DNA of 64,000 bases from contig JAQWPM010000012.1 in assembly GCA_029245345.1 (NCBI GenBank), positions 496,001-560,000 on the forward strand, given 5' to 3'. Numbering within the stretch: the stretch's first letter is position 1; the number at the start of each line of letters is the position of its first letter. A model generated the notes under the pieces. The model had not been told where the DNA came from. It ran no database searches and worked only from the letters and a program-made list of their open reading frames with translations. Shown in pieces: positions 1 through 64,000 of this stretch. The position numbers and the translations under genes are program-made. Origin of the DNA: Longimicrobiales bacterium (lineage in GTDB: Bacteria > Gemmatimonadota > Gemmatimonadetes > Longimicrobiales > Gaopeijiaceae).

Positions 1-2898
1 GCGAGTGGCGTGTAGTCCCTCGATGCTCTTGCTGACGATGGCTTGGGTGCGGTTGTCCAGGGCGCTTGTCGCTTCGTCGAAGTAGAGAATGCGCGGCCGC
101 GTGACCAACGCACGTGCGATTAGTAGGCGCTGCCGCTGACCTCCAGAGAACGTCGCCCCTCCCTCGGAGACGACGGTGTGCATACCCATGGGCATCGCCT
201 TCAAGTCGTCCTCCATGCCGGCCATACGGGCTGCGTCCCACGCGTCGTCGATGGTGAGGGTCGCCGAGCCTACGATGTTCGAGAAAATGTCCCCAGATGT
301 GAGTGAACTGCTTTGCAGCACAACACCAACCTGCCGCCGGACTGCCGTTACGTCGACCGAGGCTAGGTCGTGACCGTCGAACAAGACTGAGCTGCTCTCC
401 GCCCTCTCAAACCCTAGGAGGATTCTCAGCGCCGTCGACTTCCCAGCGCCCGAGGGGCCTACGAGCGCAATGAATTCTCCCGGAGCGGCCTCGAAAGACA
501 CATCGTCTAGGATCAAGGGACCGTCTTCCGAATAGCGGAAGCTCAGGTGACTGACCTCGATCCGCCCAGCCAGCTCTCCTGGGTCGGACTTGGAGAAGTC
601 GACCTCGGGTTCCGTGTCCAGAATCGGCTTGGCTCGTTCCCATAGTGGGATCAGGCCCAAAAGGCCGATCGCCGTCTGCGACAGCTGCATTCCGGAGCTG
701 ATGAATGCTCCGAACGCCGCATTGAAGGCGATAAATTGGCCCGTGGTGATCCCACCGGCCGGGTCCGCCGCAATGACTGTGTAGGCCCAGAAGATGACGA
801 GCGTCGATGCGATAGAGAGAACCGAGTTGAACACGACGACGTTGTTCGCGAAGAACCCAACGCGGAACGCTACCGCTTGCTGACGGCGATAAGCCTTCGC
901 CCACCGCGAGAAGGCGCGCGCTTCGGTCCCCGAGACACGCAGCTTTGCTATTCCGTTCAACAGTTCGAGCACCAGCCCCGAGAGCTTTCCCTGTGCTTCC
1001 TGCTGCTCGCGGGAGAAGTTCAGCATGAAGTACCCGGTCGCCGCAGAGAAGGCGATGTTGACGGCTAGGATGACCGTGGCCAGCAGCGCGAGAGTGACGT
1101 TGTAGTAGAACAGCAGGACGTAGGACGCGGCCGAAACGAAGCTGCCTAGGATAGCCGAAAGCGTCGACCCGCTCAGCGCCTCGCCGATCGCGTTGATACT
1201 CGAGGCCCGCATCCCCAAGTCACCGGCGGAGAACCGTCCGTAGAACGGGAGCGGGAGCCGGATCAATCGGTCCAAGACGGCCATTTGAAGCGCCGCTCCG
1301 ACCCGCGTGTGCAGGCGGAGAACCGAGATTCCCCGGGTGAGCTCAAACGCTGCGCCGGACACCGTCGCGACCGCCAGGGCCACGAACACGTTGATGAGGC
1401 CGAGCCGGTCTGCTCCTGGGATCACGCTATCGAACAGGTAGCCCGTGAGAAGAGGTAGCAGCAGGCCGAGCATCGCTCCGGCGACACCGAGGGCGATGAT
1501 CGTCTTAGCATCGTTGAGCACCCCGAAGGTGACGAAACTCCAGAGGTCCTTCAGGGTGACCTTGCTCGTGAGGAGACCGCGGTAGAGCTGAAGGCCGAAG
1601 GGCCCGAGGGTTGCCGCTGTGGCTTCGTCGACCGGTACTCGGGTCCCATCGCGCGGATCGACCAGCTCGTAGGCGCCTACCCTCGTAGGCAATAGCGCGA
1701 CCGGAATAAGTCGTGTGTCGTCGCTGCCGTCCTCCCAGGATGTCTCGACCTCAGTGACCCTGGACTCCCTCTGGCCGTTTGATGACGTCGCAGGCGCCTG
1801 AGCGGCATCGAGGTCAGAGTTGGGCTGGTGCTCTTTGGACTCCTTTACGAAGCCCAAAAGGGGCCCCTGGTCCCGCGTCCACCATCCCGGGGTCAGAACG
1901 ACCTGCCGATGGCCCACCGAGGACGAGCGAACGATGGCCCGGACCGCACTCATCGGACTGCCGCCTGCCTCCCAGGAGCCCGCCCGTCTGAGCTCGATGC
2001 CGAGCGCATCCCCGACCAGGCGACACGCGGCCAACACGTGATCCCCTCCGCTGTCCTCCACCGGGGCCTCGCCGTCCGTCAGGATGTTGGCCAAGTCGGT
2101 CAGCGCCGTGGTGTTCGCTAGTTGATCCGCCTCCAGGCGAGCCTGGAGCTGCGCGCGCGCTTCCGCTCCGTCTCGTAGCAGAATCACCTGCGCCCACTCG
2201 AGTGCGACACGATTGAACGACTGGAGGCCGTGCCAGATGTCGCCGTTTTCCATGACGTCGGCGGCCTCGAAGACTGAGACTGTGACGTCTTCTTTGGCAT
2301 GGGCCCAAGCGCCCGCTCCCAGCGGGAAAGGGCCGTCTTCGACCCGAATAGGAAGGGTGCGGTACGCGTCGAATAGCAGCGAGCCTCCTGCCACGCTTGT
2401 CCACACGACGCCTCGCTTGGCCGCCAGGTCAGCGCCCTTCGACAACTCGTAGCTCAGCCCCGGCTCCAGCAGGACGTCCAAGCGTGGGGTGCCACGGCGT
2501 GCGACCGCCTCAGCGAAGTTCAGGACATAGTGGTCCACAAGCTCGCAGGCGTCCGAGGGGTGCTGGTCCGCGAGCTTCTTGAAGTCGTCGATGGTCGATC
2601 GTAAGACGGCCGCACCAACTCCTCCAATGGCGAGTAGCCCTACCTCGTCCGCCCACTCAGGCTCCATTCCGAACAACACGTCACCCGATGATGCGCTGAA
2701 CAGGTAGTCGCGGGGCCCTCCTGCCTCACCATCGTGGACCGGCACCGCGAAGACGTCCACTTTCCCCTTCAGCACCGTCCAGACCAGGCCAGGCTCCTCG
2801 AGCAAGACCGGCGAATTGCCCCCAGCTTCGTGGATCTCACCGGTCGCGCGGAGCGCCTGGATGAACGCGCTCACCCCAGCCATTTTGGATTCGGGCAT
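1..2898 (-). CDS. NHLM-type bacteriocin export ABC transporter (ATPase/permease), 3' end outside window
   Basis: Membrane ABC exporter half-transporter of the NHLM (nitrile hydratase leader microcin) class that lacks a peptidase domain. The ATG at 2898 overlaps the stop of the upstream gene (TGATG). About 966 codons are visible; the last few codons lie beyond base 1. Residues 1-400 form a long soluble N-terminal region, as in this family (often described as cyclic-nucleotide-binding-like). Residues about 450-750 are the transmembrane domain. The ATPase follows, with Walker A GPSGAGKST near residue 814, signature FSGGQRQR near 916 and Walker B RILYFDEATSAL. It is the last visible gene of a three-gene minus-strand operon with the C39 peptidase-ABC and HlyD-like genes. 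The family assignment rests on domain order and gene order. The substrate is inferred to be a leader-bearing peptide, but none is visible here. Confidence 0.88.
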   Translation of the reverse strand, partial: MPESKMAGVSAFIQALRATGEIHEAGGNSPVLLEEPGLVWTVLKGKVDVFAVPVHDGEAGGPRDYLFSASSGDVLFGMEPEWADEVGLLAIGGVGAAVLRSTIDDFKKLADQHPSDACELVDHYVLNFAEAVARRGTPRLDVLLEPGLSYELSKGADLAAKRGVVWTSVAGGSLLFDAYRTLPIRVEDGPFPLGAGAWAHAKEDVTVSVFEAADVMENGDIWHGLQSFNRVALEWAQVILLRDGAEARAQLQARLEADQLANTTALTDLANILTDGEAPVEDSGGDHVLAACRLVGDALGIELRRAGSWEAGGSPMSAVRAIVRSSSVGHRQVVLTPGWWTRDQGPLLGFVKESKEHQPNSDLDAAQAPATSSNGQRESRVTEVETSWEDGSDDTRLIPVALLPTRVGAYELVDPRDGTRVPVDEATAATLGPFGLQLYRGLLTSKVTLKDLWSFVTFGVLNDAKTIIALGVAGAMLGLLLPLLTGYLFDSVIPGADRLGLINVFVALAVATVSGAAFELTRGISVLRLHTRVGAALQMAVLDRLIRLPLPFYGRFSAGDLGMRASSINAIGEALSGSTLSAILGSFVSAASYVLLFYYNVTLALLATVILAVNIAFSAATGYFMLNFSREQQEAQGKLSGLVLELLNGIAKLRVSGTEARAFSRWAKAYRRQQAVAFRVGFFANNVVVFNSVLSIASTLVIFWAYTVIAADPAGGITTGQFIAFNAAFGAFISSGMQLSQTAIGLLGLIPLWERAKPILDTEPEVDFSKSDPGELAGRIEVSHLSFRYSEDGPLILDDVSFEAAPGEFIALVGPSGAGKSTALRILLGFERAESSSVLFDGHDLASVDVTAVRRQVGVVLQSSSLTSGDIFSNIVGSATLTIDDAWDAARMAGMEDDLKAMPMGMHTVVSEGGATFSGGQRQRLLIARALVTRPRILYFDEATSALDNRTQAIVSKSIEGLHATR

Positions 2899-5096
2899 CA
2901 TCCGGCCTCCGAGCTCAGAAGCTGGGTGTACCATCCGTCGCCGTCCGCAACGAGTGCCTCATGCGTCCCGCGCTGCACCACCCTTCCGCCGTCGAGCACG
3001 ATGATTTCGTCGCAATCACGGATCGTGCTCAACCGGTGTGCCACGATGATACACGTGCAGCCTCGGCGGCGGATGTTCTCGTCGATCTGTTTCTCGGTAA
3101 CGGCGTCCAGCGCACTGGTCGCCTCGTCAAGGACCAGTATGCGCGGATTCCCGCAAAGCGCGCGCGCAATGTCGAGGCGTTGGCGCTGACCACCGCTGAA
3201 GTTGGATCCCTCCTCCTTGAGCTTGCTGTCGTACCCTCCTGGGCGTTCCACGATGGCGTCGTGGATCATGGCATCTTTGGCGGCTTGAATGACGTGCAAG
3301 TCAGGGACGGTTTCGTCCCACATCAGGAGATTTTCTCGGATCGACCCTTCGAACAGCGTGAGGTCCTGGTCGACGAACGCCAGAGAAGAGGTGAACACTG
3401 CCCGAGGCACATCGCTCAACGGGGTTCCGTCGAGGAGGATCTCTCCAGACCATGGCTCGTAAAGTCGAGCTACGAGCTTACTTATCGTCGACTTTCCGCA
3501 TCCCGAAGCCCCTACGAGTGCGACCCTCGCCCCAGGCTCCAGGGTTAGGCTGAAGTCGCTGATCAGTGGATCTGCTAGACGTGAGTATCCGAATGTGAGG
3601 TTCTTGAGTTCGACGCGGCCGGTGAGTTTCTCTGCTGCGTGGTCGGTTTCAGAGGCTTCGAGTCCCGTCGACACCTGGGGGTCCGCCGGATAACGGAGAA
3701 CGTCATCGAGGCGGGTCATGTCACCGACCATCTCTTGAAGTTTCGCCCCGAGCCCAAGGAGATTGGTCACAGGCCCGACGAAGCTCTGCTGGAGGCTCTG
3801 GAATGCGACGAGCATCCCCATTGTGAGATCCCCCTGCATGATCCGGTAACCGCCGAAGCCGAGGACAGCCGCGTTTCCGATTCCCGTCAGCAGCGATGGG
3901 GCGAGCTGGAGCACCTGCGTCTTGATGCTCAGGTCCTGAGAGGCGTTCTCCAGCTTGGCCTGATAGCCGGCGAGTTTCGAAAACAGATCGGCTTCGCGAC
4001 TGGTCGCCTTAAGTGTCTCGATATTCCGAAGACTGCCCATGAGGGCACCCTCATACTTCCCGTGTTCTTGGAGAAGTCGACGATTGCCGTCGATCCGCTG
4101 TGCGGACACCAGTTTCATCGCGAGCAAGTTGAAGCTCACGATGAAAATGGCCAAAAGCGTGAGTGCCCAGTCGTACATGAACATGAGCGCGCCGAAGAAC
4201 ACGATCATGACAAGGTCGATGGCGGTGGACGCGAGCTTCCCCGACAGGAGTGCAGCCACTCCGTCGTTGAGTTGCACGCGGTGGCTGACCTCGCCGGCAT
4301 ACCGTTGGCTGTAGAACTCGATGGGGAGCCTCAGCACGTGCCAAAAGAAACGGCCCGAGTGCGCCACCGAGAGCTTGGTCTTGAGCCTGAGCAGATAGTA
4401 GGACTGGAGCCACGTGAGTACGCCGCGAAGAACTGCGGTCAACGCCATGCCGGTGAGGAGTGGCACAACCCAGGAATCCAGTCGTTGGATCAGGATTTGG
4501 TCGACGAACACCCTCGAAAACGTCGGCACAATCAAGCCTGGAAAGACCAGCGCTAGTCCCGCGAGAATCGCGTATAGGACTGCCGTCTCGGACCCAGCGA
4601 GCCGACCCTTGAGCGCCTGGATCAGGCTAGGCTCCGAACCCTCTTCCACGAAGTCGGGGCCTCTCTCGAAGGTCAAGACCACACCGGTAAAACCCTCGTC
4701 CAACTCCGCACGTGTCACTGTTCGCGGCCCGGTCGCCGGGTCGTTCAGGAAGACGCGGTCTTCGTCGAATCCCTCTAGGACGAGGAAGTGGTTGAAGTTC
4801 CAGAAGAGGACAGCCGGGAGCGTGGTGTTCTCTTCGAGCCCCGCGATCTCACTTCGGTACCCCTTGACCTCGAGCCCGTAGCTCCGTGCAGCACGTATGA
4901 TGTTCTTCGCGGTGACTCCGTCACGCGACACGCCACATGCCGTTCGCAGTTCCTCTAGGGAGACGACCCGCCCGTAGTATCCCAGCACCGAGCCGAGAGC
5001 CGCTGCACCACACTCCACCGCCTCCATTTGGAGGAGGGTCCGCGTCTTGTTTGGGCGTCGCCCCAGGAAAGCCCGGACCTGATCGCGGAGGCTCAC
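2898..5096 (-). CDS. NHLM-type bacteriocin export ABC transporter with N-terminal C39 peptidase
   Basis: A 732-residue peptidase-containing ABC transporter that should cleave leader peptides after a double-glycine site and export the core. Residues 15-140 are a C39 peptidase with all catalytic residues present: Cys29 (in QMEAVECGAA), His103 (FNHFLVLEG) and Asp119 (LNDPATG). A six-helix membrane domain follows at about 160-450, then an ATPase with Walker A GASGCGKST, signature FSGGQRQR and Walker B ILVLDEATSALD. It starts with GTG at 5096, overlapping the stop of the HlyD-like gene by four bases (GTGA), and its stop overlaps the next ABC gene. The peptidase looks active, so a precursor peptide gene should exist, probably past the left edge or elsewhere in the genome. 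Confidence 0.92.
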   Translation of the reverse strand: MSLRDQVRAFLGRRPNKTRTLLQMEAVECGAAALGSVLGYYGRVVSLEELRTACGVSRDGVTAKNIIRAARSYGLEVKGYRSEIAGLEENTTLPAVLFWNFNHFLVLEGFDEDRVFLNDPATGPRTVTRAELDEGFTGVVLTFERGPDFVEEGSEPSLIQALKGRLAGSETAVLYAILAGLALVFPGLIVPTFSRVFVDQILIQRLDSWVVPLLTGMALTAVLRGVLTWLQSYYLLRLKTKLSVAHSGRFFWHVLRLPIEFYSQRYAGEVSHRVQLNDGVAALLSGKLASTAIDLVMIVFFGALMFMYDWALTLLAIFIVSFNLLAMKLVSAQRIDGNRRLLQEHGKYEGALMGSLRNIETLKATSREADLFSKLAGYQAKLENASQDLSIKTQVLQLAPSLLTGIGNAAVLGFGGYRIMQGDLTMGMLVAFQSLQQSFVGPVTNLLGLGAKLQEMVGDMTRLDDVLRYPADPQVSTGLEASETDHAAEKLTGRVELKNLTFGYSRLADPLISDFSLTLEPGARVALVGASGCGKSTISKLVARLYEPWSGEILLDGTPLSDVPRAVFTSSLAFVDQDLTLFEGSIRENLLMWDETVPDLHVIQAAKDAMIHDAIVERPGGYDSKLKEEGSNFSGGQRQRLDIARALCGNPRILVLDEATSALDAVTEKQIDENIRRRGCTCIIVAHRLSTIRDCDEIIVLDGGRVVQRGTHEALVADGDGWYTQLLSSEAG

Positions 5097-6349
5097 ACCG
5101 CCAGTCCGAGGGCGTTGCGAAAGATTGGTAGCACTAGGCTGATCGGCCTACGTCGAGCCACCACGATGTCGATCATCACCGAAGTGCCGCTCTCGACGAT
5201 GATTGGCGGTCCGCGGCGGGAAGACCAGCGGAAGCCACTGACGGTAGATTCGTCACGCTCCAGAGCCACCTCGACAACGAATGGCGCGCCCAGCGCTGAG
5301 AGCTGCTGCACGAGCATGTCGTTGTTGAGGGTACGGCGCATGCCGGCTGGGGTTGCCGGCTGAGCGGAGACGAAAGTCACGCCACCCACCATGAAGCCGT
5401 ACTCCTCTCGACGTACCGTTGAGGGTGAGACGTGGGCCTCCATTCCGGGCTGAATCTTCTTGCCTTCGGTGGGAATGAAGATCACCGCGTGGAGCGGCGC
5501 ATCTGCCATCTCCAGGCTCACGATCGCCTGCCCAGCAGTGGCGAGTTGCCCGACGTCGGTCCGGAACTCCCTCACGTATCCACGATAGGGGCTCGAGACC
5601 GTGGAAGTCCGCTCCAACTCCAAGTCCAGCGACTGCAACGCGCGCTCCGCCTCCCGGATGCGCTCGTCCATCTGATCCATCGTCTCTACAGATCGGTTCT
5701 CGAGCAGCAGCCGGCGGAGGTCGTTGTTTTGGAGCGCCAGGTTGAGCCCATTGAGTTCCCCCCGAGACGCCTCCAAGAGTTGGAGCGTGTTCTGTACCGA
5801 ACCCTCGGTGATCAAGCCTAGTTCTCGCGCTTCCCGCTCAGCCTCGACACGACCCTCGAGCCAAGCGATTCGCTCCTGCGCGACCACGACCTGCCGCTCC
5901 ATATCGAGGGTTTCACGATCGAGCGTCTCGCCTTCGAGATCAGTGTTGGCGGTCGTGAATCTCTCTCGAGTGACTCGCTCCTCCTGAAGCAGGCTTAGCC
6001 GCTCACGCGCTTGGTTTACTTGTTGCCTCAGCTGAGGTTGCCCGATCCGGGCGATCAAGTCACCCACGTCGACGAGGTCCCCTTCCGCGACTGCGAGTTG
6101 CTCTACCACACCGCTCCCCAGCACTTCGACCTCACGTATCCCGCCGGAACTCATGATGATGCCCGAACCCGACACGGTGGTGGGGATCGAGCCGAAGATC
6201 GACCAGAGGATCGTCACGCCCACCGCCATCCAGACACCGGCTAGCGCGAACCATCCGGAGGGGAGTGTGACCTGCATGAGCCGGTCGAGTTGCTCGGGGC
6301 TAGAAAGCCGGTCGAGTGCCGCCTGGCGAAAGATGGACGGACGGGTCAT
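5093..6349 (-). CDS. NHLM-type bacteriocin secretion protein (HlyD-like adaptor)
   Basis: Periplasmic adaptor (membrane fusion protein) of about 418 residues that links the ABC exporter to an outer-membrane channel. A transmembrane segment lies at about residues 35-55 (WFALAGVWMAVGVTILW). It is followed by a lipoyl-like half (SGSGIIMSSGG), a long coiled coil rich in Glu, Arg and Leu at about 110-240, and the second lipoyl half (SPYRGYVREF). ATG at 6349 is preferred over the in-frame upstream ATG at 6376 because GGAGG sits seven bases before it. It is the first gene of the three-gene export operon; its GTGA overlap with the peptidase-ABC gene implies translational coupling. Confidence 0.9.
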   Translation of the reverse strand: MTRPSIFRQAALDRLSSPEQLDRLMQVTLPSGWFALAGVWMAVGVTILWSIFGSIPTTVSGSGIIMSSGGIREVEVLGSGVVEQLAVAEGDLVDVGDLIARIGQPQLRQQVNQARERLSLLQEERVTRERFTTANTDLEGETLDRETLDMERQVVVAQERIAWLEGRVEAEREARELGLITEGSVQNTLQLLEASRGELNGLNLALQNNDLRRLLLENRSVETMDQMDERIREAERALQSLDLELERTSTVSSPYRGYVREFRTDVGQLATAGQAIVSLEMADAPLHAVIFIPTEGKKIQPGMEAHVSPSTVRREEYGFMVGGVTFVSAQPATPAGMRRTLNNDMLVQQLSALGAPFVVEVALERDESTVSGFRWSSRRGPPIIVESGTSVMIDIVVARRRPISLVLPIFRNALGLAV

Positions 6350-6443
6350 GGCCCTGCCTCCAGAGGATCTGCCCAAAGGAACCGGACACCGTTGCTCATG
6401 GTGTTACAGCTGCGATCAAGGGGGCAGGGGAAACGGCCAAGAT

Positions 6444-6472
6444 GATATAGAGCGCGGACGTCTCGTGAGCAA
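6444..6472 (-). promoter_or_regulatory. Candidate sigma70-type promoter of the export operon
   Basis: On the minus strand, a -35-like TTGCTC (6472-6467) is separated by exactly 17 bases from a -10-like TATATC (6449-6444). This would place the start of transcription about 85 bases upstream of the HlyD-like ATG. The -35 match is only partial. This is a sequence-only prediction. Confidence 0.3.
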
Positions 6473-6900
6473 ACCGGTTCTCCCGGTACAGCCCCCATGA
6501 CGGCCTTGACGCTCTACCCCTGCCCCAAGGTCAGGGGAAGCTGGAGCTGACTACGACCTCAAATTCCACCGTTGCCATCAGCGAACTGAGCGTCGACATC
6601 GTCTTCCACTTCGAGGTGATCAAAGTGTCCCTAGAGGGCTTCGTGGGGCGTGACTTCTCTCGCGAGCTGGAGCTCTGGGCCAACGTTGGCCTCGAAGAGA
6701 GCGAAGACGAAGACGGAAACCACCTCGTGCTCCAGCACCTGCGCATGAAGCCGATTGATCTTACCCACCGGACCGGCGCGGTCTTCTCTGGTGCCTTCCC
6801 GTTCGCTGAGGTCGACTTCCAGCAAGCGGCCAATGGGGACGTCACCGGGCTCATTACTGGGAACGGGCGTACAAAAGGGGTCTTGTTCGAGCGACATTGA
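6466..6900 (+). pseudogene. Orphan C-terminal domain remnant, possibly of a secreted hydrolase
   Basis: An open frame without ATG runs from just after the stop at 6463 to TGA at 6900; the only plausible start is GTG at 6616 (94 codons). The translated stretch is beta-rich and ends VTGLITGNGRTKGVLFER, which resembles the C-terminal lipocalin-like tails (DUF3471 type) of serine-hydrolase proteins, where a dGkVtGl...R.f signature closes the chain. No catalytic domain precedes it. I read it as the surviving tail of a lost gene, but a small genuine gene cannot be excluded. The truncated kinase fragment follows at once, which supports decay. Confidence 0.35.
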
Positions 6901-6938
6901 GATAGCCGCATCGACTGCTTGGTCGCATCTTGGCGCCT

Positions 6939-7169
6939 ATGACTGACGGACATACAGAACGCCTCGACTCGGCCCTAGACGGCAAGTACCGCATCGAACG
7001 AAAGCTCGGTGAGGGCAGTATGGCATCCGTATACCTCGCCGAGGACGTCAAACACAATCGGAAAGTCGCGCTCAAGACCCTGAAGCCCGAGCTGGCTGCG
7101 GTCATCGGGCCCGAGCGGTTCCGGACCGAAATCACGACTACCGCAAATCCGCACATCTTGGCCTCATGA
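6939..7169 (+). pseudogene. Truncated PknB-type Ser/Thr kinase (N-lobe only)
   Basis: 76 codons with the clear start of a bacterial Ser/Thr kinase: the glycine-rich loop GEGSMASVYLAED, then VALKTLKPEL with the ATP-binding lysine of subdomain II, and RFRTEI with the helix-C glutamate. The reading ends TTANPHILAS-stop, exactly where intact relatives read on into HPHIL and the hinge. The whole catalytic C-lobe and any sensor domain are missing, so it cannot be an active kinase. The stop overlaps the ATG of the monooxygenase gene (ATGA), so the breakpoint lies at the junction of the two genes. Confidence 0.8.
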
Positions 7170-8461
7170 GTGACCCCAACGCACCCGTCTGCGTGATCGG
7201 AGCCGGTCCCGGCGGCCTCTTGGCCGCCGTAGCCCTCAAGAAACGCGGAATCCCCTTCGAGATCTTGGACGCCGGCCGACAGGTCGGTGGCATTTGGGAT
7301 ATCGATCGAGACGAGACACCGATGTACGAGTCGGCACATTTCATTTCGTCGAAGACGTTGTCCGCGTTCCCAGATTTCCCCATGCCGGAGTCGTTCCCGG
7401 ACTATCCACGGTACGACAAGATCTTCGAGTACATCCAGTCGTATGCGCGGCACCACGACTTGGAGAAAAACGTCACGTTCGGAGCGCGCGTCGAATCGGC
7501 CACTCGGCACGAACAGGGTGGCTGGACGGTGACGCTCGGTTCCAGTGAAGAGCGCTCGTACCGGGCCTTGTGCGTTGCAGCAGGCAACAATTGGATCCCG
7601 CGCCTTCCTGAACTCGCCGGATCGTTCGAAGGGGAGGACTACCACTCCTTCAACTACCGCTCCCCCGCGGAATTCGAAGGCAAACGGGTGCTCATTGTCG
7701 GGGCCGGCAACTCAGGCGCGGACATCGCGTGTGACGCCGCGAGAAACGCGGACAAGGCATTTCTCAGCCTGCGCCGGGGCTACTACTTCGTGCCGAAGTT
7801 CATCTTCGGACAGCCAGCTGACGTCTTTGCACACAACGGCCCGCAATTACCGAGCTGGCTCGAAGAGCGCGTCTTCGGATTTTTGATGAACACGTTTCTC
7901 GTCGGAGACCTCACGAAATACGGCCTGCCGAAGCCCGACCACGGCATCCTCAGGTCGCACCCGATCCTCAATACACAGATCCTGCATCACCTCGGACATG
8001 GTGACATCGAGGCGAGGGGTGACGTGACAGCGCTCGATGGCCGGACGGTGCGGTTCGCCGACGGCTCGACAGAGGGCATCGACCTCATCGTTTGGGCGAC
8101 CGGCTACGAGCGCCGTTTCCCCTTTCTCTCCGAGGACGACGTCGACGAGCGGGACGGGATCATCGACCTCTACCTCCGTGCGTTCCACCGGAGGCACCCC
8201 GACCTCTTCTTCATGGGGTCGTTCGAGACAGATGGAGGGGCGTACGGGCTGTACGGACAACAGGCCGAGATGATCGCCGCCTACCTAGACCCTGCCCTAT
8301 CCGATCAAGCCCGCAGCGCCTTCGACGCACTGCGCGCGACGGACCGTCCGCACCTCCGCGGCAGCCGCCAGTACCTCGACTCGCCAAGACACGCGTACTA
8401 CGTGAAAGGCGATGTGTACGAGAAGGCGCTGGACAAGGCTGCTCGAGCCCTGAGGGCCTAG
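7166..8461 (+). CDS. Flavin-containing monooxygenase (FMO family)
   Basis: A 431-residue class B flavoprotein monooxygenase, predicted to use FAD and NADPH to oxygenate a soft nucleophile or ketone in the cytoplasm. The N-terminal FAD Rossmann motif is VIGAGPGGLLAA, followed by the GGIW element. The NADPH Rossmann motif is VLIVGAGNSGADIA near residue 175, preceded by an FMO-type fingerprint (GEDYHSFNYRSP, with the family His). An ATGYE motif (IVWATGYERRFPF) lies near residue 312. Length is normal for bacterial FMOs. ATG at 7166 overlaps the stop of the kinase remnant. The substrate cannot be read from sequence, and nothing ties it to the export operon on the other strand. Confidence 0.85.
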   Translation: MSDPNAPVCVIGAGPGGLLAAVALKKRGIPFEILDAGRQVGGIWDIDRDETPMYESAHFISSKTLSAFPDFPMPESFPDYPRYDKIFEYIQSYARHHDLEKNVTFGARVESATRHEQGGWTVTLGSSEERSYRALCVAAGNNWIPRLPELAGSFEGEDYHSFNYRSPAEFEGKRVLIVGAGNSGADIACDAARNADKAFLSLRRGYYFVPKFIFGQPADVFAHNGPQLPSWLEERVFGFLMNTFLVGDLTKYGLPKPDHGILRSHPILNTQILHHLGHGDIEARGDVTALDGRTVRFADGSTEGIDLIVWATGYERRFPFLSEDDVDERDGIIDLYLRAFHRRHPDLFFMGSFETDGGAYGLYGQQAEMIAAYLDPALSDQARSAFDALRATDRPHLRGSRQYLDSPRHAYYVKGDVYEKALDKAARALRA

Positions 8462-8497
8462 TCGCCGACGAGCCGGAATGGACAGAGCAAACAAAAA

Positions 8498-8529
8498 CCG
8501 GGTGGGCCGACCGAAGTCGACCCGCCCGG
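8498..8529 (+). terminator. Terminator-like hairpin after the monooxygenase gene
   Basis: A 14-bp stem (8498-8511 with 8516-8529) closed by a CGAA tetraloop, with one C-A mismatch and one G-T pair. It lies 37 bases after the monooxygenase stop. There is no clear T tract, so intrinsic termination is likely but not certain. I see nothing coding in the rest of 8530-8723. Confidence 0.6.
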
Positions 8530-8723
8530 AGTCATTGTAGCCTGTGAATCCGGCTCGTTGCCCCCACCAGGCACAACAGGCATCGCCTTGAGGAACTCGA
8601 TTAATCGTTTGTAAAAGGTAGGGCCAAGCCCGTTCACGATTTATGGTCGGTGCTACGGTGCGAGGTGGACGCCTGGTGTCGGAGGGGTCTGGGTCGCCGC
8701 CGTCTTAGCGGCCACCGTAACGC

Positions 8724-10961
8724 TTAGAACGCGAACATCTTCGTGAACTTCACCGTCAGACTACGCCCCGGGATGATCCCCTCGCCCGTTTCGAAGCGCT
8801 GCTCATTCCATACGACGAACAGATCGCTCAATGGCGAGTGGATCAGGTTGAAACGCACGTTGGAGTTGAGTCGATTCGTCGCCGGGTCGAACTGAACGAG
8901 CGCATCAATGAACATGTCTTTGTTGAACGAGTAGTTCGTGCGCGACGTCCAGAACGTCTTCGTAAACTCGGCGATGGGCTGCTTCAGATCGATATCCGTA
9001 TGGCTGACGCTCATCGTCGTCCGGAATTGGTAGGACGGGCGGAACGTGAATCCGCCAGAGAAGGCCTTTTGCTGACCGGTCCACAGACCGCCTTGCGTCA
9101 ATCGATAGTTGAACGAGAGCACGCGACTCGAGTTCGTGCTACCGGAGAGAACCCAGGACTCCCAATCGTGCCGCCCAACGGGAATCGCGTCGACACGAGA
9201 GTCGATCGTGAAGGGTGCGTCGATACGCTCCGTCGACTTGTCCATCGCGAGCTGGATGTTGCCGCCCGTTTCCAGGAAGAACGTCACACCGCTGTGTAGA
9301 CGCTTCGCGCGGATCCGGCCGTCGAGGTCATCGTACAGATTCCACGTGATGTGCGGATGGATCTCTCGCACGCCGAAGCGCCTGAACGATTCAGGCCTGG
9401 GCCTAATACCCCAGTCGGCGAACCACTTCCGGACACCAGTCCGCTTGAAGAACCCCAGATCGTTGGTGAAGCCCTCACCAAGCTCCATCGCCCCAAACTT
9501 GAGGTGATGAAAATTGCCCTCGCGGTTGATCGAAGTGCGCCACGCGTACTGGCCGTCATCGAACGCGGGTGACTCGGAGCCGACCACATAAGTGCTCCAA
9601 TCGATCTCTCCGGGGAACCGGATGTACGCGTCTCCCCCGAAGACACGGTTGTAGCTGGACTCATCGCCCACGGCGTCGCGCAGAAGCACGATCCCGCCGA
9701 TGTCAGAGCCCCGAAGAACATTTTTTCGCACGCGCACCACCGCATAGTCATTGCCGGGTGCTCCTCCGAATTCGTCGGTGCGCATCCAAAGGGCGCCGAT
9801 GACGAGGCCTGCGGCCTGACCCGTGACCCTAGTCCCCGCCCGGATAGGCACGGCTCGGCCGTCGTCGCTGATCCCGATGCTTCGGCTGTGGAAGAGCAGA
9901 AGATCTTCGTCGGGGGTCGGCGTGAGTCTGATACGCAGATTACGCGCGGCATCGCCTACATAGAACAGACCTGAGTTCTCTAGGAAGAACTCCCTCTTTT
10001 CCTGAAAGAACTGAGAGAACTGTGTCAGGTTCACCCGTTGCTGGTCCGCCTCGACCTGAGCGAAGTCAGGGTTCGCGGTAACGTCGAGCGTGAGGCCTTC
10101 GGTGAGTCGGTACTTCACATCGATGCCGACTTCGTTCTGGCGTTCGAAGTCTGTGCCGCCCGTCTCGCGCACCGTGCCTCCGAGCACGAACGGCTTCACC
10201 CGCAGGTCCCGGCCGGGTGACGTGGACGGGAGACCTTCCAAGTCGCCGGCGAGGGAGAGACGGTTGAACGTGTAGGCACGCGGGATGGGCGCCCAATAGG
10301 AAGCTTCGTTGTTGCGGCGAAGCGTGCGCCCGAAGTTGATGCCCCATGCGTCGCTACCCGGCTCGAAGCGGAGGGCCCGGAAGGGGATCTCCATCTCGAG
10401 CGTCCAACCGTCCTGGACCTTCTGAGTCTCGACGCGCCAGATCGCATCCCAAGAGGCGTTGATCTCGCGCCCCTCGTTGGCCACCTGGCGATCACCCCGC
10501 GCGCCTTCCGCGTTCGTCAGGAAGACGTACCCGTTTCGCCGGTCGCGGAAGGTGTCGAGGATGACCTGGAAGACATCCTGCGTCGACTCGCCAAAGTCCT
10601 TCCGGATGTCGTTGACGATGGGCTCCTGCGAGTCGTGCAGATACGCGGCGATGTACAGGTTGGCGCCGTCGTAGGCGACCCAGACCTCCGTCTCTTCCGT
10701 CGCGGGATCACCCTCTCGCGGCTCGGCTTGGATGAAGCCGCCCAGGGCCTGGCCCCGCCATACCGACTCGGTCAGCCAGCCGTCGACCTCGATGGGTTCG
10801 GTCACCTCGACTGCACGAACCCGAGGCCGCTCGGCGTCGGTGATCACGTTGGGAAGGACGGACTGGGCCTGCACCGTGATGGGGACAGCGGCAAAGGTGG
10901 AAAGCGCTACCACAGAGAAAGCGAGAAGCGCGGAATGCCTACGCAAAGCGAATACCCTCAA
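8724..10961 (-). CDS. DUF5916 protein with N-terminal CBM9-like domain, exported
   Basis: A 745-residue exported protein. A signal peptide covers residues 1-33 (MRVFALRRH, a hydrophobic core, then VQAQS). Residues about 50-210 form a carbohydrate-binding-family-9-like sandwich (VDGWLTESVWRG, VWVAYDGANLYIAAYL). The rest is the DUF5916 region, rich in alternating aromatic strands and ending in Phe (KFTKMFAF), as expected of an outer-membrane beta-barrel. The family is widespread in Gemmatimonadota, Acidobacteria and Bacteroidota. Its function is not established; roles in binding or uptake of envelope polymers are guesses. It is monocistronic: relics lie upstream and the converging monooxygenase lies downstream. 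Confidence 0.85.
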   Translation of the reverse strand: MRVFALRRHSALLAFSVVALSTFAAVPITVQAQSVLPNVITDAERPRVRAVEVTEPIEVDGWLTESVWRGQALGGFIQAEPREGDPATEETEVWVAYDGANLYIAAYLHDSQEPIVNDIRKDFGESTQDVFQVILDTFRDRRNGYVFLTNAEGARGDRQVANEGREINASWDAIWRVETQKVQDGWTLEMEIPFRALRFEPGSDAWGINFGRTLRRNNEASYWAPIPRAYTFNRLSLAGDLEGLPSTSPGRDLRVKPFVLGGTVRETGGTDFERQNEVGIDVKYRLTEGLTLDVTANPDFAQVEADQQRVNLTQFSQFFQEKREFFLENSGLFYVGDAARNLRIRLTPTPDEDLLLFHSRSIGISDDGRAVPIRAGTRVTGQAAGLVIGALWMRTDEFGGAPGNDYAVVRVRKNVLRGSDIGGIVLLRDAVGDESSYNRVFGGDAYIRFPGEIDWSTYVVGSESPAFDDGQYAWRTSINREGNFHHLKFGAMELGEGFTNDLGFFKRTGVRKWFADWGIRPRPESFRRFGVREIHPHITWNLYDDLDGRIRAKRLHSGVTFFLETGGNIQLAMDKSTERIDAPFTIDSRVDAIPVGRHDWESWVLSGSTNSSRVLSFNYRLTQGGLWTGQQKAFSGGFTFRPSYQFRTTMSVSHTDIDLKQPIAEFTKTFWTSRTNYSFNKDMFIDALVQFDPATNRLNSNVRFNLIHSPLSDLFVVWNEQRFETGEGIIPGRSLTVKFTKMFAF

Positions 10962-10987
10962 AGGGAAGTGAGCGTGGTAGTGTAGGC

Positions 10988-11007
10988 GGGAGGAGGGAGG
11001 AGGGAGG
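10988..11007 (+). repeat. Short G-rich tandem repeat (GGGAGGA units)
   Basis: Nearly three copies of GGGAGGA occur 27-46 bases upstream of the DUF5916 start codon, in its presumed leader or promoter. On the plus strand it could fold as a short G-quadruplex. It may equally be a simple-sequence tract. Confidence 0.5.
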
Positions 11008-11068
11008 CAGGCCGAATGTAGAGGGAACGCCGAAATGCGAAAGCAGTGAGATCCCCGCGGGGTCCTAG

Positions 11069-11278
11069 TTCCCCTCGCCCATCCGTTTACGCAATTCCGT
11101 GAACCAACTCACCACCACCTCCACGGGGCCTATGCCAACGACTTCGGCCAACGGCGCCGGCGCGTACATCTCGTCTCACGAGGTTCGAACCCGTTCGGTA
11201 GTAGATAGAGGATCCACCCGGCGCCCATCTAGGAGCACCCCCTCCATCGCTCGAAATCCGGATCATCTCACATGGCAA
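11069..11278 (-). pseudogene. C-terminal relic of a TolB-like propeller (kinase-associated type), frameshifted
   Basis: Two adjacent frames carry the end of a WD40/TolB-like propeller. One reads EMIRISSDGGGAPRWAPGG then SSIYYRTGSNLV, a typical 'SSDGG.PRWSPDG..IYYRSG' blade. After a frameshift near 11130-11160 the other reads VEVVVSWFTELRKRMGEGN-stop, like the common 'vVvNWFeEL' tail of kinase-propeller proteins. There is no start and no full domain. It may derive from the same kind of gene as the N-lobe fragment at 6939-7169, but it is on the opposite strand. Confidence 0.65.
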
Positions 11279-11286
11279 CAGGAGTT

Positions 11287-11309
11287 ATACCCGCGCATAC
11301 TATGGGTAT
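11287..11309. promoter_or_regulatory. Possible antitoxin operator (inverted repeat)
   Basis: ATACCC and GGGTAT arms, 11 bases apart, flank and touch the start codon of the antitoxin gene. Ribbon-helix-helix antitoxins usually bind palindromes at their own start, so this position fits autoregulation. The arms are short. Confidence 0.35.
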
Positions 11310-11481
11310 GAAAACAGCAATCTCCATCCCGGACGACGTCTTCGAGTCGGCAGATGCACTCGCCTTGGACCTGGGCGTTTCGCGCAGCGAGTTCTACTCC
11401 ACAGCGGTCGCCGAATACCTGGTGAAGGACAGAGGCCAGGACATCACCGCTAAGCGGACACGTTCAATCGGAGTCGATTGA
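11302..11481 (+). pseudogene. MazE-type antitoxin, C-terminus lost by deletion
   Basis: The N-terminal ribbon-helix-helix part of a MazE/ChpI-like antitoxin is intact: MKTAISIPDDVFESADALAL, then GVSRSEFYSTAVAEYLVKDRGQDITAK. Starts at 11302 or 11308 (ATGGGTATG) are both possible. After DITAK the frame changes character (RTRSIGVD-stop) because it reads out of frame into toxin sequence. The toxin-binding C-terminal tail is therefore gone. It may still bind DNA but should not neutralise a toxin. Confidence 0.7.
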
Positions 11482-11705
11482 AGACGACCCTAGGCATCGC
11501 TCTTACCTCGAACCCTCGACTCGTCGCGGTGCCGGGCAACGTCCTGCTTCCCACCAGCAAGACCGGCCTACCGCCGGATTCCGTCGCGAACGTGACGCAG
11601 CTCGTGACGCTCGATGAGAGCTACTTGGCGGAGCGGGCAGGCCGCATTCCGCGGAAGCTCATGGTACGAGTCGACGCTGGACTGAAGTTGGTGCTGGACC
11701 TGTAG
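11454..11705 (+). pseudogene. MazF/PemK-type toxin, N-terminus deleted
   Basis: In the frame of the stop at 11703-11705 the sequence reads ADTFNRSRLKTTLGIALTSN and then a long match to the MazF C-terminal two thirds: PGNVLLPTSKTGL, DSVANVTQLVTLDESYL, RKLMVRVDAGLKLVLDL. The usual N-terminal strand with the catalytic arginine region ('RRGDVYWVDL..RPVVVVQ') is absent: an in-frame TAA lies directly upstream at 11451, inside the antitoxin. The only start is TTG at 11478. One deletion seems to have removed the antitoxin tail and about 30 toxin codons. Inactive as an mRNA interferase. Confidence 0.75.
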
Positions 11706-11723
11706 AGCGAAGGCTCTCTGCCT

Positions 11724-12007
11724 AGAGCGGAGGCTCCGGCGGCTTCACGCTCCCCTTAGGCTCATCCCCACCACGCACGAACTGCTCAATCTGACCAATC
11801 AGCGTGTCCTCCCCTGCCAGCGATGAAGTCGAGCGTCACGGCAACGATGGAAGCCCAAAACGAGAAGAAATCCTTGCCTCCATCCAGGACCAGTTTGAGC
11901 TGGAAGATCGCGAAGTCACGAAGCGTGACGTCACGAGAGGCGACGGTAAGGGGCTTTTGGGGGGCATATCTATCTGGGAGCAGGTTTGCGCGTCTTGGGA
12001 TACCCAC
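11724..12007 (-). pseudogene. Small hydrophobic protein of unknown function, one frameshift
   Basis: The minus strand from ATG 12007 reads MGIPRRANLLPDRYAPQKP, then LRDFAIFQLKLVLDGGKDFF, SFWASIVAVTLDFI, an amphipathic and hydrophobic pattern of a small membrane-associated protein. Near 11817 the sensible reading moves to another frame: LAGEDTLIGQIEQFVRGGDE, then PKGSVKPPEPPL-stop at 11724. A single extra base would explain it. Joined, it is about 93 residues. I do not recognise a named family. The shift could be real decay or a consensus error. Confidence 0.5.
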
Positions 12008-12154
12008 TTACGTCAGTAGCGATAAGGAGATTCACCTAACAAAACTCAGCGAGAACCCGCCTACACGTGTCGATAGATGGCAGCAGGAACCTTCCCTTCC
12101 AAGGGACCGTACGAAAGAAACCCGCCGCCGGACCTTCCAGGAAATAAGCTGCAT

Positions 12155-13036
12155 ATGAGGCTTCCCACCCAAGCCAGCTCCGCGCTGGCCGTTGTAGCGG
12201 TGTCGCTATTGAGCGGCGCCTGCACATACGAGGGAGAGGAACGCACAGCAGAGATCACCCTGGGGTCATCCTATATGGCCCAACAGGCGCCGCAGCAATC
12301 ACCCACGGCCGCTCGGCCCAACGGCGCCTACGACGGTCGCCAGCCGCGAATGGTCGAGGGTGAGCTCCCAGGCAAATACCCGTTCTACTGGACCCGGGCG
12401 ATCTACTCCGGCTACCGAGGCGGGCGCGGCTGGAGGCAGTCCTGGGCCACGGACTATCCCAAGGGTGATCAGCAATTCCTCGTCGTGCTGAAACGACTGG
12501 TCCGTTTGAATGCCTATGACTGGGACAACGCGGTCCGCCTGGACGACCCGCAGCTGCGTCGTTTCCCGGTGCTCTATGCGGTCGAGGTGGGCGGCATGGA
12601 TATGACGAACGCCGAAGTCGAAGGCCTTCGCGGGTACCTCGACGCAGGGGGTTTCCTGATCGTCGATGATTTCTGGGGCTCTCGCGAGTGGGACATCTTC
12701 GAGTACAACATCCGTAGGGTTTATCCCGATCGGCCGATCATCGATATCGGGATCGAACATCCGTTGTACTCGGCGTACTACCAGATCGACGAGGTCATGC
12801 AGGTTCCAGCCCGGGGTCGTGGCATCCGCGGCCGTCCCACGGAAGAGTGCTACGGCTGTCGCGCCGCGGTCCGGGGCATGATGGACGATGACGGCCGTCT
12901 GAGCGTGATCATCAACTTCAACACAGACCTCGGAGACGCCTGGGAGTGGGCAGAGGACCCGTACTATCCACTCAAGTATTCGACGTACGCCTATGAGATA
13001 GGTGCGAACATGATCGTCTACGCCATGAGCCACTGA
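12155..13036 (+). CDS. DUF4159 protein, probable lipoprotein
   Basis: 293 residues from ATG 12155, chosen because GGA lies upstream and a secretion signal begins there (MRLPTQASSALAVVAVSLLS, GAC). The Cys may be lipidated, though the lipobox is imperfect. The DUF4159 domain covers about residues 60-293 (FYWTRAIYSGYRGGRGW, YLDAGGFLIVDDFWGS, NMIVYAMSH). The domain is thought to have a glutamine-amidotransferase-like fold without known activity. Unlike its paralogue at 19024 it carries a CYGC motif near residue 230. It is the first gene of a nine-gene co-directional locus; a VWA protein gene follows after 47 bases. Confidence 0.85.
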   Translation: MRLPTQASSALAVVAVSLLSGACTYEGEERTAEITLGSSYMAQQAPQQSPTAARPNGAYDGRQPRMVEGELPGKYPFYWTRAIYSGYRGGRGWRQSWATDYPKGDQQFLVVLKRLVRLNAYDWDNAVRLDDPQLRRFPVLYAVEVGGMDMTNAEVEGLRGYLDAGGFLIVDDFWGSREWDIFEYNIRRVYPDRPIIDIGIEHPLYSAYYQIDEVMQVPARGRGIRGRPTEECYGCRAAVRGMMDDDGRLSVIINFNTDLGDAWEWAEDPYYPLKYSTYAYEIGANMIVYAMSH

Positions 13037-13083
13037 GGAGCCGAACGAATGAGACCTGAGATCGGCGCCCGAGGAGTCCAGGC

Positions 13084-15369
13084 ATGAGCAGGATTTTCGA
13101 GTTCCTGTTCAAGTACCGCCCGCTCGTCTTCGAGCAGGGAGAATTCGCTTTTGGTGCCCCGGGCTCTGTTCGCTTCTGGCTTATGGTCGGGGCAGTCGTA
13201 GGCGCAGGTGCTGTTGCGAGCTATACGCTCGCGCGCGGGAAGAGCAGCGTCATGGATCGCGGCATCATGGCCACCCTCCGCGTGATGCTCCTCGCCGTGC
13301 TCGTCTTCGCGCTCCTGCAGCCGGCCCTGATCCTGTCCACGATCGTGCCGCAACAGAACTTCTTGGGCGTGCTGATTGACGACTCGCGCAGCATGGGCCT
13401 GGAAGACGCCAACGGCGCCACACGAGCCGATTTCGTGACGCAAGCGTTCACGCCAGGTGAGAGCGAGCTTCTCGACGAGCTCTCCGAGCGATTCGTTCTT
13501 CGCTTCTTCCGATTCTCTGACGTCGCAGGTCGAATCGACGGCCCTGGAGAACTGACGTACGACGGCACCCACACCGACCTGGCCGGCGCGCTAGATGCCG
13601 CCCGCCAAGAGTTGGCCGGAGTACCACTGTCGGGCCTCGTGATGGTGTCGGACGGAGCGGACAACGAAAACGAACCACTCACTGAAGCGCTCGTTCCGCT
13701 GCAGGCTGCAGGAGTGCCGGTGTTCACCGTCGGGCTGGGCGAGGACGCCATCACCCCCGACATCGAGCTGGGCAGGGTCGAAATGCCTCGCGCGGTCCTC
13801 GAAGGATCGTCCCTCCTCGTGGACGTGGTCATCACACAGAGAGGCTTCGGGCGGACCAGCGTACCGATCATCGTGGAAGACGAACTACGCATTCTCGCTG
13901 AGGAAACGGTCGACCTCGGAGCAGACGGCGAACCCGTAGTCGCGCGCATCAGCTTCGAACTCGATCGTGCGGGGCCCCGAAAGGTCCGCTTCAGGATCCC
14001 GACTCAACCCGGTGAGCGCGTCGAAGAGAACAACGCTCGTGACGTTCAGATCGAAGTGCGCGGCGAACGGGAGAAGATCCTCTATTTCGAGGGTGAACCC
14101 CGCTTCGAGCTCAAGTTCATCCGAAGAGCCGTAGACGACGACGAGAATGTTCAGGTTGTCACACTACAGCGCACTGCCGAAGCCAAATTCCTAAGGCTGG
14201 ACGTGGACGACGGGACCGAACTCGAGTTCGGATTCCCAGCGACTCGCGAGGAATTGTACCGCTACCGCGCGCTGATCTTGGGGAGCGTGGAGGCGTCCTT
14301 CTTCTCGCACGATCAACTCCAGATGATCGCAGACTTCGTCTCCGAACGGGGCGGCGGCCTGCTCATGCTTGGCGGCGGCTCAGCCTTCGCGGAAGGTGGA
14401 TGGCAAGGGACCCCCGTCGAGGAGGTCATGCCCATCATCATGCAGGAGTCCACGGGCGGACCGGAGAACTTCTTCGCAGAAGTGAAGGTCACACCTACAC
14501 TGGCAGGACTGGCGCACACCGCGGTCCAGCTCAATGAAGAAGGTCCAGGCGTAGCAGCGCGGTGGGATTCACTTCCTCCCGTGACCACCGTGAACCCGAT
14601 CTCCGAGCTCCGCCCCGGAGCGACATCCCTGCTCCTCGGCTCGAGTGATGCGTTGCCCGTCGATCAGATCGTTATGGCCTTCCAGCGCTACGGTCGCGGA
14701 AAATCCATCGCTCTGACCATTCAGGACTCTTGGCTTTGGCAGATGCACGCTGACGTCCGGTTGGAAGACCAGAGTCACGAATCGTTCTGGCAGCAGGTCA
14801 CACGCTGGCTGGTGGACGGAGTGCCGGAGGCCGTGAGCGTGGTCACGGATCAAGAGCAGGTCGAGCCAGGTGAAAGTGTCCGGCTCACCGCATCGGTGGG
14901 CGACTCCACCTTCATCGAGGTCAACGACGCTTCCGTGACCGCCAAGATTACGAGTCCTTCTGGGTCGGTAGAAGAGGTTCCGGTCGGCTGGACCGTGGAC
15001 CGTGACGGGCAGTACGAAGTCCAGTTCCGCCCAGTCGAGGATGGCGAGTACGAAGTGGAAGTCACGGCGATGCGCGGTGAGGAGGTCCTCGGCACCGACG
15101 TCACGTACCTCCACACGGCTCCCAGTAACGAAGAGTTCTTCGGGGCGCGCCGCCACGAGCAGACGCTCCAGCGCATCGCGGACGACACCGGGGGGCAGTA
15201 CTACACCCCTGACAACATCGAGAATCTCCCTGAAGACATCACAGTCACGGGTGCCGGGGTCACGTTGGTCGAAGAGATGGATCTGTGGGACATGCCAATC
15301 CTCTTCTTCCTCATGCTCAGCCTCATGGGTGCAGAATGGGCGTTCCGGCGCATGCGGGGACTGGTATGA
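13084..15369 (+). CDS. Large VWA membrane protein with glutamine-amidotransferase-like domain
   Basis: A 761-residue membrane protein. Two transmembrane segments occur at about 31-50 and 60-85 and another at the C-terminus (MPILFFLMLSLMGAEWAF). A von Willebrand A domain starts near residue 95 with an intact MIDAS, D-x-S-x-S in LIDDSRSMG. An Ig-like region follows. At about 330-560 there is a class-I-amidotransferase-like region (ILYFEGEPRFELKFIRRAV, FVSERGGGLLMLGGGSAF), then another beta domain. The protein is probably anchored at both ends, with the VWA domain on the cytoplasmic or periplasmic face. Its stop overlaps the next start (ATGA). Such proteins pair with MoxR ATPases and DUF4159 proteins; their biochemical role is unknown. 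Confidence 0.82.
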   Translation: MSRIFEFLFKYRPLVFEQGEFAFGAPGSVRFWLMVGAVVGAGAVASYTLARGKSSVMDRGIMATLRVMLLAVLVFALLQPALILSTIVPQQNFLGVLIDDSRSMGLEDANGATRADFVTQAFTPGESELLDELSERFVLRFFRFSDVAGRIDGPGELTYDGTHTDLAGALDAARQELAGVPLSGLVMVSDGADNENEPLTEALVPLQAAGVPVFTVGLGEDAITPDIELGRVEMPRAVLEGSSLLVDVVITQRGFGRTSVPIIVEDELRILAEETVDLGADGEPVVARISFELDRAGPRKVRFRIPTQPGERVEENNARDVQIEVRGEREKILYFEGEPRFELKFIRRAVDDDENVQVVTLQRTAEAKFLRLDVDDGTELEFGFPATREELYRYRALILGSVEASFFSHDQLQMIADFVSERGGGLLMLGGGSAFAEGGWQGTPVEEVMPIIMQESTGGPENFFAEVKVTPTLAGLAHTAVQLNEEGPGVAARWDSLPPVTTVNPISELRPGATSLLLGSSDALPVDQIVMAFQRYGRGKSIALTIQDSWLWQMHADVRLEDQSHESFWQQVTRWLVDGVPEAVSVVTDQEQVEPGESVRLTASVGDSTFIEVNDASVTAKITSPSGSVEEVPVGWTVDRDGQYEVQFRPVEDGEYEVEVTAMRGEEVLGTDVTYLHTAPSNEEFFGARRHEQTLQRIADDTGGQYYTPDNIENLPEDITVTGAGVTLVEEMDLWDMPILFFLMLSLMGAEWAFRRMRGLV

Positions 15370-16388
15370 TCTCCCGTCGCGCACTCCGCATCTGTGTCGC
15401 GATCCTCGCAGTGGCCTCAACCTTCTCGACACCTCGCGAGGCTGATGCTCAAGGTCGAACCCACGCCGTGATCGTTGTGGGACTGGGCGGAACCCAGGAA
15501 TACCGGACGCGTTTTCACACTCAAGCGTTGGCGCTCAAGGCTGCGCTCACTGTTCGACACGGAATACCCGCTGAAAACGTGACCTACCTGGGCGAGAAGC
15601 CCGCGGAAGCTCCCGACGTCATAGCAGCCAAGTCGACACGCGCGAACGTGCTCCAGACACTCGGCGAGATCTCGCAGCGAGCGCAGCCGATGGACCGCCT
15701 TCTCGTGATTCTGATCGGCCACGGAACGTCGGCCCGGAACGAGGCTCAATTCAATCTCTCAGGCCCCGACCTCACTCCAACGGACTTCCAGACCGGGCTG
15801 ATCGCGTTCCCGACGCAGACGCTGGCGCTCGTGCACACAGGGAGCGCCAGCGGCGGGTTCGTCGCACCGCTCTCTGGTCCGAACCGAATCATCATCACGG
15901 CCACGAAAACCGAGCGAGAACGGAACGCCACAGAATTTCCGCAGTTCTTCGTGGAAGCCATGACGACGGACGAGGCGGACCTGGACAAGGACGAGCGCAC
16001 CTCTCTGCTCGAGGCCTTCCTCTACGCACGCGCCGAAACGGAACGGTACTACCTAGAGGGAAACGAACTCCTCCCCGAGCACGCCGTCCTCGACGACAAT
16101 GGGGACGGCGAAGGCACGCATGAAGCGGGGCTCTCAGGCCCGGACGGCCCGTTGGCTGCGACGTTCCAGTTGGGCGGAGTCTCAGGCACAGCAAGTCAGG
16201 TGCCCGACGATCCCGCACTCGCGCAGCTCTACGAAGAGCGCACCGAGATCCAAGAACGCATGGACGAGTTACGCGAGGTACGTGACGCGATGGACGAAGA
16301 GATGTACCTCGGGCAGCTCGAGGAACTGCTCGTAGAGTTGGCGCTCAAGAACCGCGAGATCCGAGCACTGGAAGGAGGGGGCGCTTGA
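15366..16388 (+). CDS. Secreted caspase/C13-fold protein lacking the catalytic cysteine
   Basis: 340 residues from ATG 15366 (ATGA overlap with the previous stop); the first 28 residues are a signal peptide ending ADAQG. The fold is that of legumain-type (C13) or caspase-like peptidases: HAVIVVGLGGTQEY, then LLVILIGHGTS with the catalytic His near residue 118. The following block, where relatives read 'D.CySGgF', reads VHTGSASGGF. The cysteine position is occupied by serine, near residue 159. A C-terminal coiled segment (about 285-335) is rich in Glu and Arg. It is probably a non-proteolytic scaffold or an altered-nucleophile enzyme. It sits between a VWA protein and a TPR peptidase with overlapping ends. 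Confidence 0.72.
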   Translation: MISRRALRICVAILAVASTFSTPREADAQGRTHAVIVVGLGGTQEYRTRFHTQALALKAALTVRHGIPAENVTYLGEKPAEAPDVIAAKSTRANVLQTLGEISQRAQPMDRLLVILIGHGTSARNEAQFNLSGPDLTPTDFQTGLIAFPTQTLALVHTGSASGGFVAPLSGPNRIIITATKTERERNATEFPQFFVEAMTTDEADLDKDERTSLLEAFLYARAETERYYLEGNELLPEHAVLDDNGDGEGTHEAGLSGPDGPLAATFQLGGVSGTASQVPDDPALAQLYEERTEIQERMDELREVRDAMDEEMYLGQLEELLVELALKNREIRALEGGGA

Positions 16389-19027
16389 AGACGGCGCGAC
16401 TCCTACCTGTGCTCGCACTGCTATGCGCGGTTCCCGTCTCGGGCCAAGACACTCAGCCGGCTAACTCGTCCGGCAGTGATGCCCGCACGGCCATGCGCAG
16501 CGGAGACTACGAAGGTGCTGAGGACACGTTCCGGCAGCTCCTGCGCGAGGACGCAACACTCTGGCAGGCTCGAGCAGATTTCGTGGAGCTCCTCACGTGG
16601 ACAGGGAGGTACGAACTCGCGGAAGAACTCGCTCGTGCCGCACCGGACGCGCTGCCCATGGCCAACAGCCTAGGGGCAGTACTCGTCCTACGCGGAGACT
16701 TGGACGGAGCAGAGGCGGCCTTCCGTCACGCAGTCGACGACGGAGCGCCAGACGCGCTCACCGCAGAGGTGAATCTGGCTGAGCTTCTCTTCGGCCGTGG
16801 CCAGATCAATGACGCCATGCAGCGCTTCGACCGCTTCATCGACATCTACAACAACGCGGACGGGCGTCTGCGTGCGACTGATCTCGTCGCAGTGGGTCGG
16901 GCCGTTCACTACTTGGGCCGAAATGAGTCCGCCATGTTCGGCGATGCCCTGCGCGCCTTCGACGAAGCCACGAGCCTGGACGCGAGCTGGTCGGAGCCGA
17001 GTGTCCGGGCTGGCGACCTCTTCCTGGAGAAGTACTCGAGCCCCGAGGCCAAAACCGAGTACGAAAAGGCACTCGCACGAAATCCGCGTCATCCAGGTGC
17101 TCTCCTGGGCATGGCGAAGGCACTTTCGTTCGACAACGCGCCAGGTGCCGGCAGCGTCCTCACCCAAATCCTCGAGATCAATCCGAATCACGTCGAGGCA
17201 CGCTCGATCATCGCCGCCCAACACCTGACTCGGGAAGGTATCGCAGAGGCGAAGGAAGAGGCCGAGACCGCACTGGCTGTGAACCCGCAGTCGCTCATCG
17301 CGCTCACCACACTCGCCGCGTCCCAGTTGGTGGCGGGAGAGTTGGCGGCGTTCCAGGCCACGCGCAGCCGAGCGCTCGATATCAACCCGCGCTACGCCGC
17401 CTTGGATACCGAGCTTGCCGAAATCTCCGTGCAAACCCGCCGGTACGCCCAAGCCGTAGAGCGTGCCCAAGCCGCTGTCGCCCTAGACGATGCCGCATGG
17501 GAAGCCTGGGGCCTGCTCGGAATGAACCAGCTCAGGGTAGGAGATATAGAAGAAGGCCACGCCAACATCGAAAAGGCATTCGCGGGCGATCCTTTCAACC
17601 CTTGGTTCAAAAACACCCTGGATCTGCTCGACACCTTCGAGCGCTTTGAAGTGCACCCGACCGAACACTTCGAACTCTTCTTACACGGGACTGAAGCTGA
17701 CCTGCTGGCCACCTACCTCGCCCCGATCGCTGAAGAGGCCTACGACTCCCTAGCGAAGCGCTACGGAGTGGAGCCGCCACTCCCTGTGAGAGCCGAGTTC
17801 TTCCCGAGTCACGCAGATTTTTCAGTGCGCACTTTGGGCGAGGCTGGGCTTGGCGCCCTGGGCGTCAGCTTTGGCTCGGTGCTCGTAATGGATTCACCGG
17901 CTGCACGCGCCGTCGGCGACTACAACTGGGCCTCAGTCTTTTGGCACGAACTGTCCCACACGTTCCACCTGGGCATGACGGACAACCGTGTGCCTCGTTG
18001 GTTCTCAGAAGGGCTTGCCGTCCATGAGCAACGGCAGGCGCGCAGCGGCTGGGGACATCAGCCCAACATCCCGTTTCTGCAGGCGCTGCGGGACGGCGAG
18101 CTGAAAAAGGTCTCTGAATTGAATGACGGCTTCATGCGGCCGGACTTTCCGCAGCAGGTCATCTTCTCTTACTACCAAGCGTCCTTGGTCTTTCAGGTCC
18201 TCGAAGAGCAGTACGGTTTCCAAGCCATCCGGGACATGCTTGAGGGCTACAAGAACGGCGCCACCACCCCAGATCTGTTCCAATCGGTCCTCGGCTGCTC
18301 GATCGAAGACTTCGACAACGAATTCGAGGATTACCTACAGGAGCGGTTCCGCAGCCCGCTCCAGGGCCTCGTCGAACTCGGAGAGACTCCCGATCAGTCC
18401 GCCGGCGTCGAAGCCTTACAGACCTTCGTTCGAACCCACCCGGGCGACCTACTCGGACGGATCCGCTTAGGGGTAACGCTGGTCACTGAAGAACGGTGGG
18501 ACGAAGCCGAGTCTCACTTGGACGAGGCGCTCCGCATCTTCCCTGACTATTCAGGTCCGGACAGTCCGCTCTGGTGGCTCGCCCAGGTGTATCGCTCGCG
18601 TGGAGACATTGAAGGCGCAGCGGCTTCACTCGACCGACTCAATTCCCTCTCCGAGTCGAACTACAACGCTCTGGTCCTGCAAGCGGATCTGCTCGAACAG
18701 CTCGGGCGGCCTGAGGCAGCGGCCGCAGCGCTCGACAAAGCCGTGCTCGTGTGGCCGTATGAAGTCGAAGTGCACGAACGACTGGCCAATCTCCACGACA
18801 ACGTCGGTGACTACACCGGCGCGGTCAGAGAGCGCGCGGCCGTGGTCGCGCTGAATCCGACGGATATGGCCGAAGCGTACTACCTGCTCGCCCTGGCGCA
18901 TCAGCGTGCATCCGACACGCCATCTGCCCGCCGAGCGGTTCTCCAGGCGCTCGATATCGCACCCAACTACGACGCAGCGCTCGAACTCCTCCTACTGCTG
19001 CGCTCGGGCAATGGGGCTACATCATGA
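16385..19027 (+). CDS. TPR-repeat protein with gluzincin (peptidase-MA-like) domain, exported
   Basis: 880 residues starting at TTG 16385, whose codon overlaps the previous TGA. A signal peptide covers about 1-20 (ending VSGQD). Residues 30-425 are TPR repeats. A zinc-peptidase domain lies at about 430-650, with HELSH near residue 521 and the third-ligand glutamate helix in WFSEGLAVHEQ. More TPRs follow at about 660-875. The zinc-binding residues are complete, so activity is plausible. The substrate is unknown; the TPR arms suggest a protein or assembly partner in the periplasm. Its stop overlaps the start of the second DUF4159 gene (ATGA). Confidence 0.82.
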   Translation: MKTARLLPVLALLCAVPVSGQDTQPANSSGSDARTAMRSGDYEGAEDTFRQLLREDATLWQARADFVELLTWTGRYELAEELARAAPDALPMANSLGAVLVLRGDLDGAEAAFRHAVDDGAPDALTAEVNLAELLFGRGQINDAMQRFDRFIDIYNNADGRLRATDLVAVGRAVHYLGRNESAMFGDALRAFDEATSLDASWSEPSVRAGDLFLEKYSSPEAKTEYEKALARNPRHPGALLGMAKALSFDNAPGAGSVLTQILEINPNHVEARSIIAAQHLTREGIAEAKEEAETALAVNPQSLIALTTLAASQLVAGELAAFQATRSRALDINPRYAALDTELAEISVQTRRYAQAVERAQAAVALDDAAWEAWGLLGMNQLRVGDIEEGHANIEKAFAGDPFNPWFKNTLDLLDTFERFEVHPTEHFELFLHGTEADLLATYLAPIAEEAYDSLAKRYGVEPPLPVRAEFFPSHADFSVRTLGEAGLGALGVSFGSVLVMDSPAARAVGDYNWASVFWHELSHTFHLGMTDNRVPRWFSEGLAVHEQRQARSGWGHQPNIPFLQALRDGELKKVSELNDGFMRPDFPQQVIFSYYQASLVFQVLEEQYGFQAIRDMLEGYKNGATTPDLFQSVLGCSIEDFDNEFEDYLQERFRSPLQGLVELGETPDQSAGVEALQTFVRTHPGDLLGRIRLGVTLVTEERWDEAESHLDEALRIFPDYSGPDSPLWWLAQVYRSRGDIEGAAASLDRLNSLSESNYNALVLQADLLEQLGRPEAAAAALDKAVLVWPYEVEVHERLANLHDNVGDYTGAVRERAAVVALNPTDMAEAYYLLALAHQRASDTPSARRAVLQALDIAPNYDAALELLLLLRSGNGATS

Positions 19028-19842
19028 TTGTAAGAAGCCTCGCTGCTCTGCTCGTCGTGGGATCGGCCGCGACGTACTACGTGTCGGCTCGTCCGGGCCC
19101 TGAACTGGCGGACCTTCCAACCGCGGCTTCGCCTGCCCCGCAGTCGTATCAGGACATCAACGCACCGTACGACGCCAAGTACCACTTCGTACGCATACGC
19201 TACGACGTGGGCAACAGCGGCCTCGCGGGCTTTGGGCGACGGAGAAGAGGCGGCCGCGAACCCGCATGGGCGCACGACTACCCCCGGGCCGAAAGGAATT
19301 TTTTGCAGATCCTCAACGAGACCACGTTCGTCGATTCCCAGACCGAGGGTTCGAACGTCATCACGCTGGATGACCCTGAGTTCTTCAAGTATCCCATCGC
19401 TTATATCGTCGAGGTCGGATCATGGAATCCGACTGACGAGGAAATCACCAACCTGGGGGCCTACCTCAACAAGGGTGGATTCCTGATCGTCGACGACACC
19501 CGTAACGAGCGCGGCTACGAACTCCAGAACTTCGCGTTCCACATGGATCGCGCACTCCCTGGGCTCCTCCTCGTGTCTCTCGATCACGATCACGAAATCT
19601 TCGATTCCTTTTTTAGAATCGATCCGCTCAAGGTCATTCCGCCCTACGGGCCCAGAAACGTCCAGTACTACGCAATCTTCGAGGACAACGACCCCACGAA
19701 GCGCATGATGGTGTTGTTGAACCTCAACAACGACATCGCTGAGTACTGGGAATACAGCGGTCAGGGCTACGCCCCGATCGACTTGGAAAACGAAGCGTAC
19801 AAGCTAGGTGTCAACTATATCGTGTACGCCCTCACACACTGA
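19024..19842 (+). CDS. Second DUF4159 protein, membrane-anchored or exported
   Basis: 272 residues. The N-terminus (MIVRSLAALLVVGSAATYYV) is an uncleaved anchor or signal peptide. The DUF4159 domain fills residues 50-272 (VRIRYDVGNSG, AWAHDYPRAERNF, YLNKGGFLIVDDTRN, LGVNYIVYALTH). It is clearly paralogous to the protein at 12155, sharing the FLIVDD and N.IVYA.(S/T)H signatures, but lacks the CxxC motif. ATGA overlap with the TPR peptidase gene. 44 bases separate it from the MoxR gene. Confidence 0.87.
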   Translation: MIVRSLAALLVVGSAATYYVSARPGPELADLPTAASPAPQSYQDINAPYDAKYHFVRIRYDVGNSGLAGFGRRRRGGREPAWAHDYPRAERNFLQILNETTFVDSQTEGSNVITLDDPEFFKYPIAYIVEVGSWNPTDEEITNLGAYLNKGGFLIVDDTRNERGYELQNFAFHMDRALPGLLLVSLDHDHEIFDSFFRIDPLKVIPPYGPRNVQYYAIFEDNDPTKRMMVLLNLNNDIAEYWEYSGQGYAPIDLENEAYKLGVNYIVYALTH

Positions 19843-19886
19843 TCCACAAAAGCGCCTAGGCGCCAATACTGATACGGAGAGGACCT

Positions 19887-20927
19887 TTGACTGACGACGC
19901 GATCGGAACCGTCGAACTCGACAATGCCGACGACGTAGCACTCGCGGACAAGATGAAGCATGGCCGCAAGCAGATAATCAGCGAGCTTCGCAAGCTGATC
20001 GTCGGGCAGGAACAGGTCATCGAGGAGGTCCTCCTCACACTCTTCGTAGGCGGCAACTCGTTGCTCATGGGTGTGCCGGGCCTCGCGAAGACGCTTCTCA
20101 TCCACACCATCGCCCAGGTCGTGGATCTGAACTTCTCTCGTATTCAGTTCACCCCGGACCTGATGCCGTCGGACATCACTGGAACGGACATCATTCAGGA
20201 AGACTCCGAGACGGGTCGTCGTGAGATGGTGTTTGCCCCCGGCCCGGTGTTCTCCAACATCGTGCTCGCGGATGAAATCAACCGGACTCCGCCAAAGACC
20301 CAGGCAGCGCTGCTCGAGGCTATGCAGGAGCACCGGGTCACAGTCCAGGGCCACACGTACACGCTCAAGGAGCCGTTCTACGTCTTTGCGACGCAGAACC
20401 CCATCGAACTCGAAGGAACGTATCCGCTCCCTGAGGCACAACTCGATCGCTTCATGTTCGAGATCGTCATAGAGCACCTTTCGGAAGAAGAAGAGATGGA
20501 GGTCGTTCGCAGCACGACGGGCATCTTGAAGCCGGAGTTCAGCCACGCGGTTACCGGGCCAGACCTTCTCGCCTTCCAAGAACTCGTTCGCCGCGTTCCG
20601 GTTTCGGAGTCCGTGCTCCGTTACGCCGTGAACCTGGTTCGGGCCAGCCGTCCCAGCGCGAACGGAGACTCACCAGACTTCGTGAAAAAGTGGATCGCCT
20701 ACGGCGCGTCCGTCCGAGCCGCTCAGTACTTGGTGCTCGGCTCGAAAGCGAAGGCGCTCACTCAAGGCCGTTACCACGTGTCGTTCGACGACATCAAGTC
20801 ACTGGCACACCCGGTCCTGAGGCACCGTATTCTCACGAACTTCCACGCGGAGTCCGAGGGTCGCACAACAGGCGAGATCATCGACCGGTTGCTCGAGCAC
20901 GTCCCTGTCCCCACTTCAGGGATGTAG
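19887..20927 (+). CDS. MoxR-family AAA+ ATPase
   Basis: 346 residues from TTG 19887, with GGAGAGGA just upstream. Walker A is GVPGLAKT near residue 62; Walker B with sensor context is IVLADEINRTPPKTQAALLEAMQEH near 126, split here as IVLADEINR and PPKTQAALLEAMQEH. QNPIELEGTYPLPEAQLDRF is the family's sensor-1 and arginine-finger block. MoxR proteins act as chaperone-like ATPases that work with VWA-domain partners, and here DUF58 and two VWA genes surround it. Gene order MoxR-DUF58-VWA is the conserved core seen in many bacteria. Confidence 0.93.
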   Translation: MTDDAIGTVELDNADDVALADKMKHGRKQIISELRKLIVGQEQVIEEVLLTLFVGGNSLLMGVPGLAKTLLIHTIAQVVDLNFSRIQFTPDLMPSDITGTDIIQEDSETGRREMVFAPGPVFSNIVLADEINRTPPKTQAALLEAMQEHRVTVQGHTYTLKEPFYVFATQNPIELEGTYPLPEAQLDRFMFEIVIEHLSEEEEMEVVRSTTGILKPEFSHAVTGPDLLAFQELVRRVPVSESVLRYAVNLVRASRPSANGDSPDFVKKWIAYGASVRAAQYLVLGSKAKALTQGRYHVSFDDIKSLAHPVLRHRILTNFHAESEGRTTGEIIDRLLEHVPVPTSGM

Positions 20928-20936
20928 GCGACCCCT

Positions 20937-21860
20937 TTGCCCGCACACACGAAAGCTCCGGCCGCCTCAGGCGGCGCGCAGTTCCTCGATCCGGCTGTAC
21001 TCGCTCGGATCAACAACTTGGAACTGCTCGCGCGCACAGTAGTCGACGGATTCCTCACGGGCCTGCACCGCTCCCCACACCTCGGGTTCAGCACGGACTT
21101 TGCGGAGCACCGACCGTACATGCCGGGGGACGACATCCGGCGTATCGACTGGAGACTCTTCGCTCGCTCCGATCGGCATTACATCAAGCTGTTCGAGGCC
21201 CAAACGAACGCGAACTTCGCCGTGCTGCTCGACGTGTCGAGTTCTATGAAGTACGGGAGCCATTCGGTCACGAAGCTCGACTACTCTCGCTATCTCGCGG
21301 CATGCCTGTCGTTCTTTTCAAACCGACAGCGCGACCGAGTGGGGTTGGTCACATTCGACGAGGACATCGTCGACTACGTGCCACCGTCGATGAAACATTT
21401 CGACACGATTCTTCACTCGCTAGACCGGGCACAGCCGGCGCGCAAAGGCTCACTTAATGCGCCCTTCTTGAAGGTCGCCGAGTTGTTACGGCGGAAGGGC
21501 ATCTTGGTCGTCATTTCGGACTTATATGAAGAGCCGGATGACATTCTGGAGGCGATCGGTCCTCTGCGTGCCCGCGGCCACGACGTGATCGTGTTCCACG
21601 TCTTGGATCCCGCCGAGCTGACCTTTCCGTTCGAGGATCCATCAGCGTTCCAAGACATAGAGACCGGCGCGCAGATACCCGTCGTTCCAGCACGCCTGAA
21701 GGAAGACTACCTGCGACTGATGGGTGCCCACCTGACTACAGTCGAGAAACGCTTCACCGACAACCGCATCGACTATCAGTTGCTCGACACTTCCCAGCCG
21801 TTGGACATCGCGTTGTTCAAATACCTGCTGGCCCGCGAACGGTTGAGTAAGAAACGATGA
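20937..21860 (+). CDS. DUF58 domain protein (VWA-like, MoxR partner)
   Basis: 307 residues from TTG 20937, nine bases after the MoxR stop. The DUF58 hallmark is present (PGDDIRRIDWRLFARSD, YIKLFEAQ), followed by a VWA fold with MIDAS motif D-x-S-x-S (LLDVSSSMKYG) near residue 99. No membrane segment is evident, so it is probably cytoplasmic. It is presumed to be the adaptor or substrate-delivery partner of MoxR. Its stop overlaps the BatA-like gene (ATGA). Confidence 0.92.
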   Translation: MPAHTKAPAASGGAQFLDPAVLARINNLELLARTVVDGFLTGLHRSPHLGFSTDFAEHRPYMPGDDIRRIDWRLFARSDRHYIKLFEAQTNANFAVLLDVSSSMKYGSHSVTKLDYSRYLAACLSFFSNRQRDRVGLVTFDEDIVDYVPPSMKHFDTILHSLDRAQPARKGSLNAPFLKVAELLRRKGILVVISDLYEEPDDILEAIGPLRARGHDVIVFHVLDPAELTFPFEDPSAFQDIETGAQIPVVPARLKEDYLRLMGAHLTTVEKRFTDNRIDYQLLDTSQPLDIALFKYLLARERLSKKR

Positions 21861-23980
21861 GTCTCGGTCTTCTTGTTCCTCTCTTCCTGCTCGGTTTGGC
21901 CGGGGTCGTGGTCCCGATCGTGGTGCACCTCACGCGTCGGCAGCGCCGAAACGTGGTCGAGTTCCCATCACTCATGTTCCTGGAGAAGATCCCGTTCCAG
22001 GAGCAGAGACGGCGACGCATTCAGCACTGGTTCCTGCTGTCGATGCGCGCGCTCGCCCTCGCTCTGGTTGCATTTGCGTTCACCCGACCGTTCTTCGAAC
22101 AGGGCTCGCTTGCAATCGGAGGTGCGAACGGACCACGCGAGGTCGTGGTCCTGCTCGACCAGTCCTACAGCATGCAGGTCGGCGACCAATTCGAGCGAGC
22201 GCTTGAAGAAGCCAGTCAGGTCTTCGACGACCTCGGGCCGCTGGATCGGGCTTCGCTGGTCACCTTCGGTCAGGGCGCCCGAGTCATCGCTCGGTCGACC
22301 TCGGATCGGCAACGTCTGCAAGGCGCATTGGACACCGTCCAAGTCGGAGCCTCGGTCACTCGTTACGGTCCGGCTTTGAAGGTCGCCCAGACGATCATCG
22401 AAGAATCGGAGCTCCCCAGTGGCGAAGTGATCCTGCTCACCGATTTTCAACGCACAGGGTGGACCGGTGACGAGGGCGTGAACCTGCCACCGGGCTCCGT
22501 GGTCACTACAGTGCCCCTCGGCCCAGTGCCGGTCCTCGACAACATCGAGGTCACCGACATCGCATTGGGCAAGGAGGCAATCCAAGGTCGGGAGCGTGTC
22601 ACACCCACGGCGCGCCTGGCTCGCCGTGGTGGGGACACTCCAAGAGAGGTTAGGGTCGCGCTGGAGCTCGACGGGCAGGAGATCCAAACCAGAGCCGTCA
22701 CGATTCAACCGAACGGGGCCGCAACGGTGACGTTCCAGCCGTTCACGCTCTCAGGCCCACACACTCGCGGCTCAGTAAGCGTGCCGACGGACAGACTGCC
22801 GGCCGATGATGCACGCCATTTCGTCGTCTCGCCGGGTACGGCGATGTCGATGCTCGTAATCGAAGGCGGGTCGACAAGCGCCGACGCGAGCCTCTATCTC
22901 CGCCGAGCCTTGGAGATCTCTGAGGACGGGCGATTCGATATCCGCTTCCGGCGAGCGAACGGTGTGCGGCCGCAGGATCTGGACGGTATCGACGGCGTCA
23001 TCCTAAATGACGCGAGCATCGACGGGGGCTCGGCGGAACGACTCCGCACCTTCGTCGAGAACGGTGGTGGTGTCCTTCTCGCTCTAGGACAGTCAGGAGG
23101 ATGGCCAGCATCCGCGGCGGACCTCCTTCCAGGCGTGATCCAAAATGCAGAGGACCGTCAGCAGGGACGCGGCGGCCGGCTCGGTTTCTTGGAGTACGGC
23201 CATCCGATTTTCGAAGCCTTCTCGGGCCCCCGCAGTGGCGACTTCACGGGTGCGCGTTTCTTCCGGGCTCGTGGCTTCACGCCGAGTGACTCCGCTACCG
23301 TGCTCGCGCGCTTCGACGACGGTTCGATCGCACTCGCGGAGCTCAAGCACGGGCAGGGAACGATTCTCGTTTGGACGTCGACGCTGGATTCGTTCTGGAA
23401 CGATCTCGCGCTTCAGCCCGTCTACCTGCCCTTCGTGCACCGGCTGTCCGAGTACATCACCGGACGCTCAGAGGCCCTCCCCTGGTTCAACGTGGGCCAA
23501 GTCGTGGACCTCGCGGACCCGGACGCACTCGAGGCCGCTGGCTTGGTCTCGGCAGAGGCCGCGGGATTCGTGAACGGAGTGGAGCAAGTGGCCCTGACAC
23601 CGTCAGGCTCGTCCATCGCGCTTCCGGCCGAACTCGGTCCGCGCTACTTGTCACTGGATGAGGCGGGATTCTACACCGTGCGCCCGCCGGGATCTGACCC
23701 GGACCGGCCGTTCGTGATTGCAGTAAATGTCGAATTGGAAGAGTCGGGCCTCGCCCGACTGGACCCCGAAGAACTTGTGGCGCAGATCACCTCCCCGAGC
23801 GTCGGGCCCCAGGCGGGTCCAGAGTTCGCGGACGGCACAGATCTCCGCCGCGAGGACCAGGAACGCAGACAATCATGGTGGCGCTGGCTCCTTATTGCGG
23901 CATTCGCACTCTTCGTTACGGAAACACTCATCTCCAATTGGGTGTCTCGGAAAGGGAGTGTGGGGCTCGCGGCGGGTTAG
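21857..23980 (+). CDS. BatA-like membrane protein with VWA domain
   Basis: 707 residues. The N-terminus has the aerotolerance-regulator (BatA) pattern: one membrane helix (MSLGLLVPLFLLGLAGVVVP), then VHLTRRQRRNVVEFPSLMFL and a second helix (MRALALALVAFAFTRPF). A VWA domain from residue 95 has the MIDAS D-x-S-x-S in LLDQSYSMQ. Ig-like and amidotransferase-like beta regions follow (GGVLLALGQSGGWPA). A C-terminal helix (WWRWLLIAAFALFVTETLI) closes the chain. The topology matches the VWA protein at 13084, so the locus holds two large membrane VWA proteins flanking its ATPase. Confidence 0.87.
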   Translation: MSLGLLVPLFLLGLAGVVVPIVVHLTRRQRRNVVEFPSLMFLEKIPFQEQRRRRIQHWFLLSMRALALALVAFAFTRPFFEQGSLAIGGANGPREVVVLLDQSYSMQVGDQFERALEEASQVFDDLGPLDRASLVTFGQGARVIARSTSDRQRLQGALDTVQVGASVTRYGPALKVAQTIIEESELPSGEVILLTDFQRTGWTGDEGVNLPPGSVVTTVPLGPVPVLDNIEVTDIALGKEAIQGRERVTPTARLARRGGDTPREVRVALELDGQEIQTRAVTIQPNGAATVTFQPFTLSGPHTRGSVSVPTDRLPADDARHFVVSPGTAMSMLVIEGGSTSADASLYLRRALEISEDGRFDIRFRRANGVRPQDLDGIDGVILNDASIDGGSAERLRTFVENGGGVLLALGQSGGWPASAADLLPGVIQNAEDRQQGRGGRLGFLEYGHPIFEAFSGPRSGDFTGARFFRARGFTPSDSATVLARFDDGSIALAELKHGQGTILVWTSTLDSFWNDLALQPVYLPFVHRLSEYITGRSEALPWFNVGQVVDLADPDALEAAGLVSAEAAGFVNGVEQVALTPSGSSIALPAELGPRYLSLDEAGFYTVRPPGSDPDRPFVIAVNVELEESGLARLDPEELVAQITSPSVGPQAGPEFADGTDLRREDQERRQSWWRWLLIAAFALFVTETLISNWVSRKGSVGLAAG

Positions 23981-24053
23981 AAGGCGGAGGGTGGGTGTGT
24001 AGTGACGGGGCAACAAGCTCCGTACTTTGGGTAGACGGATGAAGGAGAGGGAC

Positions 24054-27000
24054 ATGCAGAATTCAGACAGACGAATGGCACAGAGCAGGATCTTGGATGT
24101 TGTTCGCAGCGTCCGCTGGCGCTGGCGCGCCCGGATATTTCTGAGCGGCCTCACGTGGGTGGGAGCCATCACTGGTGCGGTACTCTTCCTCTCTGCAGTC
24201 GGGCTGGAGCAGATGCGCTTCTCAGCGGGTGCCGTGGTTTGGCTCCGATCGCTGACCTGGGGAACCTTCGCACTTACATCATTCTGGTTCGTTCTCCGTC
24301 CACTGCTCCGCAGCCCCAGCGACCAACAAGTCGCCCTCTATTTGGAAGAGCACGAACCATCTCTCGAGCACGCTGTAGTGACAGCCCTCGAGGCAGGAGA
24401 CAGCGCGTCTCCTACCCTCGGACATGAACTCGTAGCGAGCGCGCTCGAACGCGCGAAGAAGGTCCACTACGGTCGTCGCGTCGAGCAGTCTGCCTTATAC
24501 CGCTTCGGCGGCGCTCTCACGGCAGTCGCCGTAACGGCGGTCCTGTTGACGCTGGCGGGGCCCTCGCACCTCAAGAACGGCCTCTCGGCACTCTTGCTGC
24601 CCATGACCGACGCCGCCGCGGTGAACCCATATGCCGTGGCCGTGTTTCCTGGCGACACGACGATCGCGCGCGGCACCGATCAGGTTGTCACAGCCGCCCT
24701 CAGTGGATTCGAAGCAGGTGATGTCTCGATCTTCACGCGCACCGGACCGGATCAGAGCTTCCAGCGCTTGAGTATGCTCTCGGATGACGCGGGAGGATTC
24801 GAAGCGTTGTTGCTGGGTGTGGACGACCGGACCGAGTACTTCGTGGAATCCACCGGCATTCGATCGCCCACGTATACAATCGACGTGGCGGACCTTCCGT
24901 ACGTCGACCAGTTGGACCTGACCTACTACTTCCCGAGCTACACCGGCCTACCGCCTCGGACTCGAGAAGACGGCGGTGACGTTGCAGCGCTTCCTGGGAC
25001 CGTAGTCGAGCTGAAGATCCACCCCACAATGATCACGTCGGGTGGTCAGCTTCTTTTGGACGGGGACCCTGCCGAGGAACTCACAACGGCGGAAGATGGC
25101 TCACTCGTCGCCCGCTTCACGGTTTCCGAGCAAGGCTTCTACTCGATCAAACTCGCACGTGACAACGGCGAACTCGTGCCGGCGTCTCCCGGGTACACCA
25201 TCGACGTCCTCACCGACAACCAGCCGTCGATTCAGTTCACGACTCCAGGCCGGGACGTCCCCGCCTCCCCAATCGAGGAGGTCTATCTCGAAGTCCGAGC
25301 AACGGACGACTATGGGATCGGAGATGTGCGACTGGTCTATTCCGTGAATGGTGGAGCCGAGGACACAACAAGCGTCTTCAGAAACAGCGGAACCCCGCTT
25401 CCCGAAGTCTCGACCGGGTACACCCTCTTCTTGGAAGAGTGGGAGCTCGAGCCCGGCGACCTGATCTCGTACTACGCGGTCGTTCGCGACAACCGCGGCA
25501 GTGCGAAGTCCATCGAGAGCGACATGTTCTTCCTGAATGTGCGCCCCTTCGACATCGCATTCCGCCAGGGTGAAGAACAAGGCGGCGGTGGCGGTGGCGG
25601 CGGTGGCGGCGAACCTGAAGCCGCGCTCTCCGAGCTTCAGCGCCAAATCATCTCCGCCACCTTCAATCTGATCCGCCAGAGAGACAGCTACGGCGAAAAT
25701 GAGTTCAGCGAGAACGTGGTCTCGGTGTCGCTCGCGCAGGGTCGGCTGATGGAGCAAGTGGGGACACTGCTGGAGCGCATGCAGAACAGGGGCCTGACCG
25801 AAACCGATCCGGGCTTCCGAGATGTCTCCGCGATCCTACCCTTGGCCGTCGAAGCCATGACGCTGGCGCAGACCGATCTCGACACCGAGGAGCTCCGTGA
25901 GGCGCTGCCGGACGAGCAAACCGCACTGCGCTACCTACAGCAGGCGGAAGAGACGTACGAGCGCTACGTGCAACAGCAGCAACAGGGCGGCGGTGGCGGT
26001 GGTGGCGGAAGCCAGGCCGCGGCCGAAGACCTCGCTGATCTGTTCGAACTGGAACTCGACAAGCTCAAGAACCAGTACGAAACCGTTCGCCGAGGAGAAC
26101 AGCAGCAGTCGGATGATCAGGTCGACGCACTCATGGAAGAGCTCCAGGAACTCGCGCGCCGACAGGAACAAGAAGCTGAACGCCAACGCAGGCGGGCTCA
26201 GCAGGGCCAGCAGGGCGGCTCCGCTTCTGCTGCAGAGTCTCAGCGTGATCTCGCCGACCAGACTGAAGAGGCAGCGCGGCAACTGCAGCGACTGGCCCGA
26301 GAAAACAACGACCCGCAGCTGGAGGAAACAGCTCGTCAACTGGACCAAGCGGCCGAGTCGATGCGTCAGGCCGCGTCGCAGGGTGGTGCGTCTGGTACAA
26401 GCGAAGCGAACTCGGCTCTTCGTCGCTTGGAGGACGCGAGGCGAGAGCTGGAGGACGCCCGTTCCGAACGCGCCCGCCGTGACGCAGAAGACGCGATCCA
26501 ACGCGTCGACGAGCTACAGCAGCAGCAGCGGGAGGTGCAGCGCCGCGTCCGGGAACTGCCGACGAGCGGCGAGGAGCGCACTGCGACGATCAACCAACTG
26601 CGCGAGCGAAAAGACCAGATGACCCAAGCGGTCCAGGAACTCGAACGCGAGCTGGATCAGTCCGCCGCAGGGAGCCGAGCCGACAACCCCGAAGCGGCGC
26701 GAGCGCTTCAGGACGCGGCAGAGCAGATCCGAGAATCGAAGCTCAAGGAGAAATTGCAATACTCCCGCGGTACCATCGAACAGTGGGACCCGCAGTCAGC
26801 CGTGACCCTCGAGTTGAACATCGAAGCCGACCTTCAGGCACTCCGAGACCGCCTCGAACAGGCTGCGAGCATTTCCAGCCAGAACGAAACCAACCCCCTT
26901 GAAGAGGCCCTCGACGCGGCCCGCGAGCTGGTTCGCGGCATGGAGTCGATGGATCGGAGGCTTCAAGAGACTCAGCAGAGCCAACAGGGCCAGGAAGGCC

Positions 27001-27530
27001 AACAAGGACAAGGCGGCGAAGGCCAACAAGGACAGGGCGGCGAAGGCCAAGGACAGGAAGGTGGACAGCAGCAGGGCGGTCAGGGCGGAGGCAGAGCGAT
27101 GAATCCAGCCGGCGGCCAGAATCGTGGTGGGGGCGCAGTTCGTTCGAACCCTCGGCCGCTCACGGATGAGGAGATTCGCCAGTTCCGCAACGAAGCCGGG
27201 CAGAGATCGGACCAGGCCCGCGACCTGCAAAACCAGCTCAGCCAAGCCGGGTATAGCGCGGAGGATCTCCAAGCCGTCGTTGCTGCGATGAACCGGCTGG
27301 AACGAGAGGGCACATACTCGGACCCCGCGCAGCTCCGGATGCTGCAACAGGAGATCCTAGACATGCTGAAACGGCTCGAGTTCGGCCTCCGCCGTGATGT
27401 GGAGGGCGATGCGGATCGAGGTGCGACGCTTTCCGGGTCAGACGAAGTGCCCGACGGATACCGGAAGCTCGTGGAGGAGTACTACCGCGCGCTTGCTCGG
27501 GGACGTTCGGGCGGCGGCGGCAACAACTAG
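24054..27530 (+). CDS. DUF4175-family membrane protein with long coiled coil
   Basis: About 1158 residues. ATG 24054 is chosen because AAGGAG lies six to seven bases upstream; an in-frame TTG at 24027 is less likely. Three hydrophobic segments (about 28-50, 65-85, 155-175) anchor it, followed by beta domains to about residue 500. From there on it is low-complexity: a Gly-rich linker (QGGGGGGGGGGEPEAA type, near 25580), long Gln/Glu/Arg coiled coils (26040-26960) and a GQGGEGQQGQ-rich segment (27000-27110). The C-terminal helical end contains the 'DEEIRQFRNEAGQR' block typical of the family. Function unknown; it appears as the last gene of the MoxR/VWA locus. Confidence 0.85.
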   Translation: MQNSDRRMAQSRILDVVRSVRWRWRARIFLSGLTWVGAITGAVLFLSAVGLEQMRFSAGAVVWLRSLTWGTFALTSFWFVLRPLLRSPSDQQVALYLEEHEPSLEHAVVTALEAGDSASPTLGHELVASALERAKKVHYGRRVEQSALYRFGGALTAVAVTAVLLTLAGPSHLKNGLSALLLPMTDAAAVNPYAVAVFPGDTTIARGTDQVVTAALSGFEAGDVSIFTRTGPDQSFQRLSMLSDDAGGFEALLLGVDDRTEYFVESTGIRSPTYTIDVADLPYVDQLDLTYYFPSYTGLPPRTREDGGDVAALPGTVVELKIHPTMITSGGQLLLDGDPAEELTTAEDGSLVARFTVSEQGFYSIKLARDNGELVPASPGYTIDVLTDNQPSIQFTTPGRDVPASPIEEVYLEVRATDDYGIGDVRLVYSVNGGAEDTTSVFRNSGTPLPEVSTGYTLFLEEWELEPGDLISYYAVVRDNRGSAKSIESDMFFLNVRPFDIAFRQGEEQGGGGGGGGGGEPEAALSELQRQIISATFNLIRQRDSYGENEFSENVVSVSLAQGRLMEQVGTLLERMQNRGLTETDPGFRDVSAILPLAVEAMTLAQTDLDTEELREALPDEQTALRYLQQAEETYERYVQQQQQGGGGGGGGSQAAAEDLADLFELELDKLKNQYETVRRGEQQQSDDQVDALMEELQELARRQEQEAERQRRRAQQGQQGGSASAAESQRDLADQTEEAARQLQRLARENNDPQLEETARQLDQAAESMRQAASQGGASGTSEANSALRRLEDARRELEDARSERARRDAEDAIQRVDELQQQQREVQRRVRELPTSGEERTATINQLRERKDQMTQAVQELERELDQSAAGSRADNPEAARALQDAAEQIRESKLKEKLQYSRGTIEQWDPQSAVTLELNIEADLQALRDRLEQAASISSQNETNPLEEALDAARELVRGMESMDRRLQETQQSQQGQEGQQGQGGEGQQGQGGEGQGQEGGQQQGGQGGGRAMNPAGGQNRGGGAVRSNPRPLTDEEIRQFRNEAGQRSDQARDLQNQLSQAGYSAEDLQAVVAAMNRLEREGTYSDPAQLRMLQQEILDMLKRLEFGLRRDVEGDADRGATLSGSDEVPDGYRKLVEEYYRALARGRSGGGGNN

Positions 27531-27565
27531 GGAACGCATACGGCGTCCAGATCAGGGATGTAACA

Positions 27566-27594
27566 AAGCCCGGGGGGTCCAACTCCTCGGGCTT
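27566..27594 (+). terminator. Terminator hairpin of the nine-gene locus
   Basis: A 13-bp stem (27566-27578 with 27582-27594), fully paired if G-T pairs are allowed, with a three-base loop, 36 bases after the DUF4175 stop. It overlaps the stop codon of the convergent receiver gene. Only a weak pyrimidine tract follows. Confidence 0.65.
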
Positions 27595-28000
27595 ATCCTT
27601 CTCCCTGCTCGATCACCTCGCGGGCCTTCAACAGAAGACCGTCCACAGTAAAGGGCTTGGGCATGAAGTTGACCTCCGAGAACCGCAAACCCTGGAGGAT
27701 CACCTCGTCCTCCGTGTACGCAGACATGTACAGGATGGGGATCTCGGGGTAACGCCCCTCGAAAATTTCTCCGAGCTCCCGCCCGCTCATTTCCGGCATC
27801 ATAAGATCGGACAGCAGGAGCGATACCTGTCCCTGAGCGGCCTCAGCGAGTTCCAGAGCCTCGTGGCCTCCGCTCGCGGAGAGCACCGAATACCCGCCGC
27901 GCGAGAGCACTTTCGCCGCAACACTCAGAACGGCCTCATCGTCATCGACGACCAACACCGTTTGGGTCTCCCGGTCTGCACTACTAGTCAGATCAACCAT
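27593..28000 (-). CDS. Single-domain response regulator (CheY-like receiver)
   Basis: About 135 residues from ATG 28000. It is a complete receiver: acidic pair in TVLVVDDDEAVL, phospho-acceptor Asp in LLLSDLMMPEMSG, the switch Ser in LYMSAYTED and the conserved Lys in FMPKPFT. No output domain follows. The frame stays open upstream to 28201, but those residues are AT-rich and not receiver-like, so a short form is preferred. Sequence style resembles receivers at the end of hybrid histidine kinases, so a remnant of such a gene is possible. No cognate kinase is visible. Confidence 0.7.
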   Translation of the reverse strand: MVDLTSSADRETQTVLVVDDDEAVLSVAAKVLSRGGYSVLSASGGHEALELAEAAQGQVSLLLSDLMMPEMSGRELGEIFEGRYPEIPILYMSAYTEDEVILQGLRFSEVNFMPKPFTVDGLLLKAREVIEQGEG

Positions 28001-28160
28001 ATCAGCCGTTACGGCAAGGGCCGTGGGATCGTTCAGAGGGTCGCCAGCCTCAACGAGCGCTGGCAAGGAATTTCTCAATAGGGGCAAGAAAATAAAATTC
28101 GATACTAAAGCCATAGAGCGCAACCGATCCACTTGATACGTCCTGACGACGATATGTGTC

Positions 28161-28371
28161 ATGGACATCATCAGCGACCCGGAACAGGCGGCGACCATCA
28201 TGAGTCCCCCTGCGCCTAAAAGTCCTGAAGTCGCTGCATTCTGCCGGATCAGCTACGACGATCGCCGAAGATCTCGGCATCACCCGGCAGAAGGCCAACG
28301 GCCACATCCGCACGCTCGAAAAACACGGACGGGTCGAGCATGTGGAGGACAGGAAGAGAAGCAACTTCTAA
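28161..28371 (+). pseudogene. ArsR-type winged-helix regulator, frameshifted and truncated
   Basis: ATG 28161 begins MDIISDPEQAATIMSP. After a run of five C (28206-28210) the meaningful reading moves by one base to LRLKVLKSLHSAGSATTIAE, DLGITRQKANGHIRTLEKHG, VEHVEDRKRSNF-stop. This is a clear winged helix with its recognition helix. Deleting one C would restore about 69 residues. Relatives continue for about 100 more, so the early TAA may be a second lesion. Confidence 0.7.
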
Positions 28372-28375
28372 GAAC

Positions 28376-28715
28376 ATGACCGAGCATTCTGACGAAGGCA
28401 CTCGTTTCATCGCGATCGACCACGAGGTCCCGCCCCGCCCCCGACAAAGTCTACCGAGTCCTGACCGATCCCACCGAAGTGGAGCGCCGGTTCCCGCTGG
28501 CAGCGACAATCGACCCAGGTGGGGGGCAATCTGGCTGTCATGGGGGTCGGACTCCGGACGCACCGTTCGAGCTTCGCCTCGATCAAACCACTCAGGGAGC
28601 CGTCGTCTCGGCTCGACCCGGACACTACTTCACCGGTACCCTGCCCTCCTTGGACGACAGCCTTCTCTTCATTGAGTTGGAGGGGAAGCACGTCGGACTC
28701 TGGCTCAGCACATAA
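28376..28715 (+). pseudogene. SRPBCC (AHSA1-like) protein, multiple frameshifts
   Basis: Starting at ATG 28376 the pieces read in order: MTEHSDEGTRFIAIDHEVP; PDKVYRVLTDPTEVERRFPL; GGNLAVM; WGSDSGRT; FELRLDQTTQGAVVSARPG and HYFTGTLPSLDDSLLFIELE up to TAA 28715. At least four frame changes are needed, several at C or G runs (28430-28441, 28519-28527, 28541-28550). The pattern is that of an activator-of-Hsp90-homology/START-like domain, commonly encoded next to ArsR regulators. Not functional as sequenced. Nothing coding is seen in 28716-28894. Confidence 0.65.
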
Positions 28716-28894
28716 GGTAAATCGGACGATGGAGTCGCCGCACACTCCAGGGTGAACTGAACGCTCGGGTCGAGGCATCCCTGGGGGCGGCATGAGACCG
28801 GAGAGAACGGGCTCACCCACTAGGAGCCTCAGGGTTAGATTCTCGGCCCCCGGGGAAACATCCCTAGTGCCCACATCTGAACGATTTTTCGACC

Positions 28895-30577
28895 ATGTCC
28901 GGACCGCAATTCATATACCACATGCACCGCCTCTCGAAGATCGTCCCACCGAAGCGGGAGATCCTCAAGAACATCAACTTGTCCTTCTACCCCGGCGCAA
29001 AGATCGGCGTCGTGGGGCCGAACGGATCAGGTAAGAGCTCACTCCTGCGCATCATGGCCGGACTGGACACCGATTTCCTGGGCGAAGCGTGGGCTGCGAA
29101 GGGCACGAGGATCGGCTACCTCTCCCAAGAGCCCGAACTCGACGCGAGTCTCGATGTGCGTGGCAACGTGGACTTGGCCGTGGCGGAGACGCGGAACCTC
29201 CTCAAGCGCTTCGAGGAGGTGAACCTGAAGTTCGGCGAAGACATGACCGACGATGAGATGACAGCTCTCATCGACGAACAGGCCAAACTGCAGGACCGGA
29301 TCGATGCTGCAGGGGCTTGGGAGCTGGATCGGCATGTCGAGATCGCCATGGACGCGCTTCGGCTGCCGCCGGGCGATGCAGACGTCACGACCCTCTCTGG
29401 AGGTGAGATCAGGCGCGTGGCTCTCTGCCGAGTTCTTCTCGAGCAGCCTGACATGCTTCTGCTGGACGAGCCCACAAACCATCTGGACGCCGAGTCGGTG
29501 GCGTGGCTCGAGCACCATCTCGCTGCATTCTCCGGCACCATCGTCGCCATCACCCACGATCGGTACTTCTTGGACAACGTGGCGCAGTGGATTCTGGAAC
29601 TCGACCGTGGACAAGGCATTCCGTGGGAAGGCAACTACACGTCGTGGCTGGAGCAGAAACAGGAGCGCCTCCGAATCGAAGAGAAGCAGGAGTCGGCTCG
29701 TCAGAGGACGCTGGGCCGGGAGTTGGACTGGATTCGGATGTCGCCGAAAGCCCGCCATGCAAAGGGCAAGGCGCGTGTCAGCGCATATGAGGATTTGCTG
29801 AGTGCCGACGAACGCGAGCAGGTGAAGACTGCGGAAATTCTGATCCCGAAAGGGCCTCGGCTGGGGAAGACGGTGATCACCGCAGATGCCGTGACAAAGG
29901 CATTCGGCGACACACTGCTCGTCGACAAGCTCTCGTTCGATGTGCCGGCTGGAGCCATCGTCGGAATCATCGGAGCGAACGGTGCGGGTAAGACCACACT
30001 ATTCCGAATGATCGTGGGCCAGGAACAGCCGGATGCCGGGGCGATGGAGCTGGGCCAGACCGTTGAGCTGGCCTATGTCGACCAGTCGAGAGATGCTCTA
30101 GACCCAGACAAGACCGTCTTCGAAGAAGTCAGTCAGGGCGCAGACATTCTCTACTTCGGCCGAGCTGAGGTGAATTCTCGAGCCTATCTGTCCTGGTTCA
30201 ACTTCCGAGGCGCCGACCAACAGAAGAAGGTCGGTGTGCTGTCCGGTGGTGAACGGAATCGCCTGCACTTGGCGAAGCTGCTCAAAGAAGGTGGCAACGT
30301 GATGCTTCTCGATGAGCCGACAAACGATCTAGACGTCGACACCCTGATGGCGCTCGAAAACGCCATTCTGGACTTCGCAGGCTGTGTCCTCGTGATCTCT
30401 CACGATCGTTGGTTCCTGGATCGTGTCGCGACGCACATCCTCGCATTCGAAGGCGATTCCAAGGTGACCTGGTTCGAGGGGAACCACTCGGAGTACGAAG
30501 ACGACCGGAGGGCTCGCCTAGGTGCCGACGCGATCCAACCGCACCGCATAAAGTACCGGAAGTTGGTACGCGACTAA
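28895..30577 (+). CDS. ettA: Energy-dependent translational throttle protein EttA (ABC-F)
   Basis: A 560-residue ABC-F ATPase that binds the ribosomal E site and gates translation by cellular energy state. Two ABC cassettes are joined by a linker: the first has GPNGSGKSS and LSGGEIRR, the second GANGAGKTT and LSGGERNR. Both have LLDEPTN(H/D)LD Walker B blocks. The N-terminus ([20 protein letters not shown]) is diagnostic for EttA. Length is normal and there is no membrane domain. No Shine-Dalgarno is visible before ATG 28895, so the message may be leaderless or very weakly primed. Confidence 0.95.
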
Positions 30578-30590
30578 AACACATAAGTGC

Positions 30591-30905
30591 TCATTCGAAG
30601 AGCGTGGGCAGGCCACTTTTCGCCTGCGGCGCATATTCGGGTGTCCAGGGCCTCAACTCACCGAGGCCTTCAGGCCGTAGGACGGTCAATCCAAAGGAGC
30701 GAATGACAGCACGGGGGTCTCCCGGGCTTATTATGGCTCCGTCGCGCTTGTGTCCCCTGTCCAACGAGTCTGAGTGCCAATAGTAGACCTGGACCCCACG
30801 TCCGAAGAGGGCCCGGACGAAATCGTTGAGATCATCAGCACTCCCGAGGCCCGTGAGCGGCTCCTCGCGGAGGCGTTGGCGCATGCCGAGGTCCAGGATG
30901 CGCAT
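30591..30905 (-). CDS. Hypothetical protein, weakly supported
   Basis: 104 codons with good high-GC third positions. It reads like a soluble protein: DLNDFVRALFGRGVQVYYWH, SDSLDRGHKRDGAI, DPRAVIRSFGLTVLRPEGLG. I do not recognise a family. It converges on ettA (14 bases apart) and is followed on the plus strand by a permease relic. The complementary strand is also partly open, so this could be a remnant or chance. Confidence 0.35.
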   Translation of the reverse strand: MRILDLGMRQRLREEPLTGLGSADDLNDFVRALFGRGVQVYYWHSDSLDRGHKRDGAIISPGDPRAVIRSFGLTVLRPEGLGELRPWTPEYAPQAKSGLPTLFE

Positions 30906-30917
30906 TACAAGCAGCTG

Positions 30918-31119
30918 CTATGGGATCGGCATCGGGTTGCTGGCTTCCCTGGGGCTTGGCTATTTCGTGGAGCCGATGTTGTTCCAAGTGTCTCCTCGTG
31001 AACCATCGATCTACGTGTGCGTTGCGATTGCCCTTCTCGCGATCGCCGGCTTGGCAGAGACATTGCCGGCATGGTGGGCGACCCGTGTCGACCCGACTGA
31101 GGCGTTGCGCACGGACTGA
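30918..31119 (+). pseudogene. C-terminal relic of a MacB/FtsX-type permease
   Basis: About 66 codons ending at TGA 31119 carry the last two membrane helices and tail of an ABC permease: GIGIGLLASLGLGYFVEPML, then IYVCVAIALLAIAGLAETLP and the family tail AWWATRVDPTEALRTD. The rest of the protein (normally 400-800 residues) is missing and no start fits. 31120-31232 holds nothing I can identify. Confidence 0.7.
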
Positions 31120-31232
31120 GCTGAACGGCGAACAAGTCGGCGCTGCGCTCCGCACGGAGGGCCTCAGGTGAGGCGACTTCGGTTATCGTATCGCTTGCCT
31201 GGCCTGACCTGCGCTCCTCACGTTAGCACTAT

Positions 31233-34200
31233 ATGATCCGTATCCAGAACCGTCCCGATCTCGACGCCGCCGAAGCGCTCGCTGCTGTGAACGAGCACTA
31301 CGGACTGGGTGGTACGCTCTCACCGCTTCCCGGCGAGCGGGACTGCAACTTTTTGCTGACGGACTCGGACGGGTCACGTTACGTAGTAAAGGTCAGTTCG
31401 CCCGAAGAGCCGCAGCCGATTCTCGAGTTCGAAACCGACATGATCGCGCTGCTGAGTCGGGAAACAGACGGCCTCGTCCCGGGTGTCGTGCCAGCTTCGA
31501 ACGGCAAACTGATGGTCCAGCACACGGATGCTAAGGGGACAGTCCATCGCATCCGCGTCGTGGAGTTCCTGACGGGAGATCTGCTCGCTGAGGTGCGTCC
31601 CCGCTCGCTCGATTTGCTCGAAGACCTCGGAGGTCGCGTTGCTGACCTCGACAGCGCGCTGGGCGCAGTACCGGACCACCCGCCTCACCGAGTCGACTTC
31701 GACTGGGCCCTAGGGAACGCAGGCGAGGTGATGCAGAAAGGGCTCGACCTGCTGGAAGGTGAACAGCAGCTGCTCATTGAACGAGCGTTCGCTCTCTTCA
31801 AGGCCAAAGAGCTTGATTTCTTTGGCCTGGGCTCGCAGGTCATCCACGGCGACGTGAACGACCACAACGTTCTCGTTTCCGAGGCTGGCCACGGCACCCG
31901 CCGCGTCACTGGGATCATTGATCTCGGCGACGCACATTCCGCGCCTAGGGTCTTTGATCTCGCAATCACGATCGCCTACGCCATTCTCGGGACGGACGAC
32001 CCGCTTGCCGCGGCTGCAGCCATCACCAGAGGCTTCAACGCACAGCACCAGCTGCTCGAACAAGAGCTGGACGTCACCATGGCCCTAGTTCGGGCACGGC
32101 TAGGGCAGAGCGTGTGCATAGCGGCCTGGCGGCGCAAATCGGGTGAGTCCGACGATTATCACTTAGTCTCCGAACAACCCGCTTGGGACATGCTGCGGGC
32201 CCTCGATGCCGTGTCGGATGTGGTCGCCACAGGCGTGCTCCGCGAGGCCTGTGGCCTGGCGGCGAGCAAGCGTAGCCCTGGCCTCGTCACATGGCTGAAG
32301 ACGCAGTCGTTCCATCAGGTGATGGACCTCCCTGAAGACCAGAGCGAGATCGGCGTCCTCGACCTCAGTGTGGCGAGTTACGACCTCAACGGACGGGATA
32401 CGGACGACACCGCAGACTTCACAGACCGTGTCTTCCGAGGCATGCGAGCGAAGGGAATCACGCTAGGCATCGGCCGCTTTCTCGAGCCTAGGGCGTTCTA
32501 CCTCACACCGGCCTTTGCTGGACGAGAGGGCGATCCCCGAGAACGGCGAACGATTCACCTAGGTATCGACCTGTTCAGTGAGCCAGGCGCGGTGGTTCAT
32601 GCCCCACTTGGGGGCCGAGTGAAGAGCGTCCGCGACAATTCGGATCGGCTCGACTACGGCCCCACTGTCATCTTGGAGCACGACAGCCCGGACGGTCCAT
32701 TCTGGACGCTGTACGGCCACCTTCAGCGCACTTCGGTCGGCAACCTCGCGGCCGGCGACCCAGTCGAGGCCGGGCAGACCATTGCGCGCATCGGCCCCTA
32801 TCCTGAAAACGGAGGGTGGCCGCCCCACCTGCACTTCCAGATCATGACCGACCTGTTGGGATTCGACGGTGAGTTCCCCGGTGTCGCCCTTCCGCGCGAG
32901 ATGGACGTCTGGGCGTCGATATCGCCCGATCCTAATCTGATTCTGCGGCTGCCTGGCGAAACGACCTTCCACCCACCGGTCGGAGTAGACGCTCGACGGC
33001 ACGAGGTGCTCGGGGCCAGCCTTAGCCTTTCCTACGACGACCCGATCCACATCGTTCGCGGGCGCGGTACGTACCTCTACGACGTCATGGGCCGCGAGTA
33101 CCTCGATTGTGTGAACAACATCGCGCATGTCGGGCACGAACATGCTGGAGTCGTTCGGGCGGGTCAGGCGCAGATGGCGGTCCTGAACACGAACACACGC
33201 TACCTCCACGAACACGTAGTCGAGTATGCGACGCGACTGTCGGCGACGCTGCCGGATCCGTTGTCCGTCTGCTTCTTCGTGAACTCGGGAAGCGAGGCGA
33301 ACGAACTCGCGCTGCGCATGGCGAGAGCGCATACCGGATCGACTGGTGTGGTGAGCATCGAGGGTGGCTATCACGGGAATACCCAAGCGCTGGTCGATGT
33401 GAGTCACTACAAGCACTCGAGTCCGGGAGGGAAGGGTGCACCGGATTGGGTCGTGACCGCTCCCCTGCCGGATGATTTTCGAGGGCTGTACCGCAAGGAC
33501 GACCCGGCGCGGGCGACTCGGTTCGCAGGCCACGTCGAAGCAGCCTTCTCCACACTGGTTGAACGCGGGGCCGGAGCCTCCGCCTTTCTTGCCGAAGCGA
33601 TTCTCTCCTGCGGTGGCCAAGTCGAGCCGCCCGAAGGTTATTTTGCAGCCGCGTATGCCCACGCCCGCACCGCGGGAGCCTTGTGTATTGCGGACGAGGT
33701 CCAGATCGGGTTCGGAAGGATGGGGTCCCACATGTGGGGCTTCGAATCCCACGGTGTCGTTCCGGATATCGTCACACTCGGAAAACCCATGGGGAACGGG
33801 CACCCGCTCGGGGCTGTCGTGACGACTCCCGAGATCGCGTCGTCATTCGATAACGGGATGGAGTACTTCAGCAGCTTCGGCGGAAACCCCGTGTCGTGCG
33901 CCATCGGTCTGGGCGTACTCGATGCGCTCAAGAACGACGGGCTTCAAGCCAACGCGGCCGAAGTCGGACAAAGCCTCAAGGCAGGTCTCGGAGCCTTGGC
34001 GGCCTCGCACCCCGTCGTTGGCGATGTCCGTGGCCGAGGGCTCTTCCTCGGCATCGAATTCGTGCACAGGAGAGAGGTGCTCGAGCCGGCTCCACGGGTG
34101 GCTGCATACGTGGTGGCGCAGATGAAGCTCCGGGGAATTCTCCTCAGCACGGACGGCCGCGACCACAACGTCATCAAGATCAAACCCCCGATGACGTTCT

Positions 34201-34286
34201 CAAGAGCCGACGCGGAGCGCGTGTGCGCAGAGATGGATACCGTCTTAACGCACGACGTCGTCTCGACGTTTGGCGACCTCACCTAA
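31233..34286 (+). CDS. Triple fusion: APH-like kinase, M23-fold domain, class III aminotransferase/phospholyase
   Basis: 1017 residues in one frame. Residues 1-350 are an aminoglycoside-phosphotransferase-like kinase with catalytic loop [13 protein letters not shown] and metal-binding IDLGD. Residues about 425-545 are an M23 (LytM) domain with zinc ligands HLGID near 442 and HLHF near 531. Residues about 570-1015 are a class III PLP enzyme with [14 protein letters not shown] and Schiff-base Lys in [13 protein letters not shown] near 850. The PLP part resembles ethanolamine-phosphate/5-phosphohydroxylysine phospholyases, whose substrate is made by an APH-like kinase. So kinase plus lyase on one chain makes sense: phosphorylate an amino alcohol, then eliminate phosphate and ammonia. 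The role of the M23 domain is unknown; no signal peptide is seen. No clear Shine-Dalgarno precedes ATG 31233. Confidence 0.88.
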
Positions 34287-34320
34287 GTAGTACCGGCTTC
34301 GCGCAGGAACCCACAAACAG

Positions 34321-34354
34321 AAGGCGGCGCCACCGTTTCCGGTGACGCCGCCTT
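34321..34354. terminator. Terminator between convergent genes
   Basis: A 15-bp stem (34321-34335 with 34340-34354), one mismatch, TTTC loop, lying midway between the fusion gene (plus) and the Asp-box propeller gene (minus). It can serve both directions; no long T tract is present. Confidence 0.75.
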
Positions 34355-34384
34355 CGATTGCGCAGGGAAGGTTAGAGGGAACGC

Positions 34385-37300
34385 CTACCGGTCCGTAATG
34401 GACCGCATCAAGCGCTCGAGAAGCGCCTTGTGCACCTCCAACTCCTGTACCAACTCAACGAGCCTCTCCTCCATGTCCGCTGCAGGCTTCTGATCCGCCC
34501 GCTGCGTGTTGCCGTACAGGTAGGAGAGCTGGTCCGCCAGCATCGGCGTCGGGTAGCTCGTGATCGTCCGATCCGTAACCAAAGCGGATTCGATTTCCTG
34601 GAGTTGGGTCTCGATATCACTCCCGTCCGCGGCACGCTCGATGGCGCCGTTCACGGTCTGGATCGTCGTACCCGCATCCTCGATCGCGGCAATGACCTCG
34701 AGGCCCAGATCGAACTGTGCCTGTAGGTCCGCCATGGTCACGCCGTCAGCCTCGACGCGCGGATCCATGAGGAGTTCGAAGTCACGCGTCGTGGTCTGAC
34801 CGTCCACCGTCAGGCGAGCTTGGTACGTACCCGGAACGACCATCGGCCCACCGCGCTGTGAACCGTTCGGACCCGGGACCGTCATGTCCCAGGTAAAGCG
34901 ATGGACACCCTGGGTCGCCGCGAGCGTGGGACCACCCGTGGCCCTCTGGAAGGGACCGCGCATCTCCTGCGCCTGTTGGGTGCGGACACCGGCTCCGCCG
35001 GACTGATAGGTCCTCAGGACTTCACCGGCGCTGTTCGCGATCTCCAACTGCACGGAAGACGCCTCGGCCGGCAGGCCGTAGTCGATGACCGGGCCATTGG
35101 CTGCATACTGAGGCTGATCGGGCGTCCCACCACCGAATCCACCCCGACCGCCGCCGCGCACACGGTGCGCATCTGCCGGCTGGAACAGGAAGGGCCCGTC
35201 TGAGGCCATCGCCTGGTCGACCTGACGGAGTGGCGACAGGTCATCCATGATCCAGAACGCCCGCCCCATCGTCGACATGACGAGGTCGCCCTGATGCAGC
35301 TTGATATCCGTAATCGGCGTCACCGGCAAGTTGAACTGGAAGCGTTCCCAGTTCATGCCGTCGTTCAGCGAGACGAACATGCCGAACTCGGTACCCGCGT
35401 ACAGTAGGCCCTCACGAACCGGGTCTTCGCGAATCACGCGCGTCGCGAAGTCGGCCGGAATGCCGTTGTCGCCTGGCGTAAGCAGCGTCCAACTCTCACC
35501 GAAGTCTTCGGTCTTGTAGATGTACGGCGTCAGGTCGCCAAGGAGCGTCCTGTAGGCAGCGAAGTACGCCTTGCCCGCAGCGTGCGGGGAAGGATCGATC
35601 GTCTGAATGCGTCCCTCAGGCTCCATGTCAGACGGCGTAACGTCTTTCCAGGTCCGCCCGCCATCGCGCGTGACTTGCACGAGGCCGTCGTTGGAACCGG
35701 CCCAGATGACACCCGCCTGCACTGGCGACTCTTCGATCGCGTAAAGGACCGAGTAGTGCTCCTCACCCGTGATGTCCCGCGTGATGGGGCTACCGGAGAT
35801 CATCTGGCGCTCCGGCCGGAACGCCGTGAGGTCCGGGCTGATCTGCTCCCAAGTCACACCCTCGTCGGTCGTCTTGTGGACGAACTGCGAACCGTGGTAG
35901 ACCGTGCTCGAATTGTGCGGAGACACCTCGATGGGCACCACGCGCTGGAAGCGGTAGTTCAGCTCAGCGGGGTTTACGCCATACAGGTTCTGGAAGCCGA
36001 CGTAGTACTGCTTTTCCTGCCCCGTAGTGTGGCTGTAGCGGCCGAAGCGGCCCTTGCAGTTCGAATAAACGATGTCGGGGTCACCCGGCTTCGGAACGGC
36101 AGGGCCGGTCTCGCAGCCTCCAATCGCCTTCCAGTTCCCTTGATGGCCGCCGGCCGAACCGTCTTCGGGCGGCCCACTCGGAACCATGATCGTCGAGTTG
36201 TCCTGCTGGCCCGCGTAGAGCCAGTAGGGGAAACGATCATCCACGTCGACTGCATAGAGTTCCGCCGTCGGCTGGTTGGACTGAGTCGACCACGTCGTAC
36301 CGCCGTCGAGTGTCACGTTGGCGCCACCATCGTTGGACTGAACCCAGATGTCGGGGTTGTCCGGGTTGATCCAGACGTCGTGGTTGTCGCCGTGTGGCGT
36401 ACTCTTCCGCTGGTTCGTCCGCCCACCATCGAAGGACTCGTACATACCCTCGTTGTTGATAATGACGTGATCCACATCCGTCGGGTCGACGTCCACGTTC
36501 GTGTAGTAGAAAGGGCGGTTCATGATGCCGCGCTGGTTGCTCACCATCTCCCACGTCTCACCGAAGTCGTTGGAGCGGTACAGCCCCTCATTCGGGTCCG
36601 TCGTCTCGACGAGCGCGTACACCGTGTTCGGCGCAGCAGCCGTCACCGCGAGATCGATCTTCCCGATCAGTCCCGTCGGTAGGCCCTCTTTGACCATGCG
36701 CCACGTGTCACCACCATCGGTGGACTTCCAGATCCCATCCTCTTCGTCCGAGTGCTCCATACCGGAGATGATCGTCCACGGCTGGCGTGTGACCCGCCAC
36801 ATCGCCGCATAGATCTCGTTCGGGTTGGCAGGGTTCAACTCGAGGTCCACGGCACCCGTGGAGTCTGATGCGAAGAGCACCTGCTCCCAGTTCTGCCCCC
36901 CATCACGCGTGCGGTAGACGCCCCGGTCCGGGTTGTTCGCCCACGGGTTCCCAAGCGCCGCCGCGTAGGCGATGTCCGGGTTCGTCGGGTGGATCTCGAT
37001 CGCAGCGATCTGGCCCATGTCCTCGAGCCCGATCTTGTCCCAAGTCTGGCCTGCGTCATTCGAGCGGTACGCGCCCTTCCCGATGATCACGTTGGAACGG
37101 ATTCCGTCCGAACCCGTGCCGACGTAGACGACGTTTGAGTTCGAGGGCGCCACGCGGATCGATCCGATCGACCCCGTTTCGAGGACGCCATCCATGATCG
37201 GACGCCACGTGTTGCCATAGTCCTCGGTCTTCCAGACTCCACCACCGGTCGCGCCCATATAGAACGTGAAGGGATGGTCCCGGTGCCCGGCGACCGCCGT

Positions 37301-37492
37301 GGCCCGACCACCGCGGGAAGGCCCGACATTCCTGTAGCTGAGTCCAGCGAAAGTGCTCTCGATCGTCGGACCATCGGCGGCCATCTGAGCGGCAGCGCCG
37401 TCCGCAAAAGCGGGCAATGCGAGCGCGGCGAGAAGGAGCGGAATCGAAAGCAGTCGAGCCCGACTGTGCGGGCGGATGTTTTGCGGGGTCAT
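34385..37492 (-). CDS. Exported Asp-box (VPS10/sortilin-type) beta-propeller protein, glycosidase-like
   Basis: About 1035 residues from ATG 37492 (an upstream ATG at 37510 is less likely). A signal peptide covers about 1-35 (LLSIPLLLAALALPAFADGA). Many Asp-box/BNR repeats follow: YRSNDAGQTWDKI, YRTRDGGQNWEQV, WKSTDGGDTWRMV, YRSNDFGETWEMV, VTRDGGRTWKDV, YKTEDFGESWTLL. These build two propellers over residues 45-760. A Gly/Arg-rich linker and a C-terminal Ig-like domain with coiled segment complete the chain. Such proteins are often labelled glycosyl hydrolase, but activity is rarely shown. Probably periplasmic or extracellular; monocistronic. Confidence 0.85.
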   Translation of the reverse strand: MTPQNIRPHSRARLLSIPLLLAALALPAFADGAAAQMAADGPTIESTFAGLSYRNVGPSRGGRATAVAGHRDHPFTFYMGATGGGVWKTEDYGNTWRPIMDGVLETGSIGSIRVAPSNSNVVYVGTGSDGIRSNVIIGKGAYRSNDAGQTWDKIGLEDMGQIAAIEIHPTNPDIAYAAALGNPWANNPDRGVYRTRDGGQNWEQVLFASDSTGAVDLELNPANPNEIYAAMWRVTRQPWTIISGMEHSDEEDGIWKSTDGGDTWRMVKEGLPTGLIGKIDLAVTAAAPNTVYALVETTDPNEGLYRSNDFGETWEMVSNQRGIMNRPFYYTNVDVDPTDVDHVIINNEGMYESFDGGRTNQRKSTPHGDNHDVWINPDNPDIWVQSNDGGANVTLDGGTTWSTQSNQPTAELYAVDVDDRFPYWLYAGQQDNSTIMVPSGPPEDGSAGGHQGNWKAIGGCETGPAVPKPGDPDIVYSNCKGRFGRYSHTTGQEKQYYVGFQNLYGVNPAELNYRFQRVVPIEVSPHNSSTVYHGSQFVHKTTDEGVTWEQISPDLTAFRPERQMISGSPITRDITGEEHYSVLYAIEESPVQAGVIWAGSNDGLVQVTRDGGRTWKDVTPSDMEPEGRIQTIDPSPHAAGKAYFAAYRTLLGDLTPYIYKTEDFGESWTLLTPGDNGIPADFATRVIREDPVREGLLYAGTEFGMFVSLNDGMNWERFQFNLPVTPITDIKLHQGDLVMSTMGRAFWIMDDLSPLRQVDQAMASDGPFLFQPADAHRVRGGGRGGFGGGTPDQPQYAANGPVIDYGLPAEASSVQLEIANSAGEVLRTYQSGGAGVRTQQAQEMRGPFQRATGGPTLAATQGVHRFTWDMTVPGPNGSQRGGPMVVPGTYQARLTVDGQTTTRDFELLMDPRVEADGVTMADLQAQFDLGLEVIAAIEDAGTTIQTVNGAIERAADGSDIETQLQEIESALVTDRTITSYPTPMLADQLSYLYGNTQRADQKPAADMEERLVELVQELEVHKALLERLMRSITDR

Positions 37493-37602
37493 GCGAGGGT
37501 TCTCCACCATCTGGGGGGACGGTCAGAATGCCGCCCTGTCGAACGAGGGTCAACAACAAGGACACCCGAGTGCGCCCGTGCGCTGTTGCACGAGCGAGCG
37601 AG

Positions 37603-38334
37603 CTAGGGCCCGGCAACCCCCGCCGCCCAGGCGGCGAGCGCGGCGCTCAACGACATGACGACCTCTTCATCCGTGCGCCCAGAACGTTTGAGCACATGAA
37701 AACCGTGATCCGCACCATCTTCGATGTGAAGCGTCGGCGCCGGCACCACCTGCTGAAGCAAGGGTCCAAGCAGATTAAGATTCGCGAGTTTATCCCTAGT
37801 CCCCTGCATAAAGAGCATGGGGAGAGCCACGTCCGAGAGATGTGCCCCTCGCTCTGTGGAGTCTCGGCCTGAAGCGTGGAGCGGGAAACCAAAGAAGGCG
37901 AGTCCGGCGACCCGGTCTAGTGGCTCTATCGAAGCCGCCAGAGACGTCATCCGGCCGCCCATGGACTTTCCCCCGGCAAGAAGCGGAAGGTCAGGAGCGA
38001 GGACGGCAGCCTCGGCCACGGCCGAACGAACGGTGTTGAGTAGAATCGGCCGGGGATTGGGGGGCCTCCGTCCTGCTTCCATGTAGGGGAAGTTGTACCG
38101 GAACGTCGCGATCGCTTGATCCGCCAATAGCTTTGAAGCCGACTCCATGAAGACATGGCTCATGCCGGCTCCGGCACCGTGACCAAACACATATAGCGCC
38201 GTCGCGTCGTCCGGTCGGGTGAGGATCGCACTGACTTCGCCGGAAGACTCAGTAGCGATGAATCGATGCTCTGTGATACCACTCAAGCCAAGCTCCTGGT
38301 GACAGACTGACCCCGCACGCGAACGATGTCGCAC
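37603..38334 (-). CDS. KANL3/Tex30-type alpha/beta hydrolase
   Basis: 243 residues. Alpha/beta-hydrolase signatures are complete: oxyanion region FGHGAGAGMSH, nucleophile elbow GGKSMGGRM, acid in FMQGTRDKLANL and His in DGADHGFHV. The compact fold and GKSMGG elbow fit the KANL3/Tex30 family (also annotated dienelactone-hydrolase-like). Cytosolic; substrate unknown. It lies 110 bases downstream of the propeller gene and divergently from the membrane protein at 38361. Confidence 0.82.
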   Translation of the reverse strand: MRHRSRAGSVCHQELGLSGITEHRFIATESSGEVSAILTRPDDATALYVFGHGAGAGMSHVFMESASKLLADQAIATFRYNFPYMEAGRRPPNPRPILLNTVRSAVAEAAVLAPDLPLLAGGKSMGGRMTSLAASIEPLDRVAGLAFFGFPLHASGRDSTERGAHLSDVALPMLFMQGTRDKLANLNLLGPLLQQVVPAPTLHIEDGADHGFHVLKRSGRTDEEVVMSLSAALAAWAAGVAGP

Positions 38335-38360
38335 CCACCCACTGCGAGCTAGTCTAAGCC

Positions 38361-39809
38361 ATGCTCTCCGACCCAGCCCGCATCACACGCGACAGCTACA
38401 TCGTAGCCGGTGTCCACGTCTTCTTGGCCCTGTTCTACTGGCTGGTCCTAGGTGTGTCCGTCGTCCACGACTTCGGTCCGGACACGTGGGGTTGGTTCTC
38501 TCAAAACTTACCCACCGATCTGCTGCTGGATCGAGCGTTGGAGAGTATTTGGTTCCTACACACACAGCCGCCACTCTGGAATACGCTCGGTGCGGTGCTG
38601 GTACAGACCTTCGGCTCGCTGCACATGGTGATGCTGCAGTGTCTGCACATCGGCCTGGGCGCAGGCATCTGCGTGATGGGGCTTGGGATCACGGCGCGTG
38701 CCACCGGCTCACGCCGGCTCGCGCTCACTGTGGGTCTGGTTCTAGCGCTCCACCCTGCGCTCTTCCTTCTCGAAGCCTACGCGCTCTACACGACCGCCTG
38801 TGCCTTCCTCATCATGCTCGCGGCACAACTCTTGGCGCGGTCCAAGGAGGACAACACGCGCTGGGCCATGGTCGCATTCATCTGCGTCATTTCTGTGCTG
38901 ACCATGACCCGCAGTGTGTACCACGCACTACTCCCCCTGCTCTTCGGGATCACCTTTTGGGGTACGCTCAAGGGCGTCACGCGCCGGCAAGTGATCGTCC
39001 TGTCCTTAGCACTCCTGGCTCCGCTGGGATGGTATGGAAAGAACCAACTCCAGCACGGATTCTTCGGCACTAGCAGCTGGTACGGCATCGGTCTTTGGCG
39101 GGTGGCACTGTTCAACCAAGACCAAGACCTGCTAGACGAACTCTACGAAGGCGGCGAGCTGCACGACGTCGTGACCTTCCCTCCGTTCACACCTCCCTCC
39201 GCGTATCGACGGATCGGCTTCGACAATGTCAGCAGCGTAGAGTCGTTGTCCCGGGACGACTTCCAGAACGTCAACCAACCCGCGATTTCCGAGGCGTATC
39301 GATCAAGCGCCATCGTGCTCATTCGTCACACGCCACGACAGTACTTCCGCAATATCTTCACCGCGTACGGAAACTTCTCAGACCCTACGTCACGATTCAG
39401 CCACCTCGCAGCGAACCGCGATCGCATAAGGTGGCACGCCTCTTTAGAACAATGGCTTTTGTTGCGTCCGCTTGCGGCAAGAATCGAGGCGAAGCTAGGA
39501 CGTGGGTATTTCGGGTCGATCTACTTCCTGCTCTTCCCTGCATTCCTGCTGCTCTATGCGTGGCAATTCATCGGACGCACGAAAGGGATTCGGCAGGCAA
39601 GCGAAACGATCCTTGATGATCGGGTGTTGTTCTTCATCACGGCGATCGTCGGATACACGATCATCGTCACGTCAGCCATGGAGTTAGGCGAAAACGTTCG
39701 CTTCAAGTTCATGATCGAACCGGCGTTCCTCACATCAGTCGCGATCATGGCGCATCGCCTGTGGCGGAAAGACCCGGCCCGCGTTGCCCCCGAAGCCATA
39801 CCCGAATAG
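38361..39809 (+). CDS. Polytopic membrane protein, possible GT39-like glycosyltransferase
   Basis: 482 residues with about ten hydrophobic segments. A first helix (AGVHVFLALFYWLVLGVSVV) is followed by an extracytoplasmic loop containing HDFGPDTWGWF and HTQPPLWN, like the first loop of PMT/ArnT-type lipid-linked sugar transferases. A large soluble part at about 265-365 is followed by three more helices. The PPLWN loop and overall layout suggest a GT-C enzyme using polyprenyl-phosphate sugars, but I see no decisive motif. No RBS is visible before ATG 38361. Confidence 0.6.
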   Translation: MLSDPARITRDSYIVAGVHVFLALFYWLVLGVSVVHDFGPDTWGWFSQNLPTDLLLDRALESIWFLHTQPPLWNTLGAVLVQTFGSLHMVMLQCLHIGLGAGICVMGLGITARATGSRRLALTVGLVLALHPALFLLEAYALYTTACAFLIMLAAQLLARSKEDNTRWAMVAFICVISVLTMTRSVYHALLPLLFGITFWGTLKGVTRRQVIVLSLALLAPLGWYGKNQLQHGFFGTSSWYGIGLWRVALFNQDQDLLDELYEGGELHDVVTFPPFTPPSAYRRIGFDNVSSVESLSRDDFQNVNQPAISEAYRSSAIVLIRHTPRQYFRNIFTAYGNFSDPTSRFSHLAANRDRIRWHASLEQWLLLRPLAARIEAKLGRGYFGSIYFLLFPAFLLLYAWQFIGRTKGIRQASETILDDRVLFFITAIVGYTIIVTSAMELGENVRFKFMIEPAFLTSVAIMAHRLWRKDPARVAPEAIPE

Positions 39810-39911
39810 GGTCGGAGCATCGAGACGACGGACACCCCTGCGGCCGGGGCCGGCCCGACCGTTCTAAATAAAGCGGCTCGTAGAGGCCGTCGAAGACGCT
39901 CTCAGATAACA

Positions 39912-39947
39912 AAACGCCCGCTCGGCCCCAAGACCGAACGGACGTTT
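39912..39947 (-). terminator. Terminator of the outer-membrane protein gene
   Basis: Read on the minus strand, the 13-bp stem pairs fully with G-U pairs and is followed by TTTTGTT; read on the plus strand, two pairs become A-C mismatches. It therefore serves the gene at 39973-40659. Confidence 0.75.
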
Positions 39948-39972
39948 CCCTTCTGTCACGAATCGGGTCGGG

Positions 39973-40659
39973 CTAGTTCCCTACCCCGATGCGCAGGCCA
40001 AGGTTGATGATCGGCCAGTACTTCAGATACGTACCGGCGTCGTTCTTCAGGTTCTGCGCCTCAATGTCCAACTGATCGTTCAACTGGACGAGCGCAGCAC
40101 CCGTGAGCGTGGACGTTGCATTCAACTGCACATCAGGCTCACCCAGCATGGCGACGCCAAGATCCAAAAAGAGTCCAATGCCGGCCGAAGTGTGCTTTCC
40201 GAAGCCGATGAGCGCATACGGAGCGGTCTTCTTCGACACGAGTGCTCCGGTCACTTGCGCGACCTCAGTGGCGGTGTAGGTCACGCCACCAATGTCGATC
40301 GAGGCCGTACCGGTCAACGTCCCCGCGATGGTCGGATCATCGGGCTTGTAGAGCATTCCGCCACCAATGCGGAAACTGCTGCCCAAGTAGAGGTCGAGTC
40401 CGACGTTGTACCAGCTCTCAGGCAGCGTGAGGGTCGCCTCAACCCCTTCCCCGACGTCCCAGAAGCTCGTTGGGTCGACCTCGAAGGGCATTAGGCCGAC
40501 ACCGCCACGAACTACCAGCGACGAACCAAAGGCCAAGGCGCCTTCTGCACCGATTCCCAGAGTTCCGGCACGTCCCGCGACGCCAAAGCCCTGCGCGGCC
40601 ACCACGCCCGGAAGAGCGATGAAGGCAGCAACAGCAAGGGTGAGAATACTCTTTCTCAT
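39973..40659 (-). CDS. Small outer-membrane beta-barrel protein
   Basis: 228 residues from ATG 40659, chosen because GGAG lies six bases upstream and a signal peptide starts there (MRKSILTLAVAAFIALPGVV, AAQ). The mature part alternates short strands rich in Gly and aromatics (GVGLMPFEV, YNVGLDLYLGSSFRIGGGML, YWPIINLGLRIGVGN), typical of an 8-12-strand barrel. The last strand ends in Asn, not Phe. No specific family recognised. Single gene with its own terminator; unlinked to feoB, which lies upstream on the same strand. Confidence 0.7.
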   Translation of the reverse strand: MRKSILTLAVAAFIALPGVVAAQGFGVAGRAGTLGIGAEGALAFGSSLVVRGGVGLMPFEVDPTSFWDVGEGVEATLTLPESWYNVGLDLYLGSSFRIGGGMLYKPDDPTIAGTLTGTASIDIGGVTYTATEVAQVTGALVSKKTAPYALIGFGKHTSAGIGLFLDLGVAMLGEPDVQLNATSTLTGAALVQLNDQLDIEAQNLKNDAGTYLKYWPIINLGLRIGVGN

Positions 40660-40779
40660 CAGGTTCTCCATGGATGGAAAAGGAGGTATGAGCGGGGTCG
40701 CAATACGGCCCGCGCGGTTCCTCTTATCAAGATAGGCATTCACGCCCTGAACGAAACAACAAGAGCACTCGGTGGCGGC

Positions 40780-42690
40780 CTAAAAGACCCGGAACGCGAT
40801 GAATGCCCCCGCGTAGGCGAGCCCGAGCATGTAGACGAATTGTAAGATGGGCCATTTCCATCCGTTCGTCTCTCTGCGCATGACCGCAATCGTCGACACG
40901 CATTGAAGCGCAAACGTGAAGAACACCAACAGGGCGATCGCCCCCGGCATATCCAAATGCTCTTGGAGCGCGGCTTGCAGCTCGAACGAAGCTTCATCGG
41001 CGTTCTCCACACTGTAGATCATGCCCATCGTTCCGACGATCACTTCCCGTGCGGCTAGGGAAGAGACGAGTCCAACGCCGATCCGCCAGTCGAAGCCCAG
41101 TGGCGCAATCGCTGGCTCGATCAGCTTTCCGGACCAAGCGAGCGCGCTGGACTCGAAGTCCGGGGGCCCGCCATCCGTGCGTGGGAACTGAGTGAGCACC
41201 CACAGCACCACCGTCACGACCATGATCACGCGTCCGGCCCTCTGCAGGAAGATGTTGGAGCGATCCCATAGCCGAACCCCCAGTGACCGGAGCGTCGGCA
41301 CTCGATACGGAGGAAGCTCCATCACAAAAGAGGCGCGCGGGGCCCGCAACAACGTTCTACGAAGAAGAAACGCGGTCCCGATCGCAGCAACGATCCCGAG
41401 TGCATAGAGGGACAAGAGCGCGACAGCACGAGAGCCCAAGAAGGGCAGAACGGGCTCCGCAGGGATGAACGCCGCGATCAAGAGCGCGTATACGGGGAGC
41501 CGGGCCGAGCACGTCATGAACGGAGTCACAAAGATCGTCGTGATTCGATCCCTTTCGTCTTCTACCGCTCGTGCAGCCAGAATCGCTGGCACAGCACAGG
41601 CGTAGCCGGAAAGGAGCGGCAAAAAGGCCCGGCCCTGAAGGCCCACGCGATACATCAGCCGATCGGCGATCACAGCTGCACGCGCCAGATATCCCGAATC
41701 CTCGAGGATGCCCAAGAATAGGAAGAGCACGAGGATCTGAGGCAGGAATACCACGACCGCACCTACACCGGCCCATACACCATCGATCAAGAGGGAGCGA
41801 AACCACGTGTCGGGGAGAATCCCTCCCACCCACTCGCCTGACGTGCTCACCAAGAACTCGACGAGGTCCATTCCCGGAACGGCCCACGTGAAGATGGCCT
41901 GGAACACCAAGGCGGCCATCAAGACAAACGCGGCCGGCCCCAAGAACCGGTGGAGGAAGATCGCGTCCAACCGAGCCGTCCACGCCGACGGGCCCGGAGG
42001 CACATAGTCCGAGGCTTTCAGGACGCGAGCGATCTGGGCCCTTCGGGCGATCATGGCGTCAACCGTTGGGAGTCTTCTCCCTGGTCGAGCGCCCGCTCCA
42101 ATCAGAGGATGTCCTAGCTCGCCCGTCCGGATCTTTACCTTGCTCAGGTAGTCGGTAACGATGTCGACGCCTTCACCGGTCCGCCCATTGGTACGACAGA
42201 CCTCGACACCCATCTCACTCGCCAAGGTGTCGACATCCAGCGCCCCACGACGGGCGTCGAACTCGTCCGCCATGTTGAAGACGAGTAGCGTCGGAAGTCC
42301 GAATTCAGAAACTGGCTCGAGGAGCATGAGGTCGTGCTCAAGACTCGTCGAGTCGACGATGACGACGATGGCGTCGAGAGGTCGCATGCCCTCCACCCGG
42401 CCCTGCAGAACGTCGACGGTGACCCTCTCGTCGAGCGTCCGAGCAGACAGCCCATGCACCCCTGGCAGATCCACCAAGTCGAGGCAACGTCCGTCCGCGA
42501 GTTCCACGACGCCGAAGTGCTTCTCAACCGTGACGCCCGGATAGTTCGCGACCTTCTGCCGCAAACCCGTAAGTTGGTTGAACAGCGTGGTCTTACCGCA
42601 GTTGGGCGGACCGATCACCGCCACGAGCGGGATGGCACTGAGCGGCGGTGGGGCTATCGGAGCATCCGCGAAACCGCGGGCATCTTTCAC
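40780..42690 (-). CDS. feoB: Ferrous iron transporter FeoB (first copy)
   Basis: 636-residue inner-membrane Fe(II) transporter with an N-terminal G domain. G1 is GPPNCGKT (residues 27-34), G3 DLPGVHGL, G4 FNMADE. The switch-I region VANYPGVTVEK is typical. Gate-type membrane core (LLSGYACAVPAILAARAVEDE) and C-terminal helices follow. It is shorter than E. coli FeoB (about 773) and the second copy here (737), mainly in the linker. It lies 28 bases after the feoA-like gene, forming a feoAB operon behind the Fur-like palindrome at 43037. Confidence 0.93.
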   Translation of the reverse strand: MKDARGFADAPIAPPPLSAIPLVAVIGPPNCGKTTLFNQLTGLRQKVANYPGVTVEKHFGVVELADGRCLDLVDLPGVHGLSARTLDERVTVDVLQGRVEGMRPLDAIVVIVDSTSLEHDLMLLEPVSEFGLPTLLVFNMADEFDARRGALDVDTLASEMGVEVCRTNGRTGEGVDIVTDYLSKVKIRTGELGHPLIGAGARPGRRLPTVDAMIARRAQIARVLKASDYVPPGPSAWTARLDAIFLHRFLGPAAFVLMAALVFQAIFTWAVPGMDLVEFLVSTSGEWVGGILPDTWFRSLLIDGVWAGVGAVVVFLPQILVLFLFLGILEDSGYLARAAVIADRLMYRVGLQGRAFLPLLSGYACAVPAILAARAVEDERDRITTIFVTPFMTCSARLPVYALLIAAFIPAEPVLPFLGSRAVALLSLYALGIVAAIGTAFLLRRTLLRAPRASFVMELPPYRVPTLRSLGVRLWDRSNIFLQRAGRVIMVVTVVLWVLTQFPRTDGGPPDFESSALAWSGKLIEPAIAPLGFDWRIGVGLVSSLAAREVIVGTMGMIYSVENADEASFELQAALQEHLDMPGAIALLVFFTFALQCVSTIAVMRRETNGWKWPILQFVYMLGLAYAGAFIAFRVF

Positions 42691-42718
42691 GTGCTTGTCA
42701 CCGCTCTAGGACCTCGGG

Positions 42719-43006
42719 TCAGGCGCTCGACCCACTCACTGCACGAACCCTCAAGCAGCGAGCGGTCTCTTTACGGAGCGCGAAACAGGTACCGTCCGCA
42801 GAAACCACGGGATCACCGAAGGGCGAACGCCCGATGCGGCACAACAAACAGCCTGGCACGATCCCGCGATCGAGTAGGGGCCCAGCCTCTTCAGGAGTCA
42901 GGTCGATACTCACGAGTTCCACAGGGGTCGTGATCTCGACGTCCATGAGACTGACGTACTCGTCCGCAGAATGCAGGCTATCAGCTTGTTGTGGGGATTC
43001 TGGCAT
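42719..43006 (-). CDS. feoA: FeoA-domain protein
   Basis: 95 residues from ATG 43006. An upstream in-frame start at 43045 would lie inside the operator and is rejected. The SH3-like FeoA domain covers about residues 20-95 (VELVSIDLTPEEAGPLLDRG, IVPGCLLCRIGRSPFGDPVV, CFALRKETARCLRV). FeoA modulates FeoB in the cytoplasm. The short N-terminal extension is unusual for stand-alone FeoA. It is the first gene of feoAB. Confidence 0.85.
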   Translation of the reverse strand: MPESPQQADSLHSADEYVSLMDVEITTPVELVSIDLTPEEAGPLLDRGIVPGCLLCRIGRSPFGDPVVSADGTCFALRKETARCLRVRAVSGSSA

Positions 43007-43027
43007 AGTCTTTCTGAACCGAATAGT

Positions 43028-43046
43028 GTTGAGAACGATTCTCAAC
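43028..43046. promoter_or_regulatory. Fur-box-like operator of feoAB
   Basis: A perfect 8-3-8 inverted repeat, GTTGAGAACGATTCTCAAC, centred at 43037, 22 bases upstream of the feoA ATG. The inner 15 bases match the Fur 7-1-7 consensus TGATAATNATTATCA at 11 of 14 defined positions. This implies iron-dependent repression of feoAB. No fur gene is in the window. Confidence 0.75.
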
Positions 43047-43094
43047 CAGCGTCAGGGACAAGATCGGGCAGACGGGGCATTCGCGAAAGGCCCG

Positions 43095-43122
43095 GCCCGG
43101 GTCGGCAGCCACCGACCCGGGC
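43095..43122 (-). terminator. Terminator after the mscS-like gene
   Basis: A perfect 11-bp GC-rich stem (43095-43105 with 43112-43122) with a six-base loop, ten bases after the mscS-like stop and before the feoA operator. Confidence 0.7.
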
Positions 43123-43132
43123 AAGGACGCTC

Positions 43133-43951
43133 TTAGCCCGGCTGGTGCATGTGCACGTCACGTTGCGGGTACGGCAAGTTGCAACCCGCTGCCTCGAGGT
43201 TCTCCTTGAGGGCGCGCGTCAGGTCCCAGCGGGTAGCCCAGTAGTCCTCGGCGTTCACCCAGGGACGGACGACGAGATTCACGGACGAGTCGGCCAGTTC
43301 GGAAACAGCGACGACCGACTCAGGTTCATCGAGCACACGCGAATCGGCGGCTAGCACATCCATGCAGGTGCGTATCGCGACCCCGAGGTCGTCGTCGTAG
43401 CTGACCCCGATCACAAGGTCGATACGACGAGTCTCGCTAGCTGAGAAGTTTGTGATGGTCGAACCGAAGATCTGCCCATTCGGAACACTGATCTGAACAT
43501 TGTCCCCCGTCGTGAGCATACAGGTGAAGATCCCCACCTCACGGACTGTTCCAGAGGTCCCACCCACCTGAACGAAGTCACCCACGTTGAAGGGTCGGAA
43601 CGTCAGGAGCATCACCCCGGCCGCGAAGTTCGAAAACGTGCCCTGGAAAGCGAGGGCTACGGCCAGCCCTGCAGCACCGAGCACGGCAACGAACGAAGCG
43701 GTGCTTACACCGAGAACGCCAATCGCGGCGACGGTGACCAAGACGATGATCGAGACATGGATCATGCCCGCGATAAACGGGATGAGGATATCGTCGAGGT
43801 GGGAGGCCTGGAGTGCCTTCCGCGTGAAGCGCTTGGCCCACCCGGCGAATATCCAACCGAAGATCAGCGCAGCGAGGGCACCGAGAACTCGCGGCACCCA
43901 GGCCGCAGTGACTGAGGTGGCCAGGGTCATGAGAGTTTCGACATCGGGCAT
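43133..43951 (-). CDS. Small mechanosensitive channel (MscS family)
   Basis: 272 residues, the length of minimal MscS. Three N-terminal helices: the pore helix TM3 is LGAAGLAVALAFQGTFSNFA and the following turn reads AGVMLLTFRPFNVGDFV. The beta domain contains VGTSGTVREVGIF-type and ISVPNGQIFGSTITNFS signatures, then the alpha/beta domain (RIDLVIGVSYDDD). It should release osmolytes during hypo-osmotic shock. Single gene between the two iron operons with its own terminator. Confidence 0.92.
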   Translation of the reverse strand: MPDVETLMTLATSVTAAWVPRVLGALAALIFGWIFAGWAKRFTRKALQASHLDDILIPFIAGMIHVSIIVLVTVAAIGVLGVSTASFVAVLGAAGLAVALAFQGTFSNFAAGVMLLTFRPFNVGDFVQVGGTSGTVREVGIFTCMLTTGDNVQISVPNGQIFGSTITNFSASETRRIDLVIGVSYDDDLGVAIRTCMDVLAADSRVLDEPESVVAVSELADSSVNLVVRPWVNAEDYWATRWDLTRALKENLEAAGCNLPYPQRDVHMHQPG

Positions 43952-44088
43952 GGGAGAACGACTCCGCTATGGGATCCTGGAGAACAAGCCGCGGGAACGG
44001 CATCTCAAAACATACAGCACAGGATCACGAAGCAGCAGGTCTCCTGGAGCCCACATTCCTTACCCCGGCGGGCGGCGGCCAACCCCCG

Positions 44089-46302
44089 TTAGGCCAGGAG
44101 CCGCCACACCTGGGTTACCAGGAAACACACCGTGACACCCATCGCGACCGGCATGAGTGTGGCCACCGTGGTCCACTTCGCGCTCCGGGTCTCTTTGTAG
44201 ATCGTGTAGATCGTGGTGGAGCATGGGTTATGGAGCAGACTGAACAGCATGACGTTCACAGCCGTCAGCAAAGTCCACCCACCGGCCCTCAATAATTCGC
44301 CCGTCGCGCCGACGCTGTCCAATTCGAACATGACTCCTGCACCCTCCCCACCGGCGATGCCTCCCGTGAGCACGGTGAGCATCAGGATCGTCGGGATCAC
44401 GATCTCGTTGGCCGGGATCGCAACCACATAGGCGACCAAGATCACGCCATTCAATCCGAGGAGAAGTCCGAGAGGATCGAGCCACTCCACAGAATGTTGA
44501 GCCAGGCTCGCGCCATCGACACTGATGTTCGAGATCAGCCAGATCACCGCTCCGGCGGGGATCGCGAAGATCACGGCCCGCCACAGAACGATCAGCGTGC
44601 GGTCGATCATCGACGTGTAGAGGGTTTGCATGATCCGGGGCGGACGATACGGAGGAAGCTCGAGGCTGAAGCTGGTCGCCTCGCCCCTCAGCACTGTCCG
44701 CGATAGCAACCAAGATGACAAGAACATCATGACGATGCCGAACAGTGCTATGCCCACCACAGCCATGGCACTGACCACGCCACCGAGTTGAGGCGCCAAA
44801 GCACCAATGAAGATCGTGGCGATCAGGATCTGAGTCGGCCACCGCCCGTTACAGAGACTGAAGTTATTCGTGATGATCGCGATCAGTCGTTCGCGTGGAG
44901 AATCGATAACTCGGGTGGCGACCACGCCTGCCGCGTTGCAGCCGAAACCCATACACATCGTAAGGGCCTGCTTCCCGTGCGCCCCAGCGGTCCGAAACAT
45001 CGAATCGAGATTAAACGCAACGCGCGGGAGATACCCGAAGTCCTCGAGCAATGTGAACAGCGGAAAAAAGATCGCCATGGGCGGAAGCATCACGCTAATT
45101 ACCCATGCGGTCGCGAGATATACGCCGTCTAGCAGGAACCCGTCTAACCACCAAGGCAGAGCCAGAGCGGCTGCAATGCCCTTGAGCCAGGTATGTCCGT
45201 TGTCGATGAGCAGCGTCGCGAGCATCTGAGACGGGACGTTCGCTCCCTCGATCGTCAGCCAGAAGACGGCCGCTAAGATCAGGAGCATGAGTGGGAATCC
45301 GAAGACCCTGCTCGTCAGCCAGGCGTCGAGCTTCCGATCGAAAACGAAACCGGCCTTCTTGAGACCTCCCAACTGCACTCGTCCAGCCATTTCTTGAGCA
45401 GCCTCAAACGAACGCTGCGTCACGAGGTCGTGAAAGTCCGGAGGAAGGTCCCAGCGCAACCGAGTAGCTAACTCAAGAACCGCCTGTCGGCCGGCGTCTT
45501 CCGGAATCGGTATCTCAGCGACTTCTTGACCTGTGAGGTGCCCCAGCTCTCCCGAACGGACGGCTTCTTCGACCGCCTCGTCCGCGTTCAGAAGCCGAAG
45601 TGCGACCCATCGAGCGTTCGGCACGTTGCGGAAGTGCTCTTCAACTACGGGTGCCAGTGTGCCGATCGCCACCTCGACTTCGGGGGCGTGTGCCTCGACT
45701 GTTCGCCTTCCAGCACCCGCGCTCCGACTCGCAACCTCATGAGCCGCCTCCATCACCTCGTCGATCCCAACGCCCTCCCGAGCGATCCCCTGGACCACCG
45801 GGACGCCGAGTTCTTTCTCCAATTTCTTGGAGTCGACCGCGATCCCATGGCGGCGAGCTTCGTCGATCAAGTTGAGATAAACGACGACTTTGTCGGTGAT
45901 CTCCAGAATTTGTAGGACGAGGTTGAGGTTTCGCTCGAGCCGCGTCGCATCGACGACGATGAGCGTGACATCGGGTCTGCCGAAGAGAACGAAATCACGT
46001 GCGACTTCTTCATCCACACTCCCGGCTTGGAGTGAATACGTCCCCGGGAGGTCGACCACTTTTACACGGTGGCTCTCATGAGCAAATACGCCTTCTGCCC
46101 GGACGACAGTCTTCCCAGGCCAATTGCCGGTGTGTTGCCGAAGTCCCGTCAGCTGATTGAAGACCGTGCTCTTGCCGACGTTGGGGTTCCCCGCCAACGC
46201 AATGAGATAGTCCCACTTCTCGGGACTCAACCCGAGCCGAACGAGGCTCTGCTCACGGTGTTCCGCACACGACCCACAGGGGTCTGCCGAGAAGCCCTTC
46301 AT
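44089..46302 (-). CDS. feoB: Ferrous iron transporter FeoB (second copy)
   Basis: 737-residue FeoB. A short Cys-containing N-terminal extension (DPCGSCAEH) precedes the G domain: G1 GNPNVGKS (38-45), switch region HTGNWPGKTV, G3 DLPGTYSL, G4 NLID. The membrane core has MCMGFGCNAAGVVATRVIDS (Gate with the conserved Cys-type motif) and C-terminal helices including NPCSTTIYTIYKETRS. ATG 46302 overlaps the regulator's stop (TGATG), so transporter and regulator are coupled. It is clearly diverged from the first FeoB, not a recent duplicate. Confidence 0.94.
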   Translation of the reverse strand: MKGFSADPCGSCAEHREQSLVRLGLSPEKWDYLIALAGNPNVGKSTVFNQLTGLRQHTGNWPGKTVVRAEGVFAHESHRVKVVDLPGTYSLQAGSVDEEVARDFVLFGRPDVTLIVVDATRLERNLNLVLQILEITDKVVVYLNLIDEARRHGIAVDSKKLEKELGVPVVQGIAREGVGIDEVMEAAHEVASRSAGAGRRTVEAHAPEVEVAIGTLAPVVEEHFRNVPNARWVALRLLNADEAVEEAVRSGELGHLTGQEVAEIPIPEDAGRQAVLELATRLRWDLPPDFHDLVTQRSFEAAQEMAGRVQLGGLKKAGFVFDRKLDAWLTSRVFGFPLMLLILAAVFWLTIEGANVPSQMLATLLIDNGHTWLKGIAAALALPWWLDGFLLDGVYLATAWVISVMLPPMAIFFPLFTLLEDFGYLPRVAFNLDSMFRTAGAHGKQALTMCMGFGCNAAGVVATRVIDSPRERLIAIITNNFSLCNGRWPTQILIATIFIGALAPQLGGVVSAMAVVGIALFGIVMMFLSSWLLSRTVLRGEATSFSLELPPYRPPRIMQTLYTSMIDRTLIVLWRAVIFAIPAGAVIWLISNISVDGASLAQHSVEWLDPLGLLLGLNGVILVAYVVAIPANEIVIPTILMLTVLTGGIAGGEGAGVMFELDSVGATGELLRAGGWTLLTAVNVMLFSLLHNPCSTTIYTIYKETRSAKWTTVATLMPVAMGVTVCFLVTQVWRLLA

Positions 46303-47342
46303 CAGGACGCGACCCCGGAAGTGTCTACCACTCGCTCAATAGTGACCCAGCTCGCTTGTGCGCTTCGTAAGGCGATAAGCGCGCCTCGAATCAGATAAGC
46401 GACCGGGTCTCCCGCGGCCGACGACATCTCGGCACTCACGATGGTTCCCGGTACGACCCCCAGGTCCAGGAGTCTCCGCCGCTGCGGCCCCCGGCAGGCT
46501 GACGACAGACCTAGAACGCTGCCCGCCTCGCCGGGCTTGAGGTCCGCCAGGGTTTCAAGCGCCTGGTCGGCACTGGACCCCTCGGGTAGGACATGAACGC
46601 TCACATTCCGAGCAAGCACCGTCGTAACCGCGAAATCCCGCCCGGCACCATGTACGAGTACTCCGCGATCATCACGGCCCACAACATCCAGCCTCACGCC
46701 AAGCGCGAGTCCTTCGTTGAGTAACGCGTCGTAGATCTCTCGCGGCTCGTCCTCCAAGTGCGCGATTTCGATGGTGCGACCCACGGGCGCGCCCGTCAGA
46801 CTTAAGTCTACCAACTTCGGCATATGGCCGGTCGCCGTGGGAATCGGGTCTCCGTGCGGATCCCATCTAGGATGCCCGAGCCGGGAGGACAGCGTCTCGA
46901 CTTGTTCGCTGGACAGGCTGTGCTCCATACGCTCCGCCTCATCGTGCCAATCCACCGCCGGAATCCCGGTCCGGTCCGCGAGGTAGCGCTCCCAAAGGCG
47001 GTGTGTCCGGACAAGCCGCACCGACGACTCTCGGCCAGCGTCAGAAAGTTGAGGCCCGTCCTGACCAGCCTGCACCATGCCGACGTCCGTGAGCTGCGTG
47101 AGGAGGTCTGCGGCCCTGGCCGTCGAAATCTCGAGGCGCCCCGCCAAGCTCTCGAGAGTGCTGACGCGCCCTGCCAGCTCGGACATGTACACATGCTTGA
47201 GCGCGTCTTCGAGCCTCACACGGTCCGTCAGTCGGGAATACTCGACAATGCGCGCCACCACGCCTCGACGTGGCCAGAACAGTACGATTCCTGCGACCAT
47301 GAGGAGTGCAAATACAGCCAGCGCGAGTGCCGGATCGACCAT
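46302..47342 (-). CDS. Membrane-anchored DtxR-family regulator with tandem FeoA domains
   Basis: 346 residues from ATG 47342; a longer frame to 47414 would include the operator and is rejected. Residues 1-24 are a membrane helix (VDPALALAVFALLMVAGIVLF). Next comes a DtxR winged helix (about 45-105: LESLAGRLEISTARAADLLT), then the dimerisation/metal domain (HRLWERYLADRTGIP, DWHDEAERMEHSLS, which carry the typical His/Glu ligands). Two FeoA/SH3-like domains follow (about 155-235 and 260-335). A membrane-tethered metalloregulator directly upstream of feoB suggests local sensing of iron. It probably autoregulates through the palindrome at 47372-47389. Confidence 0.87.
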   Translation of the reverse strand: MVDPALALAVFALLMVAGIVLFWPRRGVVARIVEYSRLTDRVRLEDALKHVYMSELAGRVSTLESLAGRLEISTARAADLLTQLTDVGMVQAGQDGPQLSDAGRESSVRLVRTHRLWERYLADRTGIPAVDWHDEAERMEHSLSSEQVETLSSRLGHPRWDPHGDPIPTATGHMPKLVDLSLTGAPVGRTIEIAHLEDEPREIYDALLNEGLALGVRLDVVGRDDRGVLVHGAGRDFAVTTVLARNVSVHVLPEGSSADQALETLADLKPGEAGSVLGLSSACRGPQRRRLLDLGVVPGTIVSAEMSSAAGDPVAYLIRGALIALRSAQASWVTIERVVDTSGVAS

Positions 47343-47371
47343 GCGAAGGATTTCGAGAAGAGTGGGACAAT

Positions 47372-47389
47372 ATTTAGGCTTGCCTAAAT
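47372..47389. promoter_or_regulatory. DtxR-type operator upstream of the regulator-feoB operon
   Basis: A perfect 8-2-8 inverted repeat, ATTTAGGCTTGCCTAAAT, 29 bases before the regulator ATG. The TTTAGGC/GCCTAAA arms resemble DtxR/IdeR/MntR boxes (TTAGG...CCTAA). It differs completely from the Fur-like palindrome at 43037. It lies 133 bases from the divergent guaA start. Confidence 0.72.
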
Positions 47390-47522
47390 CTAGTCGCACC
47401 TCGTCCAAAGTCAACCCGAGTTACCGGACCTTCCGTTGAGGTCACGAAACGACAAGATTCGGCGCATCTCGCATGCAGCGGCTGAACGGTCGCACACTAC
47501 ACCCTTCCCCCCGGGAGCCGAC

Positions 47523-49340
47523 TTGGCGCACGACACGATCGCCGTCATCGACTTTGGTGGTCAGTACGCTCACCTCATCGCGACCAAGATTCGGCGCCGC
47601 GGCGTACGAGCTGAGATCAGACAGCCCGAAGACCCGGTCGAGGTGTTCCAGCACTATCAGGGCATCGTCATTTCGGGCAGCCCGAGCCTGGCTTCACACG
47701 GCGAAGATTCTGAGTACACCAAGGAAATCTACGACCTCGACGTCCCCATCTTGGGCTTCTGCTTCGGCCACCAGCAGATCGCACAGCACTACGGCGGGGA
47801 AGTGGAACACGGGGGGCGCGAGTGGGGAAAGGCCGAACTTCACTTGGACGCCCAACACCCACTCTTCAAGGGGTTGGACGACGTCGAGCAGGTGTTCATG
47901 AGCCATTACGACTCGGTGATTTCAGTGGGTCCGGACTTCGAGGAGATCGGTCACAGCATCACGGGTCTTGCGAGCGAACATCGCTACGCCGCCATCGGGT
48001 CGGACAAGCTACGGCGGTACGGTTTCCAGTTTCACCCCGAAGTGGACGACACCACCCATGGCGACGACATGATCGCCAACTTCGTGTTCGAGATTTGCAA
48101 ATGTGAAGTGAGTTGGTCCATGGACGGATTCCTGGACGAAGAGATCGAACGCGTGCGAGCACACGTAGGTGACGGCTCGGTCTTCTTGCTCGCCTCGGGC
48201 GGGGTGGACTCCACGGTGGCCGCAGTGCTCCTCGGCCAGGCTCTTGGGCCAGAGAAACTCCACCTTCTGCATATCGACAACGGGCTGATGCGCCTCCACG
48301 AGAGCGCTGGCGTGCTCCGCATGTTCACCGAAATCGGCCTAGATCAGAACCTCCACTTCGTCGATGCGAGCGACACGTTCCTTGCAGCGCTCGCGGATGC
48401 CATCGAGCCCGAGGCCAAACGTCGTATCATCGGCGACAGCTTCGTGAAGGTCTTCCAGCACGAAGCCGAGCGCCTCGGCATCGAACACCACCTGCTGGGC
48501 CAGGGCACGATCTATCCCGATACGATTGAGACGGGCGGAACGAAGCGCGCGCAGACGATCAAGACGCATCACAACCGTGTCCCGATCATCGAGGAAATGA
48601 TCCAAGCCGGGAAGGTCGTGGAACCACTGGCCGACTTGTACAAGGTCGAGGTACGCGAGCTGGGTGAGCGGATGGGAATCGAACATCAAGCACTCTGGCG
48701 GCATCCATTCCCAGGCCCGGGCCTTGGCGTCCGCCTTCTCTGCTCGGACGGGACCCAAGATACCGAGGGCTTCGAAGACCTCATTCCGCAGACCGAAGCC
48801 ATCGCGGAATCATACGGGCTGCAGGCGTGCCTACTCCCCATCCGCTCCGTCGGAGTGAAGGCCGACGTGAGAGCCTACGAACACCCTGTCCTGCTCAGCG
48901 GAGACGTCCCATGGGACACGCTGATCGCAGCGGTATCGTCGCTCACCGCCAAGGTCCCCGGGATCAACCGATGCGTCTGGAACGTAGACGAGGGTCACCC
49001 AAACCAAGCCCGCGCGGTGGAGGGGAGAGTCACCCGAGCCCGTCTGGACATCCTTCGCGAGGCGGACGCAATCGTCATGGACGCGCTACGGGACCACGGT
49101 GTTTACAACGACGTGTGGCAGTGCCCAACGGTCCTGGCCCCGCTGGCCCTTGGCGACTCGGACGGAGAAACAATCATCTTGCGACCCGTCCACTCGGCTC
49201 GAGCCATGACCGCGACTCCAGTTCAGCTACCTACCGACCTGCTCCGAGAGGTGTGCGCGGCGATCCTAGATCTGGACGGAATCAGCGGGCTCGCACTGGA
49301 CGTCACGTCCAAGCCACCGGGAACCATCGAGTGGGAGTAA
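47523..49340 (+). CDS. guaA: GMP synthase (glutamine-hydrolysing)
   Basis: 605 residues from TTG 47523, with GGGAG 7-8 bases upstream; the frame is open to 47436 but those residues are not GuaA-like. An N-terminal glutamine amidotransferase has the nucleophile in ILGFCFGHQQIAQ and the His/Glu in FQFHPEVDDT. The ATP pyrophosphatase P-loop is SGGVDSTVAA. The dimerisation domain ends with the family tail TSKPPGTIEWE. It converts XMP to GMP. At about 605 residues it is longer than the 525 of E. coli GuaA; the excess lies in the C-terminal half. Confidence 0.95.
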   Translation: MAHDTIAVIDFGGQYAHLIATKIRRRGVRAEIRQPEDPVEVFQHYQGIVISGSPSLASHGEDSEYTKEIYDLDVPILGFCFGHQQIAQHYGGEVEHGGREWGKAELHLDAQHPLFKGLDDVEQVFMSHYDSVISVGPDFEEIGHSITGLASEHRYAAIGSDKLRRYGFQFHPEVDDTTHGDDMIANFVFEICKCEVSWSMDGFLDEEIERVRAHVGDGSVFLLASGGVDSTVAAVLLGQALGPEKLHLLHIDNGLMRLHESAGVLRMFTEIGLDQNLHFVDASDTFLAALADAIEPEAKRRIIGDSFVKVFQHEAERLGIEHHLLGQGTIYPDTIETGGTKRAQTIKTHHNRVPIIEEMIQAGKVVEPLADLYKVEVRELGERMGIEHQALWRHPFPGPGLGVRLLCSDGTQDTEGFEDLIPQTEAIAESYGLQACLLPIRSVGVKADVRAYEHPVLLSGDVPWDTLIAAVSSLTAKVPGINRCVWNVDEGHPNQARAVEGRVTRARLDILREADAIVMDALRDHGVYNDVWQCPTVLAPLALGDSDGETIILRPVHSARAMTATPVQLPTDLLREVCAAILDLDGISGLALDVTSKPPGTIEWE

Positions 49341-49344
49341 CCCG

Positions 49345-49755
49345 CTAAAAGATCCCGTTCGTCTGGAAGCGATACACATACTGAAGGAAACCGCCCTGCC
49401 CGAGCAAAGCCGTCTCATCGTACTCGAGGCCGCCATCGATCAACACGGAGAGGCGCGCACCTTCCACCGTCTCGTAGTCGTTCTTGAGGATCGCAGTGAA
49501 GCGCGCCGCTGAATTGAGCTGAAACGTCTCGCTGTGATTTCCGGTGATCGGGATCGTGTCGATGTCCTGGAAGACGACCTCCCCACTCGAGATGACCTCG
49601 AACCGCGTCGACACGATCAACAAGAGAGGCTCCGCCGAGTCGGCCTCTACGATGACCGTCGCGGCCTGCGGGGCACCTTCCTCATCCGCACATGCTGCAA
49701 CCGCAACCAAGAAAAGAAGCACCCACAAACGTCGAACCCACGCACGAATATTCAC
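49345..49755 (-). CDS. Small lipoprotein of unknown function
   Basis: 136 residues. A lipoprotein signal is clear: MNIRAWVRRLW, a hydrophobic core, then lipobox VAAC with the acceptor Cys near residue 22. The mature part is beta-rich (VIVEADSAEPLLLIVSTRFE, GNHSETFQLNSAARFTAIL) with no recognised domain. It converges on guaA, four bases apart. Confidence 0.7.
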   Translation of the reverse strand: MNIRAWVRRLWVLLFLVAVAACADEEGAPQAATVIVEADSAEPLLLIVSTRFEVISSGEVVFQDIDTIPITGNHSETFQLNSAARFTAILKNDYETVEGARLSVLIDGGLEYDETALLGQGGFLQYVYRFQTNGIF

Positions 49756-49946
49756 TCGATCTCACTCCGTTCGTTTCCAAGACCCTCGAACGGACACCTA
49801 CGCGTTCGTTCAAGGCACGTTGCGACGAAGTAATCCCCCTGAAAGGCGCCGGCGTTCCCGGAGGTGTACAGCCACCAGGGTAGTACCCCATCTTCCCCAC
49901 CTCCTACACCCTCATCGCGTCGGACAGAGTCGAAGCCTCAAACACC

Positions 49947-50564
49947 ATGCTCTATCTGGTAGCCGCCCTTGCGGCGCCGATCCTCGGCCCTGTCATCTAC
50001 GGTTGGCTCCACGACCGCCCCTCCGCTGTACGACTCGTAGACGGATTCGTGTACGTCGCCGTCCCCGTGCTCGTCGCATGGCAGGTACTTCCCCATGCTT
50101 GGGACACAAAGAGCTTTGTGCCTATCGTCATGTTGGGGCTGGGTATCCTCGTTCCGACGGTGTTCGAGCGAGCGTCCCGCGCGCTGGAGACCCACACCGA
50201 CAACCTCGCCCTCGTGGTTGGTCTTTCTGGCCTGGTGCTTCACGCGCTCCTCGAAGGGGCCGCCTTCGGCCCTGGAGACGGCGACATCCCTGTGCCGTTC
50301 GCTCTCGCCACCATTCTCCATCGAATCCCGGTCGGATTGGTTATTTGGTGGCTAATTCGGCCACGTCACGGGGTGGGTCTTGCCGCGACCGGAGTCTTTG
50401 CGGTCGTGCTAGCAACCCTGGGCGGATATGTACTCGGGGCCGGGCTCTCGGGAACGGACCACGGAGCTGGGGTCACGCTGTACCAAGCATTTGTGAGCGG
50501 GTCCCTCATGCATGTGGTCTTCCACCAAGGGCGGCACGACCACACCCACGAGCACAGCCACTAG
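49947..50564 (+). CDS. ZIP-like metal transporter, divergent
   Basis: 205 residues, about six hydrophobic helices. Two helices carry the ZIP metal-site pattern in altered form: HALLEG (family TM4 'HN..EG') and HRIPVG (family TM5 'HE.PEG', here lacking both Glu). The C-terminus is a His-rich tail (HVVFHQGRHDHTHEHSH), as in metal carriers. It is shorter than the usual 8-helix ZIP. Transport of Zn or Fe is plausible, but the loss of the acidic ligands may change specificity or activity. Confidence 0.6.
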   Translation: MLYLVAALAAPILGPVIYGWLHDRPSAVRLVDGFVYVAVPVLVAWQVLPHAWDTKSFVPIVMLGLGILVPTVFERASRALETHTDNLALVVGLSGLVLHALLEGAAFGPGDGDIPVPFALATILHRIPVGLVIWWLIRPRHGVGLAATGVFAVVLATLGGYVLGAGLSGTDHGAGVTLYQAFVSGSLMHVVFHQGRHDHTHEHSH

Positions 50565-50604
50565 ATCATCGAGTCCCACCGGGACCTAGCTCGCCCGGCT
50601 GGGA

Positions 50605-50754
50605 GGCGAGATCTACCGTGCCTTCCGACCAGATAGCTGCGCACCGCACCAGGCCGCAGGAGGCACGAAGATTCTCCGCGAAGACGGCGTTCAGAAAATC
50701 CGAAGCGGGATCTCAACCCCCGAGAAAGTCCCGAAGGCCAGCAAGAGTCCCTAG
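50605..50754 (+). pseudogene. C-terminal relic of a PilB/GspE-type secretion ATPase
   Basis: 49 codons ending at TAG 50754 read TKILREDGVQKIRSGISTPE KV, matching the closing block of type II secretion/type IV pilus ATPases ('G..TLREDGi.KV..GiTTleEV'). Nothing of the Walker motifs precedes it and no start fits. A short fragment left by deletion. Confidence 0.55.
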
Positions 50755-50802
50755 CTGTCGATCTTTACGAATACCTGACCACGTTTCCCGAGGAGACAGC
50801 AA

Positions 50803-51952
50803 ATGAAGAAGTACGGGCTCGCGGCAGTCGCCGCCCTAATGCCTATGGGATGTGGCGACGGCGCGACGGACGGCCCGGAACAGGCCGCTTATACGACCCT
50901 AATGGGTGACGATACCCTGGCCGTCGAGTGGATCGAATTCGATGAAGGCACCGTGAAGGCATAGGCGCTCATTCGGGGAGCCAGAAAGACTTTCGGGGAA
51001 TACGCATTGTCCATGTCTCAGGCCGGAGAACTCACCGGGTATACCGGGAAGGCCTACGCCTGCGGTGACAACACGGGCGAACTGATCCGGTCCGATGAGC
51101 TCGTGCTCGGCGAAGACGGAGCGAACAGGGTCACGATGAGCCGCGGGCAGGAGCAATCCAACGCCTTCGACGCAGCACCCGGTTCGGTACCGTTCGTGGA
51201 CATGCTCCACTAGCCCTCCGAAACAGCACTCTGGTGGCAAGCCTCCCAAGGCGGTTTTGAGGACGCGGTCTCCACCTTCACGGGCCGCGGATCAAGCTTC
51301 GGTTTGATCGCAAACACGGACGGCAGTTGGGGCCTCCTGCACCCGAGTCGGGGCCTATCCACGATGTCGGTCGATGCCGAGGGCCTCATTCTCTCCTTGG
51401 ACGGCACGGGCTCGACCCGGGCTTACGACCTGACCCGTGTCGAGTACCACGCCTTGGACAAAGCCACCGTGGCGTTGGCCTTCGGTGATCGTCCTCTGGG
51501 TGAACTTTCCGGGCGAGGCGAGGTCACGGACTTCGTTGCAGGCGTTCAGTTCAGCGGCGGCTACGGCACACCTGTGCGCCGAGGGCGAAACGTCTTCGGT
51601 GGGCCTCCTCGCATACGGCGTGTGGTGGCGCACCGGAGCGAACTCAGCCACTCAATTCGGCTTCGACCGCGACATCACTATCGACGGAGAGGTCATCCCC
51701 GTTGGCTTCTACACGCTCTCGTCGTTCCCCGAAGCGGACGGCGGAACCTTGATCATCAACCGTCGGACAGGCCAGGGTGGGCAGAGCTACGACGAGGCCG
51801 AAAACCAGGCAGGAATCACGATGCGGCGTGACTCGTTGGACGAGCACGTCGAGGTCTTCTAGATCCGCGTCATCCCCGATGACGCGAACGGCGGACGCAT
51901 CGAGCTACGCTGGGAAGACGTCGTCTATTGGGTGCCCTTCACCGCAGGCTGA
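50803..51952 (+). pseudogene. DUF2911 lipoprotein, broken by three TAG codons and one frameshift
   Basis: From ATG 50803 a lipoprotein signal (MKKYGLAAVAALMPMGCGDG) is followed by a long single frame interrupted by TAG near 50950 and 51211. It reaches the DUF2911 domain (GYGTPVRRGRNVFGG). At 51600-51612 one extra base shifts the reading to LLAYGVWWRTGANSATQFGF, FYTLSSFPEADGGTLIINRR, ITMRRDSLDEHVEVF. A third TAG at 51860 precedes IRVIPDDANGGRIELRWEDV up to TGA 51952. The full domain order is preserved despite four lesions, so inactivation is recent in evolutionary terms. Confidence 0.78.
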
Positions 51953-51988
51953 TCGACTGCATAATTCGCGAACAAAAGCCGCGCTCAC

Positions 51989-53473
51989 TCAGCTACGAGG
52001 GCCGTTCACCAACGCGTTCTTGATGTTCTCGACAATCAGGTCGACCTCTTGGGACGAAACCAAGAAGTGCGGCGTAAAACGGAGTGAGTTCTCACCGCCG
52101 TGGATTACGCCGATGCCGTGCAGACGGATGAACTCCTCCGAACTCCCGGCGCCATACGCCTTGTAGGCGGGGTCCAATTCGCAGGAGAAGAGTAGTCCGG
52201 TCCCCTGCACACCGGTGATCGGCCCGTCCAACTCTGCTGCCAACGCCCTGAGCTTCTCGACAAACTCGTGACCACGCTCGACGATGTTGGTGCGGATCTC
52301 GTCGGTCACCATGCCCAGAACCGCGGCGCCAACGTCCATCGCCCGGGGATTCGCAGTCATCGTGTTTCCGTAGATGCCCGTTCGATAGAGACCTGAAGCA
52401 CGCTCCGTCATGGCAAGCACCGAGAGCGGATACTGTCCGGCATTAAGGGCTTTGGAATACGTCTCCATGTCGGGTACATCGAGCTCTTCGAAACCCGGGT
52501 AGTCGACAACCGACAGGTCTCCGGTGGCACGCAGCCCCGCCTGAATCGAGTCGACCAGCAGGAGGGCATCGTTGGCCATCGTGAGCGCACGGGCCGTCGC
52601 GTAGAAGTCCGGCGTAATGCGGATCCCCGGATTACCCTCACCCATCACGGGCTCCATGAAGACCGCCTCAATGAAGACACCGTCTTCCTCCGCCTTCGTA
52701 AAGGCCGCTCGCATCGCGTCCGAGTCGTTCACCGGCACGGTGATGAGATCGTCCCGATCGCGGTACGTCGCGAGGTGTGTCTCGTACGCTCCCCGGCACG
52801 AGTCGGAAAACAGCGCGGGGCGCCCTGTCCGTCCATGGAAGCCACCCTCGAGGGCAATCTTTTTGACTCGCTTGCCTGAGTGCTTGCCACCCTCGTCCGT
52901 GAGGAGCTTCGCGTTCACGTCCGAAATGCGGGACGCCACGGAGACCGACTCGGACCCGGAGTTCATGGCTAGGAAGTCACTGAACGGACAGTCGCCATCA
53001 CGCGAATGGCCAATCTCTTTCCTGAGCGCCCTCGCTAGCCTCAACTGAGACGCATTGGCGGTCATGACGTTGGCCATCACCTGTGGCTTACTCATCGCGC
53101 CGACGACCGCATCGGGGAGGTGCCCGAAGCCAAGCATCCCGTATCCACCGTTGTCGTGCACGACCGCGCCCTTGGTCGTAATCACCCATGGGCCACGAGC
53201 CGCAAGCGACACATACGGATTCACCGTGTCGTCCGCGTAAAAGTTCACGAAGCTGCCCTGAATTTCTCCAATCTGCTCTGACTCGGACTTCCCTATGAGT
53301 TCTGGAAATTCCTGCTTCAACAGCTCGAATTCCTGAGTCGCTGCGTTTACCGCATCGACCAGGGTCGCGTCGTCCTGGCAGAACGTGCAGACGGTATCGT
53401 CGGAGAGTCCGGCGGTGCGCCGCTCGCCACCGGCTGAGCGGATCGCTTTCAATTGTTCGAGAACGCTGGCCAA
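51989..53473 (-). CDS. Class III aminotransferase
   Basis: 494-residue PLP enzyme of fold type I. PLP-phosphate region in AMNSGSESVSVAS; ALEGGFHGRTG corresponds to the family 'GYHG' block; the ring Asp is in ALLLVDSIQAGLRATG and the Schiff-base Lys is probably in METYSKALNAGQYPLSV. Active-site wording differs from ornithine/GABA-type enzymes ('DEvQ.G.GR.G', 'GKa.ggG'): DSIQAGLRATG and SKALNAGQ. This is closer to L-lysine 6-aminotransferase-type sequences. Substrate not determinable. Confidence 0.8.
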   Translation of the reverse strand: MASVLEQLKAIRSAGGERRTAGLSDDTVCTFCQDDATLVDAVNAATQEFELLKQEFPELIGKSESEQIGEIQGSFVNFYADDTVNPYVSLAARGPWVITTKGAVVHDNGGYGMLGFGHLPDAVVGAMSKPQVMANVMTANASQLRLARALRKEIGHSRDGDCPFSDFLAMNSGSESVSVASRISDVNAKLLTDEGGKHSGKRVKKIALEGGFHGRTGRPALFSDSCRGAYETHLATYRDRDDLITVPVNDSDAMRAAFTKAEEDGVFIEAVFMEPVMGEGNPGIRITPDFYATARALTMANDALLLVDSIQAGLRATGDLSVVDYPGFEELDVPDMETYSKALNAGQYPLSVLAMTERASGLYRTGIYGNTMTANPRAMDVGAAVLGMVTDEIRTNIVERGHEFVEKLRALAAELDGPITGVQGTGLLFSCELDPAYKAYGAGSSEEFIRLHGIGVIHGGENSLRFTPHFLVSSQEVDLIVENIKNALVNGPRS

Positions 53474-53532
53474 AGCAGCCTCACAGTTGTTCAGAACGAG
53501 GGAATGGTTGGCGAAAGATAATTAGGCTCTTC

Positions 53533-54744
53533 CTACACCGCAGGTTTCGTATCGCTCATGTTCAGCGCGCGACCGATTTCATCCAACAAGGACGCATCCG
53601 ACTCTTCCTCAAATCGAGCGGAAAGTGCCTCGATAGCAGCCGGCGAACCCACCCTGCCGAGCGCCCACGCGGCATGTGAACGCACGAGCGTGGACTCGTC
53701 CCTCAGCCCTACTCGGAGGACAGGGACGACGTCCTCCGCTCCCCAGTTCCCCAGTGCCACACAAACATTCCGCAGAAGGCCAGCGCGCTTGGCCCGTTTG
53801 ATGGGAGACTTTCGAAAAAGCTCCCTAAAGCTCTCTTCATCGGCACCGAGAAGTCGCTCCGCCAACTCGATCAACTCCGGACCGTCGAGTCCGTCGCGGG
53901 CCGAATACGCGGGCTCCCCCGTTGGCTCCGCGAAACGATCGTTCCAGGGACACACTTCCTGGCAGATATCACACCCGTAGACACGGTTCCCCATGAGTGG
54001 ACGAAGCTCCATAGGAATCGCACCCCGTAACTCAATGGTGAGGTATGAGATGCACCGGGTCGCATCCATCACCGGCGCGCCGGACCCGTCGCGGCCCATC
54101 AAAGCACCGGTCGGACATGCGTCGAGACAGGCGCTGCACGTACCGCACCGATCTTCCTCGAACGGCTCGTCCGCCGGAAGGTCGACATCTAGGAGCAAAG
54201 TGCCCACGAAGAAGTACGAGCCACGTGTGGGGTTGATCAGCATCGTGTTCCGACCGAACCAGCCAATCCCAGCGCGACGAGCGAGGTCACGCTCGAGAAT
54301 CGGGCCAGTATCCACATACGCTCGTCCCCGTGCACCAGGCGATTGACCTTCCACCCACCGCGCCAAAGTGAGGAGTTTCTTCTTGACGACATCGTGGTAG
54401 TCATCTCCCCGAGCGTATCGCGCAATCACTCCTCGGGACGGGTCTCCAGGCACACCATCTGGGTCCGGAACGAAGTACTCATGAGCCACGACGACGACAC
54501 TCCGCACAGTCTCAAGCGTCGTCTTTAGGTCTGCCCTACGGGACAGAGAGTCTTCCCTGGAGAGATACGCCATCTCTCCGTGGCGGCCCTCTTCGATCCA
54601 GCCGCGATAGAAGGCCATGTGGTCCGTGGCATCTGCTGTCGTAATCCCACAGAGCGAGAACCCCAGTTCACGCGCCTGGGCCTTGAGGCCAGTCGCGAGA
54701 CGCGATGTGGGTTCGGAGTTTCGACCTGAGTCCGCCTCCGTCAC
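53533..54744 (-). CDS. queG: Epoxyqueuosine reductase QueG
   Basis: 403 residues from GTG 54744, which overlaps the stop of the glycosyltransferase gene by four bases. Two [4Fe-4S] motifs: CGTCSACLDACPTGAL and CDICQEVCPWN. The N-terminal cobalamin-binding part includes GRAYVDTGPILERDLARRAG and GWFGRNTMLI. The C-terminus is a HEAT-like repeat (LVRSHAAWALGRVGSPAAIE). It reduces epoxyqueuosine to queuosine in tRNA. The same frame stays open to 55584, but that part lies in the glycosyltransferase gene and is not QueG. Confidence 0.93.
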   Translation of the reverse strand: MTEADSGRNSEPTSRLATGLKAQARELGFSLCGITTADATDHMAFYRGWIEEGRHGEMAYLSREDSLSRRADLKTTLETVRSVVVVAHEYFVPDPDGVPGDPSRGVIARYARGDDYHDVVKKKLLTLARWVEGQSPGARGRAYVDTGPILERDLARRAGIGWFGRNTMLINPTRGSYFFVGTLLLDVDLPADEPFEEDRCGTCSACLDACPTGALMGRDGSGAPVMDATRCISYLTIELRGAIPMELRPLMGNRVYGCDICQEVCPWNDRFAEPTGEPAYSARDGLDGPELIELAERLLGADEESFRELFRKSPIKRAKRAGLLRNVCVALGNWGAEDVVPVLRVGLRDESTLVRSHAAWALGRVGSPAAIEALSARFEEESDASLLDEIGRALNMSDTKPAV

Positions 54745-55967
54745 GGAATCTCCGCAATATCTCGCAAGGTATACTTTCGGCCCTTCCATTCGACGTTGCG
54801 ACCACGAACCCAGGACCGCAGGAAGATGAACGAGCCTACTGCAGCACCTAACGGATACAGAAGGCCGTATGCCGGCGGCCCCTTCATAATAGCCGTGAAG
54901 AGGCTGAACACGACCACGCTCAACAGGTAGGCGGCCCCTGCCCATTGAAGCAAAAGCGGCCCACCAAATCCGAAGGCCGCCGCCACTAGCAGCACAGGCG
55001 GAGCAATCCACAGACCGATTCCCGCCAGGAGCGATAGCGGCAAGATGATCGGGCGGATTGCGTGAGGCACGCTCTGGAGTCCCCCCATTACAATGTTCTT
55101 GGACCACCCTTCGATGAGATCGGGAAGCGATCGGTACATGCGGGTCGCGAAGTCCTGCTTCGCACTTCTTGCACGGACCTTGAATCCGGCACGCTTCACA
55201 GTTTGTGCAAGCGCCATGTCTTCCACGACCTCGCCTCGCACCGCTTCGTGACCACCAATCGCATGGTAGGAAGCACGCGGCATCATGATGAACTGCCCGT
55301 TCGCTATCGCATCTCGCCAATCGTCGTTCTGGACCAACGCCTCCACTCGAGGGAAGCGAAGCATCATGGTCAGAAAGATTTGCGGTTGGACCAGACGCTC
55401 CCAAAACGACTCCATCAACTGGCGCCCGAGGACTGTGAGAAGATCCGCGCCATCTTCTTGGAGACCGGCTACCGCGCGCCTGAGGAGCAAGCTCCCATGT
55501 GTGGTATCCGCATCGGTGAAGAGCAGAATCTCTCCGGCCGCAGCGCCCACGCCCTGCCAACAAGCCCACGGCTTTCCAAGCCACCCATCCGGGAGTTCGG
55601 CTCCGTCCATGACAAGAATACGACTGGCCTGACCCACAGCCACCGAACGCGCGATGGCCGCCGTGTCGTCTTCGCTTCGGTCATCGACCACGATGATCTC
55701 GAAGTCGGGATAGTCCGTCCTTGTCAGCGAAGCGATGCAGTTCGCGATGTTCGAGCGCTCATTCCGAGCGGGTATGATCACCGAGATACTCGGCGCACTC
55801 TCGCCGTCCAACGCTCCGGCCTCCGGCAGCTCGCTCGGGACGCGGACTACGAAGATCAGAAAGACGAGGACGCCGATCCAAGGAAGCGTTAGGAGTAGGA
55901 TGGTCATATGAGCTTGGCTGAGCGTCCGGAGAACCTGCGCCATGTCCAGCATACAGCGAAAGGCCAA
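54741..55967 (-). CDS. Family 2 glycosyltransferase, membrane-bound (HpnB-like)
   Basis: Up to 408 residues; internal ATGs at 55946 and 55907 are equally plausible starts, and no Shine-Dalgarno decides. One N-terminal helix (MTILLLTLPWIGVLVFLIF), a GT-A domain (SVIIPARNERSNIANCIASL, VVDDRSEDDT, metal-binding LLFTDADTTHG, acceptor loop GEVVEDMALAQ) and three C-terminal helices. The arrangement resembles HpnB-type and carotenoid/lipid glycosyltransferases. Coupled to queG by overlap, though no functional link is obvious. Confidence 0.82.
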   Translation of the reverse strand: MAFRCMLDMAQVLRTLSQAHMTILLLTLPWIGVLVFLIFVVRVPSELPEAGALDGESAPSISVIIPARNERSNIANCIASLTRTDYPDFEIIVVDDRSEDDTAAIARSVAVGQASRILVMDGAELPDGWLGKPWACWQGVGAAAGEILLFTDADTTHGSLLLRRAVAGLQEDGADLLTVLGRQLMESFWERLVQPQIFLTMMLRFPRVEALVQNDDWRDAIANGQFIMMPRASYHAIGGHEAVRGEVVEDMALAQTVKRAGFKVRARSAKQDFATRMYRSLPDLIEGWSKNIVMGGLQSVPHAIRPIILPLSLLAGIGLWIAPPVLLVAAAFGFGGPLLLQWAGAAYLLSVVVFSLFTAIMKGPPAYGLLYPLGAAVGSFIFLRSWVRGRNVEWKGRKYTLRDIAEIP

Positions 55968-56035
55968 CTGGCGGAGCCGGACCGACCGGACCTATCGTCC
56001 CGCCGCCGAGCGACAACGATCCAAAGGAGTCCTAG

Positions 56036-57184
56036 ATGAGCGAGCCGCACACGAAACCCTTCGACTTGGAGTCTGTGCGAGCCGAGTACCCGATCCTTTC
56101 CCGGAAGACGTATATGAACTCCTGTTCACTGGGCGCACTCTCCCGCCGGTCCGAAGGGTACCTCGATGAGTTCCAGGAACGCTGGCACGACATGGGCGCC
56201 TCGGCTTGGTACGGCCATTGGTTAGGACGCATCGAGGATCTTCGCGGACGCGTGGCTGAGTTCTGGGGTTCATCGACTGAGGAGACCGCCCTTCTCCCAT
56301 CCGTGTCCGCCGCCCTATCCGTGGTTACCCAGAGCGTGCCCGACGGGGAACGGAACCGGGTTATCTGCACAGAACTCGACTTCCCAACCCTCGCATACCA
56401 GTGGGCGGTGAAGCCCGAGATCGAACTGGTCGTGCTCAAGAGTCCGGACGGAATCCGAATCGACCCCGAGCAGTTCGCTGAAGCAGTTGATGAGCGGACG
56501 CTCTTCCTTGCCACCAGTCACGTCTTTTTCACCACCGGATACGAACAAGACCTGCAGGCCCTTGGGAAGATCGCCCGCGATGCCGGGGCCTACTCGCTCA
56601 TCGACGGATATCAGGGTGTGGGCCAAGTGTCGCTCGATCTGTCCGAGACCGGAGTGGACTTCTATACCGGAGGACCCCTGAAGTGGCTGTGTGGAGGCCC
56701 TGGACTCGCCTACCTGTACGTGCGCGACGAACTGGCCAGAACCCTCGAGCCGCGAATCACATCGTGGTTTGCGGCGGAGAAACAGTTCGACTTCGACCTC
56801 GAAAATTTCGAGTTCCGCCCAGACGCTCGACGATTTGAACTCGGCACGCCGGCCCTTCCTACGGTCCACACGGCTCTCGGCGGACAAGAAGTCATCGACG
56901 AGGTCGGGTTCTCCACCGTACTTGAACGCAACACAATGCTGACCGACCACCTCATCGGGAGTGCGAGCGAAGCCGGATTCTCGCTCCGCCTTCCAGAGCC
57001 AGATCGGCGCACATCAATCGTCATGGTGCGCCACGAGGATCCCCCAGGGGCAGTAAAACACTTGGCGGAGCACGGCGTGATCGTCGACTATCGACCGGGC
57101 TTTGTTCGAATCAGTCCGCACTACTACAACACGAAAGAAGAGGTAGACCGATGCGTGGCCACACTCGCAAGCTACTCCGTCTGA
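56036..57184 (+). CDS. Class V aminotransferase (kynureninase/cysteine-desulfurase-like fold)
   Basis: 382 residues. AAAGGAG lies six bases before ATG 56036, an unusually strong Shine-Dalgarno for this window. PLP signatures: ring Asp in YSLIDGYQGVGQ (near 187), Schiff-base Lys in TGGPLKWLCGGPG (near 215). The N-terminus YMNSCSLGALSRR is typical of the 'aminotransferase class V, kynureninase-like' group. Substrate unknown. The next gene starts inside its 3' end (34 bases overlap). Confidence 0.85.
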   Translation: MSEPHTKPFDLESVRAEYPILSRKTYMNSCSLGALSRRSEGYLDEFQERWHDMGASAWYGHWLGRIEDLRGRVAEFWGSSTEETALLPSVSAALSVVTQSVPDGERNRVICTELDFPTLAYQWAVKPEIELVVLKSPDGIRIDPEQFAEAVDERTLFLATSHVFFTTGYEQDLQALGKIARDAGAYSLIDGYQGVGQVSLDLSETGVDFYTGGPLKWLCGGPGLAYLYVRDELARTLEPRITSWFAAEKQFDFDLENFEFRPDARRFELGTPALPTVHTALGGQEVIDEVGFSTVLERNTMLTDHLIGSASEAGFSLRLPEPDRRTSIVMVRHEDPPGAVKHLAEHGVIVDYRPGFVRISPHYYNTKEEVDRCVATLASYSV

Positions 57185-57630
57185 CCACAGCGGTCGCCGT
57201 CGCGGCCGCCCTCGGAGCGTCGGCTCCGCAAACCGCTCGCGCGCAGTCTGCCGAAGATGCGGTAAAGCAGACGCTCGTCGACATGTGGGACGCGATCGAA
57301 CAGGGAGACGTCGCTCGATACGCGACGTACGTCCATGACGACTTCACCTCGTTCGGCGAAACCGACACCTACCTCAACGAAGGGAAAGACTACGAGCTAC
57401 GGAGCGTCGCGAGTTGGATCGAACGGAGCATGAACATCCACACCGAGATGCACCAGGCGGAAGTCACAGTCGTAGGGGACGTAGCTTGGATTACGTACTA
57501 CTGGACCGACTCCAGCATCTCGATCGAGACCCGCGAGCGCAGCACCTCGCGGGGGAAGTCGACACGGGTATTCGTGCGAGAGGGTGACCGATGGCTTTGT
57601 ATTCACGGACACTACACGCTGGCCGACTAG
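57151..57630 (+). CDS. Exported SnoaL/DUF4440-like protein
   Basis: 159 residues. A signal peptide covers about 1-32 (LLRLTTAVAVAAALGASAPQ, then ARAQS). The mature part is an NTF2-like cone: AVKQTLVDMWDAIEQGDVAR, YVHDDFTSFGETD, VVGDVAWITYYWTDSS, DRWLCIHGHYTLAD. These domains bind small ligands or act as simple enzymes; no active site can be assigned. Overlaps the class V aminotransferase gene by 34 bases, suggesting co-expression. Confidence 0.75.
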   Translation: MRGHTRKLLRLTTAVAVAAALGASAPQTARAQSAEDAVKQTLVDMWDAIEQGDVARYATYVHDDFTSFGETDTYLNEGKDYELRSVASWIERSMNIHTEMHQAEVTVVGDVAWITYYWTDSSISIETRERSTSRGKSTRVFVREGDRWLCIHGHYTLAD

Positions 57631-57960
57631 CTACTTGGGCTGAGCCGGCGCCCAACGGTCCGAGTCTCGCTCTTCATACTTGGTCAGCACCTGCTCGAAA
57701 GCCTCCTCGAGGTCGATCCCCTGCTCATTCGCGATCGCAATCAGCACGAAGAGGATGTCTGCTAGCTCGATGGCGAGATTCTGATCCGGCTCCTCGGCCT
57801 TCTTCGTCTTGTGGCCGAAGCGATGGTTCATCTCACGTGCGAGCTCGCCGACCTCTTCTATCAGGCGGGCCAGATTGGTGAGCGGCGGCCAATAGCCCTC
57901 TTCGAAGCGTCCGATCCACGCATCGACCCGGGCCTGAGCCTCTTTGATGTCCATGGCCAT
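57631..57960 (-). CDS. MazG-like nucleotide pyrophosphohydrolase
   Basis: 109 residues from ATG 57960, overlapping the upstream stop by one base (TAATG); ATG 57954 is an alternative. MazG-type metal motif: LIEEVGELAREM (E-x-x-E) and LAIELADILFVLIAIA (E-x-x-D), the four-helix bundle that hydrolyses NTPs to NMP and pyrophosphate. Single-domain, as in house-cleaning MazG-like enzymes. The longer open frame to 58248 belongs to the oxidoreductase gene in another frame. Confidence 0.87.
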   Translation of the reverse strand: MAMDIKEAQARVDAWIGRFEEGYWPPLTNLARLIEEVGELAREMNHRFGHKTKKAEEPDQNLAIELADILFVLIAIANEQGIDLEEAFEQVLTKYEERDSDRWAPAQPK

Positions 57961-59000
57961 TAGGGTACCAGCACGATCTTGCCGAAGACCTGGCCGGCCT
58001 CGAGCTCTGCGTGCGCCTCGCGTGCCTTGTCCAGCGGCATCGTCGAGTGAATCACCGGTTCTAGTGAACCATCGAACACAAGACGCATGACTCTTCTGAA
58101 CTCTGCGGGCGATCCCATCGTGCTCCCCATGATGTGGAGTTGTTTCCAGAAGATCGCCCGAATTTCCGTCACCCCACGAGAGCCGGTCGTGGCGCCCGAA
58201 GTCACCAATCGACCGCCAACCGCCAACGCCCTGAGGCACTGAGGCCACACGGCCTCACCCACCGTGTCGAAGACCACGTCCACGCCGCGTTTCGCGGTGT
58301 CCCTCCAGATCTCTCGAGAGAAGTCGACCTTGTGGCGGTCATACACCCTGTGAGCGCCCAGCTGCTCGGCGCGTCTCACCATCTCCGCACCACCGGTCAG
58401 CGCATACACCTTGGCCCCCGCCTTCACCGCGATCTGGATGGCAGCGGTACCGACCCCGCCGGAGCCGCCGGTGATCAAGACGGACTCCCCCGCACGGATC
58501 TGGGCTTGGGTCATGAGTGCCCGCCAGGCTGTGACGAACACTAATCCCGCAGCAGCGGCCACTTCGGACGATACCTGATCAGGCACCTCCAGGAGATTGG
58601 CAGCAGGCACCACCGAATACTCGGCGAAACCGCCCTGTGTGTGTTCACCAATGATCTGAAACGGCGGATCTTCGAAGGAAGGCCCCCTGCCTTGACCGTT
58701 GTACCACTCGTAGCCGATCGACGGGTCGACCACTACTCGGGTGCCGAGCGGCACCGCATCAGCCCCCTGCCCGACCGCATCCACGGTACCGGCGATATCA
58801 GACCCGCCGATGTGCGGCATCGGTGTTTCAATCGGCAAGCCCCGGCGGACCCAAAGGTCCAGATGGTTCATCGCGGACGCCTCCACCTTGATCCGCACCT
58901 CACCAGGCCCGGGTACGGGTATGGCGACCTGCTTGATCTCGACGACATCGGGACCGCCATTTTCAGCGAAGATCGCAGCGCGCATCTTTCGGGGCATCAA
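57960..59000 (-). CDS. Zinc-independent MDR-family quinone oxidoreductase/alcohol dehydrogenase
   Basis: 346 residues. GroES-like N-terminal domain (IGGSDIAGTVDAVGQGADAV), then a Rossmann domain with nucleotide motif ITGGSGGVGTAAIQIAVKAG and LTGGAEMVRRAEQLGAHRV. The cysteines of structural and catalytic zinc sites are missing, so it belongs with NADPH quinone oxidoreductases. Start at 59000 or the internal ATG at 58985. Coupled to the mazG-like gene by TAATG. Confidence 0.87.
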   Translation of the reverse strand: MMPRKMRAAIFAENGGPDVVEIKQVAIPVPGPGEVRIKVEASAMNHLDLWVRRGLPIETPMPHIGGSDIAGTVDAVGQGADAVPLGTRVVVDPSIGYEWYNGQGRGPSFEDPPFQIIGEHTQGGFAEYSVVPAANLLEVPDQVSSEVAAAAGLVFVTAWRALMTQAQIRAGESVLITGGSGGVGTAAIQIAVKAGAKVYALTGGAEMVRRAEQLGAHRVYDRHKVDFSREIWRDTAKRGVDVVFDTVGEAVWPQCLRALAVGGRLVTSGATTGSRGVTEIRAIFWKQLHIMGSTMGSPAEFRRVMRLVFDGSLEPVIHSTMPLDKAREAHAELEAGQVFGKIVLVP

Positions 59001-59151
59001 GGCTCCAATCGGTTTCGAGGTTCGTCAGTCTAGAGCCCGGCGCACCCCGTCACAACCAAGCCGCTCAGTAGCCGCAGAGATCGTGATATTCTAGCTTCGA
59101 GCCTGGTCGACAGATCTTTTTTGACGGCCTCTTTTGACCAGCAAAGGCCCC

Positions 59152-59517
59152 ATGTCCGACGACCACGCCCAGTCAGGCGACGACCAAGAACATGCCCCCG
59201 ATCAAACACTCGGCGGCTACTTTTCGGTGCACAACCGGCCGCCGGCCTACGAGGGATCGGACGGGCATCCGTACACGGTGTCCGTCGAGGTTGAACAGAC
59301 GAGCAACCTGCGTAGGCCGTATAGCGGATACCTCGTCTTCCCCCGGTGGGCGCAAACCGGAGTAGGGATCGTGGGACACGTCGAGACCGACACGCTCCAC
59401 GAGGGGGCGAATTCGGAGGACGTGAAGGATCAGCTCGGCGAGCTGACGTTATACGAGGTTCAGGCGCTCCTCGAAGAAGCACTCGTCGCACAGCGCGAAC
59501 TCGCAGACAACAACTGA
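59152..59517 (+). CDS. Conserved-looking small acidic protein, function unknown
   Basis: 121 residues from ATG 59152. An acidic, disordered N-terminus (MSDDHAQSGDDQEHAPDQ) precedes a compact region: GGYFSVHNRPPAYEGSDGHP, YTVSVEVEQTSNL, YSGYLVFPRWAQTGVGIVGH, and a C-terminal helix (YEVQALLEEALVAQRELA). No motif I recognise. It sits 19 bases before the proline dehydrogenase gene in the same direction, so it is probably co-transcribed. Confidence 0.65.
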   Translation: MSDDHAQSGDDQEHAPDQTLGGYFSVHNRPPAYEGSDGHPYTVSVEVEQTSNLRRPYSGYLVFPRWAQTGVGIVGHVETDTLHEGANSEDVKDQLGELTLYEVQALLEEALVAQRELADNN

Positions 59518-59536
59518 CTACAATCGACTGGATCGC

Positions 59537-60481
59537 ATGCTCAGAAAGAGCCTGATCTACCTCAGCCAGTCCGGCGCCGCCAAAACGGTGGTGACGAGGA
59601 CTCCGCTGCGCGGTATGGCACAACGCTTCGTCCCCGGCGAGACAGTGGACGACCTCGTACGCGGCATCAAAGAGGCCGAAGCATCGGGCCTCATGGCCAC
59701 GGGCAACTTCCTTGGCGAGTCGGTCCACGACGAGGAAAACGCGCGGCTAGCTGCCGACGTCTACTTCCAAGTCCTCGACCGGATCGCGGACGAAGGACTC
59801 AAGGCGAATGTCTCGCTCAAGTTCACCCAACTCGGACAAGAAATCTCCGAGTCATTTCTGGCTGACAACCTGGGCCGCGTTTTGGATCGCGCGAAGAGCG
59901 ACGGCCTGTTCATTCGATTCGATATGGAATCGTCAGGCTTCATACAGCAGACCCTCGACGCTTTTGAGAATCTCTGGTCGGACGGATGGCGCGAGATCGG
60001 GGTGGTGCTTCAGTCGTACATGAAGCGGAGCGCGGGTGACGTAGCGCGCATGAACGAACTCGGAGCCCGTGTCCGGCTTTGCAAGGGTGCCTACGCCGAA
60101 CTGGCATCGGTGGCCTATCAGGAGAGAGATCGAGTCGATGGAAACTTCGTCGCCCTCATGAAGATGCTGCTCGCCGATGGCAACTATCCGGCCATCGCCA
60201 CACACGACGATCCAATGATCGAAGCCACTGTGGACTTTCATCAAAAGGAAGGCATCGACAAGAGCACGTTCGAGTTCCAGATGCTCCACGGCGTGCGGCG
60301 CGACCTACAGAAGCAGCTCGTCAGAGATGGCTACAACGTGCGCGTCTATGTGCCGTTTGGGTCGCACTGGTACCCCTACCTGATGCGCAGGCTGGCGGAA
60401 CGTCCGGCGAACATGCTCTTCATGGCAGGAAGTGTTGTACGGGAATCACCGCTCGGCTTCATGTGGCCAAAACGTGGTTGA
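59537..60481 (+). CDS. Proline dehydrogenase
   Basis: 314-residue FAD-dependent TIM-barrel enzyme oxidising L-proline to pyrroline-5-carboxylate. Family blocks in order: KANVSLKFTQLGQ, LFIRFDMESSGF, GVVLQSYMKRS, ARVRLCKGAYAE, AIATHDDPMI, FEFQMLHGVRRDLQ and the substrate-binding end YVPFGSHWYPYLMRRLAERP. The length fits a monofunctional PRODH rather than bifunctional PutA; the P5C dehydrogenase must be elsewhere. Its stop lies inside the start region of queE. Confidence 0.92.
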   Translation: MLRKSLIYLSQSGAAKTVVTRTPLRGMAQRFVPGETVDDLVRGIKEAEASGLMATGNFLGESVHDEENARLAADVYFQVLDRIADEGLKANVSLKFTQLGQEISESFLADNLGRVLDRAKSDGLFIRFDMESSGFIQQTLDAFENLWSDGWREIGVVLQSYMKRSAGDVARMNELGARVRLCKGAYAELASVAYQERDRVDGNFVALMKMLLADGNYPAIATHDDPMIEATVDFHQKEGIDKSTFEFQMLHGVRRDLQKQLVRDGYNVRVYVPFGSHWYPYLMRRLAERPANMLFMAGSVVRESPLGFMWPKRG

Positions 60482-61151
60482 CGCCCCGGAGCCCTTCCTC
60501 CGCATTACCGAGATCTTCCACTCGGTCCAAGGTGAGTCGACCTGGGCCGGATTGCCTTGCACGTTCGTCCGGATCACGGGGTGCCCGCTCCGTTGTACCT
60601 GGTGCGACACTGCATACGCCTTTCACGGCGGGACCCGGATGACCTTCCCGGAAATCCTGGACAAGGTCCGAAGCCACTCGGCGAAGGTGGTGGAAGTAAC
60701 CGGAGGCGAACCGCTCTCGCACAAAGCCGCGTTTCCCCTGATCGAGCTGCTTCTGGACGACGGCTACACCGTCCTCGTCGAGACATCGGGCGCCTTCGAC
60801 GTCGCCCCTGTCGATGACCGAGCACACATCATTATGGACCTGAAGTGCCCGGGGTCCGGCGAGGTCGGGAAGAACATGTGGAGCAACCTGGATCACCTCA
60901 GCGGCAAAGACGAAATCAAGTTCGTCGTAAAGGACCGCGAGGATTACGAGTGGACCCGGGACACCATCCGAGACCGAGGCCTCGACACCCGCCTCGATGA
61001 AGGCACGCTTCGAGCGCTTCTGGTCTCTCCCGTTTGGGGTGATATCGACCTAGAGGCACTCACCGGATGGATTCTTGAAGACGGACTCCCGGTGCGTTTC
61101 CAAATACAACTGCACAAGCTCATCTGGGGGCCAGACACTATAGGGGTGTGA
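60474..61151 (+). CDS. queE: 7-carboxy-7-deazaguanine synthase QueE
   Basis: 225 residues from GTG 60474 (eight-base overlap with the proline dehydrogenase gene); the open frame further upstream is not QueE-like. Radical-SAM cysteines in CPLRCTWCDT (Cys37, Cys41, Cys44), spacing C-x3-C-x2-C. EIFHSVQGEST at the N-terminus and VVEVTGGEPLSH are diagnostic. It makes the deazapurine precursor of queuosine. Together with queG the window holds an early and the final step of queuosine synthesis, but in unlinked places. Confidence 0.93.
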   Translation: MVDAPEPFLRITEIFHSVQGESTWAGLPCTFVRITGCPLRCTWCDTAYAFHGGTRMTFPEILDKVRSHSAKVVEVTGGEPLSHKAAFPLIELLLDDGYTVLVETSGAFDVAPVDDRAHIIMDLKCPGSGEVGKNMWSNLDHLSGKDEIKFVVKDREDYEWTRDTIRDRGLDTRLDEGTLRALLVSPVWGDIDLEALTGWILEDGLPVRFQIQLHKLIWGPDTIGV

Positions 61152-61225
61152 AGGCGAGCATGCCTGAACGCACTCCGGGTCATTGATCTAAGCTTAAACA
61201 CTCCCCACTTCCAGAAATCTTCACG

Positions 61226-61930
61226 TTGCCCTCAAACGACGATTCCCGATTCTGGGTGTTGAGCGAAGCACTCGCGTCCTACGCCAGTGATGCGCAAGAT
61301 CCGCCCATTCAGGAAGGCGACCGGCTACAGGCCGCAGTTTCGTTGGTATTAAGAGCCAGGCCAAATCTCGAGGTTCTTCTCATCAAGCGCGCCAAGTCCG
61401 AGCGTGACCCGTGGTCCGGGCACATGGCCCTACCTGGCGGCCGCCGCGACTACGATGACATGGACATCGTCGACACCGCGATGAGGGAGGCCATGGAGGA
61501 AGTCGGCCTCGATCTCAAACTCCTCGGCAGGACGCTGGGCCGACTCGACGATGTAGCACCATCGTCTCCTCACCTACCGACCCTGACGATCACTCCCTTC
61601 GTCTTCGGCATCGGCGCCCTGGCCACAGCCCACGTCGCCAGCTACGAGGTCGCAGAGGTGTTCTGGGTCCCCATAGACGAACTCCGAGACCCCGTAGCAC
61701 TCTCCACGGTCGAAATCCTACTCCCGAGCGGCCCCCGAGACTTCCCCTGCTACCGGATCGCCGGAGAGGTCGTCTGGGGTCTCACCTTCCGGATAATCAC
61801 CCAGTTCTTAGAGATCTATCCCCATCTCGAACTGGAAAAAACAGCAGCCGCCACCCGCTCCACAATCAAGGGCGGCAACCCACCCGACCATCAGAGCCCC
61901 CCCGCCGCCGAGAAGGAACCACGCGCCTAA
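61226..61930 (+). CDS. Nudix hydrolase, CoA-pyrophosphatase type
   Basis: 234 residues from TTG 61226. The Nudix box is of the CoA-diphosphatase form (PGGRRDYDDMDIVDTAMREA, MEEVGL), with the preceding LLIKRAKSERDPWSGHMALP block typical of that subgroup. It probably hydrolyses CoA or related dinucleotides. The last 30 residues (STIKGGNPPDHQSPPAAEKE) are disordered and run into the repeat region downstream. Confidence 0.82.
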   Translation: MPSNDDSRFWVLSEALASYASDAQDPPIQEGDRLQAAVSLVLRARPNLEVLLIKRAKSERDPWSGHMALPGGRRDYDDMDIVDTAMREAMEEVGLDLKLLGRTLGRLDDVAPSSPHLPTLTITPFVFGIGALATAHVASYEVAEVFWVPIDELRDPVALSTVEILLPSGPRDFPCYRIAGEVVWGLTFRIITQFLEIYPHLELEKTAAATRSTIKGGNPPDHQSPPAAEKEPRA

Positions 61931-62027
61931 CCCCCGCGATGCGCCAGCGAGCCCGATAGCGATGCGAAGCGAGCACCCCCCGCGATGCGCCAGCGAGCCC
62001 GGTAGCGATGCGAAGCGAGCACCCCCC
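61931..62027. repeat. 46-bp tandem direct repeat, two copies plus a stub
   Basis: Copies at 61931-61976 and 61977-62022 differ at one base (A/G at offset 26), followed by the first six bases of a third copy. Each copy also contains a GCGATGCG..AGCGAGC motif twice in degenerate form. The array begins one base after the Nudix stop codon. Too few copies and too GC-regular for CRISPR. Confidence 0.85.
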
Positions 62028-62068
62028 GTGACCCCCCAAGAAACGACCGCGGAATCCAACGCTACCCG

Positions 62069-62234
62069 TCCGGATACAGCGCGTCGAAGGCCTCCGCGCT
62101 AGGCTCGAGGCCTTGGCCTCGGAGCGAAGCGGACAACGAACTAAGCCCCCCGCCCCAAGTCACCAGACCCCCGGACAACCGAAAGCCCCCGCGCAGCGCC
62201 CTAGCGCGGAGGCCTTCGACCTGCTGTATCCGGA
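62069..62234. repeat. Element of about 166 bp bounded by 35-bp inverted repeats
   Basis: Left arm 62069-62103 and right arm 62200-62234 are reverse complements at 33 of 35 positions. The 96-base interior holds a small perfect palindrome (CGAGGCC..GGCCTCG, 62106-62121) and two direct copies of a CGGACAAC..GAA..AGCCCCC motif. It ends 12 bases before the stop of the convergent lipoprotein gene. It may be a non-autonomous mobile element (MITE/REP-like) or a large bidirectional terminator. No target-site duplication or coding frame is evident. Confidence 0.8.
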
Positions 62235-62246
62235 GAACCCCGCCTG

Positions 62247-63329
62247 CTAGTTAATCCAGTCTGCGATAAAGATGTTCGTATCCGAATTTCCGCCGTTATT
62301 CCTGTTCGAAGCCAACACCAACTGCGTCCCGTCAGGCGAGAACACCGGGAACCCATCAAACTCCGCCGAATGCGTGATCTGCTCGAGCCCGGTCCCGTCC
62401 AGGTTGATCATGAAGATGTCGAACTCACGGCCGCTCTCGTCCTGGTGGTTCGAGCTGAATAGGATCCTGTCGCCGTCCGGGTGCCAGTAGGGAGCAAAGT
62501 TTGCTCCGCCGACATTCGTGACCTGACGTTGGTTGGATCCGTCGGCGTCCATCACGAAGATCTCGAGCTCTCCGGGGCGAAGCAGCCCCTCAGCCAACAA
62601 GCCTTGGTAGTCCGCGAGTTCCTCCCCTTCAGGGTAACTCGCCCGCCAAATGATCTGAGAGCCATCTGGCGAGAAAAAGGCGCCGCCGTCATAGCCCGGA
62701 CGATCCGTGAGTCGGCGCACATCAGACCCGTCCAAGTTCATCGAATACAGCTCGAGGTCACCGTCACGCATGCTCGTGAAAACCACCTTGTCCCCGGCCG
62801 GCGACACGGTCGCCTCTGCGTCATATCCGTCGGTATCCGTCAGCTGACGAAGGTCGGAGCCGTCAACATTCGCGATGAAGACGTCGTAGGACGGATAGAT
62901 CGGCCAGACGTACCCCATCGTGAAATCCGGTTCGACCGGGCAGGATGCGTCATGATGGTGCGTGGATGAGTAGACGATCTGCTCGCCCGACGGATAGAAG
63001 TACGAGCAGGTGGTACGTCCTTCGCCCGTGCTGACCATCTCCGACTCACCACTGGCCATTTCCATGATGAAGATCTGGTCGCACTCCAGATCGTCCTTCT
63101 TGGCCTGATAGATCAGAGCAGATCCGTCGAACGCCCAATAGGCCTCGGCGTTTTGACCACCGTGGGTGAGCTGTCGAAGATTACTGAAGTGGGTCTCGCC
63201 GGCCACAATCAGATTGGGAGCCGCCGCGGCGGATTCGGTCGCCGCCTCCGGTGCCTCTTCGCCAGCACAGGCGGAAGCAATGAGGGCGAAGATCGCTATG
63301 AAGAGAGATCGATGGTTCACGAAGCGCAT
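62247..63329 (-). CDS. TolB-like (PD40) propeller lipoprotein
   Basis: 360 residues. A lipoprotein signal (MRFVNHRSLFIAIFALIASA, C at residue 21) is followed by an Ala/Glu-rich linker and six PD40 blades. Typical blades are YDVFIANVDGSDLRQLTDTD, LELYSMNLDGSDVRRLTDRP, EIFVMDADGSNQRQVTN, FDIFMINLDGTGLEQITH and FSPDGTQLVLASNR. Blades alternate 'SPDG' and 'MDADGS' turns as in TolB. Without the TolB N-terminal domain it is more likely a stand-alone periplasmic propeller than the Tol-Pal component. Confidence 0.85.
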   Translation of the reverse strand: MRFVNHRSLFIAIFALIASACAGEEAPEAATESAAAAPNLIVAGETHFSNLRQLTHGGQNAEAYWAFDGSALIYQAKKDDLECDQIFIMEMASGESEMVSTGEGRTTCSYFYPSGEQIVYSSTHHHDASCPVEPDFTMGYVWPIYPSYDVFIANVDGSDLRQLTDTDGYDAEATVSPAGDKVVFTSMRDGDLELYSMNLDGSDVRRLTDRPGYDGGAFFSPDGSQIIWRASYPEGEELADYQGLLAEGLLRPGELEIFVMDADGSNQRQVTNVGGANFAPYWHPDGDRILFSSNHQDESGREFDIFMINLDGTGLEQITHSAEFDGFPVFSPDGTQLVLASNRNNGGNSDTNIFIADWIN

Positions 63330-63650
63330 CCTTCTGTAAAAAGCTATGAAATCGTTTATCCGTTCAGCCGCATGGGGCCTTCCGTTCCTTACTCATGGCC
63401 GGCTCCGCTTCGGGTCAAAGCAACTGCCCGAGCAGAGTCGGCCCCAATAATCTGACCCCTCAGCCGATGTGGCACATCCGGGTTCTTGCGGATGCCGTCT
63501 CGAGGGACGTGAGGTCGGATCGAGAGGCGCTCGGTGCGCCGCTGACGATATCGCCCCCGAGTTCACACAACTCACTGTGGGTATCCTGAGGCGACTACCC
63601 GAAGAGGGCTTACTTACCCGCGTCCCGCCAGAGGCTCCCAGGAGATAAGG
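63330..63650. other. Intergenic region with no recognisable gene
   Basis: 320 bases between gyrA and the TolB-like lipoprotein gene. A short plus-strand frame ending near 63648 (FTQLTVGILRRLPEEGLLTR) looks helical but has no start and no family I recognise; it may be the tail of a lost gene. The region should contain the lipoprotein promoter, which I could not pinpoint. Confidence 0.4.
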
Positions 63651-64000
63651 TTAGCCGAGAAGGTCCAGCTGACCCTCGTTCTCTTCTTCGCCGACATCGT
63701 CGCGCGCGGGAGCCCCACCCCGTCCGGACGCCCGTGTAACCTCGACGACCCGGTCACCCTCGGGGATCGCTACCATGCTCTTTCCTTGGGTCCGGCGCCC
63801 CTGCACAGGTACCGAGTCGGCAGCCGCACGGGTGACCTGCCCGCCGGCTGTAATGATCATGACCTCGTCGGCCTCCATGACCTCCAAGGCGCAAACGATG
63901 GGTGACACATCACCCGACGTTGGCGTGAACAGGTTGCCCATGCCGCCCCGGTTCTGGAGTGGAAAGTCGTCGATCGGCGTGCGCTTGCCCAAACCGTCCT
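63651..64000 (-). CDS. gyrA: DNA gyrase subunit A, C-terminal end (5' part outside window)
   Basis: About 116 codons of the C-terminal beta-pinwheel of GyrA, open to the right edge. Recognisable blade and tail: GLGKRTPIDDFPLQNRGGMG, VMEADEVMIITAGGQVTRA, VPVQGRRTQGKSMVAI, GDRVVEVTRA, then a Glu-rich acidic tail (DDVGEEENEGQLDLLG) typical of GyrA ends. The gene continues beyond base 64000. ParC cannot be fully excluded from this fragment alone. Confidence 0.88.
   Translation of the reverse strand, partial: DGLGKRTPIDDFPLQNRGGMGNLFTPTSGDVSPIVCALEVMEADEVMIITAGGQVTRAAADSVPVQGRRTQGKSMVAIPEGDRVVEVTRASGRGGAPARDDVGEEENEGQLDLLG

Follow-up and report, generated by a model that had tools for sequence, protein, structure and literature searches.

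The window analysed here, a 64,000-nucleotide stretch of contig JAQWPM010000012.1 from a Longimicrobiales bacterium, carries nine genes on the + strand between 12155 and 27530, all co-directional as the initial annotation had described, followed by a hairpin:

12155..13036, + strand: D1, exported DUF4159 protein (Pfam PF13709, E 7e-40, 137 bits) with an N-terminal lipobox-like LSGAC
13084..15369, + strand: VWA1, membrane-anchored VWA protein with a GATase1-like domain (PF07090, E 2e-6; weak VWA match below its cut-off)
15366..16388, + strand: CASP, exported pseudo-peptidase of predicted legumain/metacaspase fold (Cys to Ser) with an EF-hand-like loop (AF2 pLDDT 91)
16385..19027, + strand: GLUZ, exported TPR protein with a Peptidase_MA_2 (gluzincin) domain and HExxH...E (PF13485 and TPR)
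19024..19842, + strand: D2, second DUF4159 protein (PF13709, E 2e-42, 145 bits) with an N-terminal hydrophobic anchor or signal
19887..20927, + strand: MOXR, MoxR AAA+ ATPase (AAA_3, E 1e-61)
20937..21860, + strand: DUF58, soluble VWA partner of MoxR (PF01882, E 6e-48)
21857..23980, + strand: BATA, BatA-type membrane VWA protein (PF07584, E 2e-17, and VWA_2)
24027..27530, + strand: D4175, DUF4175 membrane protein (PF13779, E 2e-11) with two hydrophobic segments
27566..27594, no strand assigned: strong hairpin 3′ of D4175, candidate terminator (27555-27605 folds at -26.9 kcal/mol)

The Pfam scan was run with longer starts for D1 (12077) and CASP (15285). For D1 the start at 12077 was considered and set aside in favor of 12155, chosen from the lipobox, and both DUF4159 proteins score above the PF13709 cut-off of 25.9 bits. 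Since the lipobox-like motif was present in only 11/28 orthologue models, the starts of which are uncertain, we set aside D1 as an outer-membrane lipoprotein in general. The start of D4175 is uncertain between 24027 and 24075. In two genomes CASP contained TGA stops; these lie in an N-terminal extension that overlaps VWA1 and is an artefact, and with starts resembling 15366 they disappear.

Four junctions are 4-nt overlaps, namely VWA1/CASP (ATGA), CASP/GLUZ, GLUZ/D2 and DUF58/BatA; five had been counted before. The MoxR/DUF58 junction is a 9-nt gap. Among adjacent orthologous pairs, the same overlap recurs in 123/136 cases for VWA1/CASP, 71/89 for CASP/GLUZ, 68/83 for GLUZ/D2 and only 31/97 for DUF58/BatA (in these counts some genomes, fetched a second time under another id, appear twice), and because of this recurrence we regard the overlaps as more than chance. 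The strong hairpin said to close the locus does fold, but it has a poor T tract, is absent from the list of the terminator scan, and lies between convergent frames, given that a minus-strand frame of 202 aa, resembling a response regulator by eye, ends at 27593. Sigma-70-like promoters searched between 10.9 and 28.9 kb numbered 0 vs. 2.7 expected from shuffles, which says little for this phylum.

The core of the locus consists of a MoxR with intact Walker motifs (Walker A 49/49, Walker B acidic pair DE 49/49) and adjacent DUF58 and BatA proteins that keep the MIDAS in 47/47 and 45/45 cases, respectively. The presence of MoxR with VWA partners and of exported parts, as suggested earlier, is supported. 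DUF58 has no hydrophobic segments; BatA has three, and a motif FPSLMF in a predicted cytoplasmic loop in which F36, P37, S38 and F41 are each found in 45/45. In VWA1, the MIDAS DxSxS read over 72 rows (one gapped) shows D99 in 71, S101 in 70 (with one T) and S103 in 71, and two N-terminal hydrophobic segments are separated by a positive loop. Judged by their charge pattern, BatA and VWA1 have their VWA domains in the periplasm, a topology taken from hydropathy only, with the C-terminal segment of VWA1 below threshold and with segments of MoxR and GLUZ also flagged that are probably not membrane helices. GLUZ holds HExxH and the downstream Glu in 42/42 rows and in 93/94 of a larger collection, in which the one exception, L046, is truncated where its contig stops; GLUZ is apparently a live zinc protease, proteolysis being read from these motifs. 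D4175, often cut by the flank in relatives, has a long Q/G-rich C-terminal region, coiled-coil-like by eye. An amidotransferase fold had been proposed for the DUF4159 proteins and finds no support, as the top PDB match, 4i66, is an uncharacterised protein from Haliangium, and amidotransferase matches are weak. For most of the nine families hardly any function has been assigned: our literature search returned no paper naming DUF4159, alone or with MoxR, and one naming DUF4175, and at E 0.001 NCBIfam has no model for six of the nine proteins.

CASP had no match in the Pfam scan. In structure comparison it matched legumain with E 1e-8, Z 22.3 and rmsd 2.6 over 206 aligned positions, metacaspase-4, the top metacaspase, with Z 20.8, and PIGK with Z 19.0, while the sequence profile placed metacaspase-4 (E 2e-4) ahead of legumain (E 0.03). 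The modeled fold thus appears to be of the legumain/metacaspase type (clan CD), legumain being slightly nearest among the matches listed, with a small margin over C14-type folds. Of the His-Cys dyad of peptidase C13, the His is kept and the Cys is lost: His119 is invariant in all 123 rows with a letter, and column 160, matched to the legumain Cys via a HMMER alignment, holds Cys in 0/122 rows (repeats of genomes fetched twice included), Ser or Thr in 115, and P (3), A, D, E or N in the remaining seven. Seven rows from the permuted Acidobacteriota cassette described below (type B) include one G and one E, the latter row being also among the 122. The initial annotation had spoken of a caspase fold without its cysteine; the missing cysteine is confirmed, and the fold looks legumain/metacaspase-like rather than caspase. 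The EF-hand-like loop, read over 79 rows, has D205 in 79, position 207 as 67 D and 12 N, position 209 as 72 D and 7 N, S213 in 78 and E216 in 79, a motif from which we read that CASP probably binds calcium.

Across the phylum Gemmatimonadota, 200 genomes at least 90% complete were sampled, the three protein searches being taken as covering the same genomes since their handles agree. CASP was matched in 104, VWA1 in 104 and MoxR in 106 genomes, a near all-or-none pattern. One of the searches first gave 106 genomes, reduced to 104 by dropping G202 and G101 (only match weak) together with all secondary matches, and the strict E-value cut-offs of the other two can miss diverged orthologues. Orthologues of all three occur together in 99 of the 109 genomes with any of them; in the 90 genomes that have both on one contig, MoxR follows CASP within 7 kb, in the same orientation, in 87, and CASP comes without a MoxR orthologue in 3/104. 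All nine families stand in the order of the window in 37 of 82 well-flanked CASP loci (out of 123 distinct loci, 41 with short flanks being left out), and 32 of the other 45 are short of only one or two families. D1 is the sole missing family in 13/82, and L172 has eight of the nine with D1 not in view. The relatives collected were the best 80 of at least 539, and all counts across genomes are taken without phylogenetic correction. The locus is mostly single-copy, syntenic and broad in the phylum, and VWA1 is also encoded on a 1.1-Mb plasmid of the cultured species Gemmatirosa kalamazoonensis. The view of the initial annotation that this is one conserved gene set is borne out by order and co-occurrence, and we hold it very probable that the nine-gene locus is a conserved unit.

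In Acidobacteriota the locus was found in 35/149 genomes. Five loci (L136, L137, L138, L140, and L141) hold the full nine in window order, and some members of the phylum hold a permuted cassette, GLUZ-DUF4159-MoxR-DUF58-BatA-DUF4175-VWA1-CASP, seen complete in L176 and across five pairs of adjoining stretches and broken by about 10 kb in G218. The Vicinamibacterales-type locus has no GLUZ, and many loci have no D1, so a given copy does not require the complete set. Where the type A locus of Acidobacteriota lacks the peptidase, a homologue was found elsewhere in 5/5 genomes tested, and in the four of these that were read, this homologue lies beside a second MoxR-DUF58-BatA set. The initial annotation would have been contradicted by a core whose pseudo-caspase and peptidase are scattered, and for the most part this is not what is seen: MoxR stays near CASP in Gemmatimonadota, and the four genomes read that have a split set (see below) keep both halves. 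The type A peptidase does show scattering of a sort, which leaves the objection some force. A match on a Planctomyces plasmid comprises genes resembling DUF58-BatA-VWA1, together with weak fragments of MoxR and DUF4175; the 18 kb seen gave no profile match to CASP, GLUZ or DUF4159. A plasmid search with the DUF4159 paralogue from the genome of the window gave one record, 21% covered.

The nine-gene locus is most likely an enlarged relative of known MoxR-DUF58-BatA envelope systems. In Rhizobium leguminosarum, RL3499-RL3502 (cmdA-D) has a MoxR of the MRP subfamily and an operon likened to the Bat/VWA set, and RL3499 mutants show membrane integrity/envelope and morphology defects (PMC3893208, PMC5700661). 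Bat operons have a MoxR, a DUF58, a BatA-type VWA and a TPR protein (PMC5700661, PMC11834572), to which the present locus adds a legumain-fold protein, a zinc protease, and DUF4159 and DUF4175 proteins; BatD had no Pfam match among the nine proteins at E 0.05. The core is therefore not without precedent, its relatives having reported phenotypes. Against an envelope reading, the literature links Bat-type operons no less to oxidative and heat stress than to the envelope (PMC11834572). CASP in turn resembles legumain/PIGK (peptidase C13) and metacaspases in fold and in its kept His, but differs in the lost nucleophile, the EF-hand-like loop, the bacterial export and the MoxR gene context; our literature search returned no paper with MoxR and legumain together, and the lipocone paper (PMC12419801) does not mention MoxR. 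AdvA of Acinetobacter baumannii likewise has a DUF4175 domain and TM helices and is linked to cell division, with no MoxR named in that paper (PMC7481262).

Gene set, order, co-occurrence, and the kept and lost active-site motifs lead us to read the locus as a functional unit inherited as one, an enlarged envelope machine of the MoxR-DUF58-BatA kind, with a probability of roughly 45%. The unit as such is well supported; we infer that cytoplasmic MoxR-DUF58 drives the periplasmic VWA proteins and the zinc protease, while the dead peptidase would act as a scaffold or a gate. Somewhat more tentative is the following particular mechanism. In the cytoplasm, MoxR, a hexameric AAA+ ATPase judging from its family, would work with the VWA adaptor DUF58 and act on the FPSLMF loop of BatA and on DUF4175. 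BatA and VWA1 would pass this work across the inner membrane via their periplasmic VWA domains, and on the far side the VWA1-CASP pair may form a platform that holds substrate for GLUZ or gates it, the two DUF4159 proteins possibly adding to the scaffold. The output could be that some exported envelope protein is assembled, processed or quality-controlled at the expense of ATP. Our literature search found no experiment on this nine-gene set.

The CASP/GLUZ junction is where another reading has its evidence. Here G052 (halves about 26 kb from each other), G172, G205, and G161 have the set in two parts, several kb are inserted in G088 and G179, and the type A and permuted type B arrangements differ; furthermore L086, L124, L128, and L133 hold D1-VWA1-CASP only, in view. 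These splits, with the interruption in G218, indicate that one-unit transcription is not general, and they would suit two independent modules, D1-VWA1-CASP and GLUZ-D2-MoxR-DUF58-BatA-DUF4175, which share a locus by history and do separate jobs. We consider this unlikely, given that all four split genomes read retain both halves, that CASP is so seldom without MoxR, and that the same families are held in two different arrangements. A little less likely still is a classical maturation chaperone, in which case the exported parts would serve one dedicated enzyme. In its favor, MoxR with a VWA partner is the usual pair, as in NorQ-NorD, CbbQ-CbbO, and CoxD-CoxE. MoxR proteins are described as chaperone-like, maturing dedicated complexes (PMC3893208); however, none of the nine genes is evidently a client enzyme, and the ABC ATPase gene downstream in the window adjoins the locus only in L030 and L031 among relatives read, many stretches ending soon after D4175.

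Inactive caspase-like domains also recall the MoxR-vWA ternary conflict systems, which likewise combine MoxR and vWA and in which about 70% of the caspase domains at effector positions lack catalytic activity (Kaur et al., 2020, PMC7159879). The MoxR of the window scores 37.4 bits against bpMoxR (cut-off 27), but AAA_3 reaches 207 bits, PADLOC matches none of the nine proteins, no VMAP, iSTAND or FtsH third component was found by Pfam in the nine at E 0.05, the proteins look exported, and the distribution in the phylum is broad, syntenic and mostly single-copy; we set aside a conflict role as very improbable. Hardly more credible is an active CASP in which Ser or Thr replaces Cys. The prevalence of these residues at column 160 and the invariant His119 would fit, yet the rows with P, A, D, E, N or G indicate that a hydroxyl is not required, and this possibility was set aside on that basis. 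The envelope machine is our preferred reading. It is doubtful whether it forms a distinct class in which MoxR ATP hydrolysis controls a periplasmic zinc protease via a calcium-binding dead legumain-fold peptidase; if so, it would be a bacterial counterpart, in design rather than shown descent, of the legumain-like subunit in GPI transamidase, carried by roughly half of sampled Gemmatimonadota and part of Acidobacteriota.

What gives the locus its interest is that one gene set has been retained in two phyla, occurs also in a second, permuted arrangement, and has strictly lost one catalytic residue, which turns the role of a MoxR-DUF58-BatA operon into testable parts: the substrate of GLUZ, the control by MoxR, and the reason for a protease fold without nucleophile. 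To our knowledge, cmdA-D has no pseudo-legumain, TPR gluzincin or second DUF4159. The genome of the window has a second, separate MoxR-DUF58-BatA-DUF4159 locus on C24, which presumably looks more like cmdA-D than the nine-gene locus does. The MoxR proteins of the two loci are 55% identical and stand far apart in the tree.

The locus is a real, conserved and enlarged variant of the MoxR-DUF58-BatA kind, and its gene unit and motifs are directly supported.

12155-27530, + strand: nine-gene block, in order D1 (DUF4159), VWA1 (GATase1_like, VWA), CASP (pseudo-peptidase), GLUZ (TPR, Peptidase_MA_2), D2 (DUF4159), MOXR, DUF58, BATA and D4175

All nine genes are co-directional, as the initial annotation had it, although 4-nt start/stop overlaps were counted at four junctions and not at five. 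The hairpin at 27566, proposed to close the locus, does fold strongly (-26.9 kcal/mol, 27555-27605), but it has a weak T tail, lies between convergent frames and is not among the output of our terminator scan. Upstream, 8724-10961 (-) encodes a DUF5916 protein; of the relatives read, L029 and L053 have a homologue close to the locus (81% and 34%, respectively).

Related operons of the MoxR-DUF58-BatA kind are described from Rhizobium (RL3499-RL3502/cmdA-D), where they are tied to envelope and morphology (PMC3893208, PMC5700661), and as the Bat operon, which is linked to stress (PMC11834572). The DUF4175 protein AdvA of Acinetobacter has a division role (PMC7481262), and MoxR-vWA conflict systems include inactive caspases (PMC7159879); the latter offer a lead for the design, but Pfam showed no third component of such systems among the nine proteins. 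The open-licence literature, as far as its accessible text goes, gave no description of the full nine-gene set.

CASP is present in 23 of 39 close genomes, the window's own included, and the stretches around it display the same block to the limits of the contig, with single members undetected in some (D2 in L048, D4175 in L038, D1 in L039). In a sample of 200 genomes of the phylum, at least 90% complete and with one CASP match kept per genome after removal of two weak ones, CASP was found in 104, VWA1 in 104 and a MoxR orthologue in 106; all three occur together in 99 of the 109 genomes with any of them, a count uncorrected for phylogeny. Of the 101 genomes with both VWA1 and CASP, 99 have the two co-directional and no more than 3.5 kb apart. 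Where MoxR and CASP share a contig (90 genomes), 87 have MoxR co-directional and at most 7 kb downstream of CASP, and three show larger same-strand distances (8.4, 9.2 and 25.9 kb); in 11 further genomes the two are on different contigs. CASP presence and absence are both found within several families of the phylum.

Gene order was counted at 82 of 123 distinct CASP loci, those with at least 3.3 kb upstream and at least 8.3 kb downstream. The complete nine stand in order at 37 (36, plus L140, which has an extra DUF4159 gene on the opposite strand), eight families without D1 at 13, the set without D2 at four and without either D1 or D2 at one. D4175 was unseen at four, where the flank is often too short, but the L038 stretch is long enough to show it. 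GLUZ is missing at nine loci, all titled Acidobacteriota, among which L125 also has no visible D4175; at L135 GLUZ is absent and the DUF4159 genes are shifted to the end. Four loci have just D1-VWA1-CASP in view, six are D4175-VWA1-CASP ends of a permuted cassette, L148 has another arrangement (GLUZ-CASP), and at L095 and L100 the order is cut earlier. The Gemmatimonadota genomes that split the set break it between CASP and GLUZ (G052, L155/L156; G172, L165/L160; G205, L162/L161; G161, L164/L163). Co-occurrence and the shared order support the expectation of one conserved set.

The families are found in two phyla and two ARRANGEMENTS, type A (window-like) and type B (permuted). CASP occurs in 35 of 149 genomes of Acidobacteriota, the phylum of the uncultured Vicinamibacterales genome G218, and the full nine in window order stand in L136, L137, L138, L140 and L141. 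The pseudo-caspase and peptidase mostly accompany the MoxR core, but Vicinamibacterales-type loci are without GLUZ, and a homologue lies elsewhere in 5/5 such genomes (31-35% identity over about 490-800 residues). Its surroundings, read in four of these (all but G220) and five further genomes, reveal a second cassette that it opens, GLUZ-DUF4159-MoxR-DUF58-BatA-DUF4175-VWA1-CASP. This is whole within L176 and across L179+L144, L180+L149, L181+L146, L182+L145 and L183+L142; in L175+L143 an interruption of some 10 kb separates BatA from DUF4175, and L177 and L178 are cut by the contig. The permuted cassette of these Acidobacteriota stretches (L175-L183 with L142-L146 and L149) stands in some genomes beside the first arrangement.

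In a MoxR tree of 91 rows, midpoint-rooted and with some long branches, the 81 type A rows group together (100/99) and the nine type B rows fall outside. Acidobacteriota type A rows sit at more than one place, and the cassette may therefore have moved between the two phyla at least once. Three metagenome-assembled genomes titled Gammaproteobacteria also carry the cassette (L109, L111, L120); mistaken titles or mixed bins are the probable reason, because the L109 MoxR is placed next to the Gemmatimonadota rows L037 and L118 on a branch of almost zero length.

The CASP model (AF2, 64 sequences, pLDDT 91) has legumains as its top Foldseek matches in the PDB (E 1e-8), and in VIA-align it scores Z 22.3 against legumain (rmsd 2.6, 206 aligned; other legumain rows 20-21), 20.8 against metacaspase-4, 19.0 against PIGK of GPI transamidase and 16.3 against caspase-7. 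The modelled fold is of the legumain/metacaspase kind; structure slightly favours legumain and the sequence profile puts metacaspase-4 (E 2e-4) ahead of legumain (E 0.03), so that either may be the nearer. In the HMMER alignment S160 stands opposite a legumain Cys, which we take to be the catalytic one. Across the alignment position 160 is S in 97 rows, T in 18, P in three and A, D, E and N in one each, with Cys in 0/122; seven type B rows have S in five, E and G. His119 is kept in 123/123 rows with a letter (of 125), S162 in 121/122, and a 12-residue EF-hand-like loop is nearly invariant. CASP thus looks like a dead peptidase, the Cys being absent in every row seen, yet with fold, His and a probable calcium loop retained. 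The earlier description of a caspase-fold protein without its cysteine stands as to the cysteine, but the nearest folds are legumain and metacaspase-4 ahead of caspase-7. In L172, taken as cultured Gemmatirosa kalamazoonensis (NZ_CP007129.1), CASP is in two overlapping pieces and may be frameshifted or misread.

The partners keep their motifs. Among 94 long GLUZ frames, 93 have HExxH and the Glu, including all nine of type B, and the sole exception (L046) ends at a contig edge. MOXR retains Walker A and the Walker B DE in 49/49 each, and the MIDAS DxSxS is complete in BATA (45/45) and DUF58 (47/47); in 72 VWA1 rows D99, S101 and S103 are kept in 71, 70 and 71. From hydropathy and positive charge, the BATA 24-54 loop is predicted to be cytoplasmic with the VWA domain outside, and VWA1 reads likewise, more weakly. 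The BATA loop motif FPS..F is invariant (45/45) and a candidate contact for MoxR-DUF58. The DUF4159 model (pLDDT 80) matches 4i66 (Hoch_4089, E 5e-11) and little else, and the amidotransferase fold once suggested for it drew weak matches. MoxR-DUF58 are predicted in the cytoplasm and BATA, VWA1 and D4175 across the membrane, and in the proposed mechanism the ATPase would control GLUZ through CASP.

The window's genome (3.79 Mb) carries five DUF4159 genes in four loci, the others on L049 (contig C21), L050 (C24) and L051 (C19), with a separate MoxR-DUF58-BatA-DUF4159 locus on C24 and a DUF4175-like/DUF4159 pair. Downstream of the block, 31233-34286 (+) encodes a 1017-aa fusion of an APH-type phosphotransferase, a peptidase M23 domain and a class-III aminotransferase, and 34385-37510 (-) a Sortilin/VPS10-BNR repeat protein. 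A paralogue of the latter (39% identity) lies in the same genome at L051:12269-15127, near another DUF4159 gene.
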